The notes below the pieces were generated by a model, which saw only the letters and a program-made list of their open reading frames with translations, ran no database searches and was not told the DNA's origin. From Streptomyces justiciae (GTDB taxonomy: Bacteria; Actinomycetota; Actinomycetes; Streptomycetales; Streptomycetaceae): a stretch of DNA of 64,000 nt. This document shows, piece by piece, positions 1 to 64,000 of this stretch. Made by a program: the position numbers and the translations under genes. The stretch covers positions 1 through 64,000 of the forward strand of contig NZ_JADDXU010000035.1 in NCBI RefSeq assembly GCF_015163075.1. Direction: 5' to 3'. The first letter of the stretch is position 1. Every line of letters starts with the position of its first letter.

Positions 1-175
1 TCACACGCTCGTGCGAATACCGCGAAGCGACAGTCAGCCACGATCCTTTTCGGCGCGTCTGCTGAATTGCTCCGGGGTCGCGGGACGTTCCGGCTGTGCC
101 TGCGTCTGAACCGAATCCTCAAGAGTGCCCGTGTATAGGGTGGGGAACGGATCGATCTGTCCTAGGGAATCAAGT

Positions 176-883
176 ATGAACTCTACATACGTTTTCATTC
201 CGGGTGCCTGGCATGGTGGGTGGGCCTGGCGTCCGGTTGCCGAGCGGCTGCGTGCTGCTGGGCACCAAGCGGTTTGTCTCACTCTCCCGGGTCTGGGAGA
301 TGGTGACGACCCAGCGGGCCACACCCTTCAGGACGCAGTGGATCATGTCGTGTCCGAGGTCGAGAGGCGAGGGCTGACAGACGTGACGCTCGTGGGGCAC
401 AGCTGGGCTGGGTATCCGATGGCCGGGGCCGCCTACCGTCTGTCGGACAAGGTCTCCAAGGTTGTCTACTACGGTGCGCAGGTGCCGGTGCGGGGCAGGT
501 CGATGGTGGAGGACAACCCTCCGGAGGCCGCGGCGATGCTGCGAGGCATGATCGATGCCTCGCCGACACGTTCAATCCCGCCGACGCTGCAGTTCGTGCA
601 GGGCATCTTCATGCAGGATGTCGAGGTCAGCACACAGCGACTGGTCGCGGATCTGCTGACACCGCAGCCCGGCAACTACTTCCTGGACGCCCTGGACGTT
701 CCCAGCGTTTCAGAGCTCGGGATACCTGCGCTGTACATCCTCAGTGAGGACGATCACGCGCTTCCGCGGCCAGGCGCTGAGTTCGCGGCGCGACTTGGGT
801 TGCAGCCCGTCATGGTTCCTGGAACGCACGAAGGTATGCTGACGCACCCCGATGAGGTTGCCAAGGCCATCCTGAACGGCTGA
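176..883 (+). CDS. alpha/beta hydrolase (esterase-like)
   Basis: A 235-aa soluble alpha/beta-hydrolase. It opens with the beta-strand and oxyanion loop FIPGAWHGGWAW, has the nucleophile elbow GHSWAG (Ser nucleophile), an acid region LSEDDHALP and a C-terminal catalytic His in PGTHEGMLTHP. This arrangement is typical of the salicylate-esterase/MhpC-like group of actinobacterial hydrolases. The ATG at 176 is preferred over an upstream in-frame GTG because AGGGAA lies 6-7 bases upstream and homology begins right after it. Substrate unknown. It stands alone at the left edge, followed by decayed genes. Confidence 0.88.
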   Translation: MNSTYVFIPGAWHGGWAWRPVAERLRAAGHQAVCLTLPGLGDGDDPAGHTLQDAVDHVVSEVERRGLTDVTLVGHSWAGYPMAGAAYRLSDKVSKVVYYGAQVPVRGRSMVEDNPPEAAAMLRGMIDASPTRSIPPTLQFVQGIFMQDVEVSTQRLVADLLTPQPGNYFLDALDVPSVSELGIPALYILSEDDHALPRPGAEFAARLGLQPVMVPGTHEGMLTHPDEVAKAILNG

Positions 884-1083
884 GTGCTGGCCCCAGGTGT
901 TTCCGTCCGGCGCCCGGTGCGTGTGATCCCTGACCGCCGACGGCGGCGCTCAGCATCTTGATTCCGGCAGGGGCAGGGCCGATATGATGCTCCTGCCCCT
1001 GAGAACCATTACTCGCGTGCTTGGGCTTCGCGGCCGGCCGCTCGTCCCATCCCCGACTGCGGTTCCAACTGCTCGCTCGGTGC

Positions 1084-1440
1084 CGGGCGGTCCGGGCCAC
1101 CGTCGGTCGGGCCGTCACGCTGTACGGCCGTCTCGACAGCGCCTTCGACGATGGCGCCGTGGGCCAGCCGCCCGGCCCGGTGGACCAGTTGGCGGTGGCC
1201 GCGATGGGCGCCGCCGCCGGGGGCGAATGCGGTCGTCGACAACTTCAGTGTCGGCAGTCTGCCGCCCGCCCCCGCGCCGCCCGCGTCCGGTGCCACGATG
1301 GCCGTGCTCGACCACCTCACCGCCACGGCCGCCGCGATCTAGGCCCGGAACGCATCATCGACCATCTCGGCACCCGAAGCGCGCTGCGTCGTGCCGCAGA
1401 ACAGGCCCACTGTGAAGCAGTTGAGCTGCCCCGGGAAGCA
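1084..1440 (+). pseudogene. Decayed short-chain dehydrogenase/reductase (SDR) remnant
   Basis: Three pieces in different frames read like successive parts of one classical SDR. Frame one (about 1084-1206) gives VGRAVTLYGRLDSAF then a spoiled NNAAV segment and PPGPVDQL. A second frame (about 1220-1339) gives VVDNFSVGSLPPAPAPPASG and ATMAVLDHLTATAAA, matching the Ser-containing strand and the YxxxK helix, with Tyr and Lys lost. The first frame resumes (about 1345-1440) with IIDHLGTRSALRRAAEQ. The roughly 25 residues between the NNAG region and the catalytic Ser, and the segment after the YxxxK helix, are missing. No start codon or N-terminal Rossmann motif remains. Confidence 0.55.
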
Positions 1441-1772
1441 CAAGACACCGAGCCCGGAGAGCTGATCCCCAACACGGGCGACATCCTGCGCAGCGCCATT
1501 ACGTCGAGGGCCACGGCCCCGCTCCGGGGCACCTGCCGCCGCCAAAGGTGGATGCAGGCTGGTGTGGGGCACTACCGCGCCCGCACAGCCCAACCGGTAG
1601 TGCCTCCCTTGAGTGGCTGGCAACGTATCCCCCTCGGACCATCGCCTTCGCCCTACGTGTTGGGATCCAGTGCAACTCGATTTCAATATAGGCACCCTAT
1701 GATGAAATACGTGTCGGTCTCGCTCCGGCACACCTACTTGCCCTCACCCACGACGTTGGGACTGTGACACAC
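1441..1772. other. Stretch without a recognisable gene
   Basis: About 330 bases between the SDR remnant and the MFS stub. No reading frame here resembles a known protein. The last 90 bases are AT-richer than the rest and probably contain the promoter of the MFS stub at 1773. No strong inverted repeat was seen. Confidence 0.5.
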
Positions 1773-2055
1773 ATGTCTTCCCCTGCCACGGCGGCCGCCG
1801 CCCCCGGTTCGGCACCGGCTGCCGGCCCCGTGCCGCACCGCTGGTTGATCCTCACCTTCATCAGCGTGGCACAGCTGATGGTGGTCCTCGATGCCACCAT
1901 CGTGAACATCGCGCTTCCCACCGCCCAGGCGGACCTGCACTTCTCCAACGCCGACCGCCAGTGGGTGATCACCGCCTATGCGCTGGCTTTCGGCTCGCTG
2001 CTTCTACTGGGTGGCCGACTTGCGGACCTGTGCGGCCGGAGGAACGCCTTCCTTG
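1773..2055 (+). pseudogene. MFS drug transporter, N-terminal stub
   Basis: The first ~94 residues of a DHA2-type major facilitator transporter. A short Ala/Pro-rich cytoplasmic start is followed by TM1 with the family motif LMVVLDATIVNIALPTA, then the QWVITAYAL segment and the motif-A loop GGRLADLCGRRNAFL. Homology then stops abruptly. An intact member would continue for about 400 more residues and 12-13 more TM helices. The reading frame runs on into unrelated residues and stops at 2135, so the product cannot be a working transporter. Start ATG 1773; an in-frame GTG lies at 1764. Confidence 0.8.
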
Positions 2056-2379
2056 GTCCCGATCGAGATGAAGAAGGAGAAACCGGGCTATGTCCTCAAC
2101 TCGCTCCTTGTACCGCTGCTCAAAGCCGCCGGTGAATTGCTGGCGGACGACATCGCGGACCCGGCCGCGGTCGACGATGTGTGGCGTATCGGGACGGGAG
2201 CCGCATACGGGCCCTTCGAAATGCTCGACATCATCGGCCTTATGACCGCTCACCACATCGCCTCGCACGGTGACGCGAAGCAACGCGAGTTCGCCAGGCT
2301 CATCAAGGAACGCTACCTGGACAAAGGCCAGACTGGCGTCGAAAGCGGGCAAGGTTTCTACACGTATCCCCCGACGTAG
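2056..2379 (+). pseudogene. 3-hydroxyacyl-CoA dehydrogenase, C-terminal fragment
   Basis: About 107 residues of the C-terminal dimerisation domain of a 3-hydroxybutyryl/3-hydroxyacyl-CoA dehydrogenase: VPIEMKKEKPGYVLNSLLVP, then a GTGAAYGPFEMLDIIGL-like segment and the usual end SGQGFYTYPPT. The NAD-binding half is absent. It begins within a few bases of the MFS stub's last recognisable residue, in a different frame, so the two are joined by a deletion or recombination scar. It has no start codon of its own at the junction and is not expected to be made as an enzyme. Confidence 0.82.
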
Positions 2380-2421
2380 CCACGGGCATGAGTGCCCCGT
2401 GCCGACGGTGATCGGTCTGCT

Positions 2422-2454
2422 GAAGGCCCCGCGGTGCTTCACAGCGGGGCCTTC
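2422..2454. terminator. Bidirectional hairpin terminator
   Basis: A perfect 11-bp stem (GAAGGCCCCGC at 2422-2432, GCGGGGCCTTC at 2444-2454) with an 11-base loop, lying between the dehydrogenase fragment and the 3' end of the oppositely oriented FAD monooxygenase. It lacks a long U tract, as is usual in Streptomyces. Confidence 0.75.
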
Positions 2455-2465
2455 TCGACCGAAGA

Positions 2466-4052
2466 TCAGCGGCCGCTGCGCTGGTCGGGGAGGAATCGAC
2501 GGAGGTAGTCCAGGACGTCGGTCTCGCTCGGGTCTGTGGCGCGGAGGCCGACGTACCCGTCCGGGCGGATGACGAGCAGGGTGTCGCCGGCTATGCCGTA
2601 GTCCTGATGAGCGCTGCCTTCTCGGTCGGTGAAGTGGGGGGTCGTGGGTTCGGCGGTGGGGAGCAGGGTGGCGGACTTGAGGTGTTCCGGGAAGCGTCGG
2701 ACGAGTGCGTCCGCGGTGTGCGAGCTGTGGGATCCGAAGGCCAACACCGTGGTGTGCGGGCCACGGAAGAGATCGAAGAGCCGGACCGCCGTCCCGTCTG
2801 GGTTGAACACCTGCGAGTCGGGGGCGCGGTCACCCGCCTGCACGTGTGCGTGCTCGCTGCGGGGGGATCCGTTGAGTGCGCTGACGGGGTAGCGCACCTT
2901 GAGCTGCAGCGTGTCGTTGCCGTGAGCCCCGTCGGGTACGACGCCGCGGACGCGCTGGGCGATGAGCTCGGAGGAAAGGTTCAGGACGTCGGCTGCGATC
3001 GGCAGTCGCTCCTGTTCGTAGGTGTCGAGGAGCGCCTCGGGGGCGCCTTCCAGCACGTGTGCGATCTTCCAGCCCAGGTTGTAGGCGTCCTGGATGCCGG
3101 TGTTCATGCCCAGACCGCCTGCAGGCGCGTGGACATGGGCAGCATCGCCCGCCAGGAACACGCGCCCGGCGCGGTAGCTGTCCACCATCCTGACGTTGAA
3201 GCGCCAGACCGACTGCCACGCGACTCGGCGGACGCGGATGTCGCTCCGGCCGCTGCGTTCCTCGACCAGCTTCTGGATCTGCTCGATCGGCAGTTCTCCC
3301 ACGGTGTCGGCGTCCACGCCGACCTGCATCTGGAAGGCGTCGGTCGCCGCCAGCGGGCACAGGGCCAGCAGTCTTCCGTCAGCGCTGGGCCACCAGTGCC
3401 AGAAGTCGCGGTCGAGGCCGCTCACCTCGACATCGGCGGTCAGCATCCGGACGGTCTCGTCGGTCTGCCCCAGGAAACCTGTCTCCAGCAGGTTCCGTAC
3501 CGTGCTGTACGCACCGTCACAGCCCACGACATAGGAGAACGAACCGCTCTCGGAACCGCTTGCGGTGTGCAGCAGGGCCTGTACGCCGCCGTCGTGCTGT
3601 GTGAGGCCGACCAGTTCCGATCCGTATTCCACCGTCACACCCAGATCAGCGAGCCGTTCACGCAAGATCTCTTCCACCCGCCATTGCGGGAGCAGCACGG
3701 TGCGGGGGTACGGGGTCGAAGGCGTGGGTTCCGGCGCGCCGGGGACCACGTCACTGGTCCCCAGTACCACCCGGCCCCGGTACTTGCGGATGGCCAGTCG
3801 AGAACGGCTCGTCGCCAGAACGCGCCCGGCAACTCCCAGGTCGTCAAAGACCTCGACGCTGCGAGGCTGCAGCCCCTTCCCGCGGGAGCCCGGGCGGGGA
3901 CCGGCCGCCTTGTCCACCAGACGTACGTCGACACCTCGGCGCGCCAGCTCGATCCCGGCCACCAGCCCTACCGGGCCGGCCCCCACGACGAGTACCGGCT
4001 CCTGCGGGCCTGTTGCGCCCGAGCTTCCCTGACCACTGTCGACTTCACGCAT
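2466..4052 (-). CDS. FAD-dependent aromatic monooxygenase (PheA/TfdB-type hydroxylase)
   Basis: A 528-aa flavoprotein hydroxylase. Near the N-terminus is the dinucleotide fold VLVVGAGPVGLVAGIELARR; mid-protein is the second FAD/NAD(P)H motif CDGAYSTVRNLL; and the FAD ribityl motif is GRVFLAGDAAHVHAPAGG. The last ~130 residues form the thioredoxin-like C-terminal domain of the phenol-hydroxylase group (VFNPDGTAVRLFDL onwards). Such enzymes hydroxylate phenols, polyketide aromatics or rifamycins using NAD(P)H and O2. The ATG at 4052 is chosen because residues upstream of it are low-complexity and the fold starts 22 residues later. It is divergent from a hydrolase, a pairing common in aromatic catabolic or antibiotic-modifying modules; the substrate cannot be deduced. 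Confidence 0.9.
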   Translation of the reverse strand: MREVDSGQGSSGATGPQEPVLVVGAGPVGLVAGIELARRGVDVRLVDKAAGPRPGSRGKGLQPRSVEVFDDLGVAGRVLATSRSRLAIRKYRGRVVLGTSDVVPGAPEPTPSTPYPRTVLLPQWRVEEILRERLADLGVTVEYGSELVGLTQHDGGVQALLHTASGSESGSFSYVVGCDGAYSTVRNLLETGFLGQTDETVRMLTADVEVSGLDRDFWHWWPSADGRLLALCPLAATDAFQMQVGVDADTVGELPIEQIQKLVEERSGRSDIRVRRVAWQSVWRFNVRMVDSYRAGRVFLAGDAAHVHAPAGGLGMNTGIQDAYNLGWKIAHVLEGAPEALLDTYEQERLPIAADVLNLSSELIAQRVRGVVPDGAHGNDTLQLKVRYPVSALNGSPRSEHAHVQAGDRAPDSQVFNPDGTAVRLFDLFRGPHTTVLAFGSHSSHTADALVRRFPEHLKSATLLPTAEPTTPHFTDREGSAHQDYGIAGDTLLVIRPDGYVGLRATDPSETDVLDYLRRFLPDQRSGR

Positions 4053-4112
4053 CACACTGCACCGTTCCGTTGAGAGGCAAATGCGCGCACATATGCATGA
4101 CCTTGTGACATA

Positions 4113-4126
4113 CATGTGTACACGTG
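4113..4126. promoter_or_regulatory. Candidate operator in divergent promoter region
   Basis: CATGTGTACACGTG is a 14-bp near-palindrome (one mismatched pair, core GTGTACAC). It lies 61 bases upstream of the monooxygenase start and 93 bases upstream of the hydrolase start, so it could control both. No regulator gene is adjacent. Confidence 0.4.
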
Positions 4127-4181
4127 GTTCGCTCTCAGTCGCGTGTGGAGGCATGCTGTTGTCAGGCACGCCCAACAATTC

Positions 4182-4210
4182 TTGACGACATCTGACGCAT
4201 CAGCGATACA
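4182..4210 (+). promoter_or_regulatory. Candidate sigma-70-like promoter giving a leaderless transcript
   Basis: TTGACG at 4182-4187 and GATACA at 4205-4210 are 17 bases apart. Transcription would start about 7-9 bases further on, at or next to the ATG at 4219. No Shine-Dalgarno sequence precedes that ATG, which agrees with a leaderless mRNA. Confidence 0.45.
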
Positions 4211-4218
4211 GGGTAGAT

Positions 4219-4998
4219 ATGACACAAATAGATACACGCGTGTTCGGTGATCTGGCCGGTGATCTTTACGGGGCCCCCGACGACGTACGACCGCCTCTGC
4301 TCCTTCTGCACGGTCTGACGTTCGACCGGCGGCACTGGGGCCCTTTCCTCGCCGAGTTGCCCGCGGGACGCCGGGTGCTGGCCGTCGACCTGCCCGGCCA
4401 CGGCGGCTCGCCCGCGAGCACCTCCTACGCCCCGGACACCGTGGCCGCGGCGGTGCACCGGGCCGTCACCGCCGCGCGCCTTGACTCACCCGTAGTGGTC
4501 GGGCACTCGGTCGGCGGCCTGCTGGCCACCGTCTACGCCGCCGGACACCCGGTGCGCGGCGTCGTCAACGTCGACCAGCCGCTGCTGCCCGGACCGTTCG
4601 GCGAACTGCTGCGCCAGAACGAAGAACTGCTCCGCGGCCCTGACTATCTGCGCCTGTGGGAGCGTCTGACCGCCGGCATGGGGATCGACAGCCTGCCACC
4701 CGCGGCTCGGGACCTGGTGCGCACCGTCACCACGCCCCGGCAGGACCTGTTCCTCGGCTACTGGCACGATCTGCTGTCCAAGTCGGCGGACGAGATCCGC
4801 GCGCGTCGCGAACGGGACCTGACCGCCCTGCGCGAACAGGGCGTCTCCTACCGGCATGTGAGCGCGAGCGAGCTGCCCGAGCCGTATCGGGCATGGCTCC
4901 ACTCCTGCCTGCCGGACGCCGTCTTCAGCGTCGTCCCGGCCGCCAGTCACTTTCCGCATCTCTCGCACCCCCGAGAGCTGGCGGACCTCGTGGCATAG
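4219..4998 (+). CDS. alpha/beta hydrolase
   Basis: A 259-aa alpha/beta-hydrolase. It has LLLLHGLTFDRRHW (oxyanion region), the LPGHGGSP loop, the nucleophile elbow VVGHSVGGLLA and a C-terminal His in ASHFPHLSHP. Similar enzymes hydrolyse C-C bonds, lactones or esters. It is divergent from the FAD hydroxylase with 166 bp between the starts, so a hydroxylation-then-hydrolysis pair is plausible but not proven. The ATG is likely used without a leader, because a promoter-like -10 lies only 9 bases upstream and no ribosome-binding site is present. Confidence 0.88.
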   Translation: MTQIDTRVFGDLAGDLYGAPDDVRPPLLLLHGLTFDRRHWGPFLAELPAGRRVLAVDLPGHGGSPASTSYAPDTVAAAVHRAVTAARLDSPVVVGHSVGGLLATVYAAGHPVRGVVNVDQPLLPGPFGELLRQNEELLRGPDYLRLWERLTAGMGIDSLPPAARDLVRTVTTPRQDLFLGYWHDLLSKSADEIRARRERDLTALREQGVSYRHVSASELPEPYRAWLHSCLPDAVFSVVPAASHFPHLSHPRELADLVA

Positions 4999-5210
4999 CT
5001 GCCGCGATGCCCCGCGCGGGCGGCAACGGCCGGGGCCCCCGGGCCCCCGGACTCTGGCCCGCCGTCCGCGGCCCGGCGCACCTCGGTCCTCGGTCGCCGA
5101 GTGAGGACAGGAATGCATCGCGGCAGGACGAGGCACCAACCGGACGGGGCAGTGTCGTACACCGACTCCGCGTCAGGCGCCGTGATGCCCTCCCGACTGG
5201 TGGGTGTCAC

Positions 5211-5226
5211 CCCGCCGTGTGGCGGG
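5211..5226. promoter_or_regulatory. Palindromic operator upstream of the two-component system (site 1)
   Basis: CCCGCC-GTGT-GGCGGG, a perfect 6-4-6 palindrome centred about 103 bases upstream of the response-regulator start. The same CCGCC-N4-GGCGG arrangement occurs in front of the nearby exporter operon and acyltransferase gene, so it is a good candidate for the binding site of the response regulator encoded here (autoregulation). The rest of the gap 4999-5321 contains no recognisable gene. Confidence 0.55.
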
Positions 5227-5321
5227 AGCTGCCGCTCGTCGGGCGGGCGCGGGAGCTGCCTGGCCTTAGGGTCGAGGCGGCATGGGCTGGACGGCGGGAA
5301 CGAAGACGAGGCGGAGCGCGC

Positions 5322-5993
5322 GTGATCCGGGTAGTGGTGGTGGACGACGAGGCGTTGGTCCGCTCGGGCTTCCAACTCATTCTGGGCGCGTCCGAGGACA
5401 TCGAGGTCGTCGCGACCGCGAGCGGTGGCGAGGCCGTGGAGACCGTCCTGCGGGTACGGCCGGACGTGGTGCTGCTCGACATCCGGATGCCGGACGTCGA
5501 CGGGCTCACCGTCCTGCGCGAGCTGCGGACCAGGCCGGACGCCCCGGTGGTGGCGATGCTGACGACGTTCGACGCCGACGAGTACATCCTGACCGCGCTG
5601 CAGTGCGGTGCGGCCGGTTTCCTGCTCAAGGACACCGAGCCGGACCAGCTCGCCCACCTGGTGCGCACCCTCGCCGCGGGCGGGGTGGTGCTCTCCCCCA
5701 AGGCCTCGCGGGCGCTGCTGCACAGTCATCCTGGCGCCGAGGCCGCCGTCGACGAGGACGCCGCCCGGGTTCGGCTGCTCACCGCGCGGGAGCGTGACGT
5801 GCTCGTCCTGGTGGCCGAGGGGCTGTCGAACGCCGACATCGGGGCGCGCATCCATCTCAGCGCCGGCACGGTAAAGGATCATGTCAGTGCGATCCTCACG
5901 AAGCTGCGGGTGACGAGCCGGGTGCAGGCCGCGTTGTTGGCGCAGCGGGCCGGGCTGCTGGACGCACGCCCACAGCCGGAGGCGGGGCGGTGA
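5322..5993 (+). CDS. NarL/FixJ-family response regulator
   Basis: A 223-aa DNA-binding response regulator. The receiver domain covers residues 1-120 with acidic pocket VVDDE, phospho-acceptor D53 in VLLDIRMPD, a switch Thr in MLTTFD and Lys in GFLLKD. The LuxR-type HTH is at about 150-210 (LTARERDVLVLVAEGLSNADIGARIHLSAGTVKDHVSAIL). GTG 5322 is preceded by GGCGGAG. Its stop overlaps the GTG of the sensor kinase (GTGA), so the two are translationally coupled. It probably controls itself and the neighbouring exporter and membrane acyltransferase through the shared palindrome. Confidence 0.93.
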   Translation: MIRVVVVDDEALVRSGFQLILGASEDIEVVATASGGEAVETVLRVRPDVVLLDIRMPDVDGLTVLRELRTRPDAPVVAMLTTFDADEYILTALQCGAAGFLLKDTEPDQLAHLVRTLAAGGVVLSPKASRALLHSHPGAEAAVDEDAARVRLLTARERDVLVLVAEGLSNADIGARIHLSAGTVKDHVSAILTKLRVTSRVQAALLAQRAGLLDARPQPEAGR

Positions 5994-7108
5994 AACGCGT
6001 CCGCGCGTTGTGGGCACGTGTGCCCGCGCCGGTCGTCGACGGCCTTCTGGTGGTGGCGGCGGCCGTGGACGTGTGGGCGAACCTGTGGGACGACACCCCC
6101 CTCGGTATCACGCTGGCCACGCTCGGCTGCGCCGCGCTGGCCTTCCGGCGCCGGTTTCCGCTGGGTGTGTTCGCGCTCACCCTGCCCATCGCGCTGACGC
6201 AGCCGGTCGCCGTTGCTCCGCTCGTGGCGCTGTTCACGCTGGCCGAGCGGTCCCGTAACCGGCCTCTTCTTGCGGTGTGCGTCGCCCTGACCGCCGTCGC
6301 GAACAGCACTCCGTGGCCGTTGGCCAGCCTCACCGAGGTCGGGCGGACCATGACGCTGGTCACCTTCGTGTACAGCCTGGCGACGGCCGCCGCGCCGGTC
6401 CTCATCGCCCAACTTCTGCAGACGCGCCGGGACTTGGCGCGGCGCCTCGTCGAGATCGAGGAAGCCAGGGAACACGAGCGGGCATTGCACGCGCAGGCCG
6501 TGCTCGCCCGTGAACGCGCCCAACTGGCCCGTGAGATGCACGACGTGGTCTCCCATCAGGTGAGCCTGATCGCCGTACGGGCGGGGGCTCTCCAGATCGC
6601 CGCCAAAGACGCGGACGCCAAGGAGGCCGCCCGCACGATCCGTTCGCTGAGCGTCACCACGCTCGACGAACTGCGCACCATGGTCACGCTGCTGCGCGCC
6701 TCCGGCGGCCACGCCACCGAGCTGACACCCCAGCCCACCCTGGCCGACCTGCGCAAACTGGTGGAGTCCAGCGGCACACACGCGGAGCTCACCGGTGAGC
6801 TGCCGCCGACCGTGGGCACACCCGCACAACGGGCCCTCTACCGCACGGTCCAGGAGGCGCTGACCAACGTCCGCAAGCACGCCCCCGGCGCCACCGCGTG
6901 TGTCCAGCTGTGGCAGGACGGCGACAGCATCGGAGTGACCGTCACCAACACCCCGCCCACACGACCCTCCCTTCCCCTGCCCGGTTCGCAGCAGGGGCTG
7001 GTCGGGTTGCGGGAACGGGCCGAGATCCTGCACGGCACCCTGGAGGCCGGCCCGACCGCGGAGGGCGGCTACCGGGTGCGGCTGCGGATTCCGCTCGGCG
7101 CGGACTGA
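5990..7108 (+). CDS. Sensor histidine kinase (HisKA_3, DesK/LiaS-like)
   Basis: A 372-aa membrane kinase. The N-terminal half has about four to five hydrophobic segments (residues ~15-145) with little extracellular sequence, so it probably senses within the membrane. A short coiled stretch follows, then the HisKA_3 box with H184 in REMHDVVSHQVSL. The HATPase_c domain has N-box EALTNVRKHAPG and GLVGLRERAEIL. It pairs with the response regulator with a 4-bp overlap. Its 3' end is only 2 bp from the convergent exporter gene. Confidence 0.92.
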   Translation: MKRVRALWARVPAPVVDGLLVVAAAVDVWANLWDDTPLGITLATLGCAALAFRRRFPLGVFALTLPIALTQPVAVAPLVALFTLAERSRNRPLLAVCVALTAVANSTPWPLASLTEVGRTMTLVTFVYSLATAAAPVLIAQLLQTRRDLARRLVEIEEAREHERALHAQAVLARERAQLAREMHDVVSHQVSLIAVRAGALQIAAKDADAKEAARTIRSLSVTTLDELRTMVTLLRASGGHATELTPQPTLADLRKLVESSGTHAELTGELPPTVGTPAQRALYRTVQEALTNVRKHAPGATACVQLWQDGDSIGVTVTNTPPTRPSLPLPGSQQGLVGLRERAEILHGTLEAGPTAEGGYRVRLRIPLGAD

Positions 7109-7110
7109 CC

Positions 7111-8883
7111 TCAGCGTGTGGGGGCCAGCAGCTGGGTGGCCGCCAACTGCGCGTACAGCCGGTCCGTGTCCACCAGTTCCTCATGGGTGCCCACCGCGCG
7201 GACCCGGCCGGCGTCCATCACGACGATCCGGTCGGCGCCGGTCACCGTCGACAGGCGGTGGGCCACCACCAGCACGGTGGTCTCACCGGCCACCTCCGCG
7301 ACGACTTCGCGCAGCGCCAGCTCGTTGACCGCGTCGAGGTGTGAGGTCGCCTCGTCCAGGAGCAGCAGCCGGGGTCTGCGCAGCAGGGCGCGGGCGATGG
7401 CTACGCGCTGCCGCTCGCCGCCCGACAGCTTCGAGCCTCGGTGGCCGACCGGCGTGTCCAGGCCGTGGGGCAGGCGCTCGACGAGGGTGTCGAGTCTGGT
7501 CCGGGACAGGACATCGCGGATGGCGTCGTCGGTCGCTCCGGGGGCCGCGAAGAGCAGGTTCTCCCGCAGGGTGCCGGCCAGGACCGGGGCGTCCTGCTCG
7601 ACGTATCCGATGGCGGATCGCAGTTCGGGCAGCGGCCAGTCCCGTACGTCCTTGCCGTCGACCAGGACCCGGCCGCCGGTGGCCTCGTAGAACCGCTCGA
7701 TGAGGGCGAACACCGTCGACTTGCCCGCACCGGAAGGTCCGACGAAGGCGGTCATCCCGGTGGGCGGTACTTCGAAGCTCACCTGGTGGTGGATGTGGGG
7801 CAGGCCGGGGCGGTAGCGGAAGGAGACGTCCTCGAAGCGGACCGACGCCGGTGCCGACAACGCTGTGCGCCGCCCGGGGTGGGCGGACGGTTCCGTCGCC
7901 AGGCGTTCCACGGCTGCGATCCGGGAGATCGCGGCCGCGCCCTCCTGATACGAGGTCACGGCGTCGACCAGCTTGGCCACCGGCTCGATCAGGTAGAAGA
8001 GGTACAGCAGGAAGGCGATGAGGGTGGACACGGGGATGTCCCCGGAGCCCACGCGTGCCCCGCCGACCGCGAGGACGGCGAGAAAGGCCAGTTGTACGGC
8101 GAGTTCGTCGGCCGAGCCCGCCGCGGCCTCCCACTGCGCGCTCTTCACGCCGTGCCGCCATGCCCGCCGCGCCGCGGCCTCCACCCGGGCGGTCTCCCGC
8201 TCCTCGGCGCCGGACGCCTTCACCGTGCGAAACGCCCCGAGAGCCCGCTCCAGCGCGACGGAGATCTCCCCGACCGCCTCCTGCGCCCGCTCGGTGGCGC
8301 GGGCGACCCTCGGCATCACCAGGGCGACGGCCCCGCCGACCAGCACGACCACGCCGAGCGTCACGCCCAGCAGGACGATGTCCAGGTACGCCATCATCAC
8401 GACCGCTGCCACGAAGGCCACCGCGCCGGTGGCGGCGGAGACGACCGCCTGGGTGCTGACGGCCCGCAGCAGCGTGGTGTCCGAGGTGACCCGGGACATC
8501 AGGTCGCCTGGCGGGACCCGCTCCCACTCCGCGAGCCGCAACCGCAGCAACCGCCCCACCAGGGTGCGCCGCGCGGCCAGCACCACCGACTCCGCCGTCC
8601 GCTCCAGCACATACGTGCCGAACGCCTCGATGGCCGTGCCCAGCACCACCAGCACGGTGAGCGCGATCAGGATCCCGGCGATGGTCCCACCGGAGGCGAG
8701 CCGGTCGACCAGGGCCTTCGTGGCCAGCGGTTGCAGCAGGCCTCCGGCGGCCCCGACCAGGGCGCACAGCAGGCCGAGGGCGACGGGCCAGTGGTGCGGG
8801 CGGACGTAGGCGTGCAGTGCCTTCATTGTTTCTCGGGCGGGCAGAGGCGTTTCATCCGTCGTCGGGGCGGATGCGGTGTTCAC
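7111..8883 (-). CDS. ABC exporter, fused permease-ATPase
   Basis: A 590-aa half-transporter of the MsbA/lipid-drug exporter type. The six-TM exporter domain covers about residues 30-320 and the ATPase about 350-580. Visible motifs are Walker [11 protein letters not shown]-loop YVEQDAPVL, signature [16 protein letters not shown], Walker [14 protein letters not shown] and the H-loop VVAHRLSTV. The GTG at 8883 is preceded by GGGAA and by the small membrane protein gene 23 bp upstream, so the two form an operon. A homodimer is expected. Its promoter carries the palindrome shared with the two-component system, suggesting induction by it. Confidence 0.93.
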
Positions 8884-8906
8884 GGCGTTCCCTTCAGGGA
8901 TTCGGG

Positions 8907-9077
8907 TCAGTCGACGAGCCCTGCTGTGGTCGTGGCGAAGGTGTGCACCAGCGCCTGGCCGACCTCGGGACGGACGACGAACAGGACGAAGACGCCCACC
9001 GCCAGCGTCAAACCGAGGAGTTCGAGAAACTCGCCTCTGGAGTCCTCGCGCTTGGTGTGTCGCGCACGGTGTGTCAT
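8907..9077 (-). CDS. Small single-pass membrane protein of the exporter operon
   Basis: A 56-aa protein with a charged N-terminus ([14 protein letters not shown]), one hydrophobic helix ([18 protein letters not shown]) and a short polar tail. No family was recognised. It lies immediately upstream of the ABC exporter in the same orientation and is the first gene of that transcription unit, so it may be an accessory subunit or regulator of the transporter. Start ATG 9077. Codon use fits the neighbours, which supports a real gene. Confidence 0.6.
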
Positions 9078-9134
9078 GCCTCCAGCCTGGAAGCCCGTCC
9101 GCCTCGCTCCCATCCGGCAACCGTCGGGGCTACC

Positions 9135-9150
9135 CCCGCCGGGTGGCGGA
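9135..9150. promoter_or_regulatory. Palindromic operator upstream of the exporter operon (site 2)
   Basis: CCCGCC-GGGT-GGCGGA, with the same 6-4-6 geometry as the site in front of the response regulator. It lies 58-73 bases upstream of the small membrane protein start, a position suited to activation. Confidence 0.55.
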
Positions 9151-9217
9151 AGTCGATCGGTCTCAGGTCGCACGGGAACCGGCCGGGGACGCGGCTCCGC
9201 CGGTCGGCAGGGTGGTA

Positions 9218-9233
9218 CCCGCCGGTCGGCGGG
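9218..9233. promoter_or_regulatory. Palindromic operator upstream of the acyltransferase gene (site 3)
   Basis: CCCGCC-GGTC-GGCGGG, a 6-4-6 palindrome with central base changes, lying 59-74 bases upstream of the ATG at 9292. A weaker copy (CTCCGCC-GGTC-GGCAGG) sits just before it at 9195-9211, giving a double site. Confidence 0.55.
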
Positions 9234-9291
9234 GGCGGTACCGAGGACTGCCGGATATCCCGCCGGGTGACGCCCGCGCGAGGTTCTTCGT

Positions 9292-10515
9292 ATGACACAG
9301 GCACGGCCGCCGCAGGAGAAGCCGGCTCCCCAGGAGAACTCGCCGCCCCGCACCTCCCCCGGCCCGTCATTGGGACGCCTCGTCGGTGTGGACCTGGCCC
9401 GCGCGCTGGCGGTGTTCGGCATGTATGTCGTGCACATCGGCCCCCCGCTGTCGGCCACGCACGGCGTCGCCAGCTGGGTGCGGTACATGGCGGAGGGGCA
9501 TTCGTCCGTCCTGTTCGCCACGCTCGCCGGGTTCTCGCTGATGCTGATCGCCGGGCGCCGGGAGCCCAAGACCGGTCTGGCCGGCCGGCAGGCGCGGGCG
9601 CGGATCGCGATCCGCGCCGCGGTGCTGCTGGCGCTGGGCACCGTGATGGCGATGGAGTACGGCGGGGTGATCATCCTTGGCTTCTACGGGGTCTACTTCC
9701 TGCTGGCCCTGCCGCTGGTGCGGCTGCGCGCCCGGACGCTCGCGATCATCGCGGCGGCGCTCGCGCTCGTCACACCGCAACTGGCGTACGTCCTGACCAC
9801 GGGGCTGAGCGAGTCGGTCCAGCAGAGCATCAACACGTACGACCCCCTCCACCGGCTCAGTGAGGTGGGAGTGCTCGATCTGCTGCTCACCGGCTTCTAC
9901 CCGGCGCTCACGTGGCTGCCGTTCGTGATCTCGGGCATGGCGCTGGGCCGCCTCGATCTGTCCTCCGGAGCTGTCCAGCGGCGTCTGGCCGCGGTCGGGG
10001 CCGCCCTCACCGTCGCCGCGTACGGCATGTCCTTGCTGCTGGCCGGGAAGGGCGCGTTGCGGAGCATGGCGGAGGACGGGTCGTCGTCGTCCGGGGGCTC
10101 GGGCTCGGGTTCGATGCCTCTCGACGGGTCGTTCCCCGAGATGCCGGCGTCGACGCTGCTGACGGCCGGGCCGCACAGTGGCACCACGTTCGACATCATC
10201 GGCAGCGTCGGCGTCGCGATCCTCGTGATCGTGGGCGCGACGGTGGCGATGGAACGCCTGCCGCGGCTGCGCCGCCTGGCCAAGCCGGTCATCGCCGTGG
10301 GCACCATGTCCCTGACCGCCTACGTCGGCCACTTCCTCGCCCAGTCGGTGCTGTCCACGCCCGCCGGGACAGGCACCCAGCAGTCCTGGGTGCCGCTGCT
10401 CATGTACGTCCTCGGGGCGATCGTGTTCGCCACCGTCTGGTCCCGCTTCTTCCGGCGCGGGCCGCTGGAGTACCTGCTCAACGCCGCGACCAAGCCGGTG
10501 AAGCACATCCGGTGA
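9292..10515 (+). CDS. Polytopic membrane protein, DUF418/HGSNAT-like
   Basis: A 407-aa integral membrane protein with about ten hydrophobic segments. The N-terminal signature GVDLARALAVFGMYVVHIGP resembles the DUF418 and DUF1624/HGSNAT transmembrane acyltransferase families. A Ser/Gly-rich extracytoplasmic loop lies near residues 265-280. The C-terminal part (SLTAYVGHFLAQSVL, then YLLN) matches the DUF418 tail. ATG 9292 has an AGG 8 bases upstream. It is divergent from the exporter operon and shares its palindromic operator, so it probably belongs to the same envelope-stress-like regulon. The reaction is not known. Confidence 0.8.
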   Translation: MTQARPPQEKPAPQENSPPRTSPGPSLGRLVGVDLARALAVFGMYVVHIGPPLSATHGVASWVRYMAEGHSSVLFATLAGFSLMLIAGRREPKTGLAGRQARARIAIRAAVLLALGTVMAMEYGGVIILGFYGVYFLLALPLVRLRARTLAIIAAALALVTPQLAYVLTTGLSESVQQSINTYDPLHRLSEVGVLDLLLTGFYPALTWLPFVISGMALGRLDLSSGAVQRRLAAVGAALTVAAYGMSLLLAGKGALRSMAEDGSSSSGGSGSGSMPLDGSFPEMPASTLLTAGPHSGTTFDIIGSVGVAILVIVGATVAMERLPRLRRLAKPVIAVGTMSLTAYVGHFLAQSVLSTPAGTGTQQSWVPLLMYVLGAIVFATVWSRFFRRGPLEYLLNAATKPVKHIR

Positions 10516-10659
10516 GATGCAGCCGGGGTGGGACGGCGCCGCGCTTCACTCCGGCCTGCTCATCAGAAGGGCAGCGCCGCGCCGGTGGCCCTGTCCAGAT
10601 GCCGGCTTCCGGTCGGCGGCCGCATACCCCGGTGTGGGCGGAGGGGCCATGATCGGGGC

Positions 10660-10916
10660 ATGGCTCTGGCTTCGGCTCCTGCGCCCAACCCGTCGGCACG
10701 CGAGGTACTGCGTGCCCGGTACGCGAGCCAGCTGCCGGCGCGCCTGGACGAGCTGACGGGGCGCACGCACGGCACCGTCGACCTGCCGCTGCACGTGGTG
10801 TGGTCCGGGCTCTCCTCTTTCGATCTGAACCGCCCCAAACTGCGGATGAGCCTGTACCGCACGGTGCTCACCGAAGGCCTGCACGAGTGCACATCGACCA
10901 ACCCGACGACGAGTAG
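10660..10916 (+). pseudogene. Truncated conserved actinobacterial protein
   Basis: The first 76 codons, from ATG 10660, read like the N-terminus of a common Streptomyces hypothetical protein (LPLHVVWSGLSSFDLNRPKLRMSLYRTVLTEG). Homology ends at about 10887. A one-base shift then gives a short end VHIDQPDDE followed by a stop at 10914-10916, as expected if the middle of the gene was deleted. Intact relatives, as I recall them, are considerably longer. No function is known. Confidence 0.45.
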
Positions 10917-11105
10917 TCCATCCTCAGCCCGGCTCCCGGTCTCCCGGCATCTCAGCACGGGTTCCGGGCGTCGACGGGGGTGGATCAGCCGACGCGGTCC
11001 GGGGCTGCTTTCGGTGCGGGTCGTGAGATGGACAGGACAACCTTGTGGGCGAGTCGTGAGTCTTCTCAGCGATCACGTTGTGATCGGAGCCACGAGGAGA
11101 ACATC

Positions 11106-12182
11106 ATCAACGCCATTCGTAAGACCCTGACCGCCACCGCCGTCGTCGGTGCCGTCCTCGCGGGTTCCGCCGCCTGTGGAACGGTGGAGCAGCTGTCCGC
11201 CGGCAGGAAGCTCGAGCAGGCCTTCGAGGAGCTCGGCAAGGAGAAGACGCTCTCCTTCGAGGTCGACCTGGACACCGATGCCGCGTCCCTGAAGGCGCTG
11301 GACGCGTCGTCCGACCCTGAGCCCGGTGAGGAGATCCCGGACGAGGTCGCCGAGTTGCTCAGCGGCGCGAAGATCACGGTGACCGTGCAGTCGAAGAAGC
11401 CGCTCGAGAAGTCCGGTGAGAAGGATCTTGTCGGTACGGCGATGAAGCTCAGTACCCCGGACGGCGACCTTTTCGAGTACCGGGTGATCGGCGACTACAC
11501 CTACCTCCGTGCCGACATGGACGCCATGGGCAAGACCATGGGCAGCCCCCTACCGGACCCTGACGACCTGCCCCCGGAGGCCGGGGCGATGAAGGACGTT
11601 CTCCAGGGCAAGTGGGTGAAGTTCAACACCGAGGAGATGAACAAGGCCGCCGCCGAGGAGCAGGACACGGAGGGTGGTGCCGCGCCGTCCCTCGACGCCC
11701 AGACGCAGAAGAAGCTTGTGAAGGCCCTGCGCAAGGTCGTCGCCCGGGAGGTGGAGTTCAAGACCACCGGGGGCGAGGACGGCACTGAGCACGTCACCGC
11801 CACGGCCCCCTTCCGCACGCTGGTCACCGAGTTGCTCGGCGAGATCCGTCCCGTGGTGAAGGACCTGCCGCCGGGCATGGAGCTGCCGACCGCCAAGGAC
11901 ATGAAGGACGCCCCCGACGCCAAGGTGACCGCGGACTTCACCCTCAAGAACGGCGAGCTGTCCCAGGTGCACATCGACCTCGCCAAGCTCGCCGAGAACG
12001 CCAAGGTGAAGAAGCTCGGCCTCACCCTGCGGATGCGCGAGGGCACCCTGCCCGGTGCTCCGGCCGGTGCCACGACGCTCGACCTTCCCGAGCTCATGAA
12101 CGGCTTCCTCGGCGGGCCCGCGATGAGCGACGCCGAGATCGACACGACCGGTCTCGACACCATCCCGCAGGACGCGTACTGA
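11106..12182 (+). CDS. Putative secreted lipoprotein with possible ATC start
   Basis: About 358 residues: a signal peptide NAIRKTLTATAVVGAVLAGSAAC with a lipobox-like end (SAAC), then a hydrophilic domain rich in Lys, Asp and Glu resembling LppX/LprG-like beta-rich actinobacterial lipoproteins. It is probably anchored on the outer face of the membrane. The ribosome-binding site GAGGAG (11094-11099) is ideally placed for a start at 11106, but that codon is ATC, not ATG. The nearest conventional in-frame starts are ATG 11028 and TTG 11043, which would add 26 or 21 hydrophilic residues before the signal peptide. Function unknown. Confidence 0.78.
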   Translation: MNAIRKTLTATAVVGAVLAGSAACGTVEQLSAGRKLEQAFEELGKEKTLSFEVDLDTDAASLKALDASSDPEPGEEIPDEVAELLSGAKITVTVQSKKPLEKSGEKDLVGTAMKLSTPDGDLFEYRVIGDYTYLRADMDAMGKTMGSPLPDPDDLPPEAGAMKDVLQGKWVKFNTEEMNKAAAEEQDTEGGAAPSLDAQTQKKLVKALRKVVAREVEFKTTGGEDGTEHVTATAPFRTLVTELLGEIRPVVKDLPPGMELPTAKDMKDAPDAKVTADFTLKNGELSQVHIDLAKLAENAKVKKLGLTLRMREGTLPGAPAGATTLDLPELMNGFLGGPAMSDAEIDTTGLDTIPQDAY

Positions 12183-12197
12183 TCACATCGAGCGCGG

Positions 12198-12681
12198 GTG
12201 ACCGCCTCGACAGCCGAGGACGTCGCCCGGTACGCGGTGACCGCGAAGGAAAGCACCTACAGGCTGAACCTTGGATTCCTCCCGTGACCACGCGCTCACA
12301 CCGGTCAGCACCCGTGTCAGGCCGGTGTGGACCTTCCGCTCCGCCGAGACGCCGCAGGGCGCGTGGTCCGCGCTGCCGCTGTCCGTCGTCCGCTTCACGC
12401 CCCGTCTGACGCCGGCCAGCACCGCCACGGCGGGCCAGAGGTTCGCCGTGCCCTTCCACATCGAGGGCGCAGCCGCGGGACAGCGGATCAGGAAGCTCGC
12501 CTTCGCCGTCTCGTACGACAACGGGAGCACCTGGCAGTCCGCCGAGGCCGTCGGCGGTACGCATCTGTCCCTGCGGCGCCCGGCCGGGGCGGGGTCGGTC
12601 TCCTTGCGGGCCGAGCTGACCGACGCCCAGGGCAACACGCTGGTCCAGGCGATCGAACGCGCCTCCCTCACCACCTCGTGA
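12198..12681 (+). pseudogene. C-terminal remnant of a large secreted protease-type protein
   Basis: The first frame (12198-12287) gives AEDVARYAVTAKESTYRLNLG and then stops. The next frame continues the same domain (DHALTPVSTRVRPVWTFRSA through YDNGSTWQSAEAV to LTDAQGNTLVQAIE) to a stop at 12679-12681. The same domain order appears in the intact lipoprotein at 22920-23531 (TVWRYSSA, FDGGSTWRPA, ATDSQGNTVTQ), which follows a subtilase. This piece is therefore probably the tail of a deleted subtilase, with one frameshift near 12280. No start or catalytic part remains. Confidence 0.6.
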
Positions 12682-12920
12682 GCCGTAGCGTTTCAAAGGT
12701 GACTAGCCGTGGGAACACCTGTCCGCATCTCACATGCCTCAGGTCCGGGGCGTCGGTGCCGAGCAGGTGTGCGCCTCGTATCCTGAATTCGTGATGTCGG
12801 GATCTGGACATGTGTGCGCGGGGGCGGTCGCGTACGGTGCGGGGGGCGGGCGTTGACGCGGGGTACAACGGTTTGCAGCACTTGTCCTTCGGTACCGCGG
12901 CTCTTGGAGACAGCAACTCG

Positions 12921-15704
12921 ATGAACGACCTGGCCCTGTCCCCGGGTCCCGCTTCCAGGCAGCTGATCGGGCGGGACGAGGATCTGGAGTTCGTACGATC
13001 CCACTTCGGCGGCCCCGGCCACGGCGCGGCCCTGTTGCTGTCGGGCGAGGCGGGCATCGGGAAGACCGCGATCCTCGACGCCGTGGCGGCGCAGGCCACG
13101 CTGAGCGGCGCGCGCGTGCTGCGGGTGAGCGGTGTGCAGTTCGAGACGGACATCAGCTACGCCGGCCTCAACCAGCTGCTCGTCCCCCTGTTCGAATCAT
13201 TCGACCTGCTGGACCCGGGCCACCGGGACGCCCTCAAAGTCGCGGTCGGTATCGGCGGCGGGCCGCCTCCCAACCGGCTGCTGACCGCCACCGCGGCCTT
13301 GCTGCTGCTGCGCAGGACCGCCCAAGCGGCCCCGCTCCTGATCGTCGTCGACGACCTGCCGTGGCTGGACCGGCCCACCACCTTCGTCCTCGGCTTCATC
13401 GCGCGGCGGCTCGTCGGCAGCCGTATCAGCTTCCTGGCCGCCTCACGCGTCACCACCGAGGGCTTCTTCGAGGCGAGCGGCCTCACCGAGCACCGCCTCC
13501 GGCCCCTTGACGACGCGGCGTCCGCCGAGCTCCTCGCCCGGGCGCACCCGGGCCTGTCCCATGAGATACGGCGGCGTATCGCCGCGGAGGCGCACGGCAA
13601 CCCGCTCGCGTTGATGGAGTTGCCCACCGCCCTCGACCGTGAGCAGCGCACGGCGCCGGGGGCGGTGCCCTCGGTCCTGCCGCTCAGTGAACGACTTCAG
13701 GCGCTGTTCGCCGCGCGCGTGGCCGACCTGCCCGACCGCGACCGTGAGCTGTTGTTGATCGCGGCGCTCGAAGGCACCGGTGACCTCACGGTCATCGAGG
13801 CGGCCGCCGGCGGCCGCGACGCCGTCGACGTTCTGGAGTCGGCGGAACGCGACCGGCTGGTGACCGTCTCGGCGGCCTCCCGGAGGATGTCCTTCCGCCA
13901 CCCCTTGATCGGTTCCGCGGTGGTGGCGCAGGCCACGGCCGCCGGCCGCCGCAAGGCACACCGAGCGCTCGCCGACGTCCTCGTCGGCCAGCCCGAGCGC
14001 CGCGCCGGCCATCTCGGTGAGGCGACGACCGGCCGGGACGAGGACGTCGCCGCACTGCTGGAGCAGGCTGCCCGTCTACGCCTCGGACGAGGTGACGCGC
14101 TGGGTGCGGTGGCGGCCCTCACCCGTGCCGCGGGGCTCAGCCCGTCGCCGGCCGACGAGAGCCGCCGGCTGGCGGAGGCCGCCTACATCGGCACCGACGC
14201 CGGGGGCGACCTGGCGGACGCCTCGCGGCTGCTCGTCGGTGCGCGCCGCGCCGACCCCGCCGTCCGGGAGGGGTCCCTGCACGCGGCGGCCGCCTCCGCG
14301 CTCCTGCTGATCAACAAGGACGGGGACGTCAACACCGCCCACCGGCTGCTGGTCGGCGCGATCGAAGCGGGCGGACACGGCTACGACGCCTCGGACGAGG
14401 CTCTCGTCGAAGCCCTGTTCACCCTGATCACGCTGTGCTGGTACAGCGGTGATCCGGAAAAGTGGGCGCCGTTGTTCCGGGCCCTGAACCGGATGACGCC
14501 CGCACCCCCCGACCTGCTGTGGGCGTGCGCCCAGACCTTCGCCGACCCCGCCCGCACCGGCTACCGCGGCTTGCGGGTCCTCGACGAGCAGCTCGCCGAC
14601 CTCGGCGACGCGACGCACGTGGTGCGGGTCAGCACTTGCGCCGTCTACCCGGACCGGCTGGCGGACGTGAGAGAGGCGTCCCTGCGTCTGGTCGAGCAGG
14701 CCCGCGCGGGTGCCGCGCCCGTCCGCCGACACCTCTCGGCACTGATCCACCTGGGCCTGGACGACTACTACAAGGGCCGCTGGGACGAGGCCGTGCGCCT
14801 GACCGGCGAAGGGCTCGAGCTGTGCAAGCAGTACGGCTACCCGTTCTTCGCCTGCAAGTTCCAGTTCGTGCAGGCGCTGGTGGCCGGCGCACGCGGTGAC
14901 GTGGAAGCCTGCGAGGCGCTGTGCGAGGAGATCACCGCCTGGGCCGTTCCCCGTGGCGCCCATGGCGCCCGCGCACTGGCCTTCCACGCGCGGAGCCTGG
15001 CCTCGCTCGGCAGTGGGGACTTCGAGACCGCCTACCGCCAGGCCACCGCCGTCAGCCCGCTCACCCCCCTCGCCCCGTACCTGCCCCATGCCATGGCCGG
15101 CGCCCTGGACCTGGTGGAGGCCGCGGTCAAGTCAGGACGGTCGACCGAGGCCGCCACCCACGCGGCGGCCCTGCGGGAGTCCGAGATGGCGCGGCTCTCC
15201 CCGCGCCTGCACGTGCTCGTGCTGGCCTGCGAGGCACTGACGACGCCGGACGAGCACGCCCTGCCCCTGTTCCAGCGGGCCTTGTCCCTGCTCGACCCCG
15301 ACGAATGGCCCTTTGACGTCGCACGGGTACGTCTCCTCCACGGCGAACGCCTCCGGCGTCGGCGGGCGACCAAGGAAGCGCGGGAGCAACTGGTCCTCGC
15401 GCGCGCTGTGTTCGAGAAGCTGGGGGCGGCACCCTGGGTGGTGCGCGCCAAGGCCGAACTGCGCGCGAGCGGTGTCACGGCGTCGGCCGGCGCGGCAGGC
15501 AAGGGAGTGCTGACGGCCCAGGAGCTCGAGATCGCGACGCTGGCCGCGACCGGGCTGACCAACAAGCAGATCGCGGAGCGTCTCTTCCTGTCACATCGCA
15601 CGATCGGCGCGCACCTGTATCAGATCTACCCCAAGCTTCACATCAGCTCCCGGGCCGCCTTGCGGGACGCCCTCGTCGCCCTCGACCTGGAAGAGGTCGA
15701 CTGA
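12921..15704 (+). CDS. LAL-family transcriptional regulator (large ATP-binding LuxR) 1
   Basis: A 927-aa MalT/LAL-type regulator. The N-terminal AAA/STAND ATPase has Walker A GEAGIGKT at residues 42-49 and Walker B LLIVVDDLPWLD near 150. A long helical TPR-like middle (~400-840) follows, then a C-terminal LuxR HTH (LTAQELEIATLAATGLTNKQIAERLFLSHRTIGAHLYQI). Such proteins bind an inducer and activate nearby operons. ATG 12921 fits homology onset, with GGAG 12 bases upstream; longer in-frame starts lack support. It is followed in the same direction by a second LAL gene, then the peptide-subtilase-lipoprotein group, which is its most likely local target. Confidence 0.92.
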   Translation: MNDLALSPGPASRQLIGRDEDLEFVRSHFGGPGHGAALLLSGEAGIGKTAILDAVAAQATLSGARVLRVSGVQFETDISYAGLNQLLVPLFESFDLLDPGHRDALKVAVGIGGGPPPNRLLTATAALLLLRRTAQAAPLLIVVDDLPWLDRPTTFVLGFIARRLVGSRISFLAASRVTTEGFFEASGLTEHRLRPLDDAASAELLARAHPGLSHEIRRRIAAEAHGNPLALMELPTALDREQRTAPGAVPSVLPLSERLQALFAARVADLPDRDRELLLIAALEGTGDLTVIEAAAGGRDAVDVLESAERDRLVTVSAASRRMSFRHPLIGSAVVAQATAAGRRKAHRALADVLVGQPERRAGHLGEATTGRDEDVAALLEQAARLRLGRGDALGAVAALTRAAGLSPSPADESRRLAEAAYIGTDAGGDLADASRLLVGARRADPAVREGSLHAAAASALLLINKDGDVNTAHRLLVGAIEAGGHGYDASDEALVEALFTLITLCWYSGDPEKWAPLFRALNRMTPAPPDLLWACAQTFADPARTGYRGLRVLDEQLADLGDATHVVRVSTCAVYPDRLADVREASLRLVEQARAGAAPVRRHLSALIHLGLDDYYKGRWDEAVRLTGEGLELCKQYGYPFFACKFQFVQALVAGARGDVEACEALCEEITAWAVPRGAHGARALAFHARSLASLGSGDFETAYRQATAVSPLTPLAPYLPHAMAGALDLVEAAVKSGRSTEAATHAAALRESEMARLSPRLHVLVLACEALTTPDEHALPLFQRALSLLDPDEWPFDVARVRLLHGERLRRRRATKEAREQLVLARAVFEKLGAAPWVVRAKAELRASGVTASAGAAGKGVLTAQELEIATLAATGLTNKQIAERLFLSHRTIGAHLYQIYPKLHISSRAALRDALVALDLEEVD

Positions 15705-15959
15705 GGCCGCCTGCCTCCGCAGTTGGGCGACAGCTAAACACGTATGCGGTGACGGCTCGCACAGGGGCCGCTGCCCCGAAGCCGGCCGTGCACCGCGCCG
15801 GATCCGGAAGTGTCGCGCAACGTTGTCCGGCGTCACACCGATGTCGTCACATGTGGTTTACAGTCTTGCAGCCGTCCCCAGGTATCGCGCCCGTGCACGT
15901 CGCGGCGCCGCCCCGAGAGGCCGGCGGGTGTGAGGGCAGTGGGCAAGGGGGATGTGGCG

Positions 15960-18896
15960 GTGGTGGAAGGAACCCTGCACAACGGCTGTCGGCTTCCGGC
16001 GCTGTCCGCGCCGCGCTTCGTCGGCCGGGACGGCGAGCTGGACGCACTCGGGTCAGCGCTCGACGGGGAGCCTGCCGTCGTCCTGATCGAGGGCGAGGCG
16101 GGCATCGGCAAGACCCGGTTGCTGCGTGAGTTCCTCGCGTCCGAGGCGCGGCGGGGGCGGCACGCCCTCGTGGGTGCCTGCCTGGAGCTGCGGGTGCCAT
16201 ACACGCTCGGCGCGGTGGTCGACGCGGTGCGCGAGGGCAGTGACGACATCGCGCGGTTGGAGCTGAGCGGGCTCGCGGGGGCGCTCAGGCCGCTGTTTCC
16301 CGAGTGGGCCGACGCACTGCCCGCGGCGCCGGAGCCGTTGGAGGACGCCACCGCCGCCCGGCACCGGCTGTTCCGGGCGTTCGTCGAGGTCCTTGACCGG
16401 CTCGACGTCGCGATCCTCGCCCTGGAGGACGTCCACTGGGCCGACGAGGCCACGCTCGAGTTCCTGCTGTTCCTGGTCTCGCGCCGGCCGCAACCCGTCG
16501 ATGTGGTTTTGACCTACCGGCGCGACGAAGTGCCCCCGTCGTCCCTGTTGCTGCGGCTGCCTTCGCGGCTGTCCCCCGATTCCCGTCCGGTCCGGCTGAC
16601 GCCGCGCCCGCTGGATGTCGAGCAGACGGCCTCGTTCGTCTCCTCGATGCTGGCCGGTGGGCACGTGTCGACCGAGTTCGCGGCCTTTGTGCACGCGCGC
16701 ACCGAGGGGGTGCCCCTGGCCGTGGAGGAGTCGGTGCGGCTGATGCACGACCGGGCGGATCTGATACGCCGGGACGGCGGTTGGGCACGCCGTCGGCTGG
16801 ACCGCATCGAGGTACCGCCGACCATCCGTGACGCCATGCTGGAGCGCGTCCAGCGGCTCGGCCCGGACACCCGTACCGTGCTGCACGCGGCGGCGGTGCT
16901 CTCCGGCCCGGCCGATCCCGCGACGCTGCTCGCGGTCACCGGTCTGTCTCCCGAGCGGTTCGCGGCGCAGTCGGTCGACGCGCTCGGCAGTGGCCTGCTG
17001 CGTGAGGAGAGCAGGTCCGGGCAGTGGTCGTTCCGGCACCCGCTGGCGAGCTATGCCGTGTACGACGCCATTCCGGCCGTGGACCGGCGTGCCCTGCATC
17101 TGCGGGCGGGCCGGGCGCTGGAGCGGTGGCCGGTGCCGCCCGTGGCGCAGTTGGCGCGGCACTTCCGGCTGGCGGGCGAGGTCGAGGCCGCCTGCCGGTA
17201 CACCGAGGAAGCGGCCGATCTGAGCACCCAGTCCGGGGACGTGGCCACCGCGGCGCTGCTGATCCACAGTCTGGTCGTCACCGTCGCTCTGCCCGCCGAG
17301 GTGTTGGTGCGTCTGGTGACGAAGATTCAGTTCCAGGCGTTGTCCGGCTCCGATCCGTATTCGGCGGTCGTCGAGGCGCTGCGTTCCGCTCTTGCCGGGC
17401 AGGGCCTCACGCCGGCGGCGGGGGCGTCGGTCCGTTTCCAGATCGGCCGGGTTCTGATGGGGGCGGGTGAGATCGAGGCGGGCCGCGAGGAGATCCTCGC
17501 CGCGATACCCCATCTGCCGCCGGGGTCGGCGGAGATGGCGCGTGCCCGCATCCTGCTGTCTCTGCCTCTGGGGAACGCCCGGCCGGTCGCGGAGCATCTG
17601 CGGTGGCTTCAGCAGGCGCCGCCGCTCGCGGGGTCGATGGCTTCCCTGGACCGGCTGCATCTGGCCGCGGATCGCGCTTTCGCGCTGCTGACGCTGGGTG
17701 AGGAGGCCGGGTGGGAGGCGGCGCGCGAGATCCCGGACGACGTCGTCGATCCGCGTGCGGCGTCCATCGTCACCGTGGGACATTCGAACGTCGGCGAAGA
17801 GGCGACGCGTTGGGGGCGGTACGCGGAGGCCAGGGCGCGGCTCGCCAAGGCCCAGGCGCTCGCCGAGCGCCATCAGCTGCTGCACTACCTGGACAGCATC
17901 GCCTCCTCACGGGCCCACCTGGACTGGTTCACCGGCGCCTGGTCGGGGCTGGCCGAGCGGACGGCGCGGCTCATCGACGACGACGGCGGGGTCCGGCTGA
18001 AGGATCGGTGTGAGGCGGCGCTGGTGGCGGGCCTGTTGCAGGCCGCAAAGGGAGATCGGGAGGCGGCCGGAAAGAGGCTGCGGTTCGCCGCCCGCGACGA
18101 CCAGCAGCGTATCGAGGCCACCGCCGCGCTGGCTCAACTGTGCCTGGACGACGGTGACATCGAGGAGGCGGTCCGACTGACCGATCGGCTCGCCCAGGTC
18201 GCCGTCGGCGGCGGATTGTGGTCACGTGCCGTGGAGTTCGCTCCCGTGCGCACCGCCGCCCTGGTCGCGGCCGGGCGGCTCGGCCCCGCCGCGGACGTGG
18301 TGGACGCCCTGCAAGGGGCCGTGGGCGAGCGGGACGCACCGGCTCCCCAGGCGTCCTTGGTCCTGTGCCGAGCGATGCTGGCGGAGGCCGACGGCCGGCC
18401 GGCGGACGCCGCCGCGCTGTATCAGCGTGCGGCCGCCGCGTGGGAGGCGCTGCCACGTCCCTACGACGCCTTGCTCGCCCGGGAGCGCTCCGCGCTGTGC
18501 CTGCTCGCCACCGGACAGGACGAGGAGGCGCTGCCGATGCTGTCGCAGGTCGCTCAGACGCTGTCGGAGCTCGGCGCCCGCAAGGACGTTGCCCGGATCG
18601 GCCGCTTCCTGGCCGGGCGGGGAGGGAACGCTCTCGCGGTGGCACGCGGCCGAGGGCGCCCCGGGTACGGTAATCAGCTTTCGCCGCGCGAGCTGGAGGT
18701 GGCGCAGCTGCTGGTTGAGGGGCTGACCAACCGTCAGATCGCGGACGCGCTGACGGTGTCGGCGCAGACCGTTGCCAGCCAAGTGCGATCGGCGATGCGC
18801 AAGTTGGACGTGACCTCGCGTACGGCACTTGCCGTCAGGGTCGTCGAGTCGGGTCTCGTCGGGGACCTGGACCGGCGGGCGCTGAAGGGCGAGTGA
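15960..18896 (+). CDS. LAL-family transcriptional regulator 2
   Basis: A 978-aa LAL regulator. It has FVGRDGELDAL, Walker A GEAGIGKT (45-52), Walker B VAILALEDVHWADEATLEFL, a TPR-like middle and a C-terminal HTH LSPRELEVAQLLVEGLTNRQIADALTVSAQTVASQV. The start is taken as GTG 15960, 8-9 bases after AAGGGGG; GTG 15954 is an alternative. It is separated from LAL 1 by 255 bp, so each may have its own promoter. The HTH differs from those of the other LAL proteins here (SAQTVASQV against SHRTIGAHL), so it should read a different site. Confidence 0.9.
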   Translation: MVEGTLHNGCRLPALSAPRFVGRDGELDALGSALDGEPAVVLIEGEAGIGKTRLLREFLASEARRGRHALVGACLELRVPYTLGAVVDAVREGSDDIARLELSGLAGALRPLFPEWADALPAAPEPLEDATAARHRLFRAFVEVLDRLDVAILALEDVHWADEATLEFLLFLVSRRPQPVDVVLTYRRDEVPPSSLLLRLPSRLSPDSRPVRLTPRPLDVEQTASFVSSMLAGGHVSTEFAAFVHARTEGVPLAVEESVRLMHDRADLIRRDGGWARRRLDRIEVPPTIRDAMLERVQRLGPDTRTVLHAAAVLSGPADPATLLAVTGLSPERFAAQSVDALGSGLLREESRSGQWSFRHPLASYAVYDAIPAVDRRALHLRAGRALERWPVPPVAQLARHFRLAGEVEAACRYTEEAADLSTQSGDVATAALLIHSLVVTVALPAEVLVRLVTKIQFQALSGSDPYSAVVEALRSALAGQGLTPAAGASVRFQIGRVLMGAGEIEAGREEILAAIPHLPPGSAEMARARILLSLPLGNARPVAEHLRWLQQAPPLAGSMASLDRLHLAADRAFALLTLGEEAGWEAAREIPDDVVDPRAASIVTVGHSNVGEEATRWGRYAEARARLAKAQALAERHQLLHYLDSIASSRAHLDWFTGAWSGLAERTARLIDDDGGVRLKDRCEAALVAGLLQAAKGDREAAGKRLRFAARDDQQRIEATAALAQLCLDDGDIEEAVRLTDRLAQVAVGGGLWSRAVEFAPVRTAALVAAGRLGPAADVVDALQGAVGERDAPAPQASLVLCRAMLAEADGRPADAAALYQRAAAAWEALPRPYDALLARERSALCLLATGQDEEALPMLSQVAQTLSELGARKDVARIGRFLAGRGGNALAVARGRGRPGYGNQLSPRELEVAQLLVEGLTNRQIADALTVSAQTVASQVRSAMRKLDVTSRTALAVRVVESGLVGDLDRRALKGE

Positions 18897-19005
18897 ATTC
18901 CGCCCGCCTCAGGAACGACGAAAAAAGGTCGAGGACCGAACGGGACGATTAAATCCCGCATCTGATCGATCGTGCCGCCCGCGGGTGTGATCGCACACTC
19001 TTGCC

Positions 19006-19173
19006 ATGCCATCCGCTCCATCACCGGCGCCGGACCCGCAGGACGACCGGTCCGCGTCGGACGTCCGTTCCCAGGACTTACCCGCGCCGGCCGGCGAGTC
19101 GCCCGACCCTCAGGACATCGCCGACATCCGCGAGGTCAGCGCCGACGAGGACGCCGAGTACGAACCGCTCTGA
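19006..19173 (+). CDS. Small acidic peptide with a TTA codon
   Basis: A 55-aa peptide beginning MPSAPSPAPDPQDD and ending EVSADEDAEYEPL, strongly acidic, without Cys or a signal peptide, and containing two PDPQD repeats. Codon 25 (19078-19080) is TTA, which in Streptomyces requires the bldA tRNA and marks developmentally or stress-controlled genes. It lies 51 bp upstream of a secreted subtilase in the same orientation, so it is probably co-transcribed. It could be a peptide substrate, a signal or a translational gate for the operon. No family was recognised and no strong ribosome-binding site is visible. Confidence 0.5.
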   Translation: MPSAPSPAPDPQDDRSASDVRSQDLPAPAGESPDPQDIADIREVSADEDAEYEPL

Positions 19174-19224
19174 CGTACAGGCCTGTTCACGTTCCACGTC
19201 AATGCTCTCAAGGGAGACTCATCG

Positions 19225-22200
19225 ATGAGGTCAAACGCAAGAAGGGGCATCAGCAGACGCTGGGGCGCGGTGACCGTCGGCCTGACCGTCCTCGGCATGC
19301 TCGTGCCGACGACGACGGCCGTCGCCACCGAGCCGCCGCGGCAGACACCGTCGTCCGATGCCGCGATAGCCGACGGCCCGAGCGCGGCCGACGACGAGCT
19401 GACGCGGTTCGTCGCCGCGGCAGGCGGGTCCGTGCCGGTCACCCTGGTCACCGGCGACACCCTGCGTGTCGGCGTCGACGACCACGGCACGCCGGTCGTC
19501 CGCGCGACCGACAGCGCGCCCCGGGCCGACGGCCTGCCGGTCGTGTTCCACACCCTCACCCGCCAGGGCAACGTGTACGTCGTGCCCGACGACGCCCTCG
19601 TCCTGGTCAGCCAGGGGCTGCTCGACTGGTCGCTTTTCGACCTGCGGGAGTTGGTGAGGCTCGCCGCGGCGGGCAGGTCCGGCAGCGTGCCGGTGCTCGT
19701 CACCTACACGGGCAGCACCGAGGCCGCCAAGAAACGCAAGGTCGACGGGGCGTCCGGCGGGCGGGCGCTGCCGAGCATCAACGGCCGCTCACTTAAGATC
19801 GCCGAGGGCGGTCGGTGGTGGCAGGGGGTGCGGGGCAAGAAGGCGGCCACACCGGCGCCCGCCCGTTCCGCCGGTTCCCTCGCCGGGGTGAAGAGGGTGT
19901 GGCTCAACGGCCTGTCCCACGTCGACCTCGAGCGGTCGGTGCCCCAGATCGGTGCGCCGGTCGCCTGGGAGCGCGGCTACGACGGCACCGGTGTGACCGT
20001 GGCGGTGCTGGACACCGGTATCGACGCCACCCACCCGGATGTGTCCGCGGCCGTCGTCGGCAAGGCCGACTTCACGGGTACGTCCGCGGAGGCGAGGGAC
20101 GGGCACGGGCACGGCACACATGTGGCCTCCACGGTCCTGGGCAGCGGCGCCGCGTCGAAGGGACTGCGCAAGGGGGTCGCACCCGGCGCCAAGTTGCTGG
20201 TGGGCAAGGTCTGCACCGACAACGGCGAGTGTCCCGACGACGCGATCATCGCGGGCATGGACTGGGCCGCCCACTCGGGCGCCAAGGTCGTCAACCTGAG
20301 CCTGGGCGGTGAGCCCACCGACGGCACCGACCCGACGAGCCAGGCGCTCAATGAACTCAGCCGCACCACGGGCACCCTGTTCGTGGTGGCCGCCGGCAAC
20401 CACAGCTTCGGCACCCAGAAGGTCACCTCCCCCGGGTCCGCCGACGAGGCGCTGACCGTGGCCGCTGTCGACAGCAACGACGAGATGGCCCTGTTCTCCA
20501 ACACCGGGCCGCGTTTCGGGGACGGCGCCGCCAAACCCGACATCTCGGGGCCGGGGGTCGACATCGTCGCGGCTCGCGCCGCGGGCACGACCATGGGTAC
20601 GCCGGTGGACCAGTACTACACCTCGTCCAGCGGCACCTCGATGGCCACACCTCATGTGGTGGGAGCCGCGGCCATCGTCGCCCAGCAGCACCCGGACATG
20701 AACGCCCAGCAGATCAAGGCACTGCTGATGGACACCGCCACCGACCTGGGGCACGACTTGTACGCCCAGGGCACGGGCCTGGTGAACCTGGAGACCGCCA
20801 CCAATCCGAAGGTGCTGCCGAAGGGCACCCTCAACTTCGGACGCCAGCCCTATCCGCAGTCGGCGCAGACCAAGAAGATCGTGTACACCAACCGCACCGA
20901 CCAGGCGGTCACGTTGCACCTGTCGCTGACGGCGACCTCCGGCGACGGCAAGCCGGCCAAGGCAGGGCTGTTCGCCCTCGGCACGGACCAGGTGGTCATC
21001 CCCGCGGGCGGTACCGCGGACGTACCGGTGACGGTCGACGGCAGCGTGCTCGAGGCCGACGACCCGCACGGGAGCTACACCGCGCTCATGACCGCCCATG
21101 ACGACTCGGGCGGGATCCGACTGAACTCCCGGATCCACGCCTTCATCGAGGCCCAGCGATTCCCGCTCACTTTGAAGATCATCGCTCCGGAGGGCGCGAC
21201 CGACGTCCGCTACGGCACGGTCGACTTCACGCCGGTCGACGACCAGGTGTACCTCCACTCGGGCCCGACCTACCTGCCCGGCTCGGACACCACGACCGCA
21301 CAGCTCTTCCGCGGCACCTACGCCGCGGACGTGGCGGTGAGCTGGCGCGACCAGGCCGGCGACCTTCAGCAGGCGGCCCCGATCGCGGCGCAGGTGAGTC
21401 TCACCAGGGCCACCACGGTCACGCTGGACCTGCGCAAGGCCAAGCCGCTGACCGTGCGGTACCCGGAGGCCACCGAGACGTACAGCATGACGGACGCCGT
21501 CAGCCGGGTGTCGCAGACCGGGGCGTGGTCGACCGGCACGTCGATCGCCTTCGACTACCGGGCCACCGAGCCGAACTGGTGGGTGCTGCCCACCGGCAAG
21601 GTGACCAAGGGCACCCTCACACACGACCTCTACCAGTCCGGTACGACGCCCGTGATCACCCTGCGCGCCACCGGCGGCGGCGCACCGGCCCGCCTCTTTG
21701 CCCGCTACGTGACCCCGGACACCGCGTTGTCCCAGACGCAGATGTGGCTCCGGGACACCGGTGACGGCGCCACACAGCAGGCCTCGATCAAGGTTCCCCG
21801 GCTCCCGGTGAAGGGGGAACTGCCGGTCGTCTACGCCGGTTCCGGGTCCGCCGCGGAACTCGCGGGCGTCGACGTACGGGGCAAGCTCGTCCTGCTGACG
21901 CCGACCGACATCTGCCAGGGCACCTGCGACTACACCAAGCTCCAGGGCGAGCGGGTGAGCGCGGCCGCTTCCGCGGGCGCGGTCGGTGTGCTCGTCGCGG
22001 CACCCGGCCTCACCTCGCTGGGCCGCTCCTCCGAGGCCGACCTGTGCCCCGACGGGCCGAAGAGCTGCCCGGCGATCCAGCCGTACGCGGCGCTGCCCGT
22101 CGTGAGCCTGCCGTATGCCCAGGCCCAGGCGCTGGTCGAGCGGATCAAGGCGCACGGCTCGAAGGTCCGCATCGGACTCGGCGGCACCAGCGTGCCGCGG

Positions 22201-22887
22201 GTGTACGCCGCCGCGTTCCATGAGGTCGGACAGTCCGGCGCGACCACCTTCCGGCTCGGGACGCAGGACCTCGACCGAGTCGACCTCGCCTTCCACTCGG
22301 CCCGCCCCGGAGACGTGCACCAACTGAGCTGGAACCAGATCGCGGCGGGCGTCCCGGCCTCCTCGCAGGTGAACCTGACTCACCCCGCCACACAGCGGAC
22401 GATGACCGTCTTCGTCAACCGGGCAAGGAACGCCATCAACCGGTTCACGGCCTCCTGGGCGGAGACCGGAGCGGGTCACCTCATCACCCACAACCGCACC
22501 GAGATCAACGACCTGGTCCTGACCGGCCGGGACGAGATCCACTGGAACGCGGGGCCGTCCGTGCCCGGCGCCATAGCGACGGTACGCACCGAGTCCGGCT
22601 TCTCCGTCCGGCAAGGGCCGTGCGCGGGCTGCCGACAGGGCGACAGCTTCTATCCCACCGTCTACCTGACGAGTGCCGCCGGCGGTCGCCAGGCCCTGAT
22701 CGGCATCCTCAACGACGAGACCATCACGCACGAGTTCATCGAACTGCCCTCCTGCAGCACCACTCCGTCGCCCACCATCCCGAACCTCGACTCCGTCTGC
22801 GACTTCCGGCTCAAGGACGCCTCCGGCAAGGAAATGGAGCGTCAGACGGTGCATCTGCCCGATCAGAACCTGGACCTGATCTTCTGA
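19225..22887 (+). CDS. Secreted S8 (subtilisin-family) serine peptidase with PA domain
   Basis: A 1220-aa extracellular protease. The signal peptide is residues 1-35 (RRWGAVTVGLTVLGMLV). A propeptide-like N-domain contains VTLVTGDTLRVGVDD. The catalytic domain is at about 240-530 with D263 (VAVLDTGIDATHPD), H296 (GHGTHVAS), oxyanion N392 (VAAGN) and S472 (SGTSMATP). A PA-type insert follows much later (~862-965, GKLVLLTP onwards) within a beta-rich C-terminal region. ATG 19225 follows AGGGAGA. It probably forms an operon with the acidic peptide upstream and the lipoprotein 32 bp downstream. Confidence 0.95.
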   Translation: MRSNARRGISRRWGAVTVGLTVLGMLVPTTTAVATEPPRQTPSSDAAIADGPSAADDELTRFVAAAGGSVPVTLVTGDTLRVGVDDHGTPVVRATDSAPRADGLPVVFHTLTRQGNVYVVPDDALVLVSQGLLDWSLFDLRELVRLAAAGRSGSVPVLVTYTGSTEAAKKRKVDGASGGRALPSINGRSLKIAEGGRWWQGVRGKKAATPAPARSAGSLAGVKRVWLNGLSHVDLERSVPQIGAPVAWERGYDGTGVTVAVLDTGIDATHPDVSAAVVGKADFTGTSAEARDGHGHGTHVASTVLGSGAASKGLRKGVAPGAKLLVGKVCTDNGECPDDAIIAGMDWAAHSGAKVVNLSLGGEPTDGTDPTSQALNELSRTTGTLFVVAAGNHSFGTQKVTSPGSADEALTVAAVDSNDEMALFSNTGPRFGDGAAKPDISGPGVDIVAARAAGTTMGTPVDQYYTSSSGTSMATPHVVGAAAIVAQQHPDMNAQQIKALLMDTATDLGHDLYAQGTGLVNLETATNPKVLPKGTLNFGRQPYPQSAQTKKIVYTNRTDQAVTLHLSLTATSGDGKPAKAGLFALGTDQVVIPAGGTADVPVTVDGSVLEADDPHGSYTALMTAHDDSGGIRLNSRIHAFIEAQRFPLTLKIIAPEGATDVRYGTVDFTPVDDQVYLHSGPTYLPGSDTTTAQLFRGTYAADVAVSWRDQAGDLQQAAPIAAQVSLTRATTVTLDLRKAKPLTVRYPEATETYSMTDAVSRVSQTGAWSTGTSIAFDYRATEPNWWVLPTGKVTKGTLTHDLYQSGTTPVITLRATGGGAPARLFARYVTPDTALSQTQMWLRDTGDGATQQASIKVPRLPVKGELPVVYAGSGSAAELAGVDVRGKLVLLTPTDICQGTCDYTKLQGERVSAAASAGAVGVLVAAPGLTSLGRSSEADLCPDGPKSCPAIQPYAALPVVSLPYAQAQALVERIKAHGSKVRIGLGGTSVPRVYAAAFHEVGQSGATTFRLGTQDLDRVDLAFHSARPGDVHQLSWNQIAAGVPASSQVNLTHPATQRTMTVFVNRARNAINRFTASWAETGAGHLITHNRTEINDLVLTGRDEIHWNAGPSVPGAIATVRTESGFSVRQGPCAGCRQGDSFYPTVYLTSAAGGRQALIGILNDETITHEFIELPSCSTTPSPTIPNLDSVCDFRLKDASGKEMERQTVHLPDQNLDLIF

Positions 22888-22919
22888 TGGCACTCGGCAC
22901 CGACAAGGAGACCACCACC

Positions 22920-23531
22920 ATGAAGTGCATCCGCGTGCCATCGCCGCGCCGCCGCAGAAGTGCCCTCGTGCTGCTCGCGGCAGCGGCCACCCTGCTGCTC
23001 TCCGGCTGCAAGGGCGGGGACCTCGTGTCGTACGAACTTCCCGAGAAGTCGGCCCCGTACACGTTCGAGACGGAGACCAACGGCGTCAAGACGGTGTGGC
23101 GGTACAGCTCCGCCAAGGCGACCAAGGACGACACCTCGACCCTGAGCCCGTGCATCGGCGAACTGGTCGGCAGCGACCAGGCGGCCTGCCGCCCCGAACC
23201 GCTGATCTTCCTGCGCTACGACTTCGGCCTGGCCCTGGACAACACGGTCAGGGCCGGGGAGGCCCACGAGGTCACCGTCGTCGGCTACTACCAGGAACGG
23301 CTGTCCGACCTCCCCGAGGTCACCTCCCTGAAAGCGGAGACCACGTTCGACGGGGGCAGCACCTGGCGTCCGGCCCCCAGCAAGGCGACCGGTGAGAACA
23401 CCTTCACCACGACCATCAGGAATCCGCGGCGGGACCAGGCCCCCGCGGGCGTCGGACTGAGGATCCGCGCAACGGACAGCCAGGGCAACACGGTCACGCA
23501 GACAATCCCCGTGGCGTACACGCTGCGCTGA
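22920..23531 (+). CDS. Lipoprotein homologous to subtilase C-terminal domains
   Basis: A 203-aa lipoprotein: Arg-rich signal peptide, hydrophobic core ALVLLAAAATLLL and lipobox LSGC with C30 as the modified residue. The mature domain (TVWRYSSAKA ... LIFLRYDFGLAL ... TTFDGGSTWRPA ... IRATDSQGNTVTQTI) is beta-sandwich-like. It is clearly related to the protease-tail remnant at 12198-12681. It follows the subtilase by 32 bp and is read in the same direction, so it looks like the protease's C-terminal domain split off as a separate membrane-anchored partner, perhaps to tether or inhibit the protease. Confidence 0.85.
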   Translation: MKCIRVPSPRRRRSALVLLAAAATLLLSGCKGGDLVSYELPEKSAPYTFETETNGVKTVWRYSSAKATKDDTSTLSPCIGELVGSDQAACRPEPLIFLRYDFGLALDNTVRAGEAHEVTVVGYYQERLSDLPEVTSLKAETTFDGGSTWRPAPSKATGENTFTTTIRNPRRDQAPAGVGLRIRATDSQGNTVTQTIPVAYTLR

Positions 23532-23553
23532 TCCGGCCTGCGCCTGTTCGGCG

Positions 23554-23584
23554 GGGTGGGGTGAGTCTCCGGCTCACCCCACCC
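23554..23584 (+). terminator. Strong hairpin terminator of the protease operon
   Basis: A perfect 12-bp stem (GGGTGGGGTGAG at 23554-23565, CTCACCCCACCC at 23573-23584) with a 7-base loop, starting 23 bases after the lipoprotein stop codon. Confidence 0.85.
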
Positions 23585-23602
23585 GGCACATACGGAGGGT
23601 TC

Positions 23603-23809
23603 TGCCACCCGCTGCGGAACCGCGGTCAGTGAGGCGAAAGCGACACCGTCCAGGACGGACGTCTCGATGCGGCCCTCGAAGACCGCGCCGGGCTCGGGAC
23701 GCACCGCGACTCCGACAAACGTGTCACAGACGACGTCGGCCCAGTAGCTGAGGGCGTCGGAGGCCGCGACCTCGGTGCTGGACCACTGCATGTGTGCGGG
23801 CTCGCTCAT
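23603..23809 (-). pseudogene. AraC-family regulator, N-terminal stub
   Basis: About 69 residues from an ATG at 23809 match the start of actinobacterial AraC regulators with an AraC-binding-like ligand domain (MQWSSTEVAASDALSYWADVVCDTF, then FEGRIETSVLDGVAFASL). The homology stops at about 23603, next to the protease-operon terminator. The frame then runs backwards through that hairpin into nonsense. The rest of the sensor domain and the whole HTH (~250 residues) are gone, so a deletion joined this stub to the protease locus. Confidence 0.7.
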
Positions 23810-23830
23810 ACGTCCATGATGCGGGGTGTG

Positions 23831-24202
23831 TCAGGGGGCCGGAACAGGCGCCGGGTCGATGCGGATCGTCGCGGCCCGGGCCTGCGGGCTCGCCACCAGG
23901 GCGTCGGCGACCGCGCCGTACTTGTCGCGGAAGGCGGCGTCGAGCCCGGTGGGCGGCTCGAGGCCGCCGGTCGTGAGCAGCACGTCGCGGCTGACGTCGC
24001 CCACCTGGACCGTTCCGTAGCCGTGTTCGCGTGCCGCCCGGTACCAGCGGGAGCGGACGCCGCGGTAGGCGCGGACGTACAGTTCGCCGTCGACGACGGC
24101 CATGCCGATCTCCACGCCGGGGCCGTCGGTGTCGCCTGCGGTCAGGACGAGGGAGTAGGTCTCGGAGAACAGGGACTGCTCTTCGGGTGTCCAGGAGGTC
24201 AT
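23831..24202 (-). CDS. DUF2255 family protein
   Basis: A 123-aa soluble protein (MTSWTPEEQSLFSETYSL start; VEIGMAVVDGELYVRAYRG; WYRAAREHGYGTVQVGD) of the DUF2255 type. This small beta-barrel fold resembles flavin-reductase/PPOX split barrels. Its ATG overlaps the stop of the upstream MmyB-type regulator by 4 bp (ATGA), so both are co-translated. In actinomycetes this regulator-DUF2255 pair commonly sits beside a divergent oxidoreductase or hydrolase. No substrate is known. Confidence 0.82.
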   Translation of the reverse strand: MTSWTPEEQSLFSETYSLVLTAGDTDGPGVEIGMAVVDGELYVRAYRGVRSRWYRAAREHGYGTVQVGDVSRDVLLTTGGLEPPTGLDAAFRDKYGAVADALVASPQARAATIRIDPAPVPAP

Positions 24203-25062
24203 CGGTTCACCTCGGTGTCGGCTGCCTCCGCCGTCCAGAAGCGGAGGATGCGCAGGGCGTCGTGGGAGGGGCTGCCGGGCTCGGCGGTCAGGACCACCAG
24301 GCGCTGGCCGGAGCCGTCGGACGCGGCCCAGGTGTCGCAGTCGAGGGTGAGGTCGCCGACCAGCGGGTGGCGGTAGCGCTTGATGCCGTAGGTGGCGCTG
24401 TTGACGCGGTGCTCGGCCCACCAGGTGCGGAAATCCGCGTCCTGGACGGACAGTTCACCGACCAGCCGGGCGAGCTCCGGGTCACCGGGGTCGGCCGCGG
24501 CCTCCAGGCGCAGGGCGGCCACGGCGTCGCGGGCGGTGTGCTCCCAGCCCCGGTCCATCGCCCGCATCGCCGGGTCGGTGAACAGCAGGCGCAGGTAGTT
24601 GCGCCGGCCGGCCGGTACGGCTGCGAAGTCGGTGTAGAGGGACGCTGCGGCCTCGTTCCAGGCCAGGATGTCGAGGCGTTTGCCGAGGACCAGGGCCGGG
24701 GTGTGGGTGAGTTGGTCCAGCAGGCGGCGCAGGGCGGGGCGCAGGCGTTGGGGTGCCCGGCGGCGGCGTGGTCGGTCGTCGGTGCGGCCGGCGAGCTCAT
24801 AGAGGTAGCTCTGCTGGTCGTCGTCGAGGCGCAGGGCGCGGGCGAGGGCGGCGAGCACGGGGGTGGAGGCGCGGACCCGGCCCTGTTCGAGGCGGGTGTA
24901 GTAGTCCACGCTGATCGCGGCGAGGGCGGCGACCTCCTCACGGCGCAGTCCGGTGACCCGGCGGGCGGAGTCCGTCGCCGGCAGGTCGCACTCCTGCGGG
25001 TCGAGCTGCGCCCGCCGGGCCCGTAGAAAGGCGCCGAGATGGGGGGCGGGTGTCGGTTTCAT
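24199..25062 (-). CDS. XRE-family regulator with MmyB-like ligand-binding domain
   Basis: A 287-aa regulator. The N-terminal XRE HTH (~residues 10-80) contains GLRREEVAALAAISVDYYTRLEQGR. The rest is the MmyB-like PAS-type ligand domain, with its marker phrases DILAWNEAAASLYTDF, RNYLRLLFTDPAMRAMDRGWEHTA and YGIKRYRHPLVGDLTLDCD. The family binds fatty-acid-like ligands and represses a divergent gene. The ATG at 25062 faces the hydrolase across 176 bp that hold a 30-bp inverted repeat, its likely operator. DUF2255 follows with a 4-bp overlap. Confidence 0.92.
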   Translation of the reverse strand: MKPTPAPHLGAFLRARRAQLDPQECDLPATDSARRVTGLRREEVAALAAISVDYYTRLEQGRVRASTPVLAALARALRLDDDQQSYLYELAGRTDDRPRRRRAPQRLRPALRRLLDQLTHTPALVLGKRLDILAWNEAAASLYTDFAAVPAGRRNYLRLLFTDPAMRAMDRGWEHTARDAVAALRLEAAADPGDPELARLVGELSVQDADFRTWWAEHRVNSATYGIKRYRHPLVGDLTLDCDTWAASDGSGQRLVVLTAEPGSPSHDALRILRFWTAEAADTEVNR

Positions 25063-25110
25063 GTGTCTCAGTGTGCTGCGGCCGCGGCCGGTGTGGCACA
25101 GGTGTGAGGG

Positions 25111-25140
25111 GGCAGGTTCTTTCCCAGGCAGAAACCTGCC
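25111..25140. promoter_or_regulatory. Inverted-repeat operator, MmyB regulator/hydrolase
   Basis: Arms GGCAGGTT (25111-25118) and AACCTGCC (25133-25140) are perfect over 8 bp with a 14-base centre. The site lies between the divergent regulator and hydrolase genes, so the XRE regulator is the natural candidate to bind it and control both directions. Confidence 0.6.
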
Positions 25141-25238
25141 TCTCCCGCGGACGGGACGGACAACGCATGGTGGACATGTGCCCGGCGGAGACCGGGCGCT
25201 CGACCCCCGTTCGTCACCGATTCTCAGGAGTGTTTTCC

Positions 25239-26159
25239 ATGGCCAGGACTCGTGTCAGTTTCGACAGTGCCGGTATCGAGATCGCCGCGCACCTCTACCT
25301 GCCCGACACCGCGGCGGTCTCTGCGGGTCCGGCGCTGGTGGTCGGTCACCCCGGTACCGGGGTGAAGGAGCAGACGTCCGGCACCTATGCGCAGCTGCTG
25401 GCCGAGCGGGGCTTCGTCACCCTCGCCTTCGACGCCGCCTACCAGGGCGAGTCCGGCGGCCTGCCGCGCGGGCTCGAGGACCCCGCCCAGCGCGTGGAGG
25501 ACTTCAAGGCCGCCGTGTCCTACCTGACCACCCGGCCCGAGGTCGACCCCGAGCGGATCGGCCTGCTGGGCATCTGCGCCTCCGGCGGCTACGCGCTGGC
25601 CGCCACCGGCGGCGACCACCGCGTCAGGGCCGTGGCCGCGGTGTCCACCGCCGAACCCGCCCGCCAGTTCCGCTTCGGCGCCGACGGCTCCCAGGACCCG
25701 GCCGTCTTCCAGACCCTGCTGGACGCCGCTGCCACCGCCCGCACCCGCGCCGCCCGCGGCGAGGACCCCGGCGTGCTGACCATGTTCCCCGACACCGCCG
25801 AGGAAGCCGGCGCCCTGGGCGGCGAGCACGGCATCGAGGGCTGGGAGTACTACTGCGGCGCCCGCGGCTACCACGAGCGCTCCGCGAAGTTCCTCACCTG
25901 GGACAGCATCGACAAGATGGCCTCCAGCGACGTCTTCCGCTCCGTGCCCCTGATCGGCCCCCGCCCGATCCTGCAGATCATCGGCGAACGCGCCGTGACC
26001 GCCTGGATGGCCACCGAAGCCCACCAGGTGGCCACCGGACCGAAGGAACTGCACCGCATCCCCGGCGCCAGCCACGTCGACCTCTACGACAAGCGCCAGT
26101 ACATCGACCCCGCCATCGACAAGCTCACCGACTACTTCACCACCCACCTCACCAAGTGA
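25239..26159 (+). CDS. alpha/beta hydrolase (YcjY/dienelactone-hydrolase-like)
   Basis: A 306-aa alpha/beta-hydrolase. The oxyanion region is LVVGHPGTGVKEQ. The elbow is GLLGICASGGYA, where the nucleophile position (C113) is Cys rather than Ser, as in dienelactone hydrolases and YcjY-like proteins. The acid lies in ILQIIGERA and His in PGASHVDLYDK. ATG 25239 follows CAGGAG by 8 bases. It is divergent from the MmyB regulator and probably its main target. Substrate unknown; an alternative nucleophile is S115, two residues on. Confidence 0.86.
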   Translation: MARTRVSFDSAGIEIAAHLYLPDTAAVSAGPALVVGHPGTGVKEQTSGTYAQLLAERGFVTLAFDAAYQGESGGLPRGLEDPAQRVEDFKAAVSYLTTRPEVDPERIGLLGICASGGYALAATGGDHRVRAVAAVSTAEPARQFRFGADGSQDPAVFQTLLDAAATARTRAARGEDPGVLTMFPDTAEEAGALGGEHGIEGWEYYCGARGYHERSAKFLTWDSIDKMASSDVFRSVPLIGPRPILQIIGERAVTAWMATEAHQVATGPKELHRIPGASHVDLYDKRQYIDPAIDKLTDYFTTHLTK

Positions 26160-26185
26160 CCCACAGTCCGTCACACAGCCCGCAA

Positions 26186-26219
26186 CGGCCCCGCGGCGAT
26201 GGCCCGTCCGCCGGGGCCG
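26186..26219. terminator. Hairpin between convergent genes
   Basis: CGGCCCCG (26186-26193) pairs with CGGGGCCG (26212-26219) around an 18-base loop, in the 68-bp gap between the hydrolase and budA 3' ends. It probably ends transcription from both sides. Confidence 0.5.
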
Positions 26220-26227
26220 AGGGGCCG

Positions 26228-27010
26228 TCAGCCGTTCTCGATGCGGCGGATCTGTTCGTCCAGCGGCGCCGACGGGGTGCGGGCGTGCAGGAACTCGTCG
26301 GTCGTGGGCAGCCGTAGGCGCAGTTCGGACAGGGGCGCGACGGTGACCTGGCCCTCGATGAGGGTGAAGTCCAGGGCGTGGCCGCCGTGGTCGCCGGGTT
26401 CGTCGAGGAAGTGCAGGTGGTGTCCGGCGACGGAGACGCCCTGCTCGTAGTCGGGGGTGAAGAAGCCGGCGAGGGTGCCGCGCGTGTCGCGGAAGACGTT
26501 CTCCGCCTGCCCTGCCGTCGCCTCCGACAAGGGCGGGTAAGGACGGGGCTGCCGGGCAACCGTGCGGCAGCGAAGGCGGGCGAAGCTGCCCTCGATCCGT
26601 ATCGCGTGGACGAGGTTGACACTCGTGAGCAGCCGGCCGACGGCTTCGTACGTGGCCGCCCGGTCCAGGGGACCGGACAGGCTGACGGGCCGTCCGTGCG
26701 GGAACCGGGTCACCGCGGCGAAGGGGACGCGGTCGTCGTCGGCGGCCCGCTGGACCGTGCCGTCGGCCCGCAGGCGGTGGCACACGCCGTCCAGGACGAG
26801 CATCTCGCCGTCGAGGGCGTCGAAGGTTCCCAGGCCGAAGTCGCCGTGGCGCAGGAGTTCGGCGACGGTCACGTCGCCGTCGTAGACCCCCGCGAGCAGG
26901 GCGGCCATCGTCGAGGTCTGGTAGAGGACCGGTGGGGCGGGGCGGGTGGGCGCGAGGTGGCGCAGCGCGGTGAGGAGGCGGTGCAGGGGGGTGGGGTCGG
27001 TTCGGGACAT
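26228..27010 (-). CDS. budA: Alpha-acetolactate decarboxylase
   Basis: A 260-aa cytosolic enzyme that decarboxylates (S)-2-acetolactate to (R)-acetoin. Family signatures are LYQTSTMAALLAGVYDG, the strand HGDFGLGTFDALDGEMLVLDG, a mid-protein arginine/glutamate segment (IRIEGSFARLRCRTV) and the zinc-site region GVSVAGHHLHFLDEPGDHGGH, whose histidines coordinate the metal. Length fits the family. ATG 27010 follows GAGGAGAGC. It is 22 bp downstream of acetolactate synthase in the same direction, giving a two-gene acetoin operon for overflow pyruvate disposal and pH control. Confidence 0.93.
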   Translation of the reverse strand: MSRTDPTPLHRLLTALRHLAPTRPAPPVLYQTSTMAALLAGVYDGDVTVAELLRHGDFGLGTFDALDGEMLVLDGVCHRLRADGTVQRAADDDRVPFAAVTRFPHGRPVSLSGPLDRAATYEAVGRLLTSVNLVHAIRIEGSFARLRCRTVARQPRPYPPLSEATAGQAENVFRDTRGTLAGFFTPDYEQGVSVAGHHLHFLDEPGDHGGHALDFTLIEGQVTVAPLSELRLRLPTTDEFLHARTPSAPLDEQIRRIENG

Positions 27011-27032
27011 GTGTGGTGCTCTCCTCGCATCC

Positions 27033-28751
27033 TCAGGCGAACGCGCCGCGGATCAGGTGTTCGCCCAGCTCGGTGTTGCCGGAGTAGTCCACCGGGACGT
27101 CGATGATCGTGGGCCGGTCGGCGGCCAGGCCCGCGCGCAGCGCGTCGTCGAACTCCGCCATGGTCGTCACGCGTACGCCCCGGGCGCCGAACGCCTCGGC
27201 GAAGGCGACGGTGTCGTAGTCGCCGAGGGTCACGCCGCTCTTGCGCCCGTACTTCAGCACTTGCTGGAAGCCGACCATGTCGTAGGTGTTGTCACGGAAG
27301 ATGACGTGGACGAAGGCCAGCCCGAGCCGGGTGGCGGTCTCCAGTTCCTGCGCGGAGAACAGGAATCCGCCGTCCCCGGAGACGGACACGACCTGCGTGC
27401 CGGGGCGGACGAGGGTGGCCGCCATCGCCCAGGGCAGGGCTACGCCGAGGGTCTGCTGGCCGTTGGAGAAGAGCAGGCGCCGGGGTTCGTAGACGCGGAA
27501 GTGCCGGGCCATGTGGATGTACACCGAGCCGATGTCGCAGGCGATGGTGGCCTCGTCGTCCAGGTGGTCGCGCAGCCTCAGGCAGACAGCGGCCGGGTCC
27601 AGGCCCCGTTCGGTGCCGGGCCGGGTGCGCGCTTCCTCGTCGATGGCGGTCAGGCGGGCGCGGTGGGCGGCGACGGCGGCCTCCGCCTCGGCGGTCGGCG
27701 GCATCGGCCCCAGCTCCCGGGCCAGTTCGGCCAGGGTGGCGGCGATGTCGCCGCGCAGTTCGAGGGCGGGCTGGTAGTGGTTGTCGATCTCCGCGGGTAC
27801 GGCGTCCACGTGGACGATGGTGCGGCCGGCCTCGGGGTTCCACAGGACGGGGTCGTACTCCACCGGGTCGTAGCCGACGGTGAGGATGACGTCCGCGGTG
27901 GCCGCGAGGGCGTCGGCGGGCTGGTTGCGGAAGAGGCCGACCCGGCCCAGGTAGTGGCTCTCCAGGTCGCGGGAGACCACACCGGCCGCCTGGAAGGTCT
28001 CGATCACCGGCAGGGCGGTGCCGCTGATCAGGGTGCGGATCGACGTGCAGGCCGCCGGTTCGGCGCCGCGCGCGCCGACCAGCAGCACCGGGTTGCGGGC
28101 GCTGCGCAGGAGTTCGGCGGCCCGGCGGACCTGTTCGCCGGGCGCGGGGCCGACAGGCGGCACGGGCAGCGACTCGCGGATGACGGCCCGGGTGGGTTCG
28201 GCGGCGACGTCGGCGGGCAGGACGACGGCCGCGGCGCCGCGCGGCTCGGTCAGCGCCACGCGAAAGGCGTTGGCGAGCGCCTCGGGAACGTTGTCGGGAT
28301 GGCTCACCTCGCCGGCCGCCTTGGTGACGGCGGCCAGCAGCGCGGTGGCGTCCATCGACTGGTGGGTGCGCTTGAGGCGGTCCGCGCGGGAGACCGCGCC
28401 GCACAGGGCGACCACCGGGTCCTGTTCGGTGGTGGCGGTCAGCAGGCCGGTGGCCAGATTGCTGGTGCCGGGCCCGGAGGTGACGAGGACGACGCCCGGC
28501 ACGCCGGTGAGCCGTCCCACGGCCGCGGCCATGAACACCGCGTTCTGTTCGTGCCGGCACACGACGACCTGTGGTCCCGCGTCGGCCAGCGCGTCGTAGA
28601 CGGCGTCGATCTTCGCGCCGGGGATGCCGAAGACGTACGGCACGCCGTTCGCCTGGAGGCCCTCCACCACCCGCTGGGCGGACCTGACGGGTTCGACGGG
28701 GGGCTCGACGGCACCGCGGGCGGGCAGTACGGGGCGGACGGGTTCGCTCAC
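27033..28751 (-). CDS. alsS: Catabolic acetolactate synthase (ThDP-dependent)
   Basis: A 572-aa ThDP enzyme that condenses two pyruvates to acetolactate. The catalytic Glu is E68 in [13 protein letters not shown]. The substrate loop is [17 protein letters not shown]. The ThDP/Mg motif is [19 protein letters not shown], ending at RDNTYDMV. The close coupling to budA and the lack of a regulatory-subunit gene mark it as the catabolic AlsS type, not the anabolic IlvB. GTG 28751 is preceded by GAGGTG. No LysR-type AlsR gene lies next to it; upstream is a decayed gene and a TetR/GNAT pair. Confidence 0.92.
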
Positions 28752-29087
28752 GTTTTCACCTCGCTGTATGACGGCACGCGGAACAGGGCCCCGTCGCGTC
28801 ACGGCGGACGGGCCGAACAGTCCCCCGGTCTGCCTTCAGGATCACACTCGTGCCGGGCACTGTCGCGACGAGACATGTGTGCGGTGCAAGGCACGCGGCG
28901 AGTGCGTGTCCGACCGTGGGGCCGCCTCTACACACCTCAATGACGAATGTGGGGTTTGCTCCATCGCGCAGGTCGTCGTGATCGAGAAACATACGATCTG
29001 ACGCCCGACGGTGGTGATGTCCGGCTTCGGCGCGTCGTGTGCACTTCCATTCCTGCTGACGAGCTGTGCGGCCTGGGGGCCGGCGCC

Positions 29088-29337
29088 ATGCCGGCCACCG
29101 TCGCGGGCCGCCTCACCCACGGCGTCGGGATCGGACTGGGAGAGGGCGAGACCAAGGCCCACCGCGAGGAGGCCGTCGGGGCACTGCTCGGCTACGGGCA
29201 GCGACCTACCGGCCACCGCGATGAAGGTGACCGACCCCAGGACCTGGAGTCCTTCGTCCTGGGTGTCGGACATCGTTCCGCACCTGGCGTACGGGATGGC
29301 GGGGGCCGGCGTGTACCGGGCACTGGCGGCGCGCTGA
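29088..29337 (+). pseudogene. Frameshifted remnant of an actinobacterial membrane protein
   Basis: One frame from ATG 29088 gives TVAGRLTHGVGIGLGEGETK and EEAVGALLGYG. After a shift near 29208 another frame gives ATAMKVTDPRTWSPSSWVSD and IVPHLAYGMAGAGVYRALAAR, ending at 29337. In intact actinobacterial relatives as I recall them, these two blocks occur in this order, separated by membrane helices (LGYGTG...GVTDPRTW...VPHLAYG). Here the helices between them and the N-terminal helix are missing. It is a decayed gene upstream of alsS. Confidence 0.5.
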
Positions 29338-29372
29338 TCGTGACGGTGCCGGCCGGCGCGGGTGCGCGGCTG

Positions 29373-29987
29373 CTAGGGCCTGTCTGACACGCCGTCGCCG
29401 TGGATACGTGTTCCGTCCAGCAGATCGAGCTGGAGGTGCACAGCGGTTGTGGTGCGGGCGACGTCGCCCGTGGCCAGCAGATCGAGCAGCGCGCCGCGCA
29501 GGACGGCCAGCACCAGGGTGCACTCCGCTTCAGCCGCCGCTGTCCCACGTCCCGTGGCGGGTCTGCCCGCGGCGAGCAGCTCGAGCCAGTCGCTGACCGT
29601 CTCGCGGGCGAAACCGCCCCATGGCCCGTCCGGCTCCATCACCGACCGGGCGTAGCTCTCCACCCACAGCGCCGCCAGGCCCCGGCGGGCATCGTCGGAA
29701 AGCCACCGCCACAGGCGGCGGGCGATCGATGTGACGGCCTCGTCCGCCGCGTACTCGCCGGCCAGCATCTCGATCTGGTCGAGTTCATCCGCTCTGGCGC
29801 GGGCGAGCAGAGCACGGATGAGTCCGTCCTTGCTGCCGAACAGGTACAGCAGCACACGTGGGCTGCTGCCGATGGCCTCGGCCAGCGGACGCAGGGACAG
29901 GTCGCTGATTCCGCTGCGCAGGGCATATACGTATGCCGCCTCGAGGAGTTCCCTCTGGCGAGGTGAGTTGCGCGGGGATGTGGTCAC
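29373..29987 (-). CDS. TetR-family repressor
   Basis: A 204-aa TetR protein. The HTH (~residues 10-55) includes LLEAAYVYALRSGISDLSLRPLAEAIGSSPRVLLYLFGSKDGL. The rest is a helical ligand domain. GTG 29987 is the likely start; the Shine-Dalgarno sequence is weak. It is divergent from a GNAT gene, and the 130-bp gap holds a clear palindrome beginning 15 bases upstream of its start, so it should repress itself and probably the acetyltransferase. The inducer is unknown. Confidence 0.88.
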   Translation of the reverse strand: MTTSPRNSPRQRELLEAAYVYALRSGISDLSLRPLAEAIGSSPRVLLYLFGSKDGLIRALLARARADELDQIEMLAGEYAADEAVTSIARRLWRWLSDDARRGLAALWVESYARSVMEPDGPWGGFARETVSDWLELLAAGRPATGRGTAAAEAECTLVLAVLRGALLDLLATGDVARTTTAVHLQLDLLDGTRIHGDGVSDRP

Positions 29988-30001
29988 CGGGCTACCATAG
30001 G

Positions 30002-30017
30002 TGAAACAGTCGTTTCA
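30002..30017. promoter_or_regulatory. TetR operator
   Basis: TGAAACAGTCGTTTCA has perfect 6-bp arms around AGTC, the classic TetR-family spacing. It is nested in a wider repeat (GGCTACC near 29990, GGTAGCC near 30030). It lies just upstream of the TetR start and about 100 bp before the GNAT start. Confidence 0.65.
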
Positions 30018-30117
30018 GTCACACCTGGACGGTAGCCGACCCCAGCCGACGATGCCCGGGCTCGACGGTGTGGGCTCTGGTCCCGGCGATCCCGGCCGCT
30101 TGGAAAGACAATCACGA

Positions 30118-30822
30118 ATGACCACAGAAGCGATATCTCACCTCCTGGACGTGCCGGTGCGGGCCTCACTCACGGGGGAACACGCGCGCTTCGCGGTCCG
30201 GCGCGGCCGTGTGCTGCGGTACGAACCCGGCCTGGCCACATTTGCCGCGCTGCCGGACGCCCCTGACGCACAGGACTGGCACGACGCCGCTCTTCTCGCG
30301 GGACCGGGGCAGGTGCTCTACCTCGTGGGCCAGGACCTCCAGCTCCCTCCCGGGTGGACGGAGGTGTCACACGCCCAGGGTGTGCAACTCGTCGCGGACC
30401 ACCCGGTGGTCCGGTACGACGAGCAGGTGCGCGTGCTGGGGTTCGACGACGCGCCGGAGATCCTCGCTCTGGTCGAGGCGACGAAACCGGGCCCCTTCCT
30501 GCCCCGCAGTCTGCGGTACGCGCAATACTTCGGGTTCCGCGCGCACGGGCAGCTCGTGGCCGTGGCCGGCCTGCGTATGCGCCCCGCGGGGTTCGCCGAG
30601 GTGAGCACGGTCTGCACGCTCCCCGAACACCGGGGCAGAGGCCTGGCCCAGCGTCTGGTGAAACATCTGTGCCGGCTCGTGGTCCGGCAGGGCGCCACCC
30701 CGTTCCTGCATGCCAAGGCCGATCAGGAAGCCGTGCTGCGGTTGTACGGCGCGCTGGGCTTCGAGCACCGCACCCGTCTTTCCTTCCGTGAAATAGCGGC
30801 GCCGCGGGAGACTTCCGCGTAG
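30118..30822 (+). CDS. GNAT-family N-acetyltransferase
   Basis: A 234-aa protein. The C-terminal GNAT domain (~110-225) contains the beta4 strand EVSTVCTLPEHRGRGLAQRLVKHL, with the acetyl-CoA pyrophosphate loop RGRGLA, followed by LHAKADQEAVLRLYGALGFEH. The first ~100 residues form a less conserved extra domain, as in FR47-like and two-domain GNATs. The ATG at 30118 starts after a stretch unlike coding sequence. It is divergent from the TetR repressor and is its likely target, suggesting inducible modification of a small molecule. Substrate unknown. Confidence 0.85.
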   Translation: MTTEAISHLLDVPVRASLTGEHARFAVRRGRVLRYEPGLATFAALPDAPDAQDWHDAALLAGPGQVLYLVGQDLQLPPGWTEVSHAQGVQLVADHPVVRYDEQVRVLGFDDAPEILALVEATKPGPFLPRSLRYAQYFGFRAHGQLVAVAGLRMRPAGFAEVSTVCTLPEHRGRGLAQRLVKHLCRLVVRQGATPFLHAKADQEAVLRLYGALGFEHRTRLSFREIAAPRETSA

Positions 30823-30934
30823 CCGTGTCGGCCGTCCCCGCGAGCACATGCGATGAACCTGGCGGCGTGTTCCTGCCGTCCCAGTGACAGGGCGGCACGC
30901 CCCTCGCCCCAGACACAGTTAGGTTCCCTGCCCG

Positions 30935-31858
30935 ATGTTGCTTGATGCGGCAGTCGCCGAGACGGTCGACGCCTACCGGACCTGTGAGTTCGTCACGCTC
31001 GCCCGGGACGGGACACCGATCGCTTGGCCGACGGCGGCCCTCCGCCGCGACGACGGCACCTTCCTCATCACCACCTCGCTCGCCTTCGCCCAGAAGGCGC
31101 TGAACGTTCGTCGTGACGGTCGCGTCGCCCTGCTCTTCTCCGATCCCACCGGCAGTGGACTGGACGCCGCCGAGCAGGTGTTCGTCTCCGGTACGGCGGT
31201 CTGCCCGGAGGAGATCGTCACTTCGCCGGCCGGCGACGAGGCGTACTGGTCGATGCTCTTCGACCGCCAGCCTGACAGCCGACGTTACGTGGACCTGCCC
31301 GCGCGGTGGCTCATGGACTGGTACTACCTGCGGCTGCTGATCACCGTCACCCCCACCGGCATCACCACCCGACCGTCCCTGTCCGTGCGGTCCGGCGACC
31401 CGAACGTCGCCGCGGATGCGGGTTCTTCCGTGCCCGGCGCCGACATCCTCGCGCGCTTTTCCACCGCCGTCCTCGGTGCCCGGGACGCTTCTGGCGCTCC
31501 CCTGCTCATGCGGACACCGGTCCAGGCGACGCCCGAGGGGTTCCTGGTGGAGACCGCCGCCGACTGCGAAGTGGTGGCCGGTCCCGCCTCGCTGCTCGTG
31601 CACCGCCACGACGACCGGCTCGCCGGCCTCTACAACGCAGTGGTGCGGGGCGAGTTGCGCCGGTCCGGCGACGGCTGGCTCCTGGTGCCGCACCGCGTTG
31701 TCGAGCCGTCGGGGGACGGCGGTGCCCGCACCCTGCGCAACGCCCGTCGCGCGGCGAACACGTATCTCCGCAGGCGCAACCTGGACCGGCCACGCGTGGA
31801 CTGGCCCGCGCTGAAGACGCTGGCCACCGCGTCCGCGTCCCGGGCCGGCGGCGCCTGA
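30935..31858 (+). CDS. Pyridoxamine 5'-phosphate oxidase-fold (PPOX) protein
   Basis: A 307-aa protein. Its N-terminal half (~1-165) has the split-barrel pattern EFVTLARDGTPIAWPTAAL, FLITTSLAFAQKALNVRRDGRVALLFSDPTGSG of FMN/F420-binding PPOX proteins. The C-terminal half is Arg-rich (LRNARRAANTYLRRRNLDRPRVDW) and may hold a second degenerate barrel. The family binds flavin or F420 and often reduces small molecules. A TAGGTT hexamer about 10 bases upstream and the lack of a ribosome-binding site suggest a short leader or leaderless transcript. It is not clearly tied to its neighbours. Confidence 0.8.
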   Translation: MLLDAAVAETVDAYRTCEFVTLARDGTPIAWPTAALRRDDGTFLITTSLAFAQKALNVRRDGRVALLFSDPTGSGLDAAEQVFVSGTAVCPEEIVTSPAGDEAYWSMLFDRQPDSRRYVDLPARWLMDWYYLRLLITVTPTGITTRPSLSVRSGDPNVAADAGSSVPGADILARFSTAVLGARDASGAPLLMRTPVQATPEGFLVETAADCEVVAGPASLLVHRHDDRLAGLYNAVVRGELRRSGDGWLLVPHRVVEPSGDGGARTLRNARRAANTYLRRRNLDRPRVDWPALKTLATASASRAGGA

Positions 31859-31943
31859 GCGGGCACGGACGCCCCGTGGCCGGGATGGTTTGAGAGGGAC
31901 ATCGTCCGAGACCGACTCCGTGGCGCCGCCACCCCGTCAGGCG

Positions 31944-32135
31944 TCAATCCGTGAGGCTCGACCGCCAGTCACAGGTCTTGTTCGCACACTGCAGGGTGAG
32001 AATGCCCGGATGGGCTCTGGGGCCGCGGTGGATGCCTGAGGATCCGCACCGCGGGCATTCACGGTCAGGGAAGGCAGGCGGGACAGCCCCGGAGTCTGCC
32101 TCGCCGTCTGGGTGATAGGGCTTCACATCGAGCAC
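31944..32135 (-). CDS. Small zinc-ribbon protein
   Basis: A 63-aa reading frame with one zinc-ribbon: ECPRCGSSGIH and, 19 residues on, LQCANKTCDWRS. The four cysteines are spaced as in rubredoxin-like or transcription-factor ribbons. Start GTG 32135 (an alternative GTG lies at 32126); no good ribosome-binding site. It lies tail-to-tail with the PPOX gene and head-to-head with the ECF sigma factor. It may be a stand-alone nucleic-acid-binding ribbon or a remnant of a larger protein. Confidence 0.55.
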   Translation of the reverse strand: MLDVKPYHPDGEADSGAVPPAFPDRECPRCGSSGIHRGPRAHPGILTLQCANKTCDWRSSLTD

Positions 32136-32265
32136 AACGGAAGCACGGTGGCCCGGGGTTCATAAGGTGACGTGACGGCGATCACACAGAAATCTCCTCC
32201 CCGCCTGTAAGAAGCGGGCCGCTGCTCGCATTTCCAGGTATGAAAGCCGAGATGAGGGGGTGCTC

Positions 32266-32841
32266 GTGACGTCTGCCGAGCGCTTCCACCATGTCTACGA
32301 GGAGTGCTACCCACGCGTCCTCGCCTACGCCATCAGCCTGGTGGGACGTCAGGTGGGTGAGGACATCACCAGCGAGACGTTCACCATCGCCTGGCGGCGG
32401 ATCCATGACGACGTCCCCCACCCGAGCCTGCCGTGGCTGCTGGGGGTGGCCCGCAACCTGGCGCGTGAGATGCGCCGCCGTGACGCCCTCAGGTATCTCG
32501 TGGCCGCCGAGGAAGCACAGCGCATCGTCGGCGGCGCCCGGGACGAGGCCGGTGACGTGGCAGCGGTGATCGCCGACCGGCACATCGCGTTGCAGGCCCT
32601 GGCGAGTCTGCCGGAGAGCGACCGGGAGTTGCTGACCCTGATCGCCTGGCACGGCCTGAGCACGAAGGAAGCCGCCCAAGTCCTCAAATGCACCGGCGCT
32701 GCCCTGGCCGTGCGTCTCTACCGTGCGCGTCGCCGCCTGGAGAAGGCCTTGGAAACAGCGCAGGAGCCCGACCCGTCCGAGGCAGCGCCGGCACGCGCCG
32801 CGGGCACCCCCCGACCGCACCGCGAAGGAGCACCCGCGTGA
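32266..32841 (+). CDS. ECF-type RNA polymerase sigma factor
   Basis: A 191-aa sigma-70-family protein. Region 2 (~10-75) contains HHVYEECYPRVLAYAISLVG and EDITSETFTIAWRRI; region 4 (~105-160) contains LASLPESDRELLTLIAWHGLSTKEAAQVLKC and VRLYRARRRL. GTG 32266 is preceded by GAGGGGG. An in-frame GTG at 32260 overlaps that ribosome-binding site and is less likely. Its stop overlaps the next start by 4 bp (GTGA). The partner encodes a membrane protein, so the pair is an envelope-signal sigma/partner module. The C-terminal ~30 residues are a Pro/Ala-rich tail. Confidence 0.92.
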   Translation: MTSAERFHHVYEECYPRVLAYAISLVGRQVGEDITSETFTIAWRRIHDDVPHPSLPWLLGVARNLAREMRRRDALRYLVAAEEAQRIVGGARDEAGDVAAVIADRHIALQALASLPESDRELLTLIAWHGLSTKEAAQVLKCTGAALAVRLYRARRRLEKALETAQEPDPSEAAPARAAGTPRPHREGAPA

Positions 32842-34046
32842 AGAACTCCCAGAAGCGACCTGACGTCCTGCGGGTACTCGCGGACGCGCGCCCCGATGAA
32901 CTGGACCCGGCGCGGTTGACCGACCTCGCACGGCAGCGGCAGGACCTCGGACGCATCGTCTCCGAACCCGCGAACACCCGTGCGGCACGCCGGTCGCCGC
33001 GGGTCCGTCCGCTGGGGGCGGTCGCCCTCGTCGCGGTGGCGGCGTCCGTGGTGGTGTCCGTGGGCACCTTCGACCGGCAGGGACCGGCAGAGCGGTCCGC
33101 GGCGTCGCCACAGGCCTCCGTCGGGGCTCAGTCGCCTAGCGCGGCCCCGGACCTGCGGCTCGACGGACGTATCCAACTGCTCAGCGCGGCCAGGAAGGCG
33201 GAGGCCTCGCCCGCCGCGGGGACGTACTGGCAGACCACCACGCTGGGGCAGTACGTGGATGTCGCCGAGGTGAGCGGAAGGCTGTTCGCCGTACGCAGCT
33301 CGTCGACCGAGGCCTGGTCAGTGGGGGTGCGGCCCGGGACGAAGAGTCTGATGGTCTCCGATCTGGACTCCCGGACCGAGCCCCGGACTGCGGCGGACAA
33401 GGCGACGTGGCAGGCCGTCGGTTCGCCCCGTACGGTGCGGATCGAGGTCGGACAGCCGGCCAACACCCATGCCCTCGCCCTCAAGATGGGGGCCGGGCGG
33501 CCGACGGTCATGCGGACGGACGTCGGTGGCAAGATCTACGCCGTCGGACCGGACAACGTCTCCTACAAGGACCTGCAGGCACTGCCGACCACCAGTGACG
33601 GGCTGCGCCGCCACCTGGAAGGGCTCTACGCGCGGGGCAACGGCACCGAGGGGGCGGCGTCCGACCGCAGTGCCTGGGTGCTGCGGCAGGCGGGCAACCT
33701 CGTCACGATGCCCGTCAAGCCGGGCGTCCGGGCGGCGGCGTACCGGCTGATGGCCGATCTGCCCGGTGTCCGTGTCGTCGGTCATGTCACCGACCCCCTG
33801 GGGCGCGAAGGTGTGGGAGTCGAGTTCCCCGGCGCCTACCGGACGCCGCTCGGGACCACGAGGCAGCGGCTCGTCATCGACCCCTCCACCGGTGACATGC
33901 TCAGCGACGAACTCCTGCTCACCGAGCCCTCGGCCAGGGCCCAGGGCGCCGGTCTCAAGGCGGGCACCGTGGTCAACTACCAGGCGACCAGCCGTATGGG
34001 CTGGAGCGAGCGCCAGATCACCGTGCCGAAGAACGCCCAGAACTGA
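32838..34046 (+). CDS. CU044_5270-family membrane protein, sigma-factor partner
   Basis: A 402-aa protein: a cytoplasmic N-terminus rich in Asp/Arg (RPDVLRVLADARPDELDPARL), one TM helix at about 55-75 (LGAVALVAVAASVVVSVGTF) and a large extracytoplasmic domain with the CU044_5270 pattern (YWQTTTLGQYVDV; RQAGNLVTMPVKPGVRAAAYRLMADLPGVRV; VGVEFPG; QRLVIDPSTGDMLSDELLL). The family is coupled to ECF sigma factors and probably acts as anti-sigma or signal-input partner. The start GTG overlaps the sigma stop, so translation is coupled. Confidence 0.88.
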   Translation: MKNSQKRPDVLRVLADARPDELDPARLTDLARQRQDLGRIVSEPANTRAARRSPRVRPLGAVALVAVAASVVVSVGTFDRQGPAERSAASPQASVGAQSPSAAPDLRLDGRIQLLSAARKAEASPAAGTYWQTTTLGQYVDVAEVSGRLFAVRSSSTEAWSVGVRPGTKSLMVSDLDSRTEPRTAADKATWQAVGSPRTVRIEVGQPANTHALALKMGAGRPTVMRTDVGGKIYAVGPDNVSYKDLQALPTTSDGLRRHLEGLYARGNGTEGAASDRSAWVLRQAGNLVTMPVKPGVRAAAYRLMADLPGVRVVGHVTDPLGREGVGVEFPGAYRTPLGTTRQRLVIDPSTGDMLSDELLLTEPSARAQGAGLKAGTVVNYQATSRMGWSERQITVPKNAQN

Positions 34047-34101
34047 TCCGGGACGCCGGAGCGCCCGCAGACCGGCGCACAGCGGCGAGCGAACCCAGGC
34101 C

Positions 34102-34133
34102 GGACCGCGACTCCTTGCGAGGGGCCGCGGTCC
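34102..34133 (+). terminator. Possible terminator of the sigma-factor operon
   Basis: GGACCGCG (34102-34109) pairs with CGCGGTCC (34126-34133) around a 16-base loop, 56 bases after the sigma-partner stop and before the L,D-transpeptidase gene. Confidence 0.4.
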
Positions 34134-34251
34134 CGGCGGCGCGGCCAGGGCCTCCCTCCCTCACCGCCGTACACCTCGCGGAACCGCCCGGGCCTCGGGG
34201 CACCACGCCCTGCCCCGGAGCTCCTCGAACCTCCTGAGAAAGCCGACATTC

Positions 34252-35058
34252 ATGCGCCTGAGCAGGCCCCGCCTTTCTGCGACCGCGGCACTCGTCGTCG
34301 CCGCACTGGGGATCCCCACGTACCACCACTTGGCCGAGGGCGACGCCCATGCGGCCCGCGTTCCGGCCGCGAGCACCGACCAGGCCGCCGAAACGTCGAC
34401 CGCGGACCCACTGCCCGTACCGTCCGCATCGCCCGCCGGGTCGGCGACGGTTCAGCCACGTCCCCAACTGCCCGCGCATCTGCCGGGGTTGGGGCCGAAG
34501 ACGCTGGCTCGTATCCCGGCCAACGCCCGGCAGGTCTTCGTGGTGACGGGAGAGGCGAAGGATTCCTCGTCCTCGCAGGCAGTGCTCTGGCAACGAGTCG
34601 ACGGCGGCTGGCGCCGCGGAGAGGTATGGGCCGCCCACAACGGCTACCGGGGCTGGACGGACAAGCACTACGTGGGCGATCTGCACAGCCCCATAGGGGT
34701 GTTCGGCCTCACCGACGCCGGCGGACGACTGGCCGATCCCGGCACCGAGTTGCCCTACCACCGGTCCGGCGCCTTCTCGGTCAGCGGCACCGGCTTCGAA
34801 GGCGAATCGCTGGCCGGGTCCTTCGACTATGTCATCGCCCTCAACTACAACAGGCAGCCGGGCACTTCACCGATGGACGGCACCAAGCCGATGGGGCCGA
34901 GCCGCGGAGGAGGCATCTGGATCCATGTCGACCACGGCGGACCCACACATGCCTGCATCAGCCTCTCCAAGGCCCACATGAAGCAGCTGCTGCGTATGCT
35001 CAACCCCGCGGACCGTCCCGTCGCCGTCCTGGGCGACGCAGCATCCCTCACCCGCTGA
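34252..35058 (+). CDS. Secreted L,D-transpeptidase-like (YkuD-fold) protein
   Basis: A 268-aa exported protein. The signal peptide is residues 1-~35, then a Pro/Ala/Ser-rich linker (~36-75). The catalytic domain (~90-265) has SPIGVFGLTDAGG and the active-site segment GGGIWIHVDHGGPTHACISL with C235 as nucleophile and H225/H228 nearby. Here HGC of the classical motif is HAC, a variation. Such enzymes make 3-3 crosslinks in peptidoglycan. It is downstream of the ECF sigma pair in the same direction, so it may be one of its cell-wall targets. ATG 34252; a second, separate transcript is possible. Confidence 0.82.
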   Translation: MRLSRPRLSATAALVVAALGIPTYHHLAEGDAHAARVPAASTDQAAETSTADPLPVPSASPAGSATVQPRPQLPAHLPGLGPKTLARIPANARQVFVVTGEAKDSSSSQAVLWQRVDGGWRRGEVWAAHNGYRGWTDKHYVGDLHSPIGVFGLTDAGGRLADPGTELPYHRSGAFSVSGTGFEGESLAGSFDYVIALNYNRQPGTSPMDGTKPMGPSRGGGIWIHVDHGGPTHACISLSKAHMKQLLRMLNPADRPVAVLGDAASLTR

Positions 35059-35166
35059 CGCTCCGCAGCGCACAGTCCTCGCCACGGCACACGTATGCGG
35101 TCATCGACGACGGAGCGGGTGAACTCGGGTTCGCCCCGTACACGTCATCGCCGTGTGAGATACACA

Positions 35167-35962
35167 ATGACCGCCGACCAGCGGCCCTCAGTCGACGGGC
35201 GACAGCCGTCCCGCAGACACAGACCGGGCCGGCGCCCGCTCCTCGTGGCCGGTGCCGTGTGCGCCGTGACCCTCGGCATCATCCCCCCCGCCCGCGCTCG
35301 CCGCTCCGCAAGCGTCCCGGCAGACGGCGGCGGCCACGGCCGTCGCGACGACCGCGTGGCAGAACGGCGCTTTCCAGGTGGACCGTTCCGCGCTGGTCCA
35401 CCGCTCCGACGTGGTGATCGGCCGGCCCGGTACGGATCCCACCGAGTCCATGCCGCTGGGCAACGGCACGCTAGGCGCGGCGGTGTGGGCGGCGGACGGC
35501 TTCACCGTGCACCTCAACCGGGGCGACACCTTCCCCGACCGCAGGTCCCCGGGGCGGGTGACGATCTCGGGGCTGAAGACCATCACCGGGGCGGACGACT
35601 TCTCCGCCCGCCTGGACCTGTACGACGGTGTCCTGACCGAGTCCGGCGGCGGCATGACGGCGGCCATCTACACGCGCGCCGACCGGGACGAGCTCGTCGT
35701 CGACGTCACGGGCGCCGATCCGGGCAGTTCGCAGACGGTGCGCGGTGACCTGTGGGACGGTCGCTCGCCGTCCGCGGCCGCCTCCGGCGCGGTGGCTCCC
35801 CTCACCGAGACCTGGAAGGACGACGGGACGGGCGGCACCGGCGACACCCACGGCAGCCTGCTCGGGTTGACCGCCGGCGGACGCGACGTCACCTCCTCCG
35901 TGACGGACGGCGGCACCGTGCAGGTCGCCGGCGGCCAGCGACCGCGGCGCCCTGCCGGGCCC
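35167..35962 (+). pseudogene. Broken secreted glycoside-hydrolase-like (DUF5703-type) gene
   Basis: ATG 35167 opens a Tat-like signal peptide (RRHRPGRRPLLVAGAVCAVTLG). At the C7 tract 35283-35289 the frame must shift by one base. With six Cs the signal peptide would continue as IIPPPALAAPQASRQ into the mature part, which is otherwise intact: VVIGRPGTDPTESMPLGNGTLGAAVW, FTVHLNRGDTF, then a beta-rich region to about 35935. Homology then ends where the 3' end of oppF begins. The N-terminal domain resembles DUF5703/GH95-like proteins of ~800 residues, so about two thirds are missing. Confidence 0.6.
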
Positions 35963-36962
35963 TCACTCCTCGGCGAAGAAGCACGCCGAGTCGTGGGCCG
36001 CCGCCCCGCCGGTGTCACGGAATCCGGCAGGAACGGCGAGCACCGGCACATCCGTCGCGCAGCGTTCTTGTGCTTTCCAGCAGCGGGTGCGGAAGCGGCA
36101 GCCGGAGGGGATGTTGGTCGGGGAGGGGACGTCGCCGGCCAGGATGATGCGTTCGCGGTGTTCGCGGGCCTCCGGGTCGGGGACCGGGGCGGCGGAGAGC
36201 AGGGCCTGGGTGTAGGGGTGGGTGGGGTGGTCGTAGATCTCCGCGTCCCGGCCGATCTCCACGATCCGGCCGAGGTACATCACGCCGACGCGGTCGGAGA
36301 TGTGGCGGACGATCGACAGGTCGTGGGCGATGAAGACGTAGGAGAGGTCGAACTCGTTCTGGAGGCGGTCCATGAGGTTGATGACCTGGGCCTGGACGGA
36401 GACGTCGAGCGCGGAGACCGGTTCGTCGGCGACGATCACCTCCGGGCGCAGGGCCAATCCCCTTGCGATGCCGATGCGTTGGCGCTGGCCGCCGGAGAAC
36501 TGGTGGGGGTAGCGGTTGATGTACTCGGGGTTGAGGCCGACCACGTCCAGGAGGTCCTGGACCTTCCTGCGCCGGTCGCCCTTGGGGGCCACCTCGGGGT
36601 GGATGTCGTACGGCTCCCCGATGATGTCGCCGACCGTCATGCGGGGGTTGAGCGAGGTGTACGGGTCCTGGAAGACCATCTGGATGTTGCGACGGACCGA
36701 CTTGAGAGCTCTGCCGGACAGCTTGGTGATGTCCTCACCCTTGTACTTGATCGACCCGGCGGTCGGCTGCTCGAGATTGACCAGCATCTTGGCAACAGTT
36801 GACTTGCCGCAGCCGGACTCCCCCACGATCCCGAGGGTCTCCCCTTTGTTGAGCGTGAAGTCCACACCGTCAACGGCCTTGACCGCACCGACCTGCTTCT
36901 TGAACAGGATGCCCTGGGTGAGCGGGTAGTGCTTGACCAGTCCGGTCACTTCAATGATCGGT

Positions 36963-36970
<8 letters not shown>
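35963..36970 (-). CDS. oppF: Oligopeptide ABC importer, ATPase subunit OppF-like
   Basis: A 335-aa ATPase that powers peptide uptake together with OppD. Walker A is GESGCGKST; the Q-loop lies in [19 protein letters not shown]; signature [19 protein letters not shown]; Walker [21 protein letters not shown]-loop FIAHDLSIV. The C-terminal oligopeptide/dipeptide domain carries the cysteines [19 protein letters not shown], an Fe-S-like site. It is the last gene of the opp operon; its start overlaps the oppD end by 8 bp. Its 3' end abuts the truncated DUF5703 gene, marking a recombination boundary. Confidence 0.95.
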
Positions 36971-37937
<967 letters not shown>

Positions 37938-37943
37938 GACGGC

Positions 37944-38825
37944 TCACCTCAGCTTCGGATCGAGGGCGTCGCGGACCGCGTCGCCGAGCATGATGAACGC
38001 CAGGACCGTGACCGCGAGGGCGCCGGCCGGCCACAGCAGCATGTGCGGGGCGTTGCGGATGTACGGGGAGGCCGCGGAGATGTCGATGCCCCAGCTCACC
38101 GTGGGCGGCTTCAGGCCGACGCCTAGGTAGGAGAGCGTCGCCTCGAGAGAGATGTACGTGCCGAGCGCGATGGTCGCGACCACGATCACCGGGGCCACCG
38201 CGTTCGGCGCGATGTGGCGCAGCAGCAGACGGGAGTTGGAGGCGCCCAGGGCACGCGCGGCCTGCACGTAGTCGTTCTGTTTCGCCGTGATGACCGAGCC
38301 CCTCGCGATCCGGGACACCTGCGGCCAGCCCAGCAGCACCATGAAGCCGATGACCGGCCACACCGTGCCGCCGGTGACCACGGAGAGCAGGGCCAGGCCG
38401 CCCAGGACGACGGGGATGGCGAAGAAGATGTCGGTGATCCGGGACAGGATCGTGTCCCACAGGCCGCCGAAGAAGCCGGCGAGGCCGCCGAGGACCGAGC
38501 CCAGGACCGTGACGCCGAGCGTGGCGCAGACGCCGACCGTGACGGACGTACGGGCTCCGTAGACGGTACGGGTGTAGACGTCGCAGCCCTGGCCGTCGTA
38601 GCCGAACGGGTGGCCTGGTTGCGAGCCCTGCTGCGCTTTTGCCAGGTCGCACTTGAGCGGGTTGCCCGAGGCGATCAGCGACGGCCAGAGGGAGATGACG
38701 ATCAGGAAGATGATCACCAGGGCGGAGAGGACGAAGACCGGGTTGCGCAGCAGGTGGCGGATCGCGTCGGACCTGAGACTGCGTGCCACGGCCTGTGGGG
38801 CGGCGGGTGCCGTCGGCTCAGGCAT
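37944..38825 (-). CDS. oppC: Oligopeptide ABC importer, permease OppC-like
   Basis: A 293-aa permease. The N-terminal OppC/TM1 segment is VFVLSALVIIFLIVISLWPSLI, followed by the extracytoplasmic loop GHPFGYDGQGCDVYTRTVYGARTSV typical of OppC/DppC, and about five more TM helices. The EAA-type cytoplasmic loop is DYVQAARALGASNSRLLLRHIAPN, which docks the ATPases. Its start overlaps the oppB stop by 8 bp. Confidence 0.94.
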   Translation of the reverse strand: MPEPTAPAAPQAVARSLRSDAIRHLLRNPVFVLSALVIIFLIVISLWPSLIASGNPLKCDLAKAQQGSQPGHPFGYDGQGCDVYTRTVYGARTSVTVGVCATLGVTVLGSVLGGLAGFFGGLWDTILSRITDIFFAIPVVLGGLALLSVVTGGTVWPVIGFMVLLGWPQVSRIARGSVITAKQNDYVQAARALGASNSRLLLRHIAPNAVAPVIVVATIALGTYISLEATLSYLGVGLKPPTVSWGIDISAASPYIRNAPHMLLWPAGALAVTVLAFIMLGDAVRDALDPKLR

Positions 38826-39741
38826 AGCGGATCCTCGGGTCGAGTACGGCGTACAGGAGGTCGACGAGCAGATTGGCGACCAGGAAGACCAGCACCAGGA
38901 CGGTGACGAAACCGACCACCGTCTGGGTGTTCTGGCGCAGGATGCCCTGGTAGAGCTGGTAGCCGACGCCGTGGATGTTGAAGATCCGCTCCGTGACGAT
39001 CGCGCCGCCCATCAGGGCACCGATGTCCGTGCCGATGAACGTGACCACCGGGATCAGCGAGTTGCGCAGCAGGTGGCGGGTGATGATCCTGCGGCGGGGC
39101 AGGCCTTTCGCCACCGCCGTACGGACGTAGTCGCTGCGGCGGTTCTCCGCGATCGAGGTACGGGTCAGCCGGGTGACGTAGGCCAGCGACACCGACGCCA
39201 GCACCAGGCCCGGCACGATCAGCTCGCTGAAGGGCGCCTGCGTGGACACCGACGGGGAGATCCAGTTCCACTTGACGCCGAGGAGCAGTTGGAGCACCAG
39301 GCCCGTGACGAAGGTCGGGATCGAGATGACGACGAGGGTCAGCAGCAGGATCGCCGTGTCCAGGACGCGTCCTCGGCTCAGACCGGTGAGGACGCCGAGG
39401 CCGAGACCGAGGACGATCTCGAACACGATGGCCACGACGGTCAGCCGGATGGTGACCGGGAAGGCGGTGCTCATCAGGTCGATGACCTTCTGGCCGTTGA
39501 AGGCGGTGCCGAAGTCACCGGTGAAGAGGTGACCCATGTAGGTCAGGTATTGCTCCAGCACCGGCTTGTCGAGCCCGAACTCCCGCCGGAGCTGGGCGGC
39601 GGTGGCCGGGTCGCACGCCTTGTCGCCGCACAGGCCCGCCACCGGGTCGCCGAGCACGTTCACCATGAGGAAGATCAGGAGCGTGGCTCCGATGAACACC
39701 GGGATCATCTGGAGCAGACGTCGTATCAGATACCGCCCCAC
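38818..39741 (-). CDS. oppB: Oligopeptide ABC importer, permease OppB-like
   Basis: A 307-aa permease with six TM helices. It starts GRYLIRRLLQMIPVFIGATLL, the usual OppB/DppB opening. The periplasmic loop contains CGDKACDPATAAQLRREFGLDKP. The EAA loop is DYVRTAVAKGLPRRRIITRHLLRNSL. The end YAVLDPRIRYA is also typical. GTG 39741 lies 5 bp after the oppA stop. It forms the translocation pore with OppC. Confidence 0.94.
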   Translation of the reverse strand: MGRYLIRRLLQMIPVFIGATLLIFLMVNVLGDPVAGLCGDKACDPATAAQLRREFGLDKPVLEQYLTYMGHLFTGDFGTAFNGQKVIDLMSTAFPVTIRLTVVAIVFEIVLGLGLGVLTGLSRGRVLDTAILLLTLVVISIPTFVTGLVLQLLLGVKWNWISPSVSTQAPFSELIVPGLVLASVSLAYVTRLTRTSIAENRRSDYVRTAVAKGLPRRRIITRHLLRNSLIPVVTFIGTDIGALMGGAIVTERIFNIHGVGYQLYQGILRQNTQTVVGFVTVLVLVFLVANLLVDLLYAVLDPRIRYA

Positions 39742-39746
39742 ATCGA

Positions 39747-41381
39747 TCAGCCGACCTTGATCTCGTTGTAGACCGGGACGCTGAACGGGTCGAGGGCGAC
39801 GTGCGAGAGCCTGCTGGACCAGCCGGCGCTGCCGTTCTGGTACCACAGCGGGATGGCGCCCATGTCGTCCCGGAGGACCCCCTCGGCCTGCTGGAACAGC
39901 TCCACGGCCTTCTTCGGGTCGGTCTGCGCGTTGGCCTGGTCGACGAGCCGGTCGAACTTCTTGTTCGACCACTTGCCGTCGTTGGAGGAGGCGTCGGTGT
40001 AGTACAGCGGCTGGAGGAAGTCCTGGATGAGCGGGTAGTCCATCTGCCAGCCGGCCCGGAACGGTCCGGTCATCTTGTCCTGGCCGATGAGGTTGCGGAA
40101 GTCGGCGAAGGTGCCGACCGGGGAGCCCACGCAGGCCTTGTCGTTGCCGACGACGTTGTTGATGGAGTTGCAGACCGCGTCCACCCACTCCTTGTGCGAG
40201 CCGGTGTCGGCGTTGTACGTGATCTTGAGCTGCCCGCCGGGGATGCCACCGCCCTCCTGGATGAGCTTCTTGGCCTCGGTGGGGTTGTACGCACAGGCGG
40301 CGCCGCACAGTCCGGCCTTGTACCCGCCGCTCGCGCCGAGCACCGGGGAGGTCCAGTCGGTGGCGGGGGTGCGGGTGTTCTGGAAGATCGTCTTGGTGAT
40401 CTGCGCCCGGTTGATCGCCATGGACAGGCCCTTGCGGACCTTCGCGGCGCCGGGCGTGTTCCAGGCCTTGTCGTAGAACGGGAAGGCGATGGTCTGGATG
40501 ATGCCGGCCGGGGTGTTGAGGTAGCGGTCGCCCAAGTCCTTGTGGACGTTGGTCAGTTGCTGGGCGGGGACGTCGTCGACGAGGTCGAGGTTGCCGGCCA
40601 GCAGGTCGGTGTAGGCGGTGTTGTTGTCGGTGTAGACCTTCAGGTCCACGCCGGCGTTCTGGGCCTTGTCGGCACCCGGGTAGGCGTCCCACTTGCGCAG
40701 CTGCATCTGCGAACCCTTGGTGTACGACTCGATCGTGTAAGGCCCGTCGCCCACCGGCTTCTTCAGCCATGCGGCGTGGTCGGTGAAGAAGGCCTTGGGC
40801 AGCGGTGCGAACGCGACGTAGCCGAGGGTGTCGGGGAACGTGGAGAACTTCTGGCTGAGCCGGATGGTGAAGGTCTGGTCGTTGACGACCTTCAGGCCGG
40901 ACAGGATGTCCGCGGTCTGCTTGCCGCTGTCCGGGTGGACCTTGTCGTAGCCCTCGATGTAGCCGAAGAAGTAGGCGTTCTTCTGGTTGTTCTTGAGGCT
41001 CGCCCCGTAGTTCCAGGCGTCCACGAAGGAGTGCGCGGTGATGGGCTCGCCGTTGCTGAACTTCCAGCCCTTCTTCAGCGTGACGGTGAAGGTGCGGGAG
41101 TCCTCGGTGGTGATGTTCTGGGCGACCGCGTTCTCGGCCTTGCCGGTCCTCGGGTCGTACTCCTTGAGCCCACGGAAGATCATGCCGAGGACCTTGCCGC
41201 CCTCCACCTCGTTGGTGTTGGCCGGCTCCAGGGGGTTCTGCGGGTCGCCCCAGACCGCACTGAGCACGTCGGCGCCGCCGCCGTTCCCGCCGTCGGAGCC
41301 ACCGACACCGCTGCAACCGGTAAGAGTGAGGGCCACGGCGGTGGTGAGGGCGGGCCAGGTGGCATACGTATGTGCTCGCAT
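39747..41381 (-). CDS. oppA: Peptide-binding lipoprotein of the ABC importer
   Basis: A 544-aa family-5 solute-binding protein. Signal peptide ATWPALTTAVALTLTGC with lipidated C23, then a Gly-rich linker. Family signatures: AQNITTEDSRTFTVTLKKGWKFSNGEPITAHSFV (split here as LKKGWKFSNGEPITA), and the C-terminal REGION with PLYYTDASSNDGKW and RLVDQANAQTDPKKAVELFQQAE. It captures peptides at the cell surface and feeds OppBC. ATG 41381 is preceded by AAGGAGAG. It is the first gene of the operon; its promoter lies in the 85-bp gap to the PAP2 gene. Confidence 0.95.
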   Translation of the reverse strand: MRAHTYATWPALTTAVALTLTGCSGVGGSDGGNGGGADVLSAVWGDPQNPLEPANTNEVEGGKVLGMIFRGLKEYDPRTGKAENAVAQNITTEDSRTFTVTLKKGWKFSNGEPITAHSFVDAWNYGASLKNNQKNAYFFGYIEGYDKVHPDSGKQTADILSGLKVVNDQTFTIRLSQKFSTFPDTLGYVAFAPLPKAFFTDHAAWLKKPVGDGPYTIESYTKGSQMQLRKWDAYPGADKAQNAGVDLKVYTDNNTAYTDLLAGNLDLVDDVPAQQLTNVHKDLGDRYLNTPAGIIQTIAFPFYDKAWNTPGAAKVRKGLSMAINRAQITKTIFQNTRTPATDWTSPVLGASGGYKAGLCGAACAYNPTEAKKLIQEGGGIPGGQLKITYNADTGSHKEWVDAVCNSINNVVGNDKACVGSPVGTFADFRNLIGQDKMTGPFRAGWQMDYPLIQDFLQPLYYTDASSNDGKWSNKKFDRLVDQANAQTDPKKAVELFQQAEGVLRDDMGAIPLWYQNGSAGWSSRLSHVALDPFSVPVYNEIKVG

Positions 41382-41466
41382 GGGTCTCTCCTTGAGGGGC
41401 TCGCCCGCGACGTCGACTGGTTTCAGGTAGGTCAAGGTAGTTTCGGCACCTCTTGCCCGACATCAC

Positions 41467-42432
41467 ATGTCCGTGCGATATGTCCCGTCTCCGGACACAC
41501 CTACATTCGTATGTGTGACGTTGCATGCTGCCGAGAGCAAGCGAAACGAGCCAGACCTGCGGGATCGGCGAGACCAGCGCTTCTCCCGGCGCGTAGCGGT
41601 CCGGCTCGCCGCCGCCGCGGCCGCGTCCGCCACGGCGGAGCTGCTGGTGTACGCGGCGTTCGTCCGTACGGCCGCGGGCCAGCGCTGGGAGAACTCCGTG
41701 TGGGCCGGACGCGCCCACGACGAGTCGCTGGCCGCGGTGCACCGGGCCGACCGGGTGCTGGACCAGATCACGGTGATGTCCCTGGGCGGCGCCGTGGCCC
41801 TGCTGGTGCTGATCGGGGCGGTGCGCCGGCGTTACGCCGAGACGGCGGTCGCGGTGGGCGTCGTGGGCGGGTCACTCGCCCTGAGCGAAGTGCTCAAGCG
41901 CCTGGTGCTGCGGCGCCCGGACCTGGTGGGCGCGTCGCCCCGGCTGCTGGACAACAGCTTCCCCAGCGGGCACACGGCTATCGCGATGAGCGTGGTCTTC
42001 GGGCTGGCCCTGGTCGTGCCGTACCGGATGCGGGCCGCCGCCGTGGGGGTGTGCGCCGTGTGGGCGTCCTACGTCGGCGCCTACACCGTGGCCGCCGGGT
42101 GGCACCGCCCCAGCGATGTCATCGGCGCCGACCTGGTCGTCCTCACCGTCGCCTGCGGCCTCACCTCGGTGCTGGCCCGCCTCGGCGGAGTGCGTGCCGC
42201 GTCGGGGCGCCGACACCGGGCCGGAGCCCTGCTGGTGACCGGCCCCCTGATGTTCGTCGCGTTCACCGGGCTGGGCACCGGCGGGATCCTGCTCGTGGGC
42301 GCCGCCTCCGGGGCCGTTCCGGCGTGGTCCGCGCCGGGTGTCGCCTATACGGCGGGGCACGCCCTGGCGGCGGGAGCGGGGGCCGCCACCTCGCTGGCGT
42401 GGCTCGCCCTGCTGCGGCGCTGCGCCGTGTGA
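41467..42432 (+). CDS. PAP2-family membrane phosphatase
   Basis: A 321-aa integral membrane protein with about six to eight TM helices. It carries the three PAP2 phosphatase motifs: KRLVLRRPDL (KX6RP), FPSGHTAIAMS (PSGH) and AAGWHRPSDVIGADL (the HX3D end of motif 3). It probably dephosphorylates a lipid phosphate such as phosphatidic acid or undecaprenyl pyrophosphate. The start is uncertain: ATG 41467 is the longest, but GTG 41515 gives a more natural N-terminus, and neither has a ribosome-binding site. It is divergent from oppA. Confidence 0.85.
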   Translation: MSVRYVPSPDTPTFVCVTLHAAESKRNEPDLRDRRDQRFSRRVAVRLAAAAAASATAELLVYAAFVRTAAGQRWENSVWAGRAHDESLAAVHRADRVLDQITVMSLGGAVALLVLIGAVRRRYAETAVAVGVVGGSLALSEVLKRLVLRRPDLVGASPRLLDNSFPSGHTAIAMSVVFGLALVVPYRMRAAAVGVCAVWASYVGAYTVAAGWHRPSDVIGADLVVLTVACGLTSVLARLGGVRAASGRRHRAGALLVTGPLMFVAFTGLGTGGILLVGAASGAVPAWSAPGVAYTAGHALAAGAGAATSLAWLALLRRCAV

Positions 42433-42666
42433 GAACCGGGATCCCGACAACGCCGTTCCCGGCAGACACCTTGTGCGCAGCCCACGTGCGCAAAGCGGAG
42501 CTCTGGCGCTTTCCCGGGGGTGTCTGTCTGCCTCACGGACAGAAACATGTGCGTACCGCATCGCCTCCGGACGGTCGTATTCCGGCGCGAACCGGGCAGG
42601 GACATGTGTAGACGGGTGTTCTGCGGCTAGTTTGACCTCATTGACGGCAACAGCCCGAGGACCAAC

Positions 42667-43110
42667 ATGCAGGTGCACCTGAACTCCCCGCTCGAACCCG
42701 GTAGTGCGCCCCAGCTCGCCGCCGCGATCGTGGCGGCCGCGGCCGACATCAGTGAGGCGGCGCTGGACTACGGCCCGGACAGCATCGATGTCGTGGAGGA
42801 CATCGTCGACGGCTTCCGGGCCGAGGGTGTGAGCGGTGAGGAGATGGCCGAATCGCTCGTCGCCTTCGGCTGCTACCTCGGCGAGATCGTGACGCGCCAC
42901 ATCGGCGGCACCTGGCGGCCCGCACCGGCCACCCACCCCACGGCCGCCCCCTTCATCGTGGTGTTGCCCGACGCCCGGGAGTGCCATCCCATCGACTGGG
43001 TCTTCAGCCGTCTGGAGTCGGGGGCCGCCGTCAGCATCCGTGACCTGTACGCGGTGGCCGCGGCCGGCGGCGCGGACAGCGGGCTCGCGGAAGACGGGGC
43101 GCACGGCTGA
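42667..43110 (+). CDS. Conserved hypothetical protein
   Basis: A 147-aa soluble, acidic protein without signal peptide or TM helices. A mixed alpha/beta pattern is visible (ALDYGPDSIDVVEDIVDGFRAEG; LVAFGCYLGEIVTRHIGGTWRP; PFIVVLPDARECHPIDWVFSRLESG). It resembles small Streptomyces proteins of unknown function such as DUF6278, but I cannot assign it firmly. ATG 42667 follows GAGGACC. The next gene, a LAL regulator, starts 89 bp on in the same direction. The 234-bp gap upstream of it holds a TTGACC-like promoter element near 42631 and no other gene. Confidence 0.65.
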   Translation: MQVHLNSPLEPGSAPQLAAAIVAAAADISEAALDYGPDSIDVVEDIVDGFRAEGVSGEEMAESLVAFGCYLGEIVTRHIGGTWRPAPATHPTAAPFIVVLPDARECHPIDWVFSRLESGAAVSIRDLYAVAAAGGADSGLAEDGAHG

Positions 43111-43199
43111 ACGCGTGCCGCGGACTGTCCGGCCTGCGACGATAGAGGCCACCAGGGGGCAAGGGCAGGCTTGCGGACGGCGGGGGAAGCGGAGGAGAC

Positions 43200-45989
43200 G
43201 TGATCAGGGCGCACGTCGGCACGGCGGAGGGAACCGGCTCGGCCGGCACCGGCCTGCTCGGTCGGGAGCGGGAGCGGGAGCTGGTGGCCTCGCTGCTGGC
43301 GGGTCTGCCCGGAGGCGGCGGGCTGCTCCACCTGAGCGGCGCGCCCGGTACGGGAAAGTCCACCGTCCTGCGGCTGGCCGCGGCCGAAGCCGTGGGGCAG
43401 GGCATACGTGTGCTGTCGACTGCGTGGGCACCCGGCGAGGAAGAACTGCCGTATGCCGCCCTGCACGGCCTTCTGCGTCCCGTTCTGGCCCATGCCGGCG
43501 ACCTGCCGGACCGTGAGCGTGCCGTCCTGCGCGCCGCTTTCACCGGCGGCGGTACCGTGCCCGACCCCCCGGAGACGGCCGCGGCGGGGCTGCGGCTGCT
43601 GGCCGCGCTGTCGGAGCCGGTGCTGCTGTGCGTGGACGACCTCGACCGGCTCGACGCCGCGAGCCGCGACGCCCTGCTCATCCTGGCGGGGTTCTGCGGC
43701 TCGGCTCCGGCCGGCTCCGGGTCGGTGGGCATGATCGTCGCCGAGCGTGCCGGCGGCGGTTCATGGTCGTCGTATCCCAATGGCGCCGCCGTGGCGCTCG
43801 GGCCGCTGCCCGACGTGCACGCCCGCGCGCTCGTGGCCCGTGCCGGGCGGGTCGGCGGGTACGGCGAGGAGCAGCTCGTCCTCGCCGTGGCGGGCGGCAA
43901 TCCGCTCGCTCTCACCGAGCTCTCCCTGGGCGGAAGCCCGGTCGGGGACACGGCCGGTTTCGGCATGCTGCCCGCGACGCCGCGCCTGGCCGAGGCGTAC
44001 GCGTACGACTGGGCGACGCTGGCGGCGTCCGCCCGCTGCGTGCTGCTCACCGCCGCGCTGAGCACCTCGCCGTGCACGCCAGACATCCTGGCCGCGAGCG
44101 CCTCCCTGCTCGGCGACGACGGCGCGGCCCGTGCCGGTCTCGCGGAGCTCGTCGCTCGCGGACTGGTCGTGGAGGCGGTCGACGAGGGCGCCGAGGGTTC
44201 TCGGGTTCTGTTCCGCGAGCCGCTGCTGCGTGCCGCCGCTGTGCGGCTGGCGTCGGCTGCACGGCGTATGGCGGTGCACGCCGCGCTCGGGCGGAGCCTC
44301 GGCAGTCCTGTCCACGCCGCCTGGCACGCGGCGCAGTGCGTGGCGGGTCCCGACGAGGACCTCGCGGAGCGGCTGGAGCGGTTGGCAGCCGGTTCGCGTT
44401 CGGTCACCGGGGTGCTGGTGGCGCTCGCCGCGCTGGAGGGTGCGGCGCGGCTGTCGGCGGACCCGGAACGGCGGGCGGTACGGCTGCTGCGGGCCGCCGA
44501 ACTGGCCTGTGACCACGGGCTGGTGGACCAGGCCCTGCGGCAGGTGGGCCAGATCGACCCGACCGAGTCGGGGACGCTCGGGCGCGCCCTGCTGCTGCGG
44601 GTGCACGATCTGCTGCCGGGCAGCAGCGCGGCCGGACGGGAGCGGGTCGTCGAGCTGTGCGAGGCGGCGCGCGCGGTCGCCGGGCAGGATGCCGCGCTCC
44701 CGCAGAAGCTGCTGCTCGCGGCGGCCCGCAGATGCCGGTGGCAGCAGGTCGGATCGAGGGAACGCGACCTGGTCCTGCGCACCGCGAAGGAACTGCGGGC
44801 CGGGCCCCGGGACGGCTGGTATCTCGTCGTGCTGTCGCTGATCGACCCCCTGAGCGTGCCGCGGCCACCGGTCCCACAGCCCGTGCCGCGGCCCTCCGAC
44901 GTCGAGGGGCGCAGCCTGTTCAGCCAGGTGACCACCCTCACCGTCGACTTCGAGCGGGCGGAGCCGCTCCTCGAGGAGGTGGAGGCCGCCTTCCGTGCCA
45001 CGGGCCGGTACGGGCAGCTGCCGCTGATGCTCGTACCGCGGACGATGTGTCAGATCTGGCTCGGCACGCAGTGGCACAAGGCTCTGGCGCTGGCCGAGGA
45101 GAGCCGGGTGATCGCCGAGCGGACGGCGCAGTCGGACTGGGCGGCGCGGGCCACGGGGATGCTGGCCATCGTCGCGGCGTTGCGCGGAGAGCACGACCGG
45201 GCGACGGAATGCGCCGCGGAGGTCGAGGAGTCCTCCCTGCGCGTCGGCCAGGACCGGCAGTTGAGCCTGGCCGTGCTGGCCCGCGCGCTCACCGCGGCCG
45301 GCACGGGCCGTTACGCCGAGGCCTACGCCCGGCTGCGCTCGCTGTTCGCGGACCCGAGGACGCCGTACGCCTTCGAGCAGTTCTGGGGCCTCGCCTTCCT
45401 GGCGGAGGCGGCGCTGCCCGCCGGGGAGCAGGCCGACGCCAGGACCGTCGCCGCCCAGGTCGCGTCGCTGACGCGGGCGGGGTGTTCCCCGCTGCTGGAG
45501 CGGATCGTGGCCTACGCGGACGCGGTGCTCGCCCCGGACGAGGAGGCGGAGGAGCGCCACCGTCACGTGCTGCGGCCCGGGATCGAGGTGTCGCCGCTGC
45601 TGCACGGGATGGCCCAGTTCGGCTACGGGGCCTGGTTGCGGCGTCGGCGGCGCGTCACCGAGTCGAGGGCGCCGCTGGCGGCTGCCGAGTCGGTGTTCCG
45701 GGCCCTTGGGGCCCCGTCGCGCGCCGAGCAGGCCGCCTCGGAGTTGCGGGCGACGGGCTGGGCGGCGGACGGGCCGTCCGGCGAGGACGATGTGGACGGC
45801 ATCGCTCACCTGCTGTCACCGCAGCAGCTCACCATCGCCCGGCTCGCCGCCCGCGGCCTGTCCAACCGGGCCATCGGGGAGCAGTTGCGCCTGTCACCCC
45901 GTACGGTCTCCTCGCACCTGTACCAGATCTTCCCGAAGCTGGGCGTCTCCTCGCGGGCGCAGCTCGCCGCGAAGTTCGGGGCCGACTGA
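43200..45989 (+). CDS. LAL-family transcriptional regulator 3
   Basis: A 929-aa LAL regulator. Walker A GAPGTGKST (47-55), Walker B VLLCVDDLDRLDAASRDALL, a TPR-like helical middle, and C-terminal HTH LSPQQLTIARLAARGLSNRAIGEQLRLSPRTVSSHLYQIFPKLGV. GTG 43200 has the strong ribosome-binding site GGAGGAGAC. It is convergent with LAL 4 with only a 10-bp gap. Its HTH is much closer to that of LAL 4 than to LAL 2, so the facing pair probably arose by duplication. Target genes unknown. Confidence 0.92.
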   Translation: MIRAHVGTAEGTGSAGTGLLGRERERELVASLLAGLPGGGGLLHLSGAPGTGKSTVLRLAAAEAVGQGIRVLSTAWAPGEEELPYAALHGLLRPVLAHAGDLPDRERAVLRAAFTGGGTVPDPPETAAAGLRLLAALSEPVLLCVDDLDRLDAASRDALLILAGFCGSAPAGSGSVGMIVAERAGGGSWSSYPNGAAVALGPLPDVHARALVARAGRVGGYGEEQLVLAVAGGNPLALTELSLGGSPVGDTAGFGMLPATPRLAEAYAYDWATLAASARCVLLTAALSTSPCTPDILAASASLLGDDGAARAGLAELVARGLVVEAVDEGAEGSRVLFREPLLRAAAVRLASAARRMAVHAALGRSLGSPVHAAWHAAQCVAGPDEDLAERLERLAAGSRSVTGVLVALAALEGAARLSADPERRAVRLLRAAELACDHGLVDQALRQVGQIDPTESGTLGRALLLRVHDLLPGSSAAGRERVVELCEAARAVAGQDAALPQKLLLAAARRCRWQQVGSRERDLVLRTAKELRAGPRDGWYLVVLSLIDPLSVPRPPVPQPVPRPSDVEGRSLFSQVTTLTVDFERAEPLLEEVEAAFRATGRYGQLPLMLVPRTMCQIWLGTQWHKALALAEESRVIAERTAQSDWAARATGMLAIVAALRGEHDRATECAAEVEESSLRVGQDRQLSLAVLARALTAAGTGRYAEAYARLRSLFADPRTPYAFEQFWGLAFLAEAALPAGEQADARTVAAQVASLTRAGCSPLLERIVAYADAVLAPDEEAEERHRHVLRPGIEVSPLLHGMAQFGYGAWLRRRRRVTESRAPLAAAESVFRALGAPSRAEQAASELRATGWAADGPSGEDDVDGIAHLLSPQQLTIARLAARGLSNRAIGEQLRLSPRTVSSHLYQIFPKLGVSSRAQLAAKFGAD

Positions 45990-45999
45990 CGCGGGAGGC

Positions 46000-48900
46000 T
46001 CAGGGGGTGTGCGGGTCCTTCAAGTCCCTCAGTGTCTCGGCCAGTTGTGCACGGGACGTCACTCCCAGCCGGGGGAAGATGCGGTAGAGGTACGCGCCGA
46101 TGGTCCGTGGTGCGAGGCCGAGTTGTTCGCCGATCTCGCGGTTGGACAGTCCGCGGGCGGCGAGTTCGGCGATGCGCAGTTCCCGGGCGGTGAGCAGCTC
46201 GCGCGCCGTGGTGGGTCGGGACGCGCCCGGAGCGGCGCCGTCCGCGCGTTCCCCGGAGGCCCTCAGCTCCGCGGCGATCCGTGGGGCGCGGGCCTCGGCC
46301 CCCAGCATGGTGAAGGCGGCCGCCGCCTGGCGCAGGGTGGCCTGGGCGTCGGCGAACTGCCAGCGCAGTCGCAGCCATCTCCCCTCGGCCAGCCGCAGCG
46401 GCGCCTCCAGGAAGGGCCAGCGGGACAGGTCCTCGGCGAAGGCCCGTTTGAACATCGCCTGAGCGTCGTGCTCGTCCGCGAGGACGGCCCGCGCCACCGT
46501 GAACCGCAGAGCGACCGCCGGGGGGCACTGCGCGCCCAGCTCCGTCTCCAGCCCGTCAAGCATCGCGAGCGCCTCCGGGGAGGCCTGTTCGGCCTTGGCG
46601 GCCTCGGCGAAGGCCACCACGGCGAACAGGGCGATCGAGCGCGTGTGCGGGTCTGTGAGCAGTGACGTCAACGCGGGAAGGGCCGACGCGGAGTCGCCGC
46701 CCTCCACCAGGGCCCAGGCGGTGTAGACGGCGAGCACCGACTCGATCGTCGGCATCGAGCGCCTGGCCGCCGCCAGATCACGCGCACTGCGCGGGCCCGG
46801 CGGAGTGCCGGTGCGCGTAGCCCGTACGACATCCCGCAGAAGCCGGGCGGCCGCCGCATGGTGGTCCTGGCGGTACGCGCTGTCGGCCAGCTTCACGCAT
46901 CGCCGGAAGGCGTACTCGGCCTGGGCCCAGCTGCCCATGCCCAGGTGTGCCAGTCCCTGCCGGAGCAGCGCCCAAGGCAGTTGTTCCGGCTGGGCGTGGA
47001 AGCGGCGGCGCTCCGCCTGCCGGAACAGGTCCATGGCCCGGACCGGGTCACCGGCGTACATCGCGCTCTGCCCGAGGCGTTCGATGTCGCGCACCGGCAG
47101 GTCAGTCAGGTGCCGGTCGGCGGGGATGTTCGCGAGGACGGTGCCGGCCCGGTCCAGTGGGCGGACCATCGCCATGGCGTGCAGCCACCGGGAGTCGTCC
47201 GCGCGGTCCGGCATACGGTCGAGGAAGGCCACCAGCGCCTCGCATCGCTCGTCGTCACCGACGAGGACGGGCGCGATGATGCGGGCCAGCTCCAGGGCGT
47301 TCTCCTGCTCGACGGCACCGATGGGGGTGGGCCAGTGGGTTGGGTCGGTGGGGATGGGGGTGGCGGAGCCGAGGGTGGTGGGGACGGGGGTGGCGGAGCC
47401 GAGGGTGGTGGGGACGGGGGTGGCGGAGCCGAGGGTGGTGGGGACAGGGGCGGCGCGATCGGGCGGTGCGGAGCTGGGGGCGGAGGAGGTCGAGGCGGAG
47501 GAGGCCGAGGCGGTGGAGCCTGAGGCGGTGGAGGCCGAGGCGGTGGAGGCCGAGGAGGCCGGGGCGGAGGAGGCCGGGGCGGTGGGGGGCAGGGTGCCGG
47601 TGGTGAGCGGTGAGGTCGGGGGTTGTGCGTCAGTGGGGCCGATCCTTGTCAGGGCCTCGGCGCACAAGGTGCCCAGGGGGCCCAGCGGGTGGCGGAGGGC
47701 GCGGTGGGCCATCGTGCGGGCCATGCGTTCCAGGCCGAGGAGCTGGGCGAGTTGTGCGGCCCGCAGGGCGCAGCGGCCCTGGTCGGCGGGGTCCTCGTAG
47801 AGGTCGGACGCGCGCCGCAGCAGTCGTACGGCCATCCTCGGCTCGCACAGTTCCAGCGCGTCGCCGTCCACGGCCTCCAGGCGGGCCGCCAGCTCCGGGT
47901 CGGGTCCCTCCACCGCCTGGGAACGGTGCCACAGCATCCGTACCGAGCCGGGTGGCAGGACGGCCGCCAGGGCCGCGTGCGCGGCGCGGCACCGGTGTGG
48001 GTCGGTGCCGTGGACGATCGCCCCTGCCATCGCGGGGTGGCCGAAGTACGGCCGCGTGCCGTCGAAGGTCACGAGGCCCGCGCGTTCCGCGGGGTCCAGT
48101 GCCGCGAAGTCCAGTGCGGTGCCGCCGATCCTGGAGGCGGCGGACAGGAGGAGTGTCAGGTCGCCCTCCGGGTACAGTGCCGCGACCAGCAGCAGGTCCC
48201 GGGTCCCGGCCGGCAGCCCCGCGGCGCCCGGTGCCATGGCGGAGGCCAGCCGGTCGGAGGAGGCGGGCATGCCGGGCACCGTGTCCTCGGACGGGACGGG
48301 CAGTTCCAGCAGTGCCAGGGGGTTGCCGGCGGCGGTCGCCAGGAGTTCGCGCACGGTCTCCGCGCCGAGACCGGGACGTCGCGAGGCCAGGAGCAGAGCG
48401 GATTCGGCCGGGGAGAGCGGGCCGAGGGGCAGTGTGGGAAGGCCGGTCAGGGGGCTCGGCAGGGTGCGGTGCGGGCGGGAGGTCATCAGCAGGGCCAGCG
48501 GAGAGCCTTGTGCCCGCCGGGCGACGAACGTCAGCACTTGTCTGCTGGGTTCGTCCAGCGCGTCCCAGTCGTCGACGGCGACCAGCAGGGGCTGTCCGGC
48601 GCGGCTGACGGCTGCCAGCACGTCGAGGACGGCGAAGGCCGGCCAGGAGTGTCCGTCGCCCGGGGCGGGAGCACCGTCGACCAGCACGCTGAACAGCGCG
48701 TCGAGGTCGGTCGGTACCGCCGGGCCGGTCAGGACCCCCGGGTCGGTCGGGACCGCCGGGCCGGTCAGGACCCCCGGGTTAGTCGGGACAGCCGGGCCGG
48801 TCAGGACCCCCGGGTTAGTCGGGACCGCCGGGCCGGTCAGGACCCCCGGGTTAGTCGGGACCGCCGGGCCGGTCAGGACCCCCGGGTTAGTCGGGACCGC

Positions 48901-49302
48901 CGAGTCGGTCAGGACCCCCGGGTTAGTCGGGACAGCCGGGTAGGTCGGGTCCGCTCGGTTCGCCAGCACCGGCCAGATGGTCTGGAGCAGGCCGGACAGG
49001 TCGGGCGGGTTGCTGCCGCGGATGCCGGCACACCGTAGGACACGCATGCCGTCGGCCCTTGCCGCCTGGACTGCGGCTTCCAGCAGCGCCGACTTGCCCG
49101 TGCCGGCCTGCCCGGACACCACGAGGGCCGCGCCCCGGTCCGTCGCCTCGATGAGGAAGTCGCGTAGCGCCCGCAGTTCAGCGGTCCGGCCGACGAAGCC
49201 CGGATCGCCAGGTGCTGCCTGGTACAGGAGGGAGGGGAGCGAGGGTGCGGGTGGTCCGTTCTCGATCGCGGTCAGGGAGGAGAACCTGCCTTGTACGTTC
49301 AT
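46000..49302 (-). CDS. LAL-family transcriptional regulator 4 with repeat insertions
   Basis: An 1100-aa LAL regulator, longer than usual. It has FVGRTAELRAL, Walker A GQAGTGKS (64-71) and Walker B LLVAVDDWDALDEPS near 235. Between them, residues ~123-203 are a 12-aa tandem repeat (AVPTNPGVLTGP). A Ser/Thr/Ala/Pro low-complexity linker with a 10-aa repeat (TTLGSATPVP) covers about 568-655. The C-terminal HTH is LTARELRIAELAARGLSNREIGEQLGLAPRTIGAYLYRIFPRLGV. ATG 49302 follows GGGGGAACC. The insertions lie in loops of the ATPase and TPR parts and need not destroy function. Confidence 0.9.
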   Translation of the reverse strand: MNVQGRFSSLTAIENGPPAPSLPSLLYQAAPGDPGFVGRTAELRALRDFLIEATDRGAALVVSGQAGTGKSALLEAAVQAARADGMRVLRCAGIRGSNPPDLSGLLQTIWPVLANRADPTYPAVPTNPGVLTDSAVPTNPGVLTGPAVPTNPGVLTGPAVPTNPGVLTGPAVPTNPGVLTGPAVPTDPGVLTGPAVPTDLDALFSVLVDGAPAPGDGHSWPAFAVLDVLAAVSRAGQPLLVAVDDWDALDEPSRQVLTFVARRAQGSPLALLMTSRPHRTLPSPLTGLPTLPLGPLSPAESALLLASRRPGLGAETVRELLATAAGNPLALLELPVPSEDTVPGMPASSDRLASAMAPGAAGLPAGTRDLLLVAALYPEGDLTLLLSAASRIGGTALDFAALDPAERAGLVTFDGTRPYFGHPAMAGAIVHGTDPHRCRAAHAALAAVLPPGSVRMLWHRSQAVEGPDPELAARLEAVDGDALELCEPRMAVRLLRRASDLYEDPADQGRCALRAAQLAQLLGLERMARTMAHRALRHPLGPLGTLCAEALTRIGPTDAQPPTSPLTTGTLPPTAPASSAPASSASTASASTASGSTASASSASTSSAPSSAPPDRAAPVPTTLGSATPVPTTLGSATPVPTTLGSATPIPTDPTHWPTPIGAVEQENALELARIIAPVLVGDDERCEALVAFLDRMPDRADDSRWLHAMAMVRPLDRAGTVLANIPADRHLTDLPVRDIERLGQSAMYAGDPVRAMDLFRQAERRRFHAQPEQLPWALLRQGLAHLGMGSWAQAEYAFRRCVKLADSAYRQDHHAAAARLLRDVVRATRTGTPPGPRSARDLAAARRSMPTIESVLAVYTAWALVEGGDSASALPALTSLLTDPHTRSIALFAVVAFAEAAKAEQASPEALAMLDGLETELGAQCPPAVALRFTVARAVLADEHDAQAMFKRAFAEDLSRWPFLEAPLRLAEGRWLRLRWQFADAQATLRQAAAAFTMLGAEARAPRIAAELRASGERADGAAPGASRPTTARELLTARELRIAELAARGLSNREIGEQLGLAPRTIGAYLYRIFPRLGVTSRAQLAETLRDLKDPHTP
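47351..47440 (-). repeat. 30-bp tandem repeat in LAL 4 linker
   Basis: Three nearly identical 30-bp units, with a partial fourth, encode TTLGSATPVP/TTLGSATPIP in frame. They are followed on the coding strand by a Ser/Thr/Ala-rich stretch of GAG/GCC-type codons to about 47600. Because the unit is a multiple of three, copy-number change would keep the frame. Confidence 0.85.
48721..48936 (-). repeat. 36-bp tandem repeat (minisatellite) inside the LAL 4 ATPase domain
   Basis: Six full 36-bp units plus a degenerate seventh (to about 48694), encoding AVPTNPGVLTGP with variants at the ends (TDS in the first, TDPG in the sixth). Units are nearly identical at the DNA level, including the AT-richer ACTAAC (Thr-Asn) codons, so expansion is recent. 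The array lies between Walker A and Walker B. Confidence 0.92.
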
Positions 49303-49389
49303 CGGTTCCCCCTGCTTTGCTACGCACGGTCCCATCCGTCGCCAGGAGCGCTCTTGTGCATGCTGCCATTTCGGTGGAGGGGAACGCGA

Positions 49390-50064
49390 ATGACCAGGGC
49401 GGTTAGGGTCGGCGGCATGCGTCTTGCTCTCTTCGACCTGGACGGGACCCTGGTCGACCGTCGTGCCGCGTTCGCGGATGCCATAGCCGAGCTCGTCCAC
49501 GACCATGCCTACGGGCCGGAGATCGAGGGCTGGTTGCGTGTCGAGCTGGCCGACACCGCGGATCGCGGTGACTTCGAGCGGCTGCGTGACAGGTTCCAGG
49601 TCCGGGAGTCGGCCGAGCATCTGTGGCGGGTGTACGTCGATCGCATGGCGTCCGCCGTGCACTGCCGGCCCGTCGTGCTGGACAGCCTGGCGCGGCTGAA
49701 GGACGCCGGCTGGAGCATCGGGGTCGCAACCAACGGGGCCAGTGACATCCAGCGCGCCAAGGTCCGGGCCACCGGGCTCGCCGATCTGATCGACGGGATC
49801 GCCGCGTCCGGTGACATCGACGTGCGCAAGCCCGACGCGCGGCTCTTCGAGCTGGCCGCCGCTCGGTGCGGTACGCAGTTGACGCCCGGGGACTGGATGA
49901 CCGGGGACAACCCTGAGTCCGACATCGCCGGTGGTGCGGCGGCGGGGCTGCGCACGATCTGGGTGCGGGGCCGTGTCTGGCCTGAGGGGCTCGCGGTTCC
50001 GCATCACACGGCTGACGACGTCGTCGACGCCGTCGACTATCTGCTGGCCAACTCCACGCTGTAG
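49390..50064 (+). CDS. HAD-superfamily phosphatase
   Basis: A 224-aa haloacid-dehalogenase-like hydrolase. Motif I FDLDGTLVDRR holds the nucleophile and acid Asp; a helical cap follows; motif II is GVATNGASD; motif III is the Lys in DVRKPDARLF; motif IV is GDNPESDIAGGAAAG. This is the phosphoglycolate-phosphatase/YjjG pattern. ATG 49390 is 7 bases after GGAGGGG. ATG 49417 would give the more usual MRLALFDLDG start. It is divergent from LAL 4 across 87 bp and convergent with the LysR gene. Substrate unknown. Confidence 0.88.
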   Translation: MTRAVRVGGMRLALFDLDGTLVDRRAAFADAIAELVHDHAYGPEIEGWLRVELADTADRGDFERLRDRFQVRESAEHLWRVYVDRMASAVHCRPVVLDSLARLKDAGWSIGVATNGASDIQRAKVRATGLADLIDGIAASGDIDVRKPDARLFELAAARCGTQLTPGDWMTGDNPESDIAGGAAAGLRTIWVRGRVWPEGLAVPHHTADDVVDAVDYLLANSTL

Positions 50065-50074
50065 GGCGGCCCTG

Positions 50075-50965
50075 TCACGGGATGCGCTCGCGCAGGCGGT
50101 GCAGCAGTGCGTGCAGGGCCGGGTCGTCGTTGGTGCGGCGCCAGACCAGGTCGAGTTCCACGGCGGCCGGGGTGGGCAGTTCGAGGGGTTTGAAAACGAC
50201 CTCGGGGTGGCGCAGTTGTGCGGCGGTCTCGGGGACCAGGGCCACTCCGAGGCCTACGTTGACCAGGGCGAGGATGCTGTGGACCTGGCTGAGGTACTGG
50301 GAGTAGACGGGCGTGACGTGGGCGGAGCGGAAGACGCTGATCAGTAGTTCGTGGAAGTAGCGGGCCTCCACGGGTGAGTACATCAGCAGCTCCTGGCCCT
50401 CGAACTCCTTGATGTGGAGCGCGCCTTGGCGCTTGGCCAGTTCATGGGTCGAGGGCAGAGCCGCGACCAGTTGTTCCTTCACGGCGGGCGTGGACACCAG
50501 GTCGGGGCCGATCGCGGAGGGGCGGACCAGGGCGAGGTCGAGGCTGTTGTTGGCGAGGGCCGCGAGCTGGTCCCGGGTGACCATCTCCCGCAGGACGATC
50601 TCGGCGCGGGGCATCGTCTCGCGGGCCGTGCTGAGCAGGGTGCCAAGCACGGAGTGGGCGCTGGCGGCGGTGAAGCCGACGGTGATGCTGCCCGCCTCCC
50701 CCGTCGACACCTGTCGTACGGCGAGCGCGGCGTGCTCGGAGTGACGCAGGATGGTGCGGGCCTCGGCGAGGAAGGCCCGGCCTGCGGGCGTGAGTTGGAC
50801 CGATTTGTTGGTGCGGTTGAGGAGTTGGGCGCCGAGGTCGTGCTCCAGCTGTCGTATCTGCCGGCTCAACGGGGGCTGGGTCATGCGCAGGCGTTGTGCC
50901 GCGCGGGTGAAGTGCAGTTCTTCGGCGACGGCCACGAAGCTGGTGAGTTGCGTGAGCGTGAACAA
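50075..50965 (-). CDS. LysR-family regulator of the aldarate cluster
   Basis: A 296-aa LysR-type regulator. The N-terminal winged HTH is TLTQLTSFVAVAEELHFTRAAQRLRMTQPPLSRQIRQLEHDLGAQLL. The periplasmic-binding-protein-like effector domain covers about 90-290. The start is TTG at 50965, preceded by GGGAGAG; no ATG or GTG is better placed. It is divergent from the talarate/galactarate dehydratase across 115 bp that contain an inverted repeat. By position it should control the sugar-acid genes, with an aldarate or a downstream keto-acid as the likely inducer. Confidence 0.92.
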   Translation of the reverse strand: MFTLTQLTSFVAVAEELHFTRAAQRLRMTQPPLSRQIRQLEHDLGAQLLNRTNKSVQLTPAGRAFLAEARTILRHSEHAALAVRQVSTGEAGSITVGFTAASAHSVLGTLLSTARETMPRAEIVLREMVTRDQLAALANNSLDLALVRPSAIGPDLVSTPAVKEQLVAALPSTHELAKRQGALHIKEFEGQELLMYSPVEARYFHELLISVFRSAHVTPVYSQYLSQVHSILALVNVGLGVALVPETAAQLRHPEVVFKPLELPTPAAVELDLVWRRTNDDPALHALLHRLRERIP

Positions 50966-50988
50966 CGATGCTCTCCCGGTATCAACGT

Positions 50989-51014
50989 ATGCAAATTTTG
51001 AGTTAGACGTGCAT
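50989..51014. promoter_or_regulatory. LysR binding region, divergent promoter
   Basis: ATGCA (50989-50993) and TGCAT (51010-51014) are inverted arms around a 16-base AT-rich centre. LysR regulators bind such interrupted dyads between divergent genes. It is the only clearly AT-rich dyad in the 115-bp gap. Confidence 0.45.
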
Positions 51015-51080
51015 TCTCCGGAGGCCTAGCTTCAGGGGGCGAGCAACGCAACCAACCCCTGCAAGGCACCGGAGCTGCAA

Positions 51081-52259
51081 GTGGTGAGCACGATGAACTC
51101 GACGCCGTACGGCACACACCAGGGCGAGGCCACGCTGGACCGGATCTCGTGGCTCAAGCTGTCCTCGGTCGTTCTTCCGCTGGCCACGCCGGTGAGTGAC
51201 GCCAAGGTGTTGACGGGGCGGCAGACACCTATGACGGAGGTCGCCTTCCTCTTCGTGGAGGTGGGGACCGAGCAGGGGTACGAGGGTGTCGGTTTCAGTT
51301 ATTCCAAGCGTGCGGGCGGTCCCGGTCAGTTCGCACATGCCAAGGAGATAGCGCCCGTTCTGATCGGTGAGGACCCCAGTGACATCGCGCGGATCTGGAC
51401 GAAGCTGGTGTGGGCGGGGGCCTCGGTGGGGCGCAGTGGTCTCGCCACGCAGGCCGTCGCCGCGTTCGACATCGCGCTGTGGGATCTGAAGGCGAAGCGG
51501 GCCGGGCTGCCGCTCGCGAAGCTGCTGGGCGCCCATCGCGACTCGGTGCGCTGCTACAACACCTCCGGTGGGTTCCTGCACGCTCCGATCGAGCAGGTCC
51601 TCGAGAACGCCACCGCCTCGCTGGCGGGCGGCATCGGCGGTATCAAGATCAAGGTCGGCCAGCCGGACGGCAAGGCGGACCTGCGCCGGGTGACCGCCGT
51701 ACGGGAGCATCTCGGGGACGACGTGCCGCTGATGGTGGACGCGAACCAGCAGTGGGACCGGCCCACCGCGCAGCGGATGGGGCGGGCGCTGGAGGAGTTC
51801 GGGCTGGTCTGGATCGAGGAGCCGCTCGACGCGTACGACGCCCAGGGGCATGCCGCTCTCGCCGCGTCGCTGGACACGCCGGTCGCGTCGGGCGAGATGC
51901 TCGCGAGCGTCGCCGAGCACCACGAGCTGCTGCGGCACCACGCGGTGGACGTCATCCAGCCGGACGCGCCGCGGATCGGGGGCATCACGCAGTTCCTGCG
52001 GCTGGCCGCGCTCGCCGAGATCCAGCATGTGCACCTCGCACCCCATTTCGCCATGGAGATCCATCTGCATCTGGCCGCCGCCTATCCGCACGAGCCGTGG
52101 GTGGAGCACTTCGACTGGCTGGAGCCGCTGTTCAACGAGCGGCTGCGGATCAGTGACGGGCGGATGCACCTGTCGTCGCGGCCGGGCCTCGGTATCACCC
52201 TCAGCGAGCAGGCCCGGGCGTGGACGCAGGCGGTGCACGAGGTGGGTGCGCGGCCCTGA
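51081..52259 (+). CDS. L-talarate/galactarate dehydratase (enolase superfamily)
   Basis: A 392-aa mandelate-racemase-like dehydratase. Catalytic and metal residues read K189/K191 (GGIKIKVG), D220 (VDANQQWD), E246 (IEEPLD), E272 (ASGEML) and H322 (LAPHFAMEIHLHLAAAYP). These lie a constant 6 positions below the residues I recall for Salmonella talarate/galactarate dehydratase (K197, D226, E252, E278, H328). It would dehydrate galactarate or L-talarate to 5-keto-4-deoxyglucarate. GTG 51081 follows GGAG by 7 bases. It is first in the cluster, opposite the LysR gene. Confidence 0.85.
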   Translation: MVSTMNSTPYGTHQGEATLDRISWLKLSSVVLPLATPVSDAKVLTGRQTPMTEVAFLFVEVGTEQGYEGVGFSYSKRAGGPGQFAHAKEIAPVLIGEDPSDIARIWTKLVWAGASVGRSGLATQAVAAFDIALWDLKAKRAGLPLAKLLGAHRDSVRCYNTSGGFLHAPIEQVLENATASLAGGIGGIKIKVGQPDGKADLRRVTAVREHLGDDVPLMVDANQQWDRPTAQRMGRALEEFGLVWIEEPLDAYDAQGHAALAASLDTPVASGEMLASVAEHHELLRHHAVDVIQPDAPRIGGITQFLRLAALAEIQHVHLAPHFAMEIHLHLAAAYPHEPWVEHFDWLEPLFNERLRISDGRMHLSSRPGLGITLSEQARAWTQAVHEVGARP

Positions 52260-52337
52260 GCCGTCGTACGGAGTGAGTTCCGGCCATTGACCCAGCACGG
52301 TCATCACCCTAACCTCCATCCTCATATGTAGATAGAG

Positions 52338-52351
52338 TCCATATACATGGA
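52338..52351. promoter_or_regulatory. Palindrome overlapping the kdgD ribosome-binding site
   Basis: TCCATATACATGGA has 5-bp arms around ATAC. Its right arm runs into GGAG, the kdgD Shine-Dalgarno sequence, 8 bases before the ATG. An ATGTA/TACAT dyad (52326-52330, 52344-52348) overlaps it. The AT-rich patch stands out in this GC-rich region and is probably an operator controlling kdgD independently of the gene before it. Confidence 0.45.
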
Positions 52352-52359
52352 GTGAGTTC

Positions 52360-53307
52360 ATGACATTGAACAGGGCGGCTCAGGACGCTGCTCGACGGCT
52401 GCGGGACGGCATGGCACGTGGTGTGCTGTCCTTCCCGCTGACCAGCTTCACCGACGACGGCAGCCTCGATCTGGACGCCTACCGCACCTATCTGGCAGGG
52501 CAGTTGGCCACCGAGCCCGGCGCGGTGTTCCCCGCCTGCGGCACGGGTGAGTTCAGCGCGCTGGACGAGGACGAGTACCGCCAGGTCGTCGCCGCGGCCG
52601 TGGAGGTGGCCGACGGGCGGATACCCGTCGTCGCCGGGATCGGGTACGGCTGGGCCCAGGCTCTGCGCTTCGCCCGCATCGCGGAGGAGGCGGGCGCGGA
52701 CGCCGCGCTCGTACTCCCCCACTATCTGGTGAAGGCCCCGCAGGAGGGGCTGGTCGAGCAGGTGCGGCGGATCGCCGCGGGCACCGGTATCCCGCTCGTC
52801 GTCTACCAGCGCGACCATGTCGCCTTCAGCGCCGAGAGCCTGCGCCGCCTCGCCGAACTGCCCACGGTCATCGGCCTCAAGGACGGCCACAGCGACCTGG
52901 ACCGGCTCCAGCGCCTCACCCTCGCCGCCCCCGACCACCTGCTCTTCTTCAACGGGGCCGCCACCGCGGAGATCCAGGCCCGTGCCTATGCCACGGTCGG
53001 CGTGCCCGCGTACTCCTCGGCCGTGCATGCCTTCGCGCCCGAGATCGCGGACGCGTTCTTCGCCGCGCTCCGTGACGGCGACGACAGCACCGTCGACCGG
53101 CTGCTGCGGGACTTCTATGTGCCGCTGGTCGAGCTGCGGGACCGGGTGCCGGGTTACGCGGTTTCGCTCGTCAAGGCCGCGGCGCGGCTGCGCGGCAGGC
53201 CGGTCGGTCCGGTCCGCGCGCCGCTCACCGATCCCGGCCCGCAGGACCTCGCCGAGCTGGAGAAGCTCCTGGAGACGGGGCTGGGGCTGGTCGGGGCAAC
53301 TCGCTGA
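52360..53307 (+). CDS. kdgD: 5-dehydro-4-deoxyglucarate dehydratase
   Basis: A 315-aa class I aldolase-fold enzyme (DapA/NAL superfamily). It dehydrates and decarboxylates 5-keto-4-deoxyglucarate to alpha-ketoglutarate semialdehyde. Schiff-base Lys is K174 in VIGLKDGHSDL; Tyr is Y149 in VVYQRDHV; the substrate loop is FPACGTGEFSALDEDEYRQVV, the KdgD version of the DapA GTTGE motif. Length and the FPLTSFTDDG start match the family. It takes the product of both dehydratases in this cluster. It is 100 bp downstream of the galactarate dehydratase, with a probable operator between, and is followed by a terminator. Confidence 0.93.
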   Translation: MTLNRAAQDAARRLRDGMARGVLSFPLTSFTDDGSLDLDAYRTYLAGQLATEPGAVFPACGTGEFSALDEDEYRQVVAAAVEVADGRIPVVAGIGYGWAQALRFARIAEEAGADAALVLPHYLVKAPQEGLVEQVRRIAAGTGIPLVVYQRDHVAFSAESLRRLAELPTVIGLKDGHSDLDRLQRLTLAAPDHLLFFNGAATAEIQARAYATVGVPAYSSAVHAFAPEIADAFFAALRDGDDSTVDRLLRDFYVPLVELRDRVPGYAVSLVKAAARLRGRPVGPVRAPLTDPGPQDLAELEKLLETGLGLVGATR

Positions 53308-53314
53308 AACGTCT

Positions 53315-53345
53315 GAGGCAGGGCGCCATGCGGCTGTCCTGCCTC
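53315..53345 (+). terminator. Hairpin after kdgD
   Basis: GAGGCAGG (53315-53322) pairs with CCTGCCTC (53338-53345) around a 15-base loop, 8 bases after the kdgD stop. It separates kdgD from the permease, which has its own upstream gap of about 210 bp without a gene. Confidence 0.6.
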
Positions 53346-53556
53346 CGTCCGACACACCGGCCCTGAAGGGCCCCGGCCCGCCTTTCTGGCCCCCCAGCCA
53401 CCCGCTACAAGCGACGTGCCGCCTGCGGCTTCCGACCCCCCGCCCGGCCATCTCGCCGCCCACCCTCACCCCACATCACCTCACCACGACAGACAGCCGC
53501 CGCCCCCGCGCGGGTCGCGGTCGTCAACTGCGCACAGTTCAAAGGGGAACTGACTC

Positions 53557-54897
53557 ATGCCTCTTGTCGTCGTCGGAATCAGCGTGCTGGTCCTGCTGTT
53601 CCTCATGACCAAGCTCAAGCTCAACGGCCTTATCGCCCTCCTCCTCGTGGCCGTCGGCGTCGCGCTGGTCCAGGGGATTCCGGCCGCGGAGATCGGAGAC
53701 ACCCTCGGCGAGGGCGTCGGCAGCCAGATCGGCGACACCCTGCTCGTCGTCGGACTCGGTGCCATGCTCGGTCGCGTCATGGGCGACTCGGGCGCCGCGC
53801 AACGCATAGCCGGCCGGCTCGTCGACGCCTTCGGACCGCGGCACGTCCAGATCGCCATGGTCATCACCGCCATGCTCATCGGCGTGACGATGTTCTACGA
53901 GGTCGCGTTCGTCATCATTGTGCCGGTCGCGTTCACCATCGTCCGCGTCACCCGCAAGAACCTGCTGTGGGTGGGCCTTCCGATGTCGATCGCCCTGTCG
54001 ACGATGCACAGCTTCCTGCCGCCGCACCCCGGCCCCACCGCCGTCGCCGCCACCTTCCACGCCTCCGTCGGCCACACCCTGCTCTACGGCCTGTTCTTCG
54101 CCGTCCCCATCGGCGCGGGCATCGCGCTGGTGTGGCCGCGGCTGCCGTTCGTCCGGCGGATGGACCCCTCGATCCCCCAAGGGCTCGTCACTGAGCGGGT
54201 GTTCGAGGAGGACGAGCTGCCGGGCATGGGCTGGTCCCTGTTCGTCGCCCTGGTCCCGATCGTGCTGATCGCGGGGGCCGCCGTGGCCGACATGGCGGTC
54301 GACGACGACAAGAACCCTGTCCTGCACGCCGTCGAGTTCATCGGCTCCGCCCCGGTCGCCCTGCTGCTCACCCTGTGCCTGGCCATCTGGGCGTTCGGCC
54401 CGCGCATCGGCCGCAGCCTCGACGAGGTCAGCGCCTCCTGTGTCTCGGCCGCCAAGTCCATGGCGATGATCCTGCTGGTCATCGGGGCCGGCGGCGCCTA
54501 CAAGCAGGTCCTCGTCGACGGCGGGATATCCGACTACATCAAGGACTTCACCGAGGGCTGGGACATCTCACCCATCATCCTGGCCTGGCTCATCGCCGCG
54601 ATCCTGCGCATCGCGCTCGGCTCGGCGACGGTCGCCGTCGTCACCGCCGCCGGTGTGGTGGCCCCGCTCGTCGCGGGCAGCGGTGTCCACCCCGAGCTGA
54701 TGGTGCTGGCTGTGTCCTGCGGTTCCATCGCCTTCAGCCACGTCAACGACCCCGGCTTCTGGATGTTCAAGGAGTACTTCAACCTGTCGGTGCTGGACGC
54801 GATCAAGGCGCGTACGACGTACACGACCGTGCTGGCGATCCTCGGCCTGGGCGGCGTACTCGCCGTCGAACGGGTCCTGGACGCACTGAGTATCTGA
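53557..54897 (+). CDS. GntP-family sugar-acid/H+ symporter
   Basis: A 446-aa polytopic membrane protein with about twelve to thirteen TM helices. It has GntP-family landmarks: ALLLVAVGVALVQGIP near the start, GLGAMLGRVMGDSGAAQRIA, HSFLPPHPGPTAVAATFHA, and FSHVNDPGFWMFKEYFNLS near the C-terminus. The family imports gluconate and related acids. Between kdgD and gudD, it most likely imports D-glucarate or galactarate. ATG 53557 follows AAAGGGGA. It is 37 bp upstream of gudD, so the two form an operon. Confidence 0.93.
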   Translation: MPLVVVGISVLVLLFLMTKLKLNGLIALLLVAVGVALVQGIPAAEIGDTLGEGVGSQIGDTLLVVGLGAMLGRVMGDSGAAQRIAGRLVDAFGPRHVQIAMVITAMLIGVTMFYEVAFVIIVPVAFTIVRVTRKNLLWVGLPMSIALSTMHSFLPPHPGPTAVAATFHASVGHTLLYGLFFAVPIGAGIALVWPRLPFVRRMDPSIPQGLVTERVFEEDELPGMGWSLFVALVPIVLIAGAAVADMAVDDDKNPVLHAVEFIGSAPVALLLTLCLAIWAFGPRIGRSLDEVSASCVSAAKSMAMILLVIGAGGAYKQVLVDGGISDYIKDFTEGWDISPIILAWLIAAILRIALGSATVAVVTAAGVVAPLVAGSGVHPELMVLAVSCGSIAFSHVNDPGFWMFKEYFNLSVLDAIKARTTYTTVLAILGLGGVLAVERVLDALSI

Positions 54898-54934
54898 ACT
54901 GACCTCGACCCTCCCTTGGCCTTAAGGACTTCCG

Positions 54935-56272
54935 ATGACCAGCCGCAACCAGCCCACCGTCACCGCGTTCGCCGTCTATCCCGTCGCGGGCCGCGACTCG
55001 ATGGAACTGAACCTCTCCGGCGCCCACGGCCCCTACTTCACCCGCAACGTGGTGGTGCTGACCGACTCCGAGGGCCGCACGGGGCTCGGCGAGGTGCCCG
55101 GTGGCGAGAAGATCACGCAGACGCTGCGGGACGCCGAGTCGCTGGTCGTCGGCGCGCGCGTCGGTGACTACAAGCGGGTCCTGCGGGAGATCGCGGACCG
55201 GTTCGGCGACCGAGACTCCGGCGGCCGCGGCCTGCAGACCTTCGACCTGCGCACCACCGTCCACGCGGTCACCGCCGTCGAGTCCGCGCTCCTCGACCTC
55301 CTCGGCCAGCACCTCGACGTCCCAGTCGCGGCCCTGCTTGGAGACGGACAACAGCGCGAGTCCGTACGGGTCCTCGGCTACCTCTTCTACGTCGGCGACC
55401 CCGACCGCACGGATCTGGAGTACGTCCGCGAGCCCGACGCGGAGGTGGAGTGGCATCGCATCCGGCACGAGGAGGCGCTCACCCCCGAGGCGATCGTGCG
55501 GCAGGCGGAGGCGGCCTACGACCACTACGGCTTCCGGGACTTCAAGCTGAAGGGCGGGGTGCTGGCGGGCGTGGAGGAGGTCAAGGCGATCCGGGCGCTG
55601 AAGGACCGCTTTCCCGAGGCGCGGATCACCCTGGACCCCAACGGGGCGTGGTCCCTGCGTGAGGCGATCGAGCTGTGTGTGCCGCTCGTCGGCACGCTCG
55701 CCTATGCCGAGGATCCGTGCGGGGCGGAGGACGGCTACTCGGGCCGGGAGATCCTCGCGGAGTTCCGCCGGGCGACGGGACTGCCCACGGCGACCAACAT
55801 GATCGCCACCGACTGGCGGCAGTTGACCCACGCTCTAGCGCTGCAGTCGGTCTCCATCCCGCTCGCCGACCCGCACTTCTGGACCATGCAGGGCTCGGTG
55901 CGGGTGGCGCAGTTGTGCAACGCGATGGGGCTGACCTGGGGTTGTCACTCCAACAACCACTTCGACATCAGCCTGGCCATGGTCGCGCACTGCGGGGCGG
56001 CGGCGCCCGGGGAGTACAACGCCCTGGACACGCACTGGATCTGGCAGGAGGGCCTGGAACGCCTCACGGTGGCCCCGCCGCGCATCGTCGACGGTGAGAT
56101 CGCGATCCCCCGGGCGCCCGGTCTCGGCGTCGAGCTCGACCGGGAGCGGCTGCTCGCGGCGCATGAGCTGTACCTGGAGAAGGCACTGGGCGCCCGGGAC
56201 GACGCGGTCGGCATGCGCTACCTGATCCCCGACTGGACCTTCGACGCCAAGCGGCCGTGCCTGGTGCGCTGA
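54935..56272 (+). CDS. gudD: D-glucarate dehydratase
   Basis: A 445-aa enolase-superfamily dehydratase. K204/K206 (FKLKGG), D234 (LDPNGAW), E259 (YAEDPCG), N288 (TATNMI) and H338 ([14 protein letters not shown]) are each one position below the E. coli GudD residues as I recall them (K205/K207, D235, E260, N289, H339). It converts D-glucarate to 5-keto-4-deoxyglucarate, the KdgD substrate. ATG 54935 has AAGGA upstream. It is co-transcribed with the permease and followed by a strong terminator. It and the talarate/galactarate dehydratase differ in sequence, so the cluster handles two epimers. Confidence 0.95.
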
Positions 56273-56347
56273 CCATGTGTTTCAGGGCCCCGGATGGTCA
56301 GGAACGTGTTGGGTACCTGTCCGCGTCCGGTGCGCTCGGTCCGGGTT

Positions 56348-56379
56348 CCGCGGCGGCGGTGAGGTGTGGGCCGCCGCGG
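56348..56379 (+). terminator. Terminator of the permease-gudD operon
   Basis: A perfect 10-bp GC stem (CCGCGGCGGC at 56348-56357, GCCGCCGCGG at 56370-56379) with a 12-base loop, about 75 bases after the gudD stop. Confidence 0.8.
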
Positions 56380-56387
56380 TTCCTACG

Positions 56388-56419
56388 ATGACCGCATGTG
56401 TGCGTGCAGGGGCGGTCAT
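56388..56419. promoter_or_regulatory. Second inverted repeat upstream of the secreted-protein gene
   Basis: ATGACCGC (56388-56395) pairs with GCGGTCAT (56412-56419) around a 16-base loop that contains ATGTGTGCGTGC. It directly follows the terminator and is about 160 bases upstream of the secreted protein start. It could be an operator or a leader hairpin. The rest of 56420-56560 is gene-free and AT-richer, suiting a promoter. Confidence 0.4.
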
Positions 56420-56581
56420 GGCCGCCGTGTGAGGCACCCTTTTGGCAGATATGCATGAAAGGGACCTCGCCTCTCTCGACGGGGTGACATCTCACATTCG
56501 GCAGGCGGCTGTTTGCACGTCACTTCATACGTGTTAACTCACGCCGGAGTTTTCCCCGACATGGAGAGGAAGCTGAGGACG

Positions 56582-56959
56582 ATGCTGAGGAAGAAGAACG
56601 CGAAGAGGGCGGCATTTGTCGCAGCCTCGGCCGCTTTCGCAGGCGCGCTTCTCACGCAGACCGCTTTCGCCGCACAGGTCGACGCCTACTGGCACGGGAC
56701 GCATGCCGCCGTGGACAACAACCCCGGCAGCGGTAGTGCGGGATGGGTCTGGGTGTACGGCTCCACGGAGTACAAGGCGACCGGCGGGGTCATCAAGTAC
56801 AAGCTCTGGGACGGCAGCAGCGGCCAGCTCGACGCGAACCGCGGCAAGACCAATTCCGCGGGCACCGGCTCCGACATCCGGCAATTCCAGGCCTGCACCA
56901 ACTTCTACATCGACGGATACGACTACCAGACCTGCGGGGACTGGGTCACTTTCGGGTAG
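56582..56959 (+). CDS. Small secreted disulfide protein
   Basis: A 125-aa exported protein. Basic start RKKNAKR, hydrophobic core AAFVAASAAFAGALLTQTAFA and a cleavage site after AFA. The mature ~95 residues are Gly/Asp/Tyr-rich with two cysteines (FQACTNFYIDGYDYQTCGDW) that can form one disulfide, and a repeated Trp/Tyr pattern (AGWVWVYGSTEYKATGG). The size and layout recall small secreted bacteriocin-like or morphogenetic proteins, but no family was recognised. ATG 56582 has AGGAAG 9 bases upstream; ATG 56561 is in frame too. It has its own promoter region. Confidence 0.78.
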   Translation: MLRKKNAKRAAFVAASAAFAGALLTQTAFAAQVDAYWHGTHAAVDNNPGSGSAGWVWVYGSTEYKATGGVIKYKLWDGSSGQLDANRGKTNSAGTGSDIRQFQACTNFYIDGYDYQTCGDWVTFG

Positions 56960-57071
56960 AGAAGCGAGGTGCTGCTTTTCGGCGACTACCGCGGAACTGA
57001 GTCCCTTCAGTCCCTGTCCCGCCTTCGTTCTGGGTTGCCCTCGGACACACCTTGATCGATAAGCTGCCGCC

Positions 57072-57731
57072 ATGCGATGGTTCTGGCTCGTGATCGGGCT
57101 TTTCGCCGCGATTCTCATCCCTTTCTTCCTCTTCGGAGACTATTTCGACGGCCTCGCCTCGCAGGCGGCGGAACACCGGCTCTCCACCCCCGTGGCCGTG
57201 ACGGTGATAGCGGGCCTGCTCGCCCTGGACGTGTTTCTCCCCGTGCCCTCCAGTGTCGTCTCGGCCGCCGCGGGTGTGCTGCTGGGGTTCCTGTGGGGTA
57301 CGGCCGTCGTCTGGGTCGGGATGACGGTGTCGTGTGCGCTGGGGTATCTCGTCGGTGCGCGCTCGACGTCCCTGACCCGGCGGCTGGTGGGCGATGCGGG
57401 CCTGGCCCGTGCCGCCGACGGCGCCCGGCGGCACGGGCTGGTCGCCCTCGCCCTGTGCCGTCCCGTTCCGGTGCTGGCGGAGGCGAGTGTGGTGCTGGCC
57501 GGCACCACACATGTGCGACCGGGCCGGTTCCTCCTGGTGTGCGCGTGGTCCAACCTCGGGGTGGCCGTCGTCTACGCGGGGGTCGGCGCCTGGTCGGTGT
57601 CCGTGAACTCCTTCGCGCTGGCGTTCCTCGCCGCGATGGCCTTTCCGGGGCTCGCGCTGCTGGTCACCCGCCCCAAGGCCGGCCGGTCGCGGGCGGAGGA
57701 GCTGACGGTGGAGGCCTGCGGCGATCTCTGA
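57072..57731 (+). CDS. VTT/DedA-like membrane protein
   Basis: A 219-aa integral membrane protein of the VTT (SNARE-associated/DedA) type: about five TM helices, a re-entrant region ALDVFLPVPSSVVSAAAGVLLGFLWGTAVVWVGMTV with the family's Pro and Gly pattern, and CRPVPVLAEASVVLAGTTH, equivalent to the conserved R-x-x-P loop. DedA relatives flip undecaprenyl phosphate or phospholipids. No ribosome-binding site precedes the ATG. TTGCCC (57035-57040) and GATAAG (57058-57063), 17 bases apart, would give a leaderless transcript. Confidence 0.85.
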   Translation: MRWFWLVIGLFAAILIPFFLFGDYFDGLASQAAEHRLSTPVAVTVIAGLLALDVFLPVPSSVVSAAAGVLLGFLWGTAVVWVGMTVSCALGYLVGARSTSLTRRLVGDAGLARAADGARRHGLVALALCRPVPVLAEASVVLAGTTHVRPGRFLLVCAWSNLGVAVVYAGVGAWSVSVNSFALAFLAAMAFPGLALLVTRPKAGRSRAEELTVEACGDL

Positions 57732-57820
57732 TCCATGGACAGCGGCCGAGAGTCCGCAGCGTCCAGCGGGCGCCCTCACACGTCACGGACAGGTCCTCGG
57801 GCCCCCGTATGCTCCTGCGC

Positions 57821-58441
57821 ATGAGTTCCGAGCAGCCTGCCCGTAAGCGCGACCGCGCCGCGACACGTGAGGCGATCCTCGCCTCGGCCGTCGCCGAGTT
57901 CACCGAGCACGGCTACGCCCGGGCCGGGGTGCGGCAGATCGCCGAGCGGGCGGGTGTCACGGCGATGATGATCAATCGCTACTTCGGCTCGAAGGAGCGG
58001 CTGTTCGCCGAGGTCGTCGACCGTGTCTTCGGGCCGCCGACCGTCGTCGGGGACCGGCTGCCCGGTCTGGCGGACTCGGTCGCCCGCGCACTGGCCGAGC
58101 GCACGGCGCCCGACGCCGCTCGGCTCGACCCGTTCCTCCTGCTACTACGCTCGGCCTCGGACCCCGAGGCGACGGGCATCGTCCGGCAGGGCATCGAGAC
58201 CCATGTCGGCGCCCGGCTCGCCGGACTGCTCGAAGGCCCCGACCGGGAGGTACGGGCGCAGCTCGGACTCGCGGTGATCGCCGGCACGTGGCTGCTGCGC
58301 AGCATCGTCGGCACCACCGCCCTGGCCTCGGCCGACAACGACCGTCTCGCGGGCCTGATCGCCGACATGCTCCGCCCCGTCACCCAGGAGACCGGCAGCG
58401 CACCCGGCTCCGTCGGCGACCCGGACGTCACCGGCGCATAG
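57821..58441 (+). CDS. TetR-family repressor
   Basis: A 206-aa TetR regulator. HTH region (~12-60): AATREAILASAVAEFTEHGYARAGVRQIAERAGVTAMMINRYFGSKERLF. The C-terminal domain is the TetR_C_17/AcnR-like type (LLLLRSASDPEATGIVRQGIE; VIAGTWLLRSIVG). ATG 57821 is favoured; an in-frame ATG lies at 57809. It is convergent with the SDR gene 31 bp downstream, a layout in which TetR often controls the neighbouring oxidoreductase. Confidence 0.9.
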   Translation: MSSEQPARKRDRAATREAILASAVAEFTEHGYARAGVRQIAERAGVTAMMINRYFGSKERLFAEVVDRVFGPPTVVGDRLPGLADSVARALAERTAPDAARLDPFLLLLRSASDPEATGIVRQGIETHVGARLAGLLEGPDREVRAQLGLAVIAGTWLLRSIVGTTALASADNDRLAGLIADMLRPVTQETGSAPGSVGDPDVTGA

Positions 58442-58472
58442 CCGCCGATGGCCCGGCCGCCATGGCGAGCGC

Positions 58473-59273
58473 TCAGAACGCCGAGCGGATGAGCCCGCCG
58501 TCCACGCGGATCGTGGCTCCGCTGACGTACTGGGCGTAGTCGCTGCACAGGTACGCCACTGCCGCCGCGATCTCGTCGGGCTCGCCGAAGCGTTCCTGGT
58601 CGTTGGGGATGAGGGCCCGCACCGCGTTCGGCTGGATCTCTTCCCAGGTGTCGCCCCAGCCGCGGGCGGGGCCGATCTCCGTGACCAGGTCCTTCGTCGC
58701 CTCGACGAGGATGGCTCCGGGGGAGACGACGTTCGAGGTCACCCCCGTGCCCTTGAGTTCACGGGCGAGGGACACGGCGAGGTTGTGACGGGCGGCCAGG
58801 GTGGCGTTGTACTGGGGGTGGGTGTTCATCGGCTGGGAGGCGAGTCCGCCTCCGATGGTGACGACCCGGCCCCACCCGCGCTCGCGCATCGCCGGAACCA
58901 GGTGCTGGATCATGCGGACGCCGGAGACGACGTTGACGTTGTAGGTGCTTCGCCATTCGTCGGGACTCGCCTCGGACCACGACAGATGCCGGTAGAAACC
59001 GGCGTTGTTGACGAGGATGTCGACGGCACCGCCCTCGGTCACCGCCCGGGCGACCTCGGCGGCCCCCTCGTCGTCGGAGAGGTCGCCCACGACGGCGGTG
59101 GCCGTCCCGCCGGTCTCGCGGATCTCGCGCGCGACTCTCTCCGCCCGCTCCTTGTCCCGGCCGTGCACCACCACCGACGCTCCCTCGGCCGCCAGCAGCT
59201 TCACGGTGGCCTCGCCGAGCCCGGCGCTCGAACCGGAGACGAGTGCGCGCTTTCCGGTCAGATTGAGGTTCAT
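58473..59273 (-). CDS. Short-chain dehydrogenase/reductase with altered catalytic residues
   Basis: A 266-aa SDR-fold protein. Cofactor motif VSGSSAGLGEA (13-23), the acidic VVGDLSDDEG, and the fold motif NNAGFY (89-94) are intact. At the active site, Y155 is kept (HPQYNATLAARHN), but the Lys four residues later is Leu (L159) and the position of the catalytic Ser is Gly (GGGLAS, about G142). A classical SDR needs Ser-Tyr-Lys, so it may be an atypical member with another chemistry or a binding protein. Upstream is a small dyad; a TetR gene is convergent. Confidence 0.88.
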   Translation of the reverse strand: MNLNLTGKRALVSGSSAGLGEATVKLLAAEGASVVVHGRDKERAERVAREIRETGGTATAVVGDLSDDEGAAEVARAVTEGGAVDILVNNAGFYRHLSWSEASPDEWRSTYNVNVVSGVRMIQHLVPAMRERGWGRVVTIGGGLASQPMNTHPQYNATLAARHNLAVSLARELKGTGVTSNVVSPGAILVEATKDLVTEIGPARGWGDTWEEIQPNAVRALIPNDQERFGEPDEIAAAVAYLCSDYAQYVSGATIRVDGGLIRSAF

Positions 59274-59334
59274 GTCTGTTCTCTCTCATGAGGTCCCTAG
59301 CCGCGACGGCAGGAACTACGTGTGCCTCTGCCAA

Positions 59335-59356
59335 GAAGTCTACGACTGTATACTTC
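59335..59356. promoter_or_regulatory. Weak inverted repeat in the SDR promoter
   Basis: GAAGT (59335-59339) and ACTTC (59352-59356) flank an AT-richer centre containing GTATAC, 62-83 bases upstream of the SDR start. It may be an operator, for example of the convergent TetR regulator. Confidence 0.3.
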
Positions 59357-59455
59357 CGTGGACCGAATGACTCCGAGTGACATGCGACACGGACGCCTGA
59401 AAGGGCAGGGACATGACAAGTACAGCGGCCCGGGTGGGCATGGTCGTCGTACGCC

Positions 59456-59833
59456 TCAGCCCGCCGTGGGCCAGGTGCGCAGCTGGGCAGCGATCCTGGC
59501 GGTGGTGCAGGCGGGGTCGCGGAGCAGGTCGCGCAGGGCGAGGGCGTCGTCGCGGGTGGGCTTGAGGGGGATGCCGGAGGCTTCCAGGTACATGACGCCG
59601 GTGGCCGCGGCCACGGCCATGTTGGAGCGTTCCAGCCAGCGGCAGCGGCCGAGGATGTGGACGAGGGCGGCGGCGCGGGCGTAGGGGCCGTCGTAGACCG
59701 GCTGGTCGAGGAGTTCGGCGCGGTGGGCAGCGACGGCGGCGACCGGGATGCCGTAGTCGTCGGGTGCGGGGTCGCGGGCGCCGGCGATCTCGGCGACCTG
59801 GAGGATCCAGGGGACGTCGATGTGCAGGTCCAT
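59456..59833 (-). CDS. Fic/Doc-like toxin of a toxin-antitoxin pair
   Basis: A 125-aa protein with the size and helical layout of Doc (death-on-curing) toxins: LHIDVPWILQVAEIAG start, PYARAAALVHILGRC, then WLERSNMAVAAATGVMYLEASGI, then an LRDLLRDP segment and a short tail. The classical Fic motif HxFxDGNKR is replaced by CRWLERSNM, so the ATP-handling residues are not conserved. Actinobacterial Fic-family toxins with a similar LEHSN-type motif are known to me only by family resemblance. Its ATG shares one base with the antitoxin stop (TGATG), so it is translationally coupled. Confidence 0.8.
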   Translation of the reverse strand: MDLHIDVPWILQVAEIAGARDPAPDDYGIPVAAVAAHRAELLDQPVYDGPYARAAALVHILGRCRWLERSNMAVAAATGVMYLEASGIPLKPTRDDALALRDLLRDPACTTARIAAQLRTWPTAG

Positions 59834-60072
59834 CAGGCGGCGTGGGCTCCCTGGGCGGCGCGGTCGGCATCCTCGGCCTCGTCGAAGAGGGCCTGGTGTT
59901 CGTCGAGGAAGCGGCGGGCGGCTTCCAGGCCGCGGGCGCGCAGACCGTCGGTGTCCTCGCGCACGAGGGCGGCGATGTAGTCGCCGACGCTCAGGCCGCG
60001 GTCCTTGGCGCGGGCCTTGGCGAGTTCGGCGACCTCGTCGTCGACGCGGGCGCCCAGTTGTGTCTTTGCCAT
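59833..60072 (-). CDS. Antitoxin (ribbon-helix-helix/Phd-like)
   Basis: A 79-aa antitoxin. The N-terminal DNA-binding part is AKTQLGARVDDEVAELAKARAKDRGLSVGDYIAALVRED, matching a ribbon-helix-helix pattern. The acidic C-terminal helix ARRFLDEHQALFDEAEDAD probably wraps the toxin. ATG 60072 lies next to an 18-bp perfect palindrome, the expected autoregulatory site. It is the first gene of the toxin-antitoxin operon. Confidence 0.85.
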   Translation of the reverse strand: MAKTQLGARVDDEVAELAKARAKDRGLSVGDYIAALVREDTDGLRARGLEAARRFLDEHQALFDEAEDADRAAQGAHAA

Positions 60073-60079
60073 ACGGGCA

Positions 60080-60097
60080 TGGTAACAGCTGTTACCA
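60080..60097. promoter_or_regulatory. Operator of the toxin-antitoxin operon
   Basis: TGGTAACAGCTGTTACCA is a perfect 18-bp palindrome 8 bases upstream of the antitoxin start codon. A ribbon-helix-helix antitoxin dimer pair would bind such a site to repress the operon. Confidence 0.75.
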
Positions 60098-60141
60098 GAT
60101 CTTCGGAGGGCGTTGTGTGACGGCTTCGGTCGCTTCGGTCG

Positions 60142-61818
60142 CTACCGATGGGCCTGGGGGTCGGGCTGGCCGCCGGTGATGATCGTGGTGAGCTCGGAGA
60201 AGCAGGCGGCCACCACACCCGGCGTGACCTTGCAGTCGAGGAGCAGCACGCCTTCGGCCCCCTCGGCCTGCCAGTCGCGGGCCGCCTCGAGGTCGGCCGC
60301 CGAGCGCACGGTGACGCCGCGGGCGCCGAGCGCGCGGGCCGTACCGGCGAAGTCAGTGTCGCCGAAGAGCATCGAGGCCGGGTCGGCGCCGCGGTCGCCG
60401 AACAGGACGACCTCCATGCCGTAGCCGCCGTCGTCGTAGATCACCACGAGGGCCGAGCGGCCGGTGCGGATGAGGGTCTCGAGTTCGGGCAGGCCCATGA
60501 GCGCGCCACCGTCACCGAGGGCGACCACGGTCGTGCGGTCGGGCCGGCCGACGGCCGCGCCGACCGCGCCTGCGAAACCCAGGCCGATGCTCTGGAAGGC
60601 GGCTCCGGTGAAGACGTAGGCGGCCGGGTCGGGGACCGTCCAGTACATGGCGGGCCAGCCCACGAAGTGGCCGCCATCGGTGACGAGGGTGCGTTCCCCG
60701 GGGAGCAGGCCGGCCAGGTGACGGGTCAGGGTGCGCGGGTCGATCCGGTCGGCGGACCGCGCCTCCTCGAAGGGCTCCTGGTCCCAACCGAGGCGGGCGA
60801 TCCGGTCCTTGGCCTCGTCGCGCCAGGTGGACGAGGGCAGTGCGCGGGCCTGGACACCGTCGAGGAGGGCCGTGGCCGCGTCGGTGGCGTCGCCGGTGAG
60901 GTGGAGGTCGACGCGGCCGGTGGTGGGGGCGGATCGGAGGTCCACCTGGACGAGCGTCGCGTCTGCGGCGAGGAGCCTGCCGTCGGCGAGGGTCCACTCG
61001 TCGAGGCTTGCTCCGAAGGCGAGGACGACGTCCGCTTCGGCGATCAGTTCGGCGGCGCGGGGCGCGGCGAACCCGCCGCACACGCCCAGCGACCAGGGGT
61101 TGCCGTTGAAGAGACCCGTGGCCATGGCGCTGGTCGTGTGGAGTGCGCCGAGCCGGTCGCCGAGGTCGGTGAGAGCTTTGGCGGCTCCGGAGCGCCAGGC
61201 GCCCAGGCCGCCCAGGATCAAGGGCCGCCGGGCGGTGGCCAGTGCTTCCAGGACGGCGGCCGTCCCGGCGGGGTCCGCCGTCCTCCGGGGCGGTCGCCGC
61301 GGGAGGTGGTCGGCGGGAGTGCGCTCGGTGACCTGGGCCGTGATCAGGTCCTGCGGCAGGCACAGGGCCACCGGGCGCTGCTCGGTGCGGGCCAGGCGCA
61401 GGGCCCGCAGGGTGTCGGTGCGGGCCGTGGTGAGGTCGCCGAGCCGGACCACGGGGACCCCGAGGGAGCCGAGGAACGTGTCCTGGTCGATGTCGATCCG
61501 GCGCGGACCGGTCGTGGGCACGTCGCCGCACAGCAGCAGGATGCCGCTGCGGTGCTTGACCGCGTCGGCCAGGCCCGTCGCGGTGTTCGTCAGTCCCGGG
61601 CCCGCGCCCGTGGTGCACACGGCGACCTCGCCGGTGGTGCGGTGGTAGGCGTCCGCCATGGTGACCGCGCCGCCCTCGTGGCGTGCGGAGAGGTAGGAGA
61701 CACCGTGCCGGGTGAGTCCGGCGACGGCGAGGACGTTTCCGTTGGCCACAACCCCGAAGGCGTGCCGTACGCCGTCGTCGGCCAGTGTCTGTGCGATCGC
61801 GTCGGCGAGAGTTGTCAT
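60142..61818 (-). CDS. ThDP-dependent enzyme of the acetolactate-synthase superfamily
   Basis: A 558-aa three-domain ThDP enzyme. PYR domain has E48 (SARHEGGAVTMADAY) and TTGAGPGLTNTATGL. The central domain has PLILGGLGAWRSGA and DVVLAFGASLDEWTL. The PP domain has the ThDP/Mg motif LGDGGALMGLPELETLIRTGRSALVVIYDDGGYGM. It lacks features that would fix the substrate; relatives include phosphonopyruvate/sulfopyruvate decarboxylases, benzoylformate decarboxylases and various C-C lyases. ATG 61818. It is divergent from a glycosyltransferase across 197 bp that contain a perfect 7-3-7 palindrome. Confidence 0.88.
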   Translation of the reverse strand: MTTLADAIAQTLADDGVRHAFGVVANGNVLAVAGLTRHGVSYLSARHEGGAVTMADAYHRTTGEVAVCTTGAGPGLTNTATGLADAVKHRSGILLLCGDVPTTGPRRIDIDQDTFLGSLGVPVVRLGDLTTARTDTLRALRLARTEQRPVALCLPQDLITAQVTERTPADHLPRRPPRRTADPAGTAAVLEALATARRPLILGGLGAWRSGAAKALTDLGDRLGALHTTSAMATGLFNGNPWSLGVCGGFAAPRAAELIAEADVVLAFGASLDEWTLADGRLLAADATLVQVDLRSAPTTGRVDLHLTGDATDAATALLDGVQARALPSSTWRDEAKDRIARLGWDQEPFEEARSADRIDPRTLTRHLAGLLPGERTLVTDGGHFVGWPAMYWTVPDPAAYVFTGAAFQSIGLGFAGAVGAAVGRPDRTTVVALGDGGALMGLPELETLIRTGRSALVVIYDDGGYGMEVVLFGDRGADPASMLFGDTDFAGTARALGARGVTVRSAADLEAARDWQAEGAEGVLLLDCKVTPGVVAACFSELTTIITGGQPDPQAHR

Positions 61819-61880
61819 CGTTCGGCCTCCGTGCCGCGTGTGTACGCGGGACGCGTACGGCTGGGGGGTCGCGCGGCGGG

Positions 61881-61897
61881 GTGTTCATACTGAACAC
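61881..61897. promoter_or_regulatory. Palindromic operator between ThDP enzyme and glycosyltransferase
   Basis: GTGTTCA-TAC-TGAACAC, perfect 7-bp arms with a 3-base centre, 63 bases upstream of the ThDP enzyme start and 119 upstream of the glycosyltransferase start. The spacing suits a TetR or GntR dimer; the nearest regulator is the TetR at 63222-63869. Confidence 0.6.
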
Positions 61898-62015
61898 GTG
61901 TCTTTCAGGGGCCGAAGTTCACCGGCGGTGCGCGGGGAGCGGCGTCATGAGACACGTTTCCCACTCACCAAAATTGGATAGATGCACACTTCATCGAATG
62001 CCCTAGACTCCAGGT

Positions 62016-63143
62016 ATGCGTATCCTCTTCTCCAGCACTCCGCAGCATGGCCATCTCCTGCCGGTGCTCCCTCTGGCCCGCGCCTTCCGTGACCGTGGCG
62101 ACGAGGTCTCCGTGATCACGTCCGCGTCCTTCGGGCCGCTGTTCGCCGCCGAGGGCATCACCCTGCTCCCCGTCGGGCCCGAGATCCCCGAACTCCTCGC
62201 GGAAGCGGCCCGGCTGGCCGGGGTCGACGACCCGACGGTGCCCGACCCCGCCGTCGCCGCGGAACTGTTCGCAGGCGCCCGGATCGACCTCACGGCGGAC
62301 GCCGCGATCGCCGCGGCACGGGAGTTCGGGCCGGACCTGATCGTCGCCGAGGCCACGGACTACGTCGGTCCGCTCGTCGCCGCCGCGCTCGAGGTCCCCT
62401 ACGCCAAGCTCGCGTTCGGCCCGCTGATCCCGGCCCAGTTCACCGATGTCTTCGACGCGGTGGCCGAGCGCCGCTACCAGCAGCGCGGCCTGACCGTGCC
62501 CCGTCCCAGCTGGTACCTGGACCCGTGCCCGGAGGCGCTCCAGGGCCCGGACTGGCAGCCCCCGCAGGGCCGACTGCCGCTGCGGCCGGAGCCGCACCGA
62601 GGTCCCGGCACCCCGCAGGCGCCCACGCCGGTGTCCGCCGGCGGTGCCCGCCCCAAGGTGCTGCTCTCCTTCGGCACGCACTTCGCCGACCCCGGGCTGC
62701 TGCGGCCGGTCATCGACGCCCTCGCCACGAAGGCCGACCTGGTGGTGACCCTGGGGCTGACCGCGACGGCGGCGGACTACGGCGACGGCCTAGACCACGT
62801 CGAGTTCGTCGGGTTCACCCCGCTGGCCGAACTCCTCAACGGCATCGACCTGGTCGTCACCCACGGTGGCGCGGGTACGACGCTGGCCACGCTCTCGCGC
62901 GGGCTGCCGATGGTGGTCGTACCGCAGGGAGCCGACCAGTTCCTCCAGGCGGGCGCGGTCGCCGCCTCGCGGACCGGCGTCGCCGTCATGCCTCCCGCCG
63001 GCGCGGAGGCTGTCGCGGAGGCGACGGCCGCGGTTCTCGACGACCAGGAGTACCGGGCCAACGCGCAGCGGATCGCCAAGGAGATCGCGGCGATGCCCTC
63101 GCCCGGCGAGGTCGCCGACACACTCGCCGGTCTCGTCGGCTGA
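62016..63143 (+). CDS. Macrolide-type (GT1) glycosyltransferase
   Basis: A 375-aa GT-B fold enzyme of the MGT/erythromycin-type family. The N-domain starts ILFSSTPQHGHLLPVLPLARAFRDRGDEV, with the catalytic His of GHL. The C-domain carries VLLSFGTHFAD, EFVGFTPLAELL and the donor-binding segment VVTHGGAGTTLATLSRGLPMVVVPQGADQF. It would transfer a sugar to a hydrophobic natural product, often to inactivate macrolides. A TAGACT hexamer at 62004-62009 lies just upstream of ATG 62016, suggesting a leaderless or very short leader. It is convergent with a TetR gene, with a duplicated 3' end between. Confidence 0.9.
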   Translation: MRILFSSTPQHGHLLPVLPLARAFRDRGDEVSVITSASFGPLFAAEGITLLPVGPEIPELLAEAARLAGVDDPTVPDPAVAAELFAGARIDLTADAAIAAAREFGPDLIVAEATDYVGPLVAAALEVPYAKLAFGPLIPAQFTDVFDAVAERRYQQRGLTVPRPSWYLDPCPEALQGPDWQPPQGRLPLRPEPHRGPGTPQAPTPVSAGGARPKVLLSFGTHFADPGLLRPVIDALATKADLVVTLGLTATAADYGDGLDHVEFVGFTPLAELLNGIDLVVTHGGAGTTLATLSRGLPMVVVPQGADQFLQAGAVAASRTGVAVMPPAGAEAVAEATAAVLDDQEYRANAQRIAKEIAAMPSPGEVADTLAGLVG

Positions 63144-63234
63144 CGCGGCGCAGGGATCAGGCGTCGCTCGGCGAGGTCGCCGACACGCTGGCGGGTCTCG
63201 TCGGCTGACGCGGCGCAGGGGTCAGGCGTCGCTC
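63105..63234. repeat. 65-bp tandem duplication at the glycosyltransferase/TetR junction
   Basis: Two adjacent 65-bp copies (63105-63169 and 63170-63234) differ at only a few positions. Each contains the last 12 codons and stop of the glycosyltransferase plus the last codons of the convergent TetR gene. The first copy is the glycosyltransferase's own end; the second provides the TetR end and a spare glycosyltransferase tail. Confidence 0.88.
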
Positions 63235-63869
63235 GGACGCGCGACGAGTGCGGCGACCGCCTGTTCGGTGAGCCAGCGCTCCGTCTCGTCCCAGGACCAG
63301 CCGTGTTCCGCGACGAACAGGCGCCAGGACGGCAGCCCGAACAGGAACCACAGCATGTCGGTGGCGCGCTCCATGCTCAGGCCCGGGCGCAACGCGCCCA
63401 GTTCCGCCAGGCGTTCCGCGAGAACGCGCAGCGCCTGGCGGTAGGCGGCGGAGACGTGACGGAGTTCCTCCTCGACGTGCTGCTCCACGGCGGCGGCCGT
63501 GATCATCACCTGGACGACGTCCAGATGACGTTCGTTGTCCAGGCGCACCCCGTGGGCCAGGGTCGCGACCGCCGTCTCGGCGTCGGTCGCGGTACGGACG
63601 GCGTCCAGCGTCCGTTCGACGACCGGATCGTCCACTCCCCGGTTCATCAGGACGGCGAGAATGGCGGACTTGCCACCGGTGCTCGCGTAGACGGTGGGCA
63701 CCGCGATGCCGGCTTCGCGGGCGATGTCGCCGATCGTGACCTTCGCGTACCCGTGTGCCACGAAGAGCCGCAGGGCGGCGTCGAGAATCGCGGTCCGGGT
63801 CCCCGCGGCGGCTTCGGCACGCCGGTCGTTGCGGTACGGTCGCCGCCGACTGCCGGTGTGCCCACTCAC
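63222..63869 (-). CDS. TetR-family repressor
   Basis: A 215-aa TetR regulator. HTH (~25-70): TRTAILDAALRLFVAHGYAKVTIGDIAREAGIAVPTVYASTGGKSAIL. The helical ligand domain contains WFLFGLPSWRLFVAEHGWSWDETERWL near the end. GTG 63869. It is convergent with the glycosyltransferase and ends within the 65-bp duplication. It may control the glycosyltransferase/ThDP divergent promoter. The last 131 bases of the window (63870-64000) hold its promoter region and no other gene. Confidence 0.9.
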   Translation of the reverse strand: MSGHTGSRRRPYRNDRRAEAAAGTRTAILDAALRLFVAHGYAKVTIGDIAREAGIAVPTVYASTGGKSAILAVLMNRGVDDPVVERTLDAVRTATDAETAVATLAHGVRLDNERHLDVVQVMITAAAVEQHVEEELRHVSAAYRQALRVLAERLAELGALRPGLSMERATDMLWFLFGLPSWRLFVAEHGWSWDETERWLTEQAVAALVARPSDA

Positions 63870-64000
63870 GCTGTCCGCTCCGGGCCCGGGCAGAAGCGTC
63901 CTCTTCTTTCGTCAGTCACCCGCATATGATGCCGCGCCCTGGCGATTTCACGCCGACTGAACCCCGCGGGTGTGCCGGTGCGTCCACGGTGTGAACGTTC

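Follow-up and report, generated by a model that had tools for sequence, protein, structure and literature searches.

The locus

The stretch of DNA analysed here (the window: 64,000 nucleotides of Streptomyces justiciae) contains a row of genes and signals in which a 55-aa frame lies between a large regulator and a large secreted protease:

15810–18896, + strand: LAL2, a regulator with a STAND-type NTPase, a TPR-like superhelix and a LuxR-type HTH (Pfam, AlphaFold, PDB fold match, orthologues adjoining the peptide)
18949–18972, + strand: putative LAL2 operator, TTAAATCCCGCATCTGATCGATCG (genome-wide pattern search)
18994–18999, + strand: -10-like hexamer, CACACT, 6 nt upstream of the peptide start codon
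19006–19173, + strand: acidic peptide gene, 55 aa, C-terminal EYEPL (homologues, tail profile)
19156–19170, + strand: tail codons of the 55-aa peptide
19210–19217, + strand: Shine-Dalgarno-like AAGGGAGA of the subtilase gene (read from the sequence)
19225–22887, + strand: secreted subtilase, the output gene, 1220 aa (Pfam PF00082, Peptidase_S8, and PF02225, PA)
22920–23531, + strand: lipoprotein, 203 aa, resembling the C-terminal tails found in large S8 proteins, 32 bp behind the subtilase

The coordinates of LAL2 are those of its longest ORF (1028 aa), of which 970 aa align with relatives; the true start is probably some 35–60 codons further downstream, where the alignment of homologues begins. 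A second gene of the same kind, LAL1 (12810–15704), also lies upstream of the peptide, and both match Pfam AAA_16 and GerE. The original prediction was right to speak of two LAL regulators, but only LAL2 is conserved with the locus: a full-length close match to LAL1 (52%, in opposite orientation) stands beside the module in just one of seven other loci, and for this lack of conservation LAL1 was rejected as part of the unit. LAL2 matches TPR_12, TPR_19 and TPR_7 as well, each below the Pfam cut-offs. In its AlphaFold model (mean pLDDT 87), the sensor part forms a TPR-like superhelix of helical repeats, and the top fold match in the PDB is 6mfv, a STAND protein with a TPR sensor. With its STAND NTPase, TPR-like sensor and LuxR HTH, LAL2 is, as modeled, a LAL/STAND regulator.

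The subtilase contains the words DTG, HGTH and GTSMA at 263, 296 and 470, which we take to be the marks of its catalytic triad. Its orthologues are 49–88% identical in close loci and 34–38% identical in Nonomuraea and Jiangella, and orthologous subtilase genes are likewise preceded by AGGAGA/AGGGAGA sites. The lipoprotein adjoins the subtilase in all nine subtilase places (six genomes). It matches stretches within many long open frames, and at one locus (L205) an annotated S8 peptidase CDS (583–4491) includes the S8 match together with a C-terminal match to the lipoprotein; its earlier description as a protease tail is borne out by both.

A small gene with a constrained end

The product of ORF 19006–19173 is MPSAPSPAPDPQDDRSASDVRSQDLPAPAGESPDPQDIADIREVSADEDAEYEPL. 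The features first described for it proved correct: it is acidic and 55 aa long, lacks Cys, has the word PDPQD twice, includes a TTA codon (one only, at 19078), and ends 51 bp before the gene of a 1220-aa subtilase. It has no hydrophobic stretch, the highest Kyte-Doolittle mean over 11 residues being -0.23. The TTA codon occurs in only three of 45 peptides (G000, L062 and L063), these being the window's own and those of the two loci whose modules are most like that of the window. Because this clade-specific codon is not conserved in orthologues, the bldA-dependent switch once suggested for the operon is rejected as a general design.

Frames this short and this rich in Pro, Ala, Asp and Glu call for caution, since open frames are common in high-GC DNA and others occur at this very place. 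That the peptide is a chance frame rather than a gene can nonetheless be practically dismissed, contradicted as it is by the position of its homologues, by the specificity of the scans, by constraint on the codons of its tail, and by conservation of both frame and tail across Streptomyces, Actinacidiphila, Micromonospora, Allorhizocola, Nonomuraea and Jiangella. A homologous frame upstream of orthologous subtilases, by which the prediction stood to be judged, was found: among 392 Streptomyces genomes, with six candidates scored per genome, the peptide is intact at six of nine orthologous subtilase places, its own included. Because homologues with the same tail occupy the same place in other genomes, the ORF is, by comparative sequence evidence, a real gene and more than chance.

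When these 392 genomes were searched with a peptide profile, the six true copies scored E ≤ 1.2e-13 and the next match 6e-4; matches at E ≤ 0.1 occurred in 92 genomes, and six places in five genomes were taken as real. A search with the single peptide gave matches at E ≤ 0.01 in 11 of the 392 genomes, among which, besides its own, only G370 was shown to have a homologue; it missed the true copies in G061, G237 and G301, and the remaining hits were dismissed as low-complexity, judging from how long the frames are and where they lie (that in G227, for example, is a frame of 38 aa). Depending on the search, 6, 17, 16, 2 or 3 candidates were scored per genome, and because these are few, the copy counts are lower bounds. 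Both strands of the 45 peptide loci, 682,740 bases in all, were scanned for ORFs that end in [YWFH]xP[LVI] and have a net acidity of at least 4. Of the known peptides, 37 of 45 were recovered at their positions, the other eight being lost to the length and start filter; the two matches elsewhere are second peptides in loci that have two.

What the peptides share is a C-terminal tail, aromatic-x-Pro-Leu/Val/Ile/Ala-COOH, behind a variable acidic, Pro-rich stretch. Among 57 peptides of 27–76 aa (by start codons that we assigned), many of them found partly by this very pattern and the first six found without it, position -4 is Y in 34, W in 20, H in two and F in one, position -2 is always P, and position -1 is L in 48, V in seven, and I and A in one each. 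Some genomes were sampled twice (G237 = L066/L080, G370 = L068, G061 = L071, L141 = L091, L145 = L090, L155 = L089); the table of 57 peptides and the regulator tree below take one of each. Pooled codon comparisons of the peptide genes give pS 0.22 and pN 0.14, and the last six codons differ synonymously 11 times and non-synonymously four times (16 pairs, partly non-independent). These comparisons identify the free C-terminal tetrapeptide as the constrained part of the molecule. Against 24 of the peptides, NCBIfam profiles produced no match at E ≤ 1 and Pfam produced two single matches at chance level (E 0.59 and 0.65). Judged by its tail, the peptide represents an undescribed family, for which we propose the name 'LAL-associated aromatic-x-Pro-Leu-COOH peptide'.

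The peptide goes with the regulator, not the protease

Each of the 20 named loci in which LAL2 has a close relative (44–86% identity) carries the peptide, and the six named loci where a subtilase occurs and the retrieved stretch shows no close relative of LAL2 all lack it. G098, searched as a whole genome, has a subtilase but neither the peptide nor any LAL above 35%. In a tree of 74 LAL rows, made by a quick method and including two identical rows (L086 and L190), the peptide is linked to 54, all of them inside one group of 63 rows (SH-aLRT 91); the label changes six times on this tree as against 17.8 times when shuffled, and none of 500 shuffles came as low. G301 was counted there as positive, though its intact peptide is at a different locus from the LAL, and for nine rows of the 63-row group (eight different sequences) the peptide was not found. 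The peptide and LAL genes are directly adjacent in the 45 loci save G301, with L076 and L138 as further exceptions; in G301 and L076, the peptide accompanies the subtilase, instead, and does not adjoin the LAL.

Among eight LAL records from plasmids, a tail peptide stands at the expected place in five and is missing from the other three; four of the five passed the start-codon filter, and L205 emerged once that filter was dropped. Full independence cannot be claimed for these records, because L201 is almost identical to L068, L207 lies near L159 on the tree, and L202 and L203 come from one species. The same unfiltered look, applied to 24 rows, turned one further locus positive (L138/L174). At L149 there is an extra frame, basic and ending YAPC, which was left uncounted.

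Some copies in the Jiangellaceae precede other outputs altogether: a GH3 glucosidase with no evident signal sequence (L129, L140), or a LacI/ABC sugar operon (L139, L209, L215). This bears on the idea that the peptide is a RiPP-type precursor, or a substrate or chaperone of the secreted enzyme. A short, acidic, leader-like ORF with a conserved end, next to a protease gene, is what such an idea would lead one to expect, but the peptide stays while the output enzyme changes, the 24 peptides lack family matches beyond chance, and around eight Streptomyces loci no shared modification enzyme was recognised when the first residues of the ORFs were inspected by eye. We regard this explanation as very unlikely. 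The subtilase is rejected as main partner, and with it the suggestion that the peptide serves chiefly as a protease substrate, which the subtilase loci without a close LAL2 relative also oppose. By the sequences compared, the peptide goes together, in several actinobacterial groups, with a single clade of LAL (STAND-NTPase/TPR/LuxR) regulators, and is probably a partner of these regulators rather than of the protease.

Promoter and candidate operator

Allowing up to three mismatches, the operator pattern matches once in the organism's own 10.45-Mb genome. Five other genomes yielded five matches, from three of them, all upstream of homologous loci, and a control with the reversed pattern yielded none. 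The pattern is absent, at the same stringency, from two peptide-bearing loci (G061 and the second locus of G237), and the whole genomes of G098 and G061 have no match. A hexamer of the form CA[CG]ACT occurs 6–8 nt upstream of the start codon in all 18 loci of the Streptomyces/Micromonospora/Allorhizocola type (counted, for L070, from the second of two in-frame ATGs), and because of this spacing the peptide mRNA is probably leaderless.

Being first in the presumed transcript, and constrained at the C-terminus right beside the stop codon, as arrest peptides are, the ORF might be a leader peptide, the translation of which—perhaps with stalling at YxPL-stop—controls the next gene, and the product of which has no function. 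Several observations speak against this, and we consider it quite unlikely. In seven Jiangella loci a different operator is present in two copies, one ahead of the peptide and one between it and the subtilase, which thus has a copy of its own. At L209, the peptide is intact even though a gene on the opposite strand cuts it off from the next operon. In six Streptomyces loci the subtilase starts anywhere from 51 to 334 nt behind the peptide, and an Rfam search of 18800–19400 found no match.

How the peptide might act

We think there is an even chance that the peptide is a small, disordered, cytosolic partner that modulates its own LAL activator by way of its C-terminal tail. LAL2 would bind the candidate operator and switch on the peptide together with the enzyme behind it, here the subtilase and its tail lipoprotein. 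The peptide would in turn bind its LAL, the C-terminal carboxylate tail most likely lodging in the TPR sensor, and so set the activity of the activator, the variable acidic part serving as a soluble spacer. We lean slightly towards feedback restraint over co-activation, since the switched-on promoter yields the peptide first, and since MalY, a partner of the activator MalT, is an inhibitor. Of the roles first suggested for the peptide—protease substrate, intracellular signal or bldA switch—the intracellular signal comes closest to this scheme, and the other two fall away.

Two attempts to locate a binding site did not yield one, which counts against the scheme, as do the peptide-less LAL rows and plasmid records, the displaced peptides of G301 and L076, and the two peptide-bearing loci without the operator pattern. 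When a read-through fusion of LAL and peptide was modeled by AlphaFold from 19 rows, six of which carried the peptide, the LAL part was well predicted, but the pLDDT of the peptide was below 50 throughout (28 in the last block), and thus its tail is not docked. A comparison of 236 columns, conserved among LALs that have the peptide, with six LALs from three lineages that have lost the peptide revealed no clear site of residues lost with it; the best columns, S279, T1005 and A638, differ in five of the six peptide-less LALs, and also in part of the outgroup.

The wider proposal, which we hold more tentatively and put a little short of an even chance, is that one actinobacterial clade of LAL/STAND regulators reads, not primarily a nutrient, but a dedicated encoded peptide, by its free aromatic-x-Pro-Leu tail. 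The regulator would control the peptide ORF through its own operator, with a leaderless transcript in the Streptomyces type, and the whole would form a portable module found before a subtilase, a secreted Kelch protein, a GH3 glucosidase or sugar uptake genes.

Relation to known systems

The original prediction knew of no described system with this layout, and our literature search likewise found no description of one. MalT has a LuxR-type HTH, and the proteins that partner it are either folded enzymes or subunits of transporters; in E. coli, Aes and MalK are further inhibitory ones. LAL2 resembles it in being a STAND NTPase with a TPR sensor, for which we propose restraint by a partner in the cytosol that belongs to the regulated system, and differs in that the partner here would be a disordered peptide of 27–76 aa with a conserved free C-terminus. 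That MalT is a STAND activator restrained by the partner protein MalY is established (PMC10427625).

The RRNPP pairs (PlcR-PapR, Rgg-SHP, ComR-ComS) are alike in that a small peptide gene lies beside the gene of a TPR-containing regulator. According to PMC10075063, such systems have a propeptide of 10–100 aa, secretion of the Sec (or PptAB) type, a TPR receptor of 250–500 aa, and adjacent genes. The size of our peptides, the TPRs of LAL2 (seen by Pfam below its cut-offs, and in the model) and the gene adjacency agree with this; a Sec-type sequence, looked for by hydropathy only, and the receptor size do not. Unlike RRNPP receptors, the LAL is about 970 aa long, has NTPase and LuxR domains, and belongs to Actinobacteria rather than Firmicutes. 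PlcR-PapR also involves a protease, NprB, which is under PlcR control and is reported to help PapR mature (PMC4701985). By analogy, the peptide or its C-terminal end might leave the cell, be trimmed outside, re-enter and be read by the LAL, and the adjoining genes for regulator, peptide and secreted protease, the constraint at the C-terminus and the predicted TPR-like sensor would all suit such an exported signal. All 45 peptides examined, however, lack a signal-like hydrophobic stretch (best 11-residue mean hydropathy 1.02, by hydropathy only), and the peptide persists where GH3 or sugar uptake replaces the protease. Export is unlikely in our estimation, although a PptAB-like route for peptides without signals may exist.

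The physical model for our preferred reading, a cytosolic peptide bound by its own regulator, comes from the TPR carboxylate clamps of HOP and CHIP, which read the acidic EEVD C-terminus of Hsp70/Hsp90. LAL2 differs from these in having no identified clamp residues, and the likeness is one of analogy only.

Streptomycetes have, to our knowledge, many large LAL-type regulators the inducers of which are mostly unknown. A conserved peptide with a four-residue C-terminal signature, and with no match in Pfam or NCBIfam, provides a candidate ligand for one such clade. Quorum sensing in Actinobacteria is called under-explored in PMC4748050. If the peptide does bind the LAL, an actinobacterial STAND activator would prove to be controlled at the level of a peptide.

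Layout of the locus

The acidic peptide stands behind two large ATP-binding LuxR regulators (LALs) and before a subtilase and a lipoprotein:

12810-15704: LAL1, upstream of the peptide, AAA_16 and GerE domains
15810-18896: LAL2, directly upstream of the peptide, AAA_16 and GerE domains
18949-18972: candidate operator TTAAATCCCGCATCTGATCGATCG, upstream of the peptide
19006-19173: acidic 55-aa peptide ORF, with one TTA codon
19225-22887: subtilase gene, 51 bp past the peptide ORF
22920-23531: lipoprotein gene, 32 bp past the subtilase

Neither the peptide nor the lipoprotein matched Pfam (E ≤ 0.01) or NCBIfam (E ≤ 0.1). The latter had been called a protease-tail lipoprotein, and rightly so: in sequence searches, many long open frames contain stretches matched by it, and the annotated S8 peptidase of plasmid record L205 (CDS 583-4491) comprises an S8 match and, C-terminally, a lipoprotein match. 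A 155-aa frame before LAL1 (12327-12794, +) also matches the lipoprotein weakly (E 2.8e-4); Pfam, at E ≤ 0.001, gave nothing for it or for the preceding 400-aa frame (10980-12182, +). The longest ORF of LAL2 includes a TTA at 15858, but since most homologues do not align with its N-terminal stretch (15810-15990), LAL2 probably starts later than 15810, in which case this TTA would be non-coding. An MmyB-like regulator with ligand-binding domain PF17765 (24199-25062, -) is unrelated to the peptide.

The peptide is a gene

The N-terminus of the subtilase, sought in 392 Streptomyces genomes (E ≤ 1e-30, best six candidates per genome scored), was found at nine or more places in six of them. Six of the nine, the window's own among them, have an intact peptide homologue upstream; the place in genome G098 has none that we could see, and genome G301 holds two identical copies that keep the start of the peptide and have lost its tail, the free C-terminal aromatic-x-Pro-Leu/Val/Ile/Ala. 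The six aligned peptides have in common M1, a single proline, a single aspartate and a Y-x-P-L tail, and a profile built from them finds the six in the 392 genomes at E ≤ 1.2e-13, the next match standing at 6e-4. Pooled over 16 pairs of relatives, not all independent, the peptide codons give pS 0.22 and pN 0.14, with 11 synonymous versus 4 non-synonymous differences in the last six.

The two tailless copies in G301 (L022 and L024, G301:C1:182678 and 9085942) have the same match scores and the same upstream DNA, lie near opposite contig ends, and are possibly terminal repeats. The same genome carries an intact LAL2 orthologue (72%) beside a decayed peptide ending EYATL and lipoprotein remnants (L061, G301:C1:8287001-8295000) and, elsewhere, an intact peptide-subtilase unit without a LAL. 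PLSDB, whose gene table is known to have gaps, annotates no CDS over the peptide ORF of L205 (NZ_CP016083.1), which lies between the LAL and the gene that follows.

A wider family defined by its tail

In a collection covering 84,980 species, alignment of the lipoprotein picked out 31 named loci. Twenty of these, two of them truncated by a contig edge, have a close relative of LAL2 (44–86% identity), and every one has the peptide; they belong to Streptomyces, Actinacidiphila, Micromonospora, another Micromonosporaceae strain, Allorhizocola, Nonomuraea and Jiangella. Four others have subtilase and lipoprotein, with no LAL2 relative within the fetched stretch and no peptide; two have only a distant LAL (34–35%) and no peptide; the rest are cut at a contig edge (three) or show no visible subtilase (two). 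At locus L076, some 2 kb of other DNA separates LAL and peptide.

Many further peptides came from the flanks of LAL2 matches (374 genomes of the class searched, at least 27 matched at E ≤ 1e-110, best two candidates per genome scored) and of second-LAL matches (216 searched, at least 18 matched, best three scored). The 57 compiled are 27–76 aa long, with net acidities of 4 to 21. Counting back from the last residue, position -1 is L (48), V (7), I (1) or A (1), -2 is P in all 57, -3 is mostly E (45), and -4 is Y (34), W (20), H (2) or F (1), the proline and aromatic frequencies being partly by construction because both belonged to the search pattern. The independent evidence for a tail family is, instead, the specificity of a both-strand scan of 682,740 bases for filtered acidic ORFs with the tail: it matched only at peptide places, recovering 37 of 45 known peptides and, at two double loci, the second peptide as well. 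Among 24 entries scored negative, a re-scan found the peptide after all in three: L205, and L138 and L174, which are one locus under two ids. A basic frame at L149, ending YAPC, was not counted as a fourth. In the Jiangella loci L144 and L148, two divergent LAL-peptide modules lie back to back; in L148, the first peptide is followed by another peptide-like frame, which is shorter and ends in EHWEPL.

The peptide follows the regulator, not the output

When 74 LALs are placed on a tree, the 54 linked to a peptide all fall inside one group of 63 (SH-aLRT 91), and none of the 11 outside it has one. The peptide label changes six times on this tree versus a mean of 17.8 when shuffled, and none of 500 shuffles was as low. 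The peptide belongs to the regulator. Behind it, within the group of 63, the usual gene is a subtilase; in two loci it is a GH3 glucosidase (L129, with PF00933 and PF01915; L140, by sequence likeness), and in three (L139, L209, L215) what we take, from the sequences, to be a LacI regulator and a sugar ABC transporter, these GH3 and LacI cases all falling in family f19. L204 and L206 have, in this position, a secreted protein that carries Kelch and CarboxypepD_reg domains. The original prediction, of a secreted system of peptide, subtilase and lipoprotein, was a good observation and half right as an interpretation. The peptide tracks the LAL, and the output gene varies.

Eight plasmid records holding a LAL2 relative served as a further check. 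In five of them (L201, L204, L205, L206, L207) a tail peptide stands where it is expected; L208 and two S. anthocyanicus records, with a lone LAL, have none. On the S. anthocyanicus linear plasmids L202 and L203, no peptide or protease stands behind the LAL2 orthologue (71.5%), which is followed by a gene on the opposite strand and by an MMPL transporter.

Candidate operators and a probable leaderless start

Allowing up to three mismatches, TTAAATCCCGCATCTGATCGATCG occurs once in the window's genome and, across five further genomes, five times in all, each time upstream of a homologous locus (control, 0); it has no match at the peptide locus of genome G061 or the second peptide locus of G237. 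A hexamer, CA[CG]ACT, ends 6–8 nt before the start codon at all 18 loci of the window's type, and because this spacing is as expected for leaderless transcripts, we infer that the peptide mRNA is leaderless. Jiangella loci have another operator, GGTGATNNNCCNANTCGC, before the peptide, and seven have a second copy before the subtilase. There the peptide would be a target of the presumed regulator in its own right, more than a leader of the protease message. At L209, an opposite-strand gene lies between the intact peptide and the next operon.

Proposed mechanism and known systems

As a regulator, LAL2 is an ordinary member of the LAL/STAND type. Its model (mean pLDDT 87) shows a long superhelix resembling TPRs besides an NTPase part and a LuxR-type HTH, and its top fold match is 6mfv, a STAND protein with a TPR sensor. 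According to PMC10427625 and PMC6468293, internal contacts keep STAND activators of such architecture inactive, and partner proteins can reinforce these contacts, MalY being one such partner of MalT. By our proposal, LAL2 would bind the operator and the peptide would bind the LAL, as a ligand of its TPR sensor, presumably with a restraining or an activating effect. A disordered acidic peptide, constrained only at its free C-terminus and tied to a TPR regulator, fits such a role. In an AlphaFold model of a LAL-peptide read-through fusion the peptide did not dock, and among LAL sites none was clearly co-lost with the peptide; weak as both tests are, neither supports the proposal.

By the five criteria for RRNPP systems in PMC10075063, the pair has the small peptide, the TPR receptor and the adjacent genes, and differs in Sec sequence and receptor length. 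Because of these two differences we do not file it there, though it may work like RRNPP. The literature searched, with few subscription papers and preprints in it, gave no description of a LAL-peptide pair. The peptides are a real family, linked to its regulators and apparently undescribed so far.
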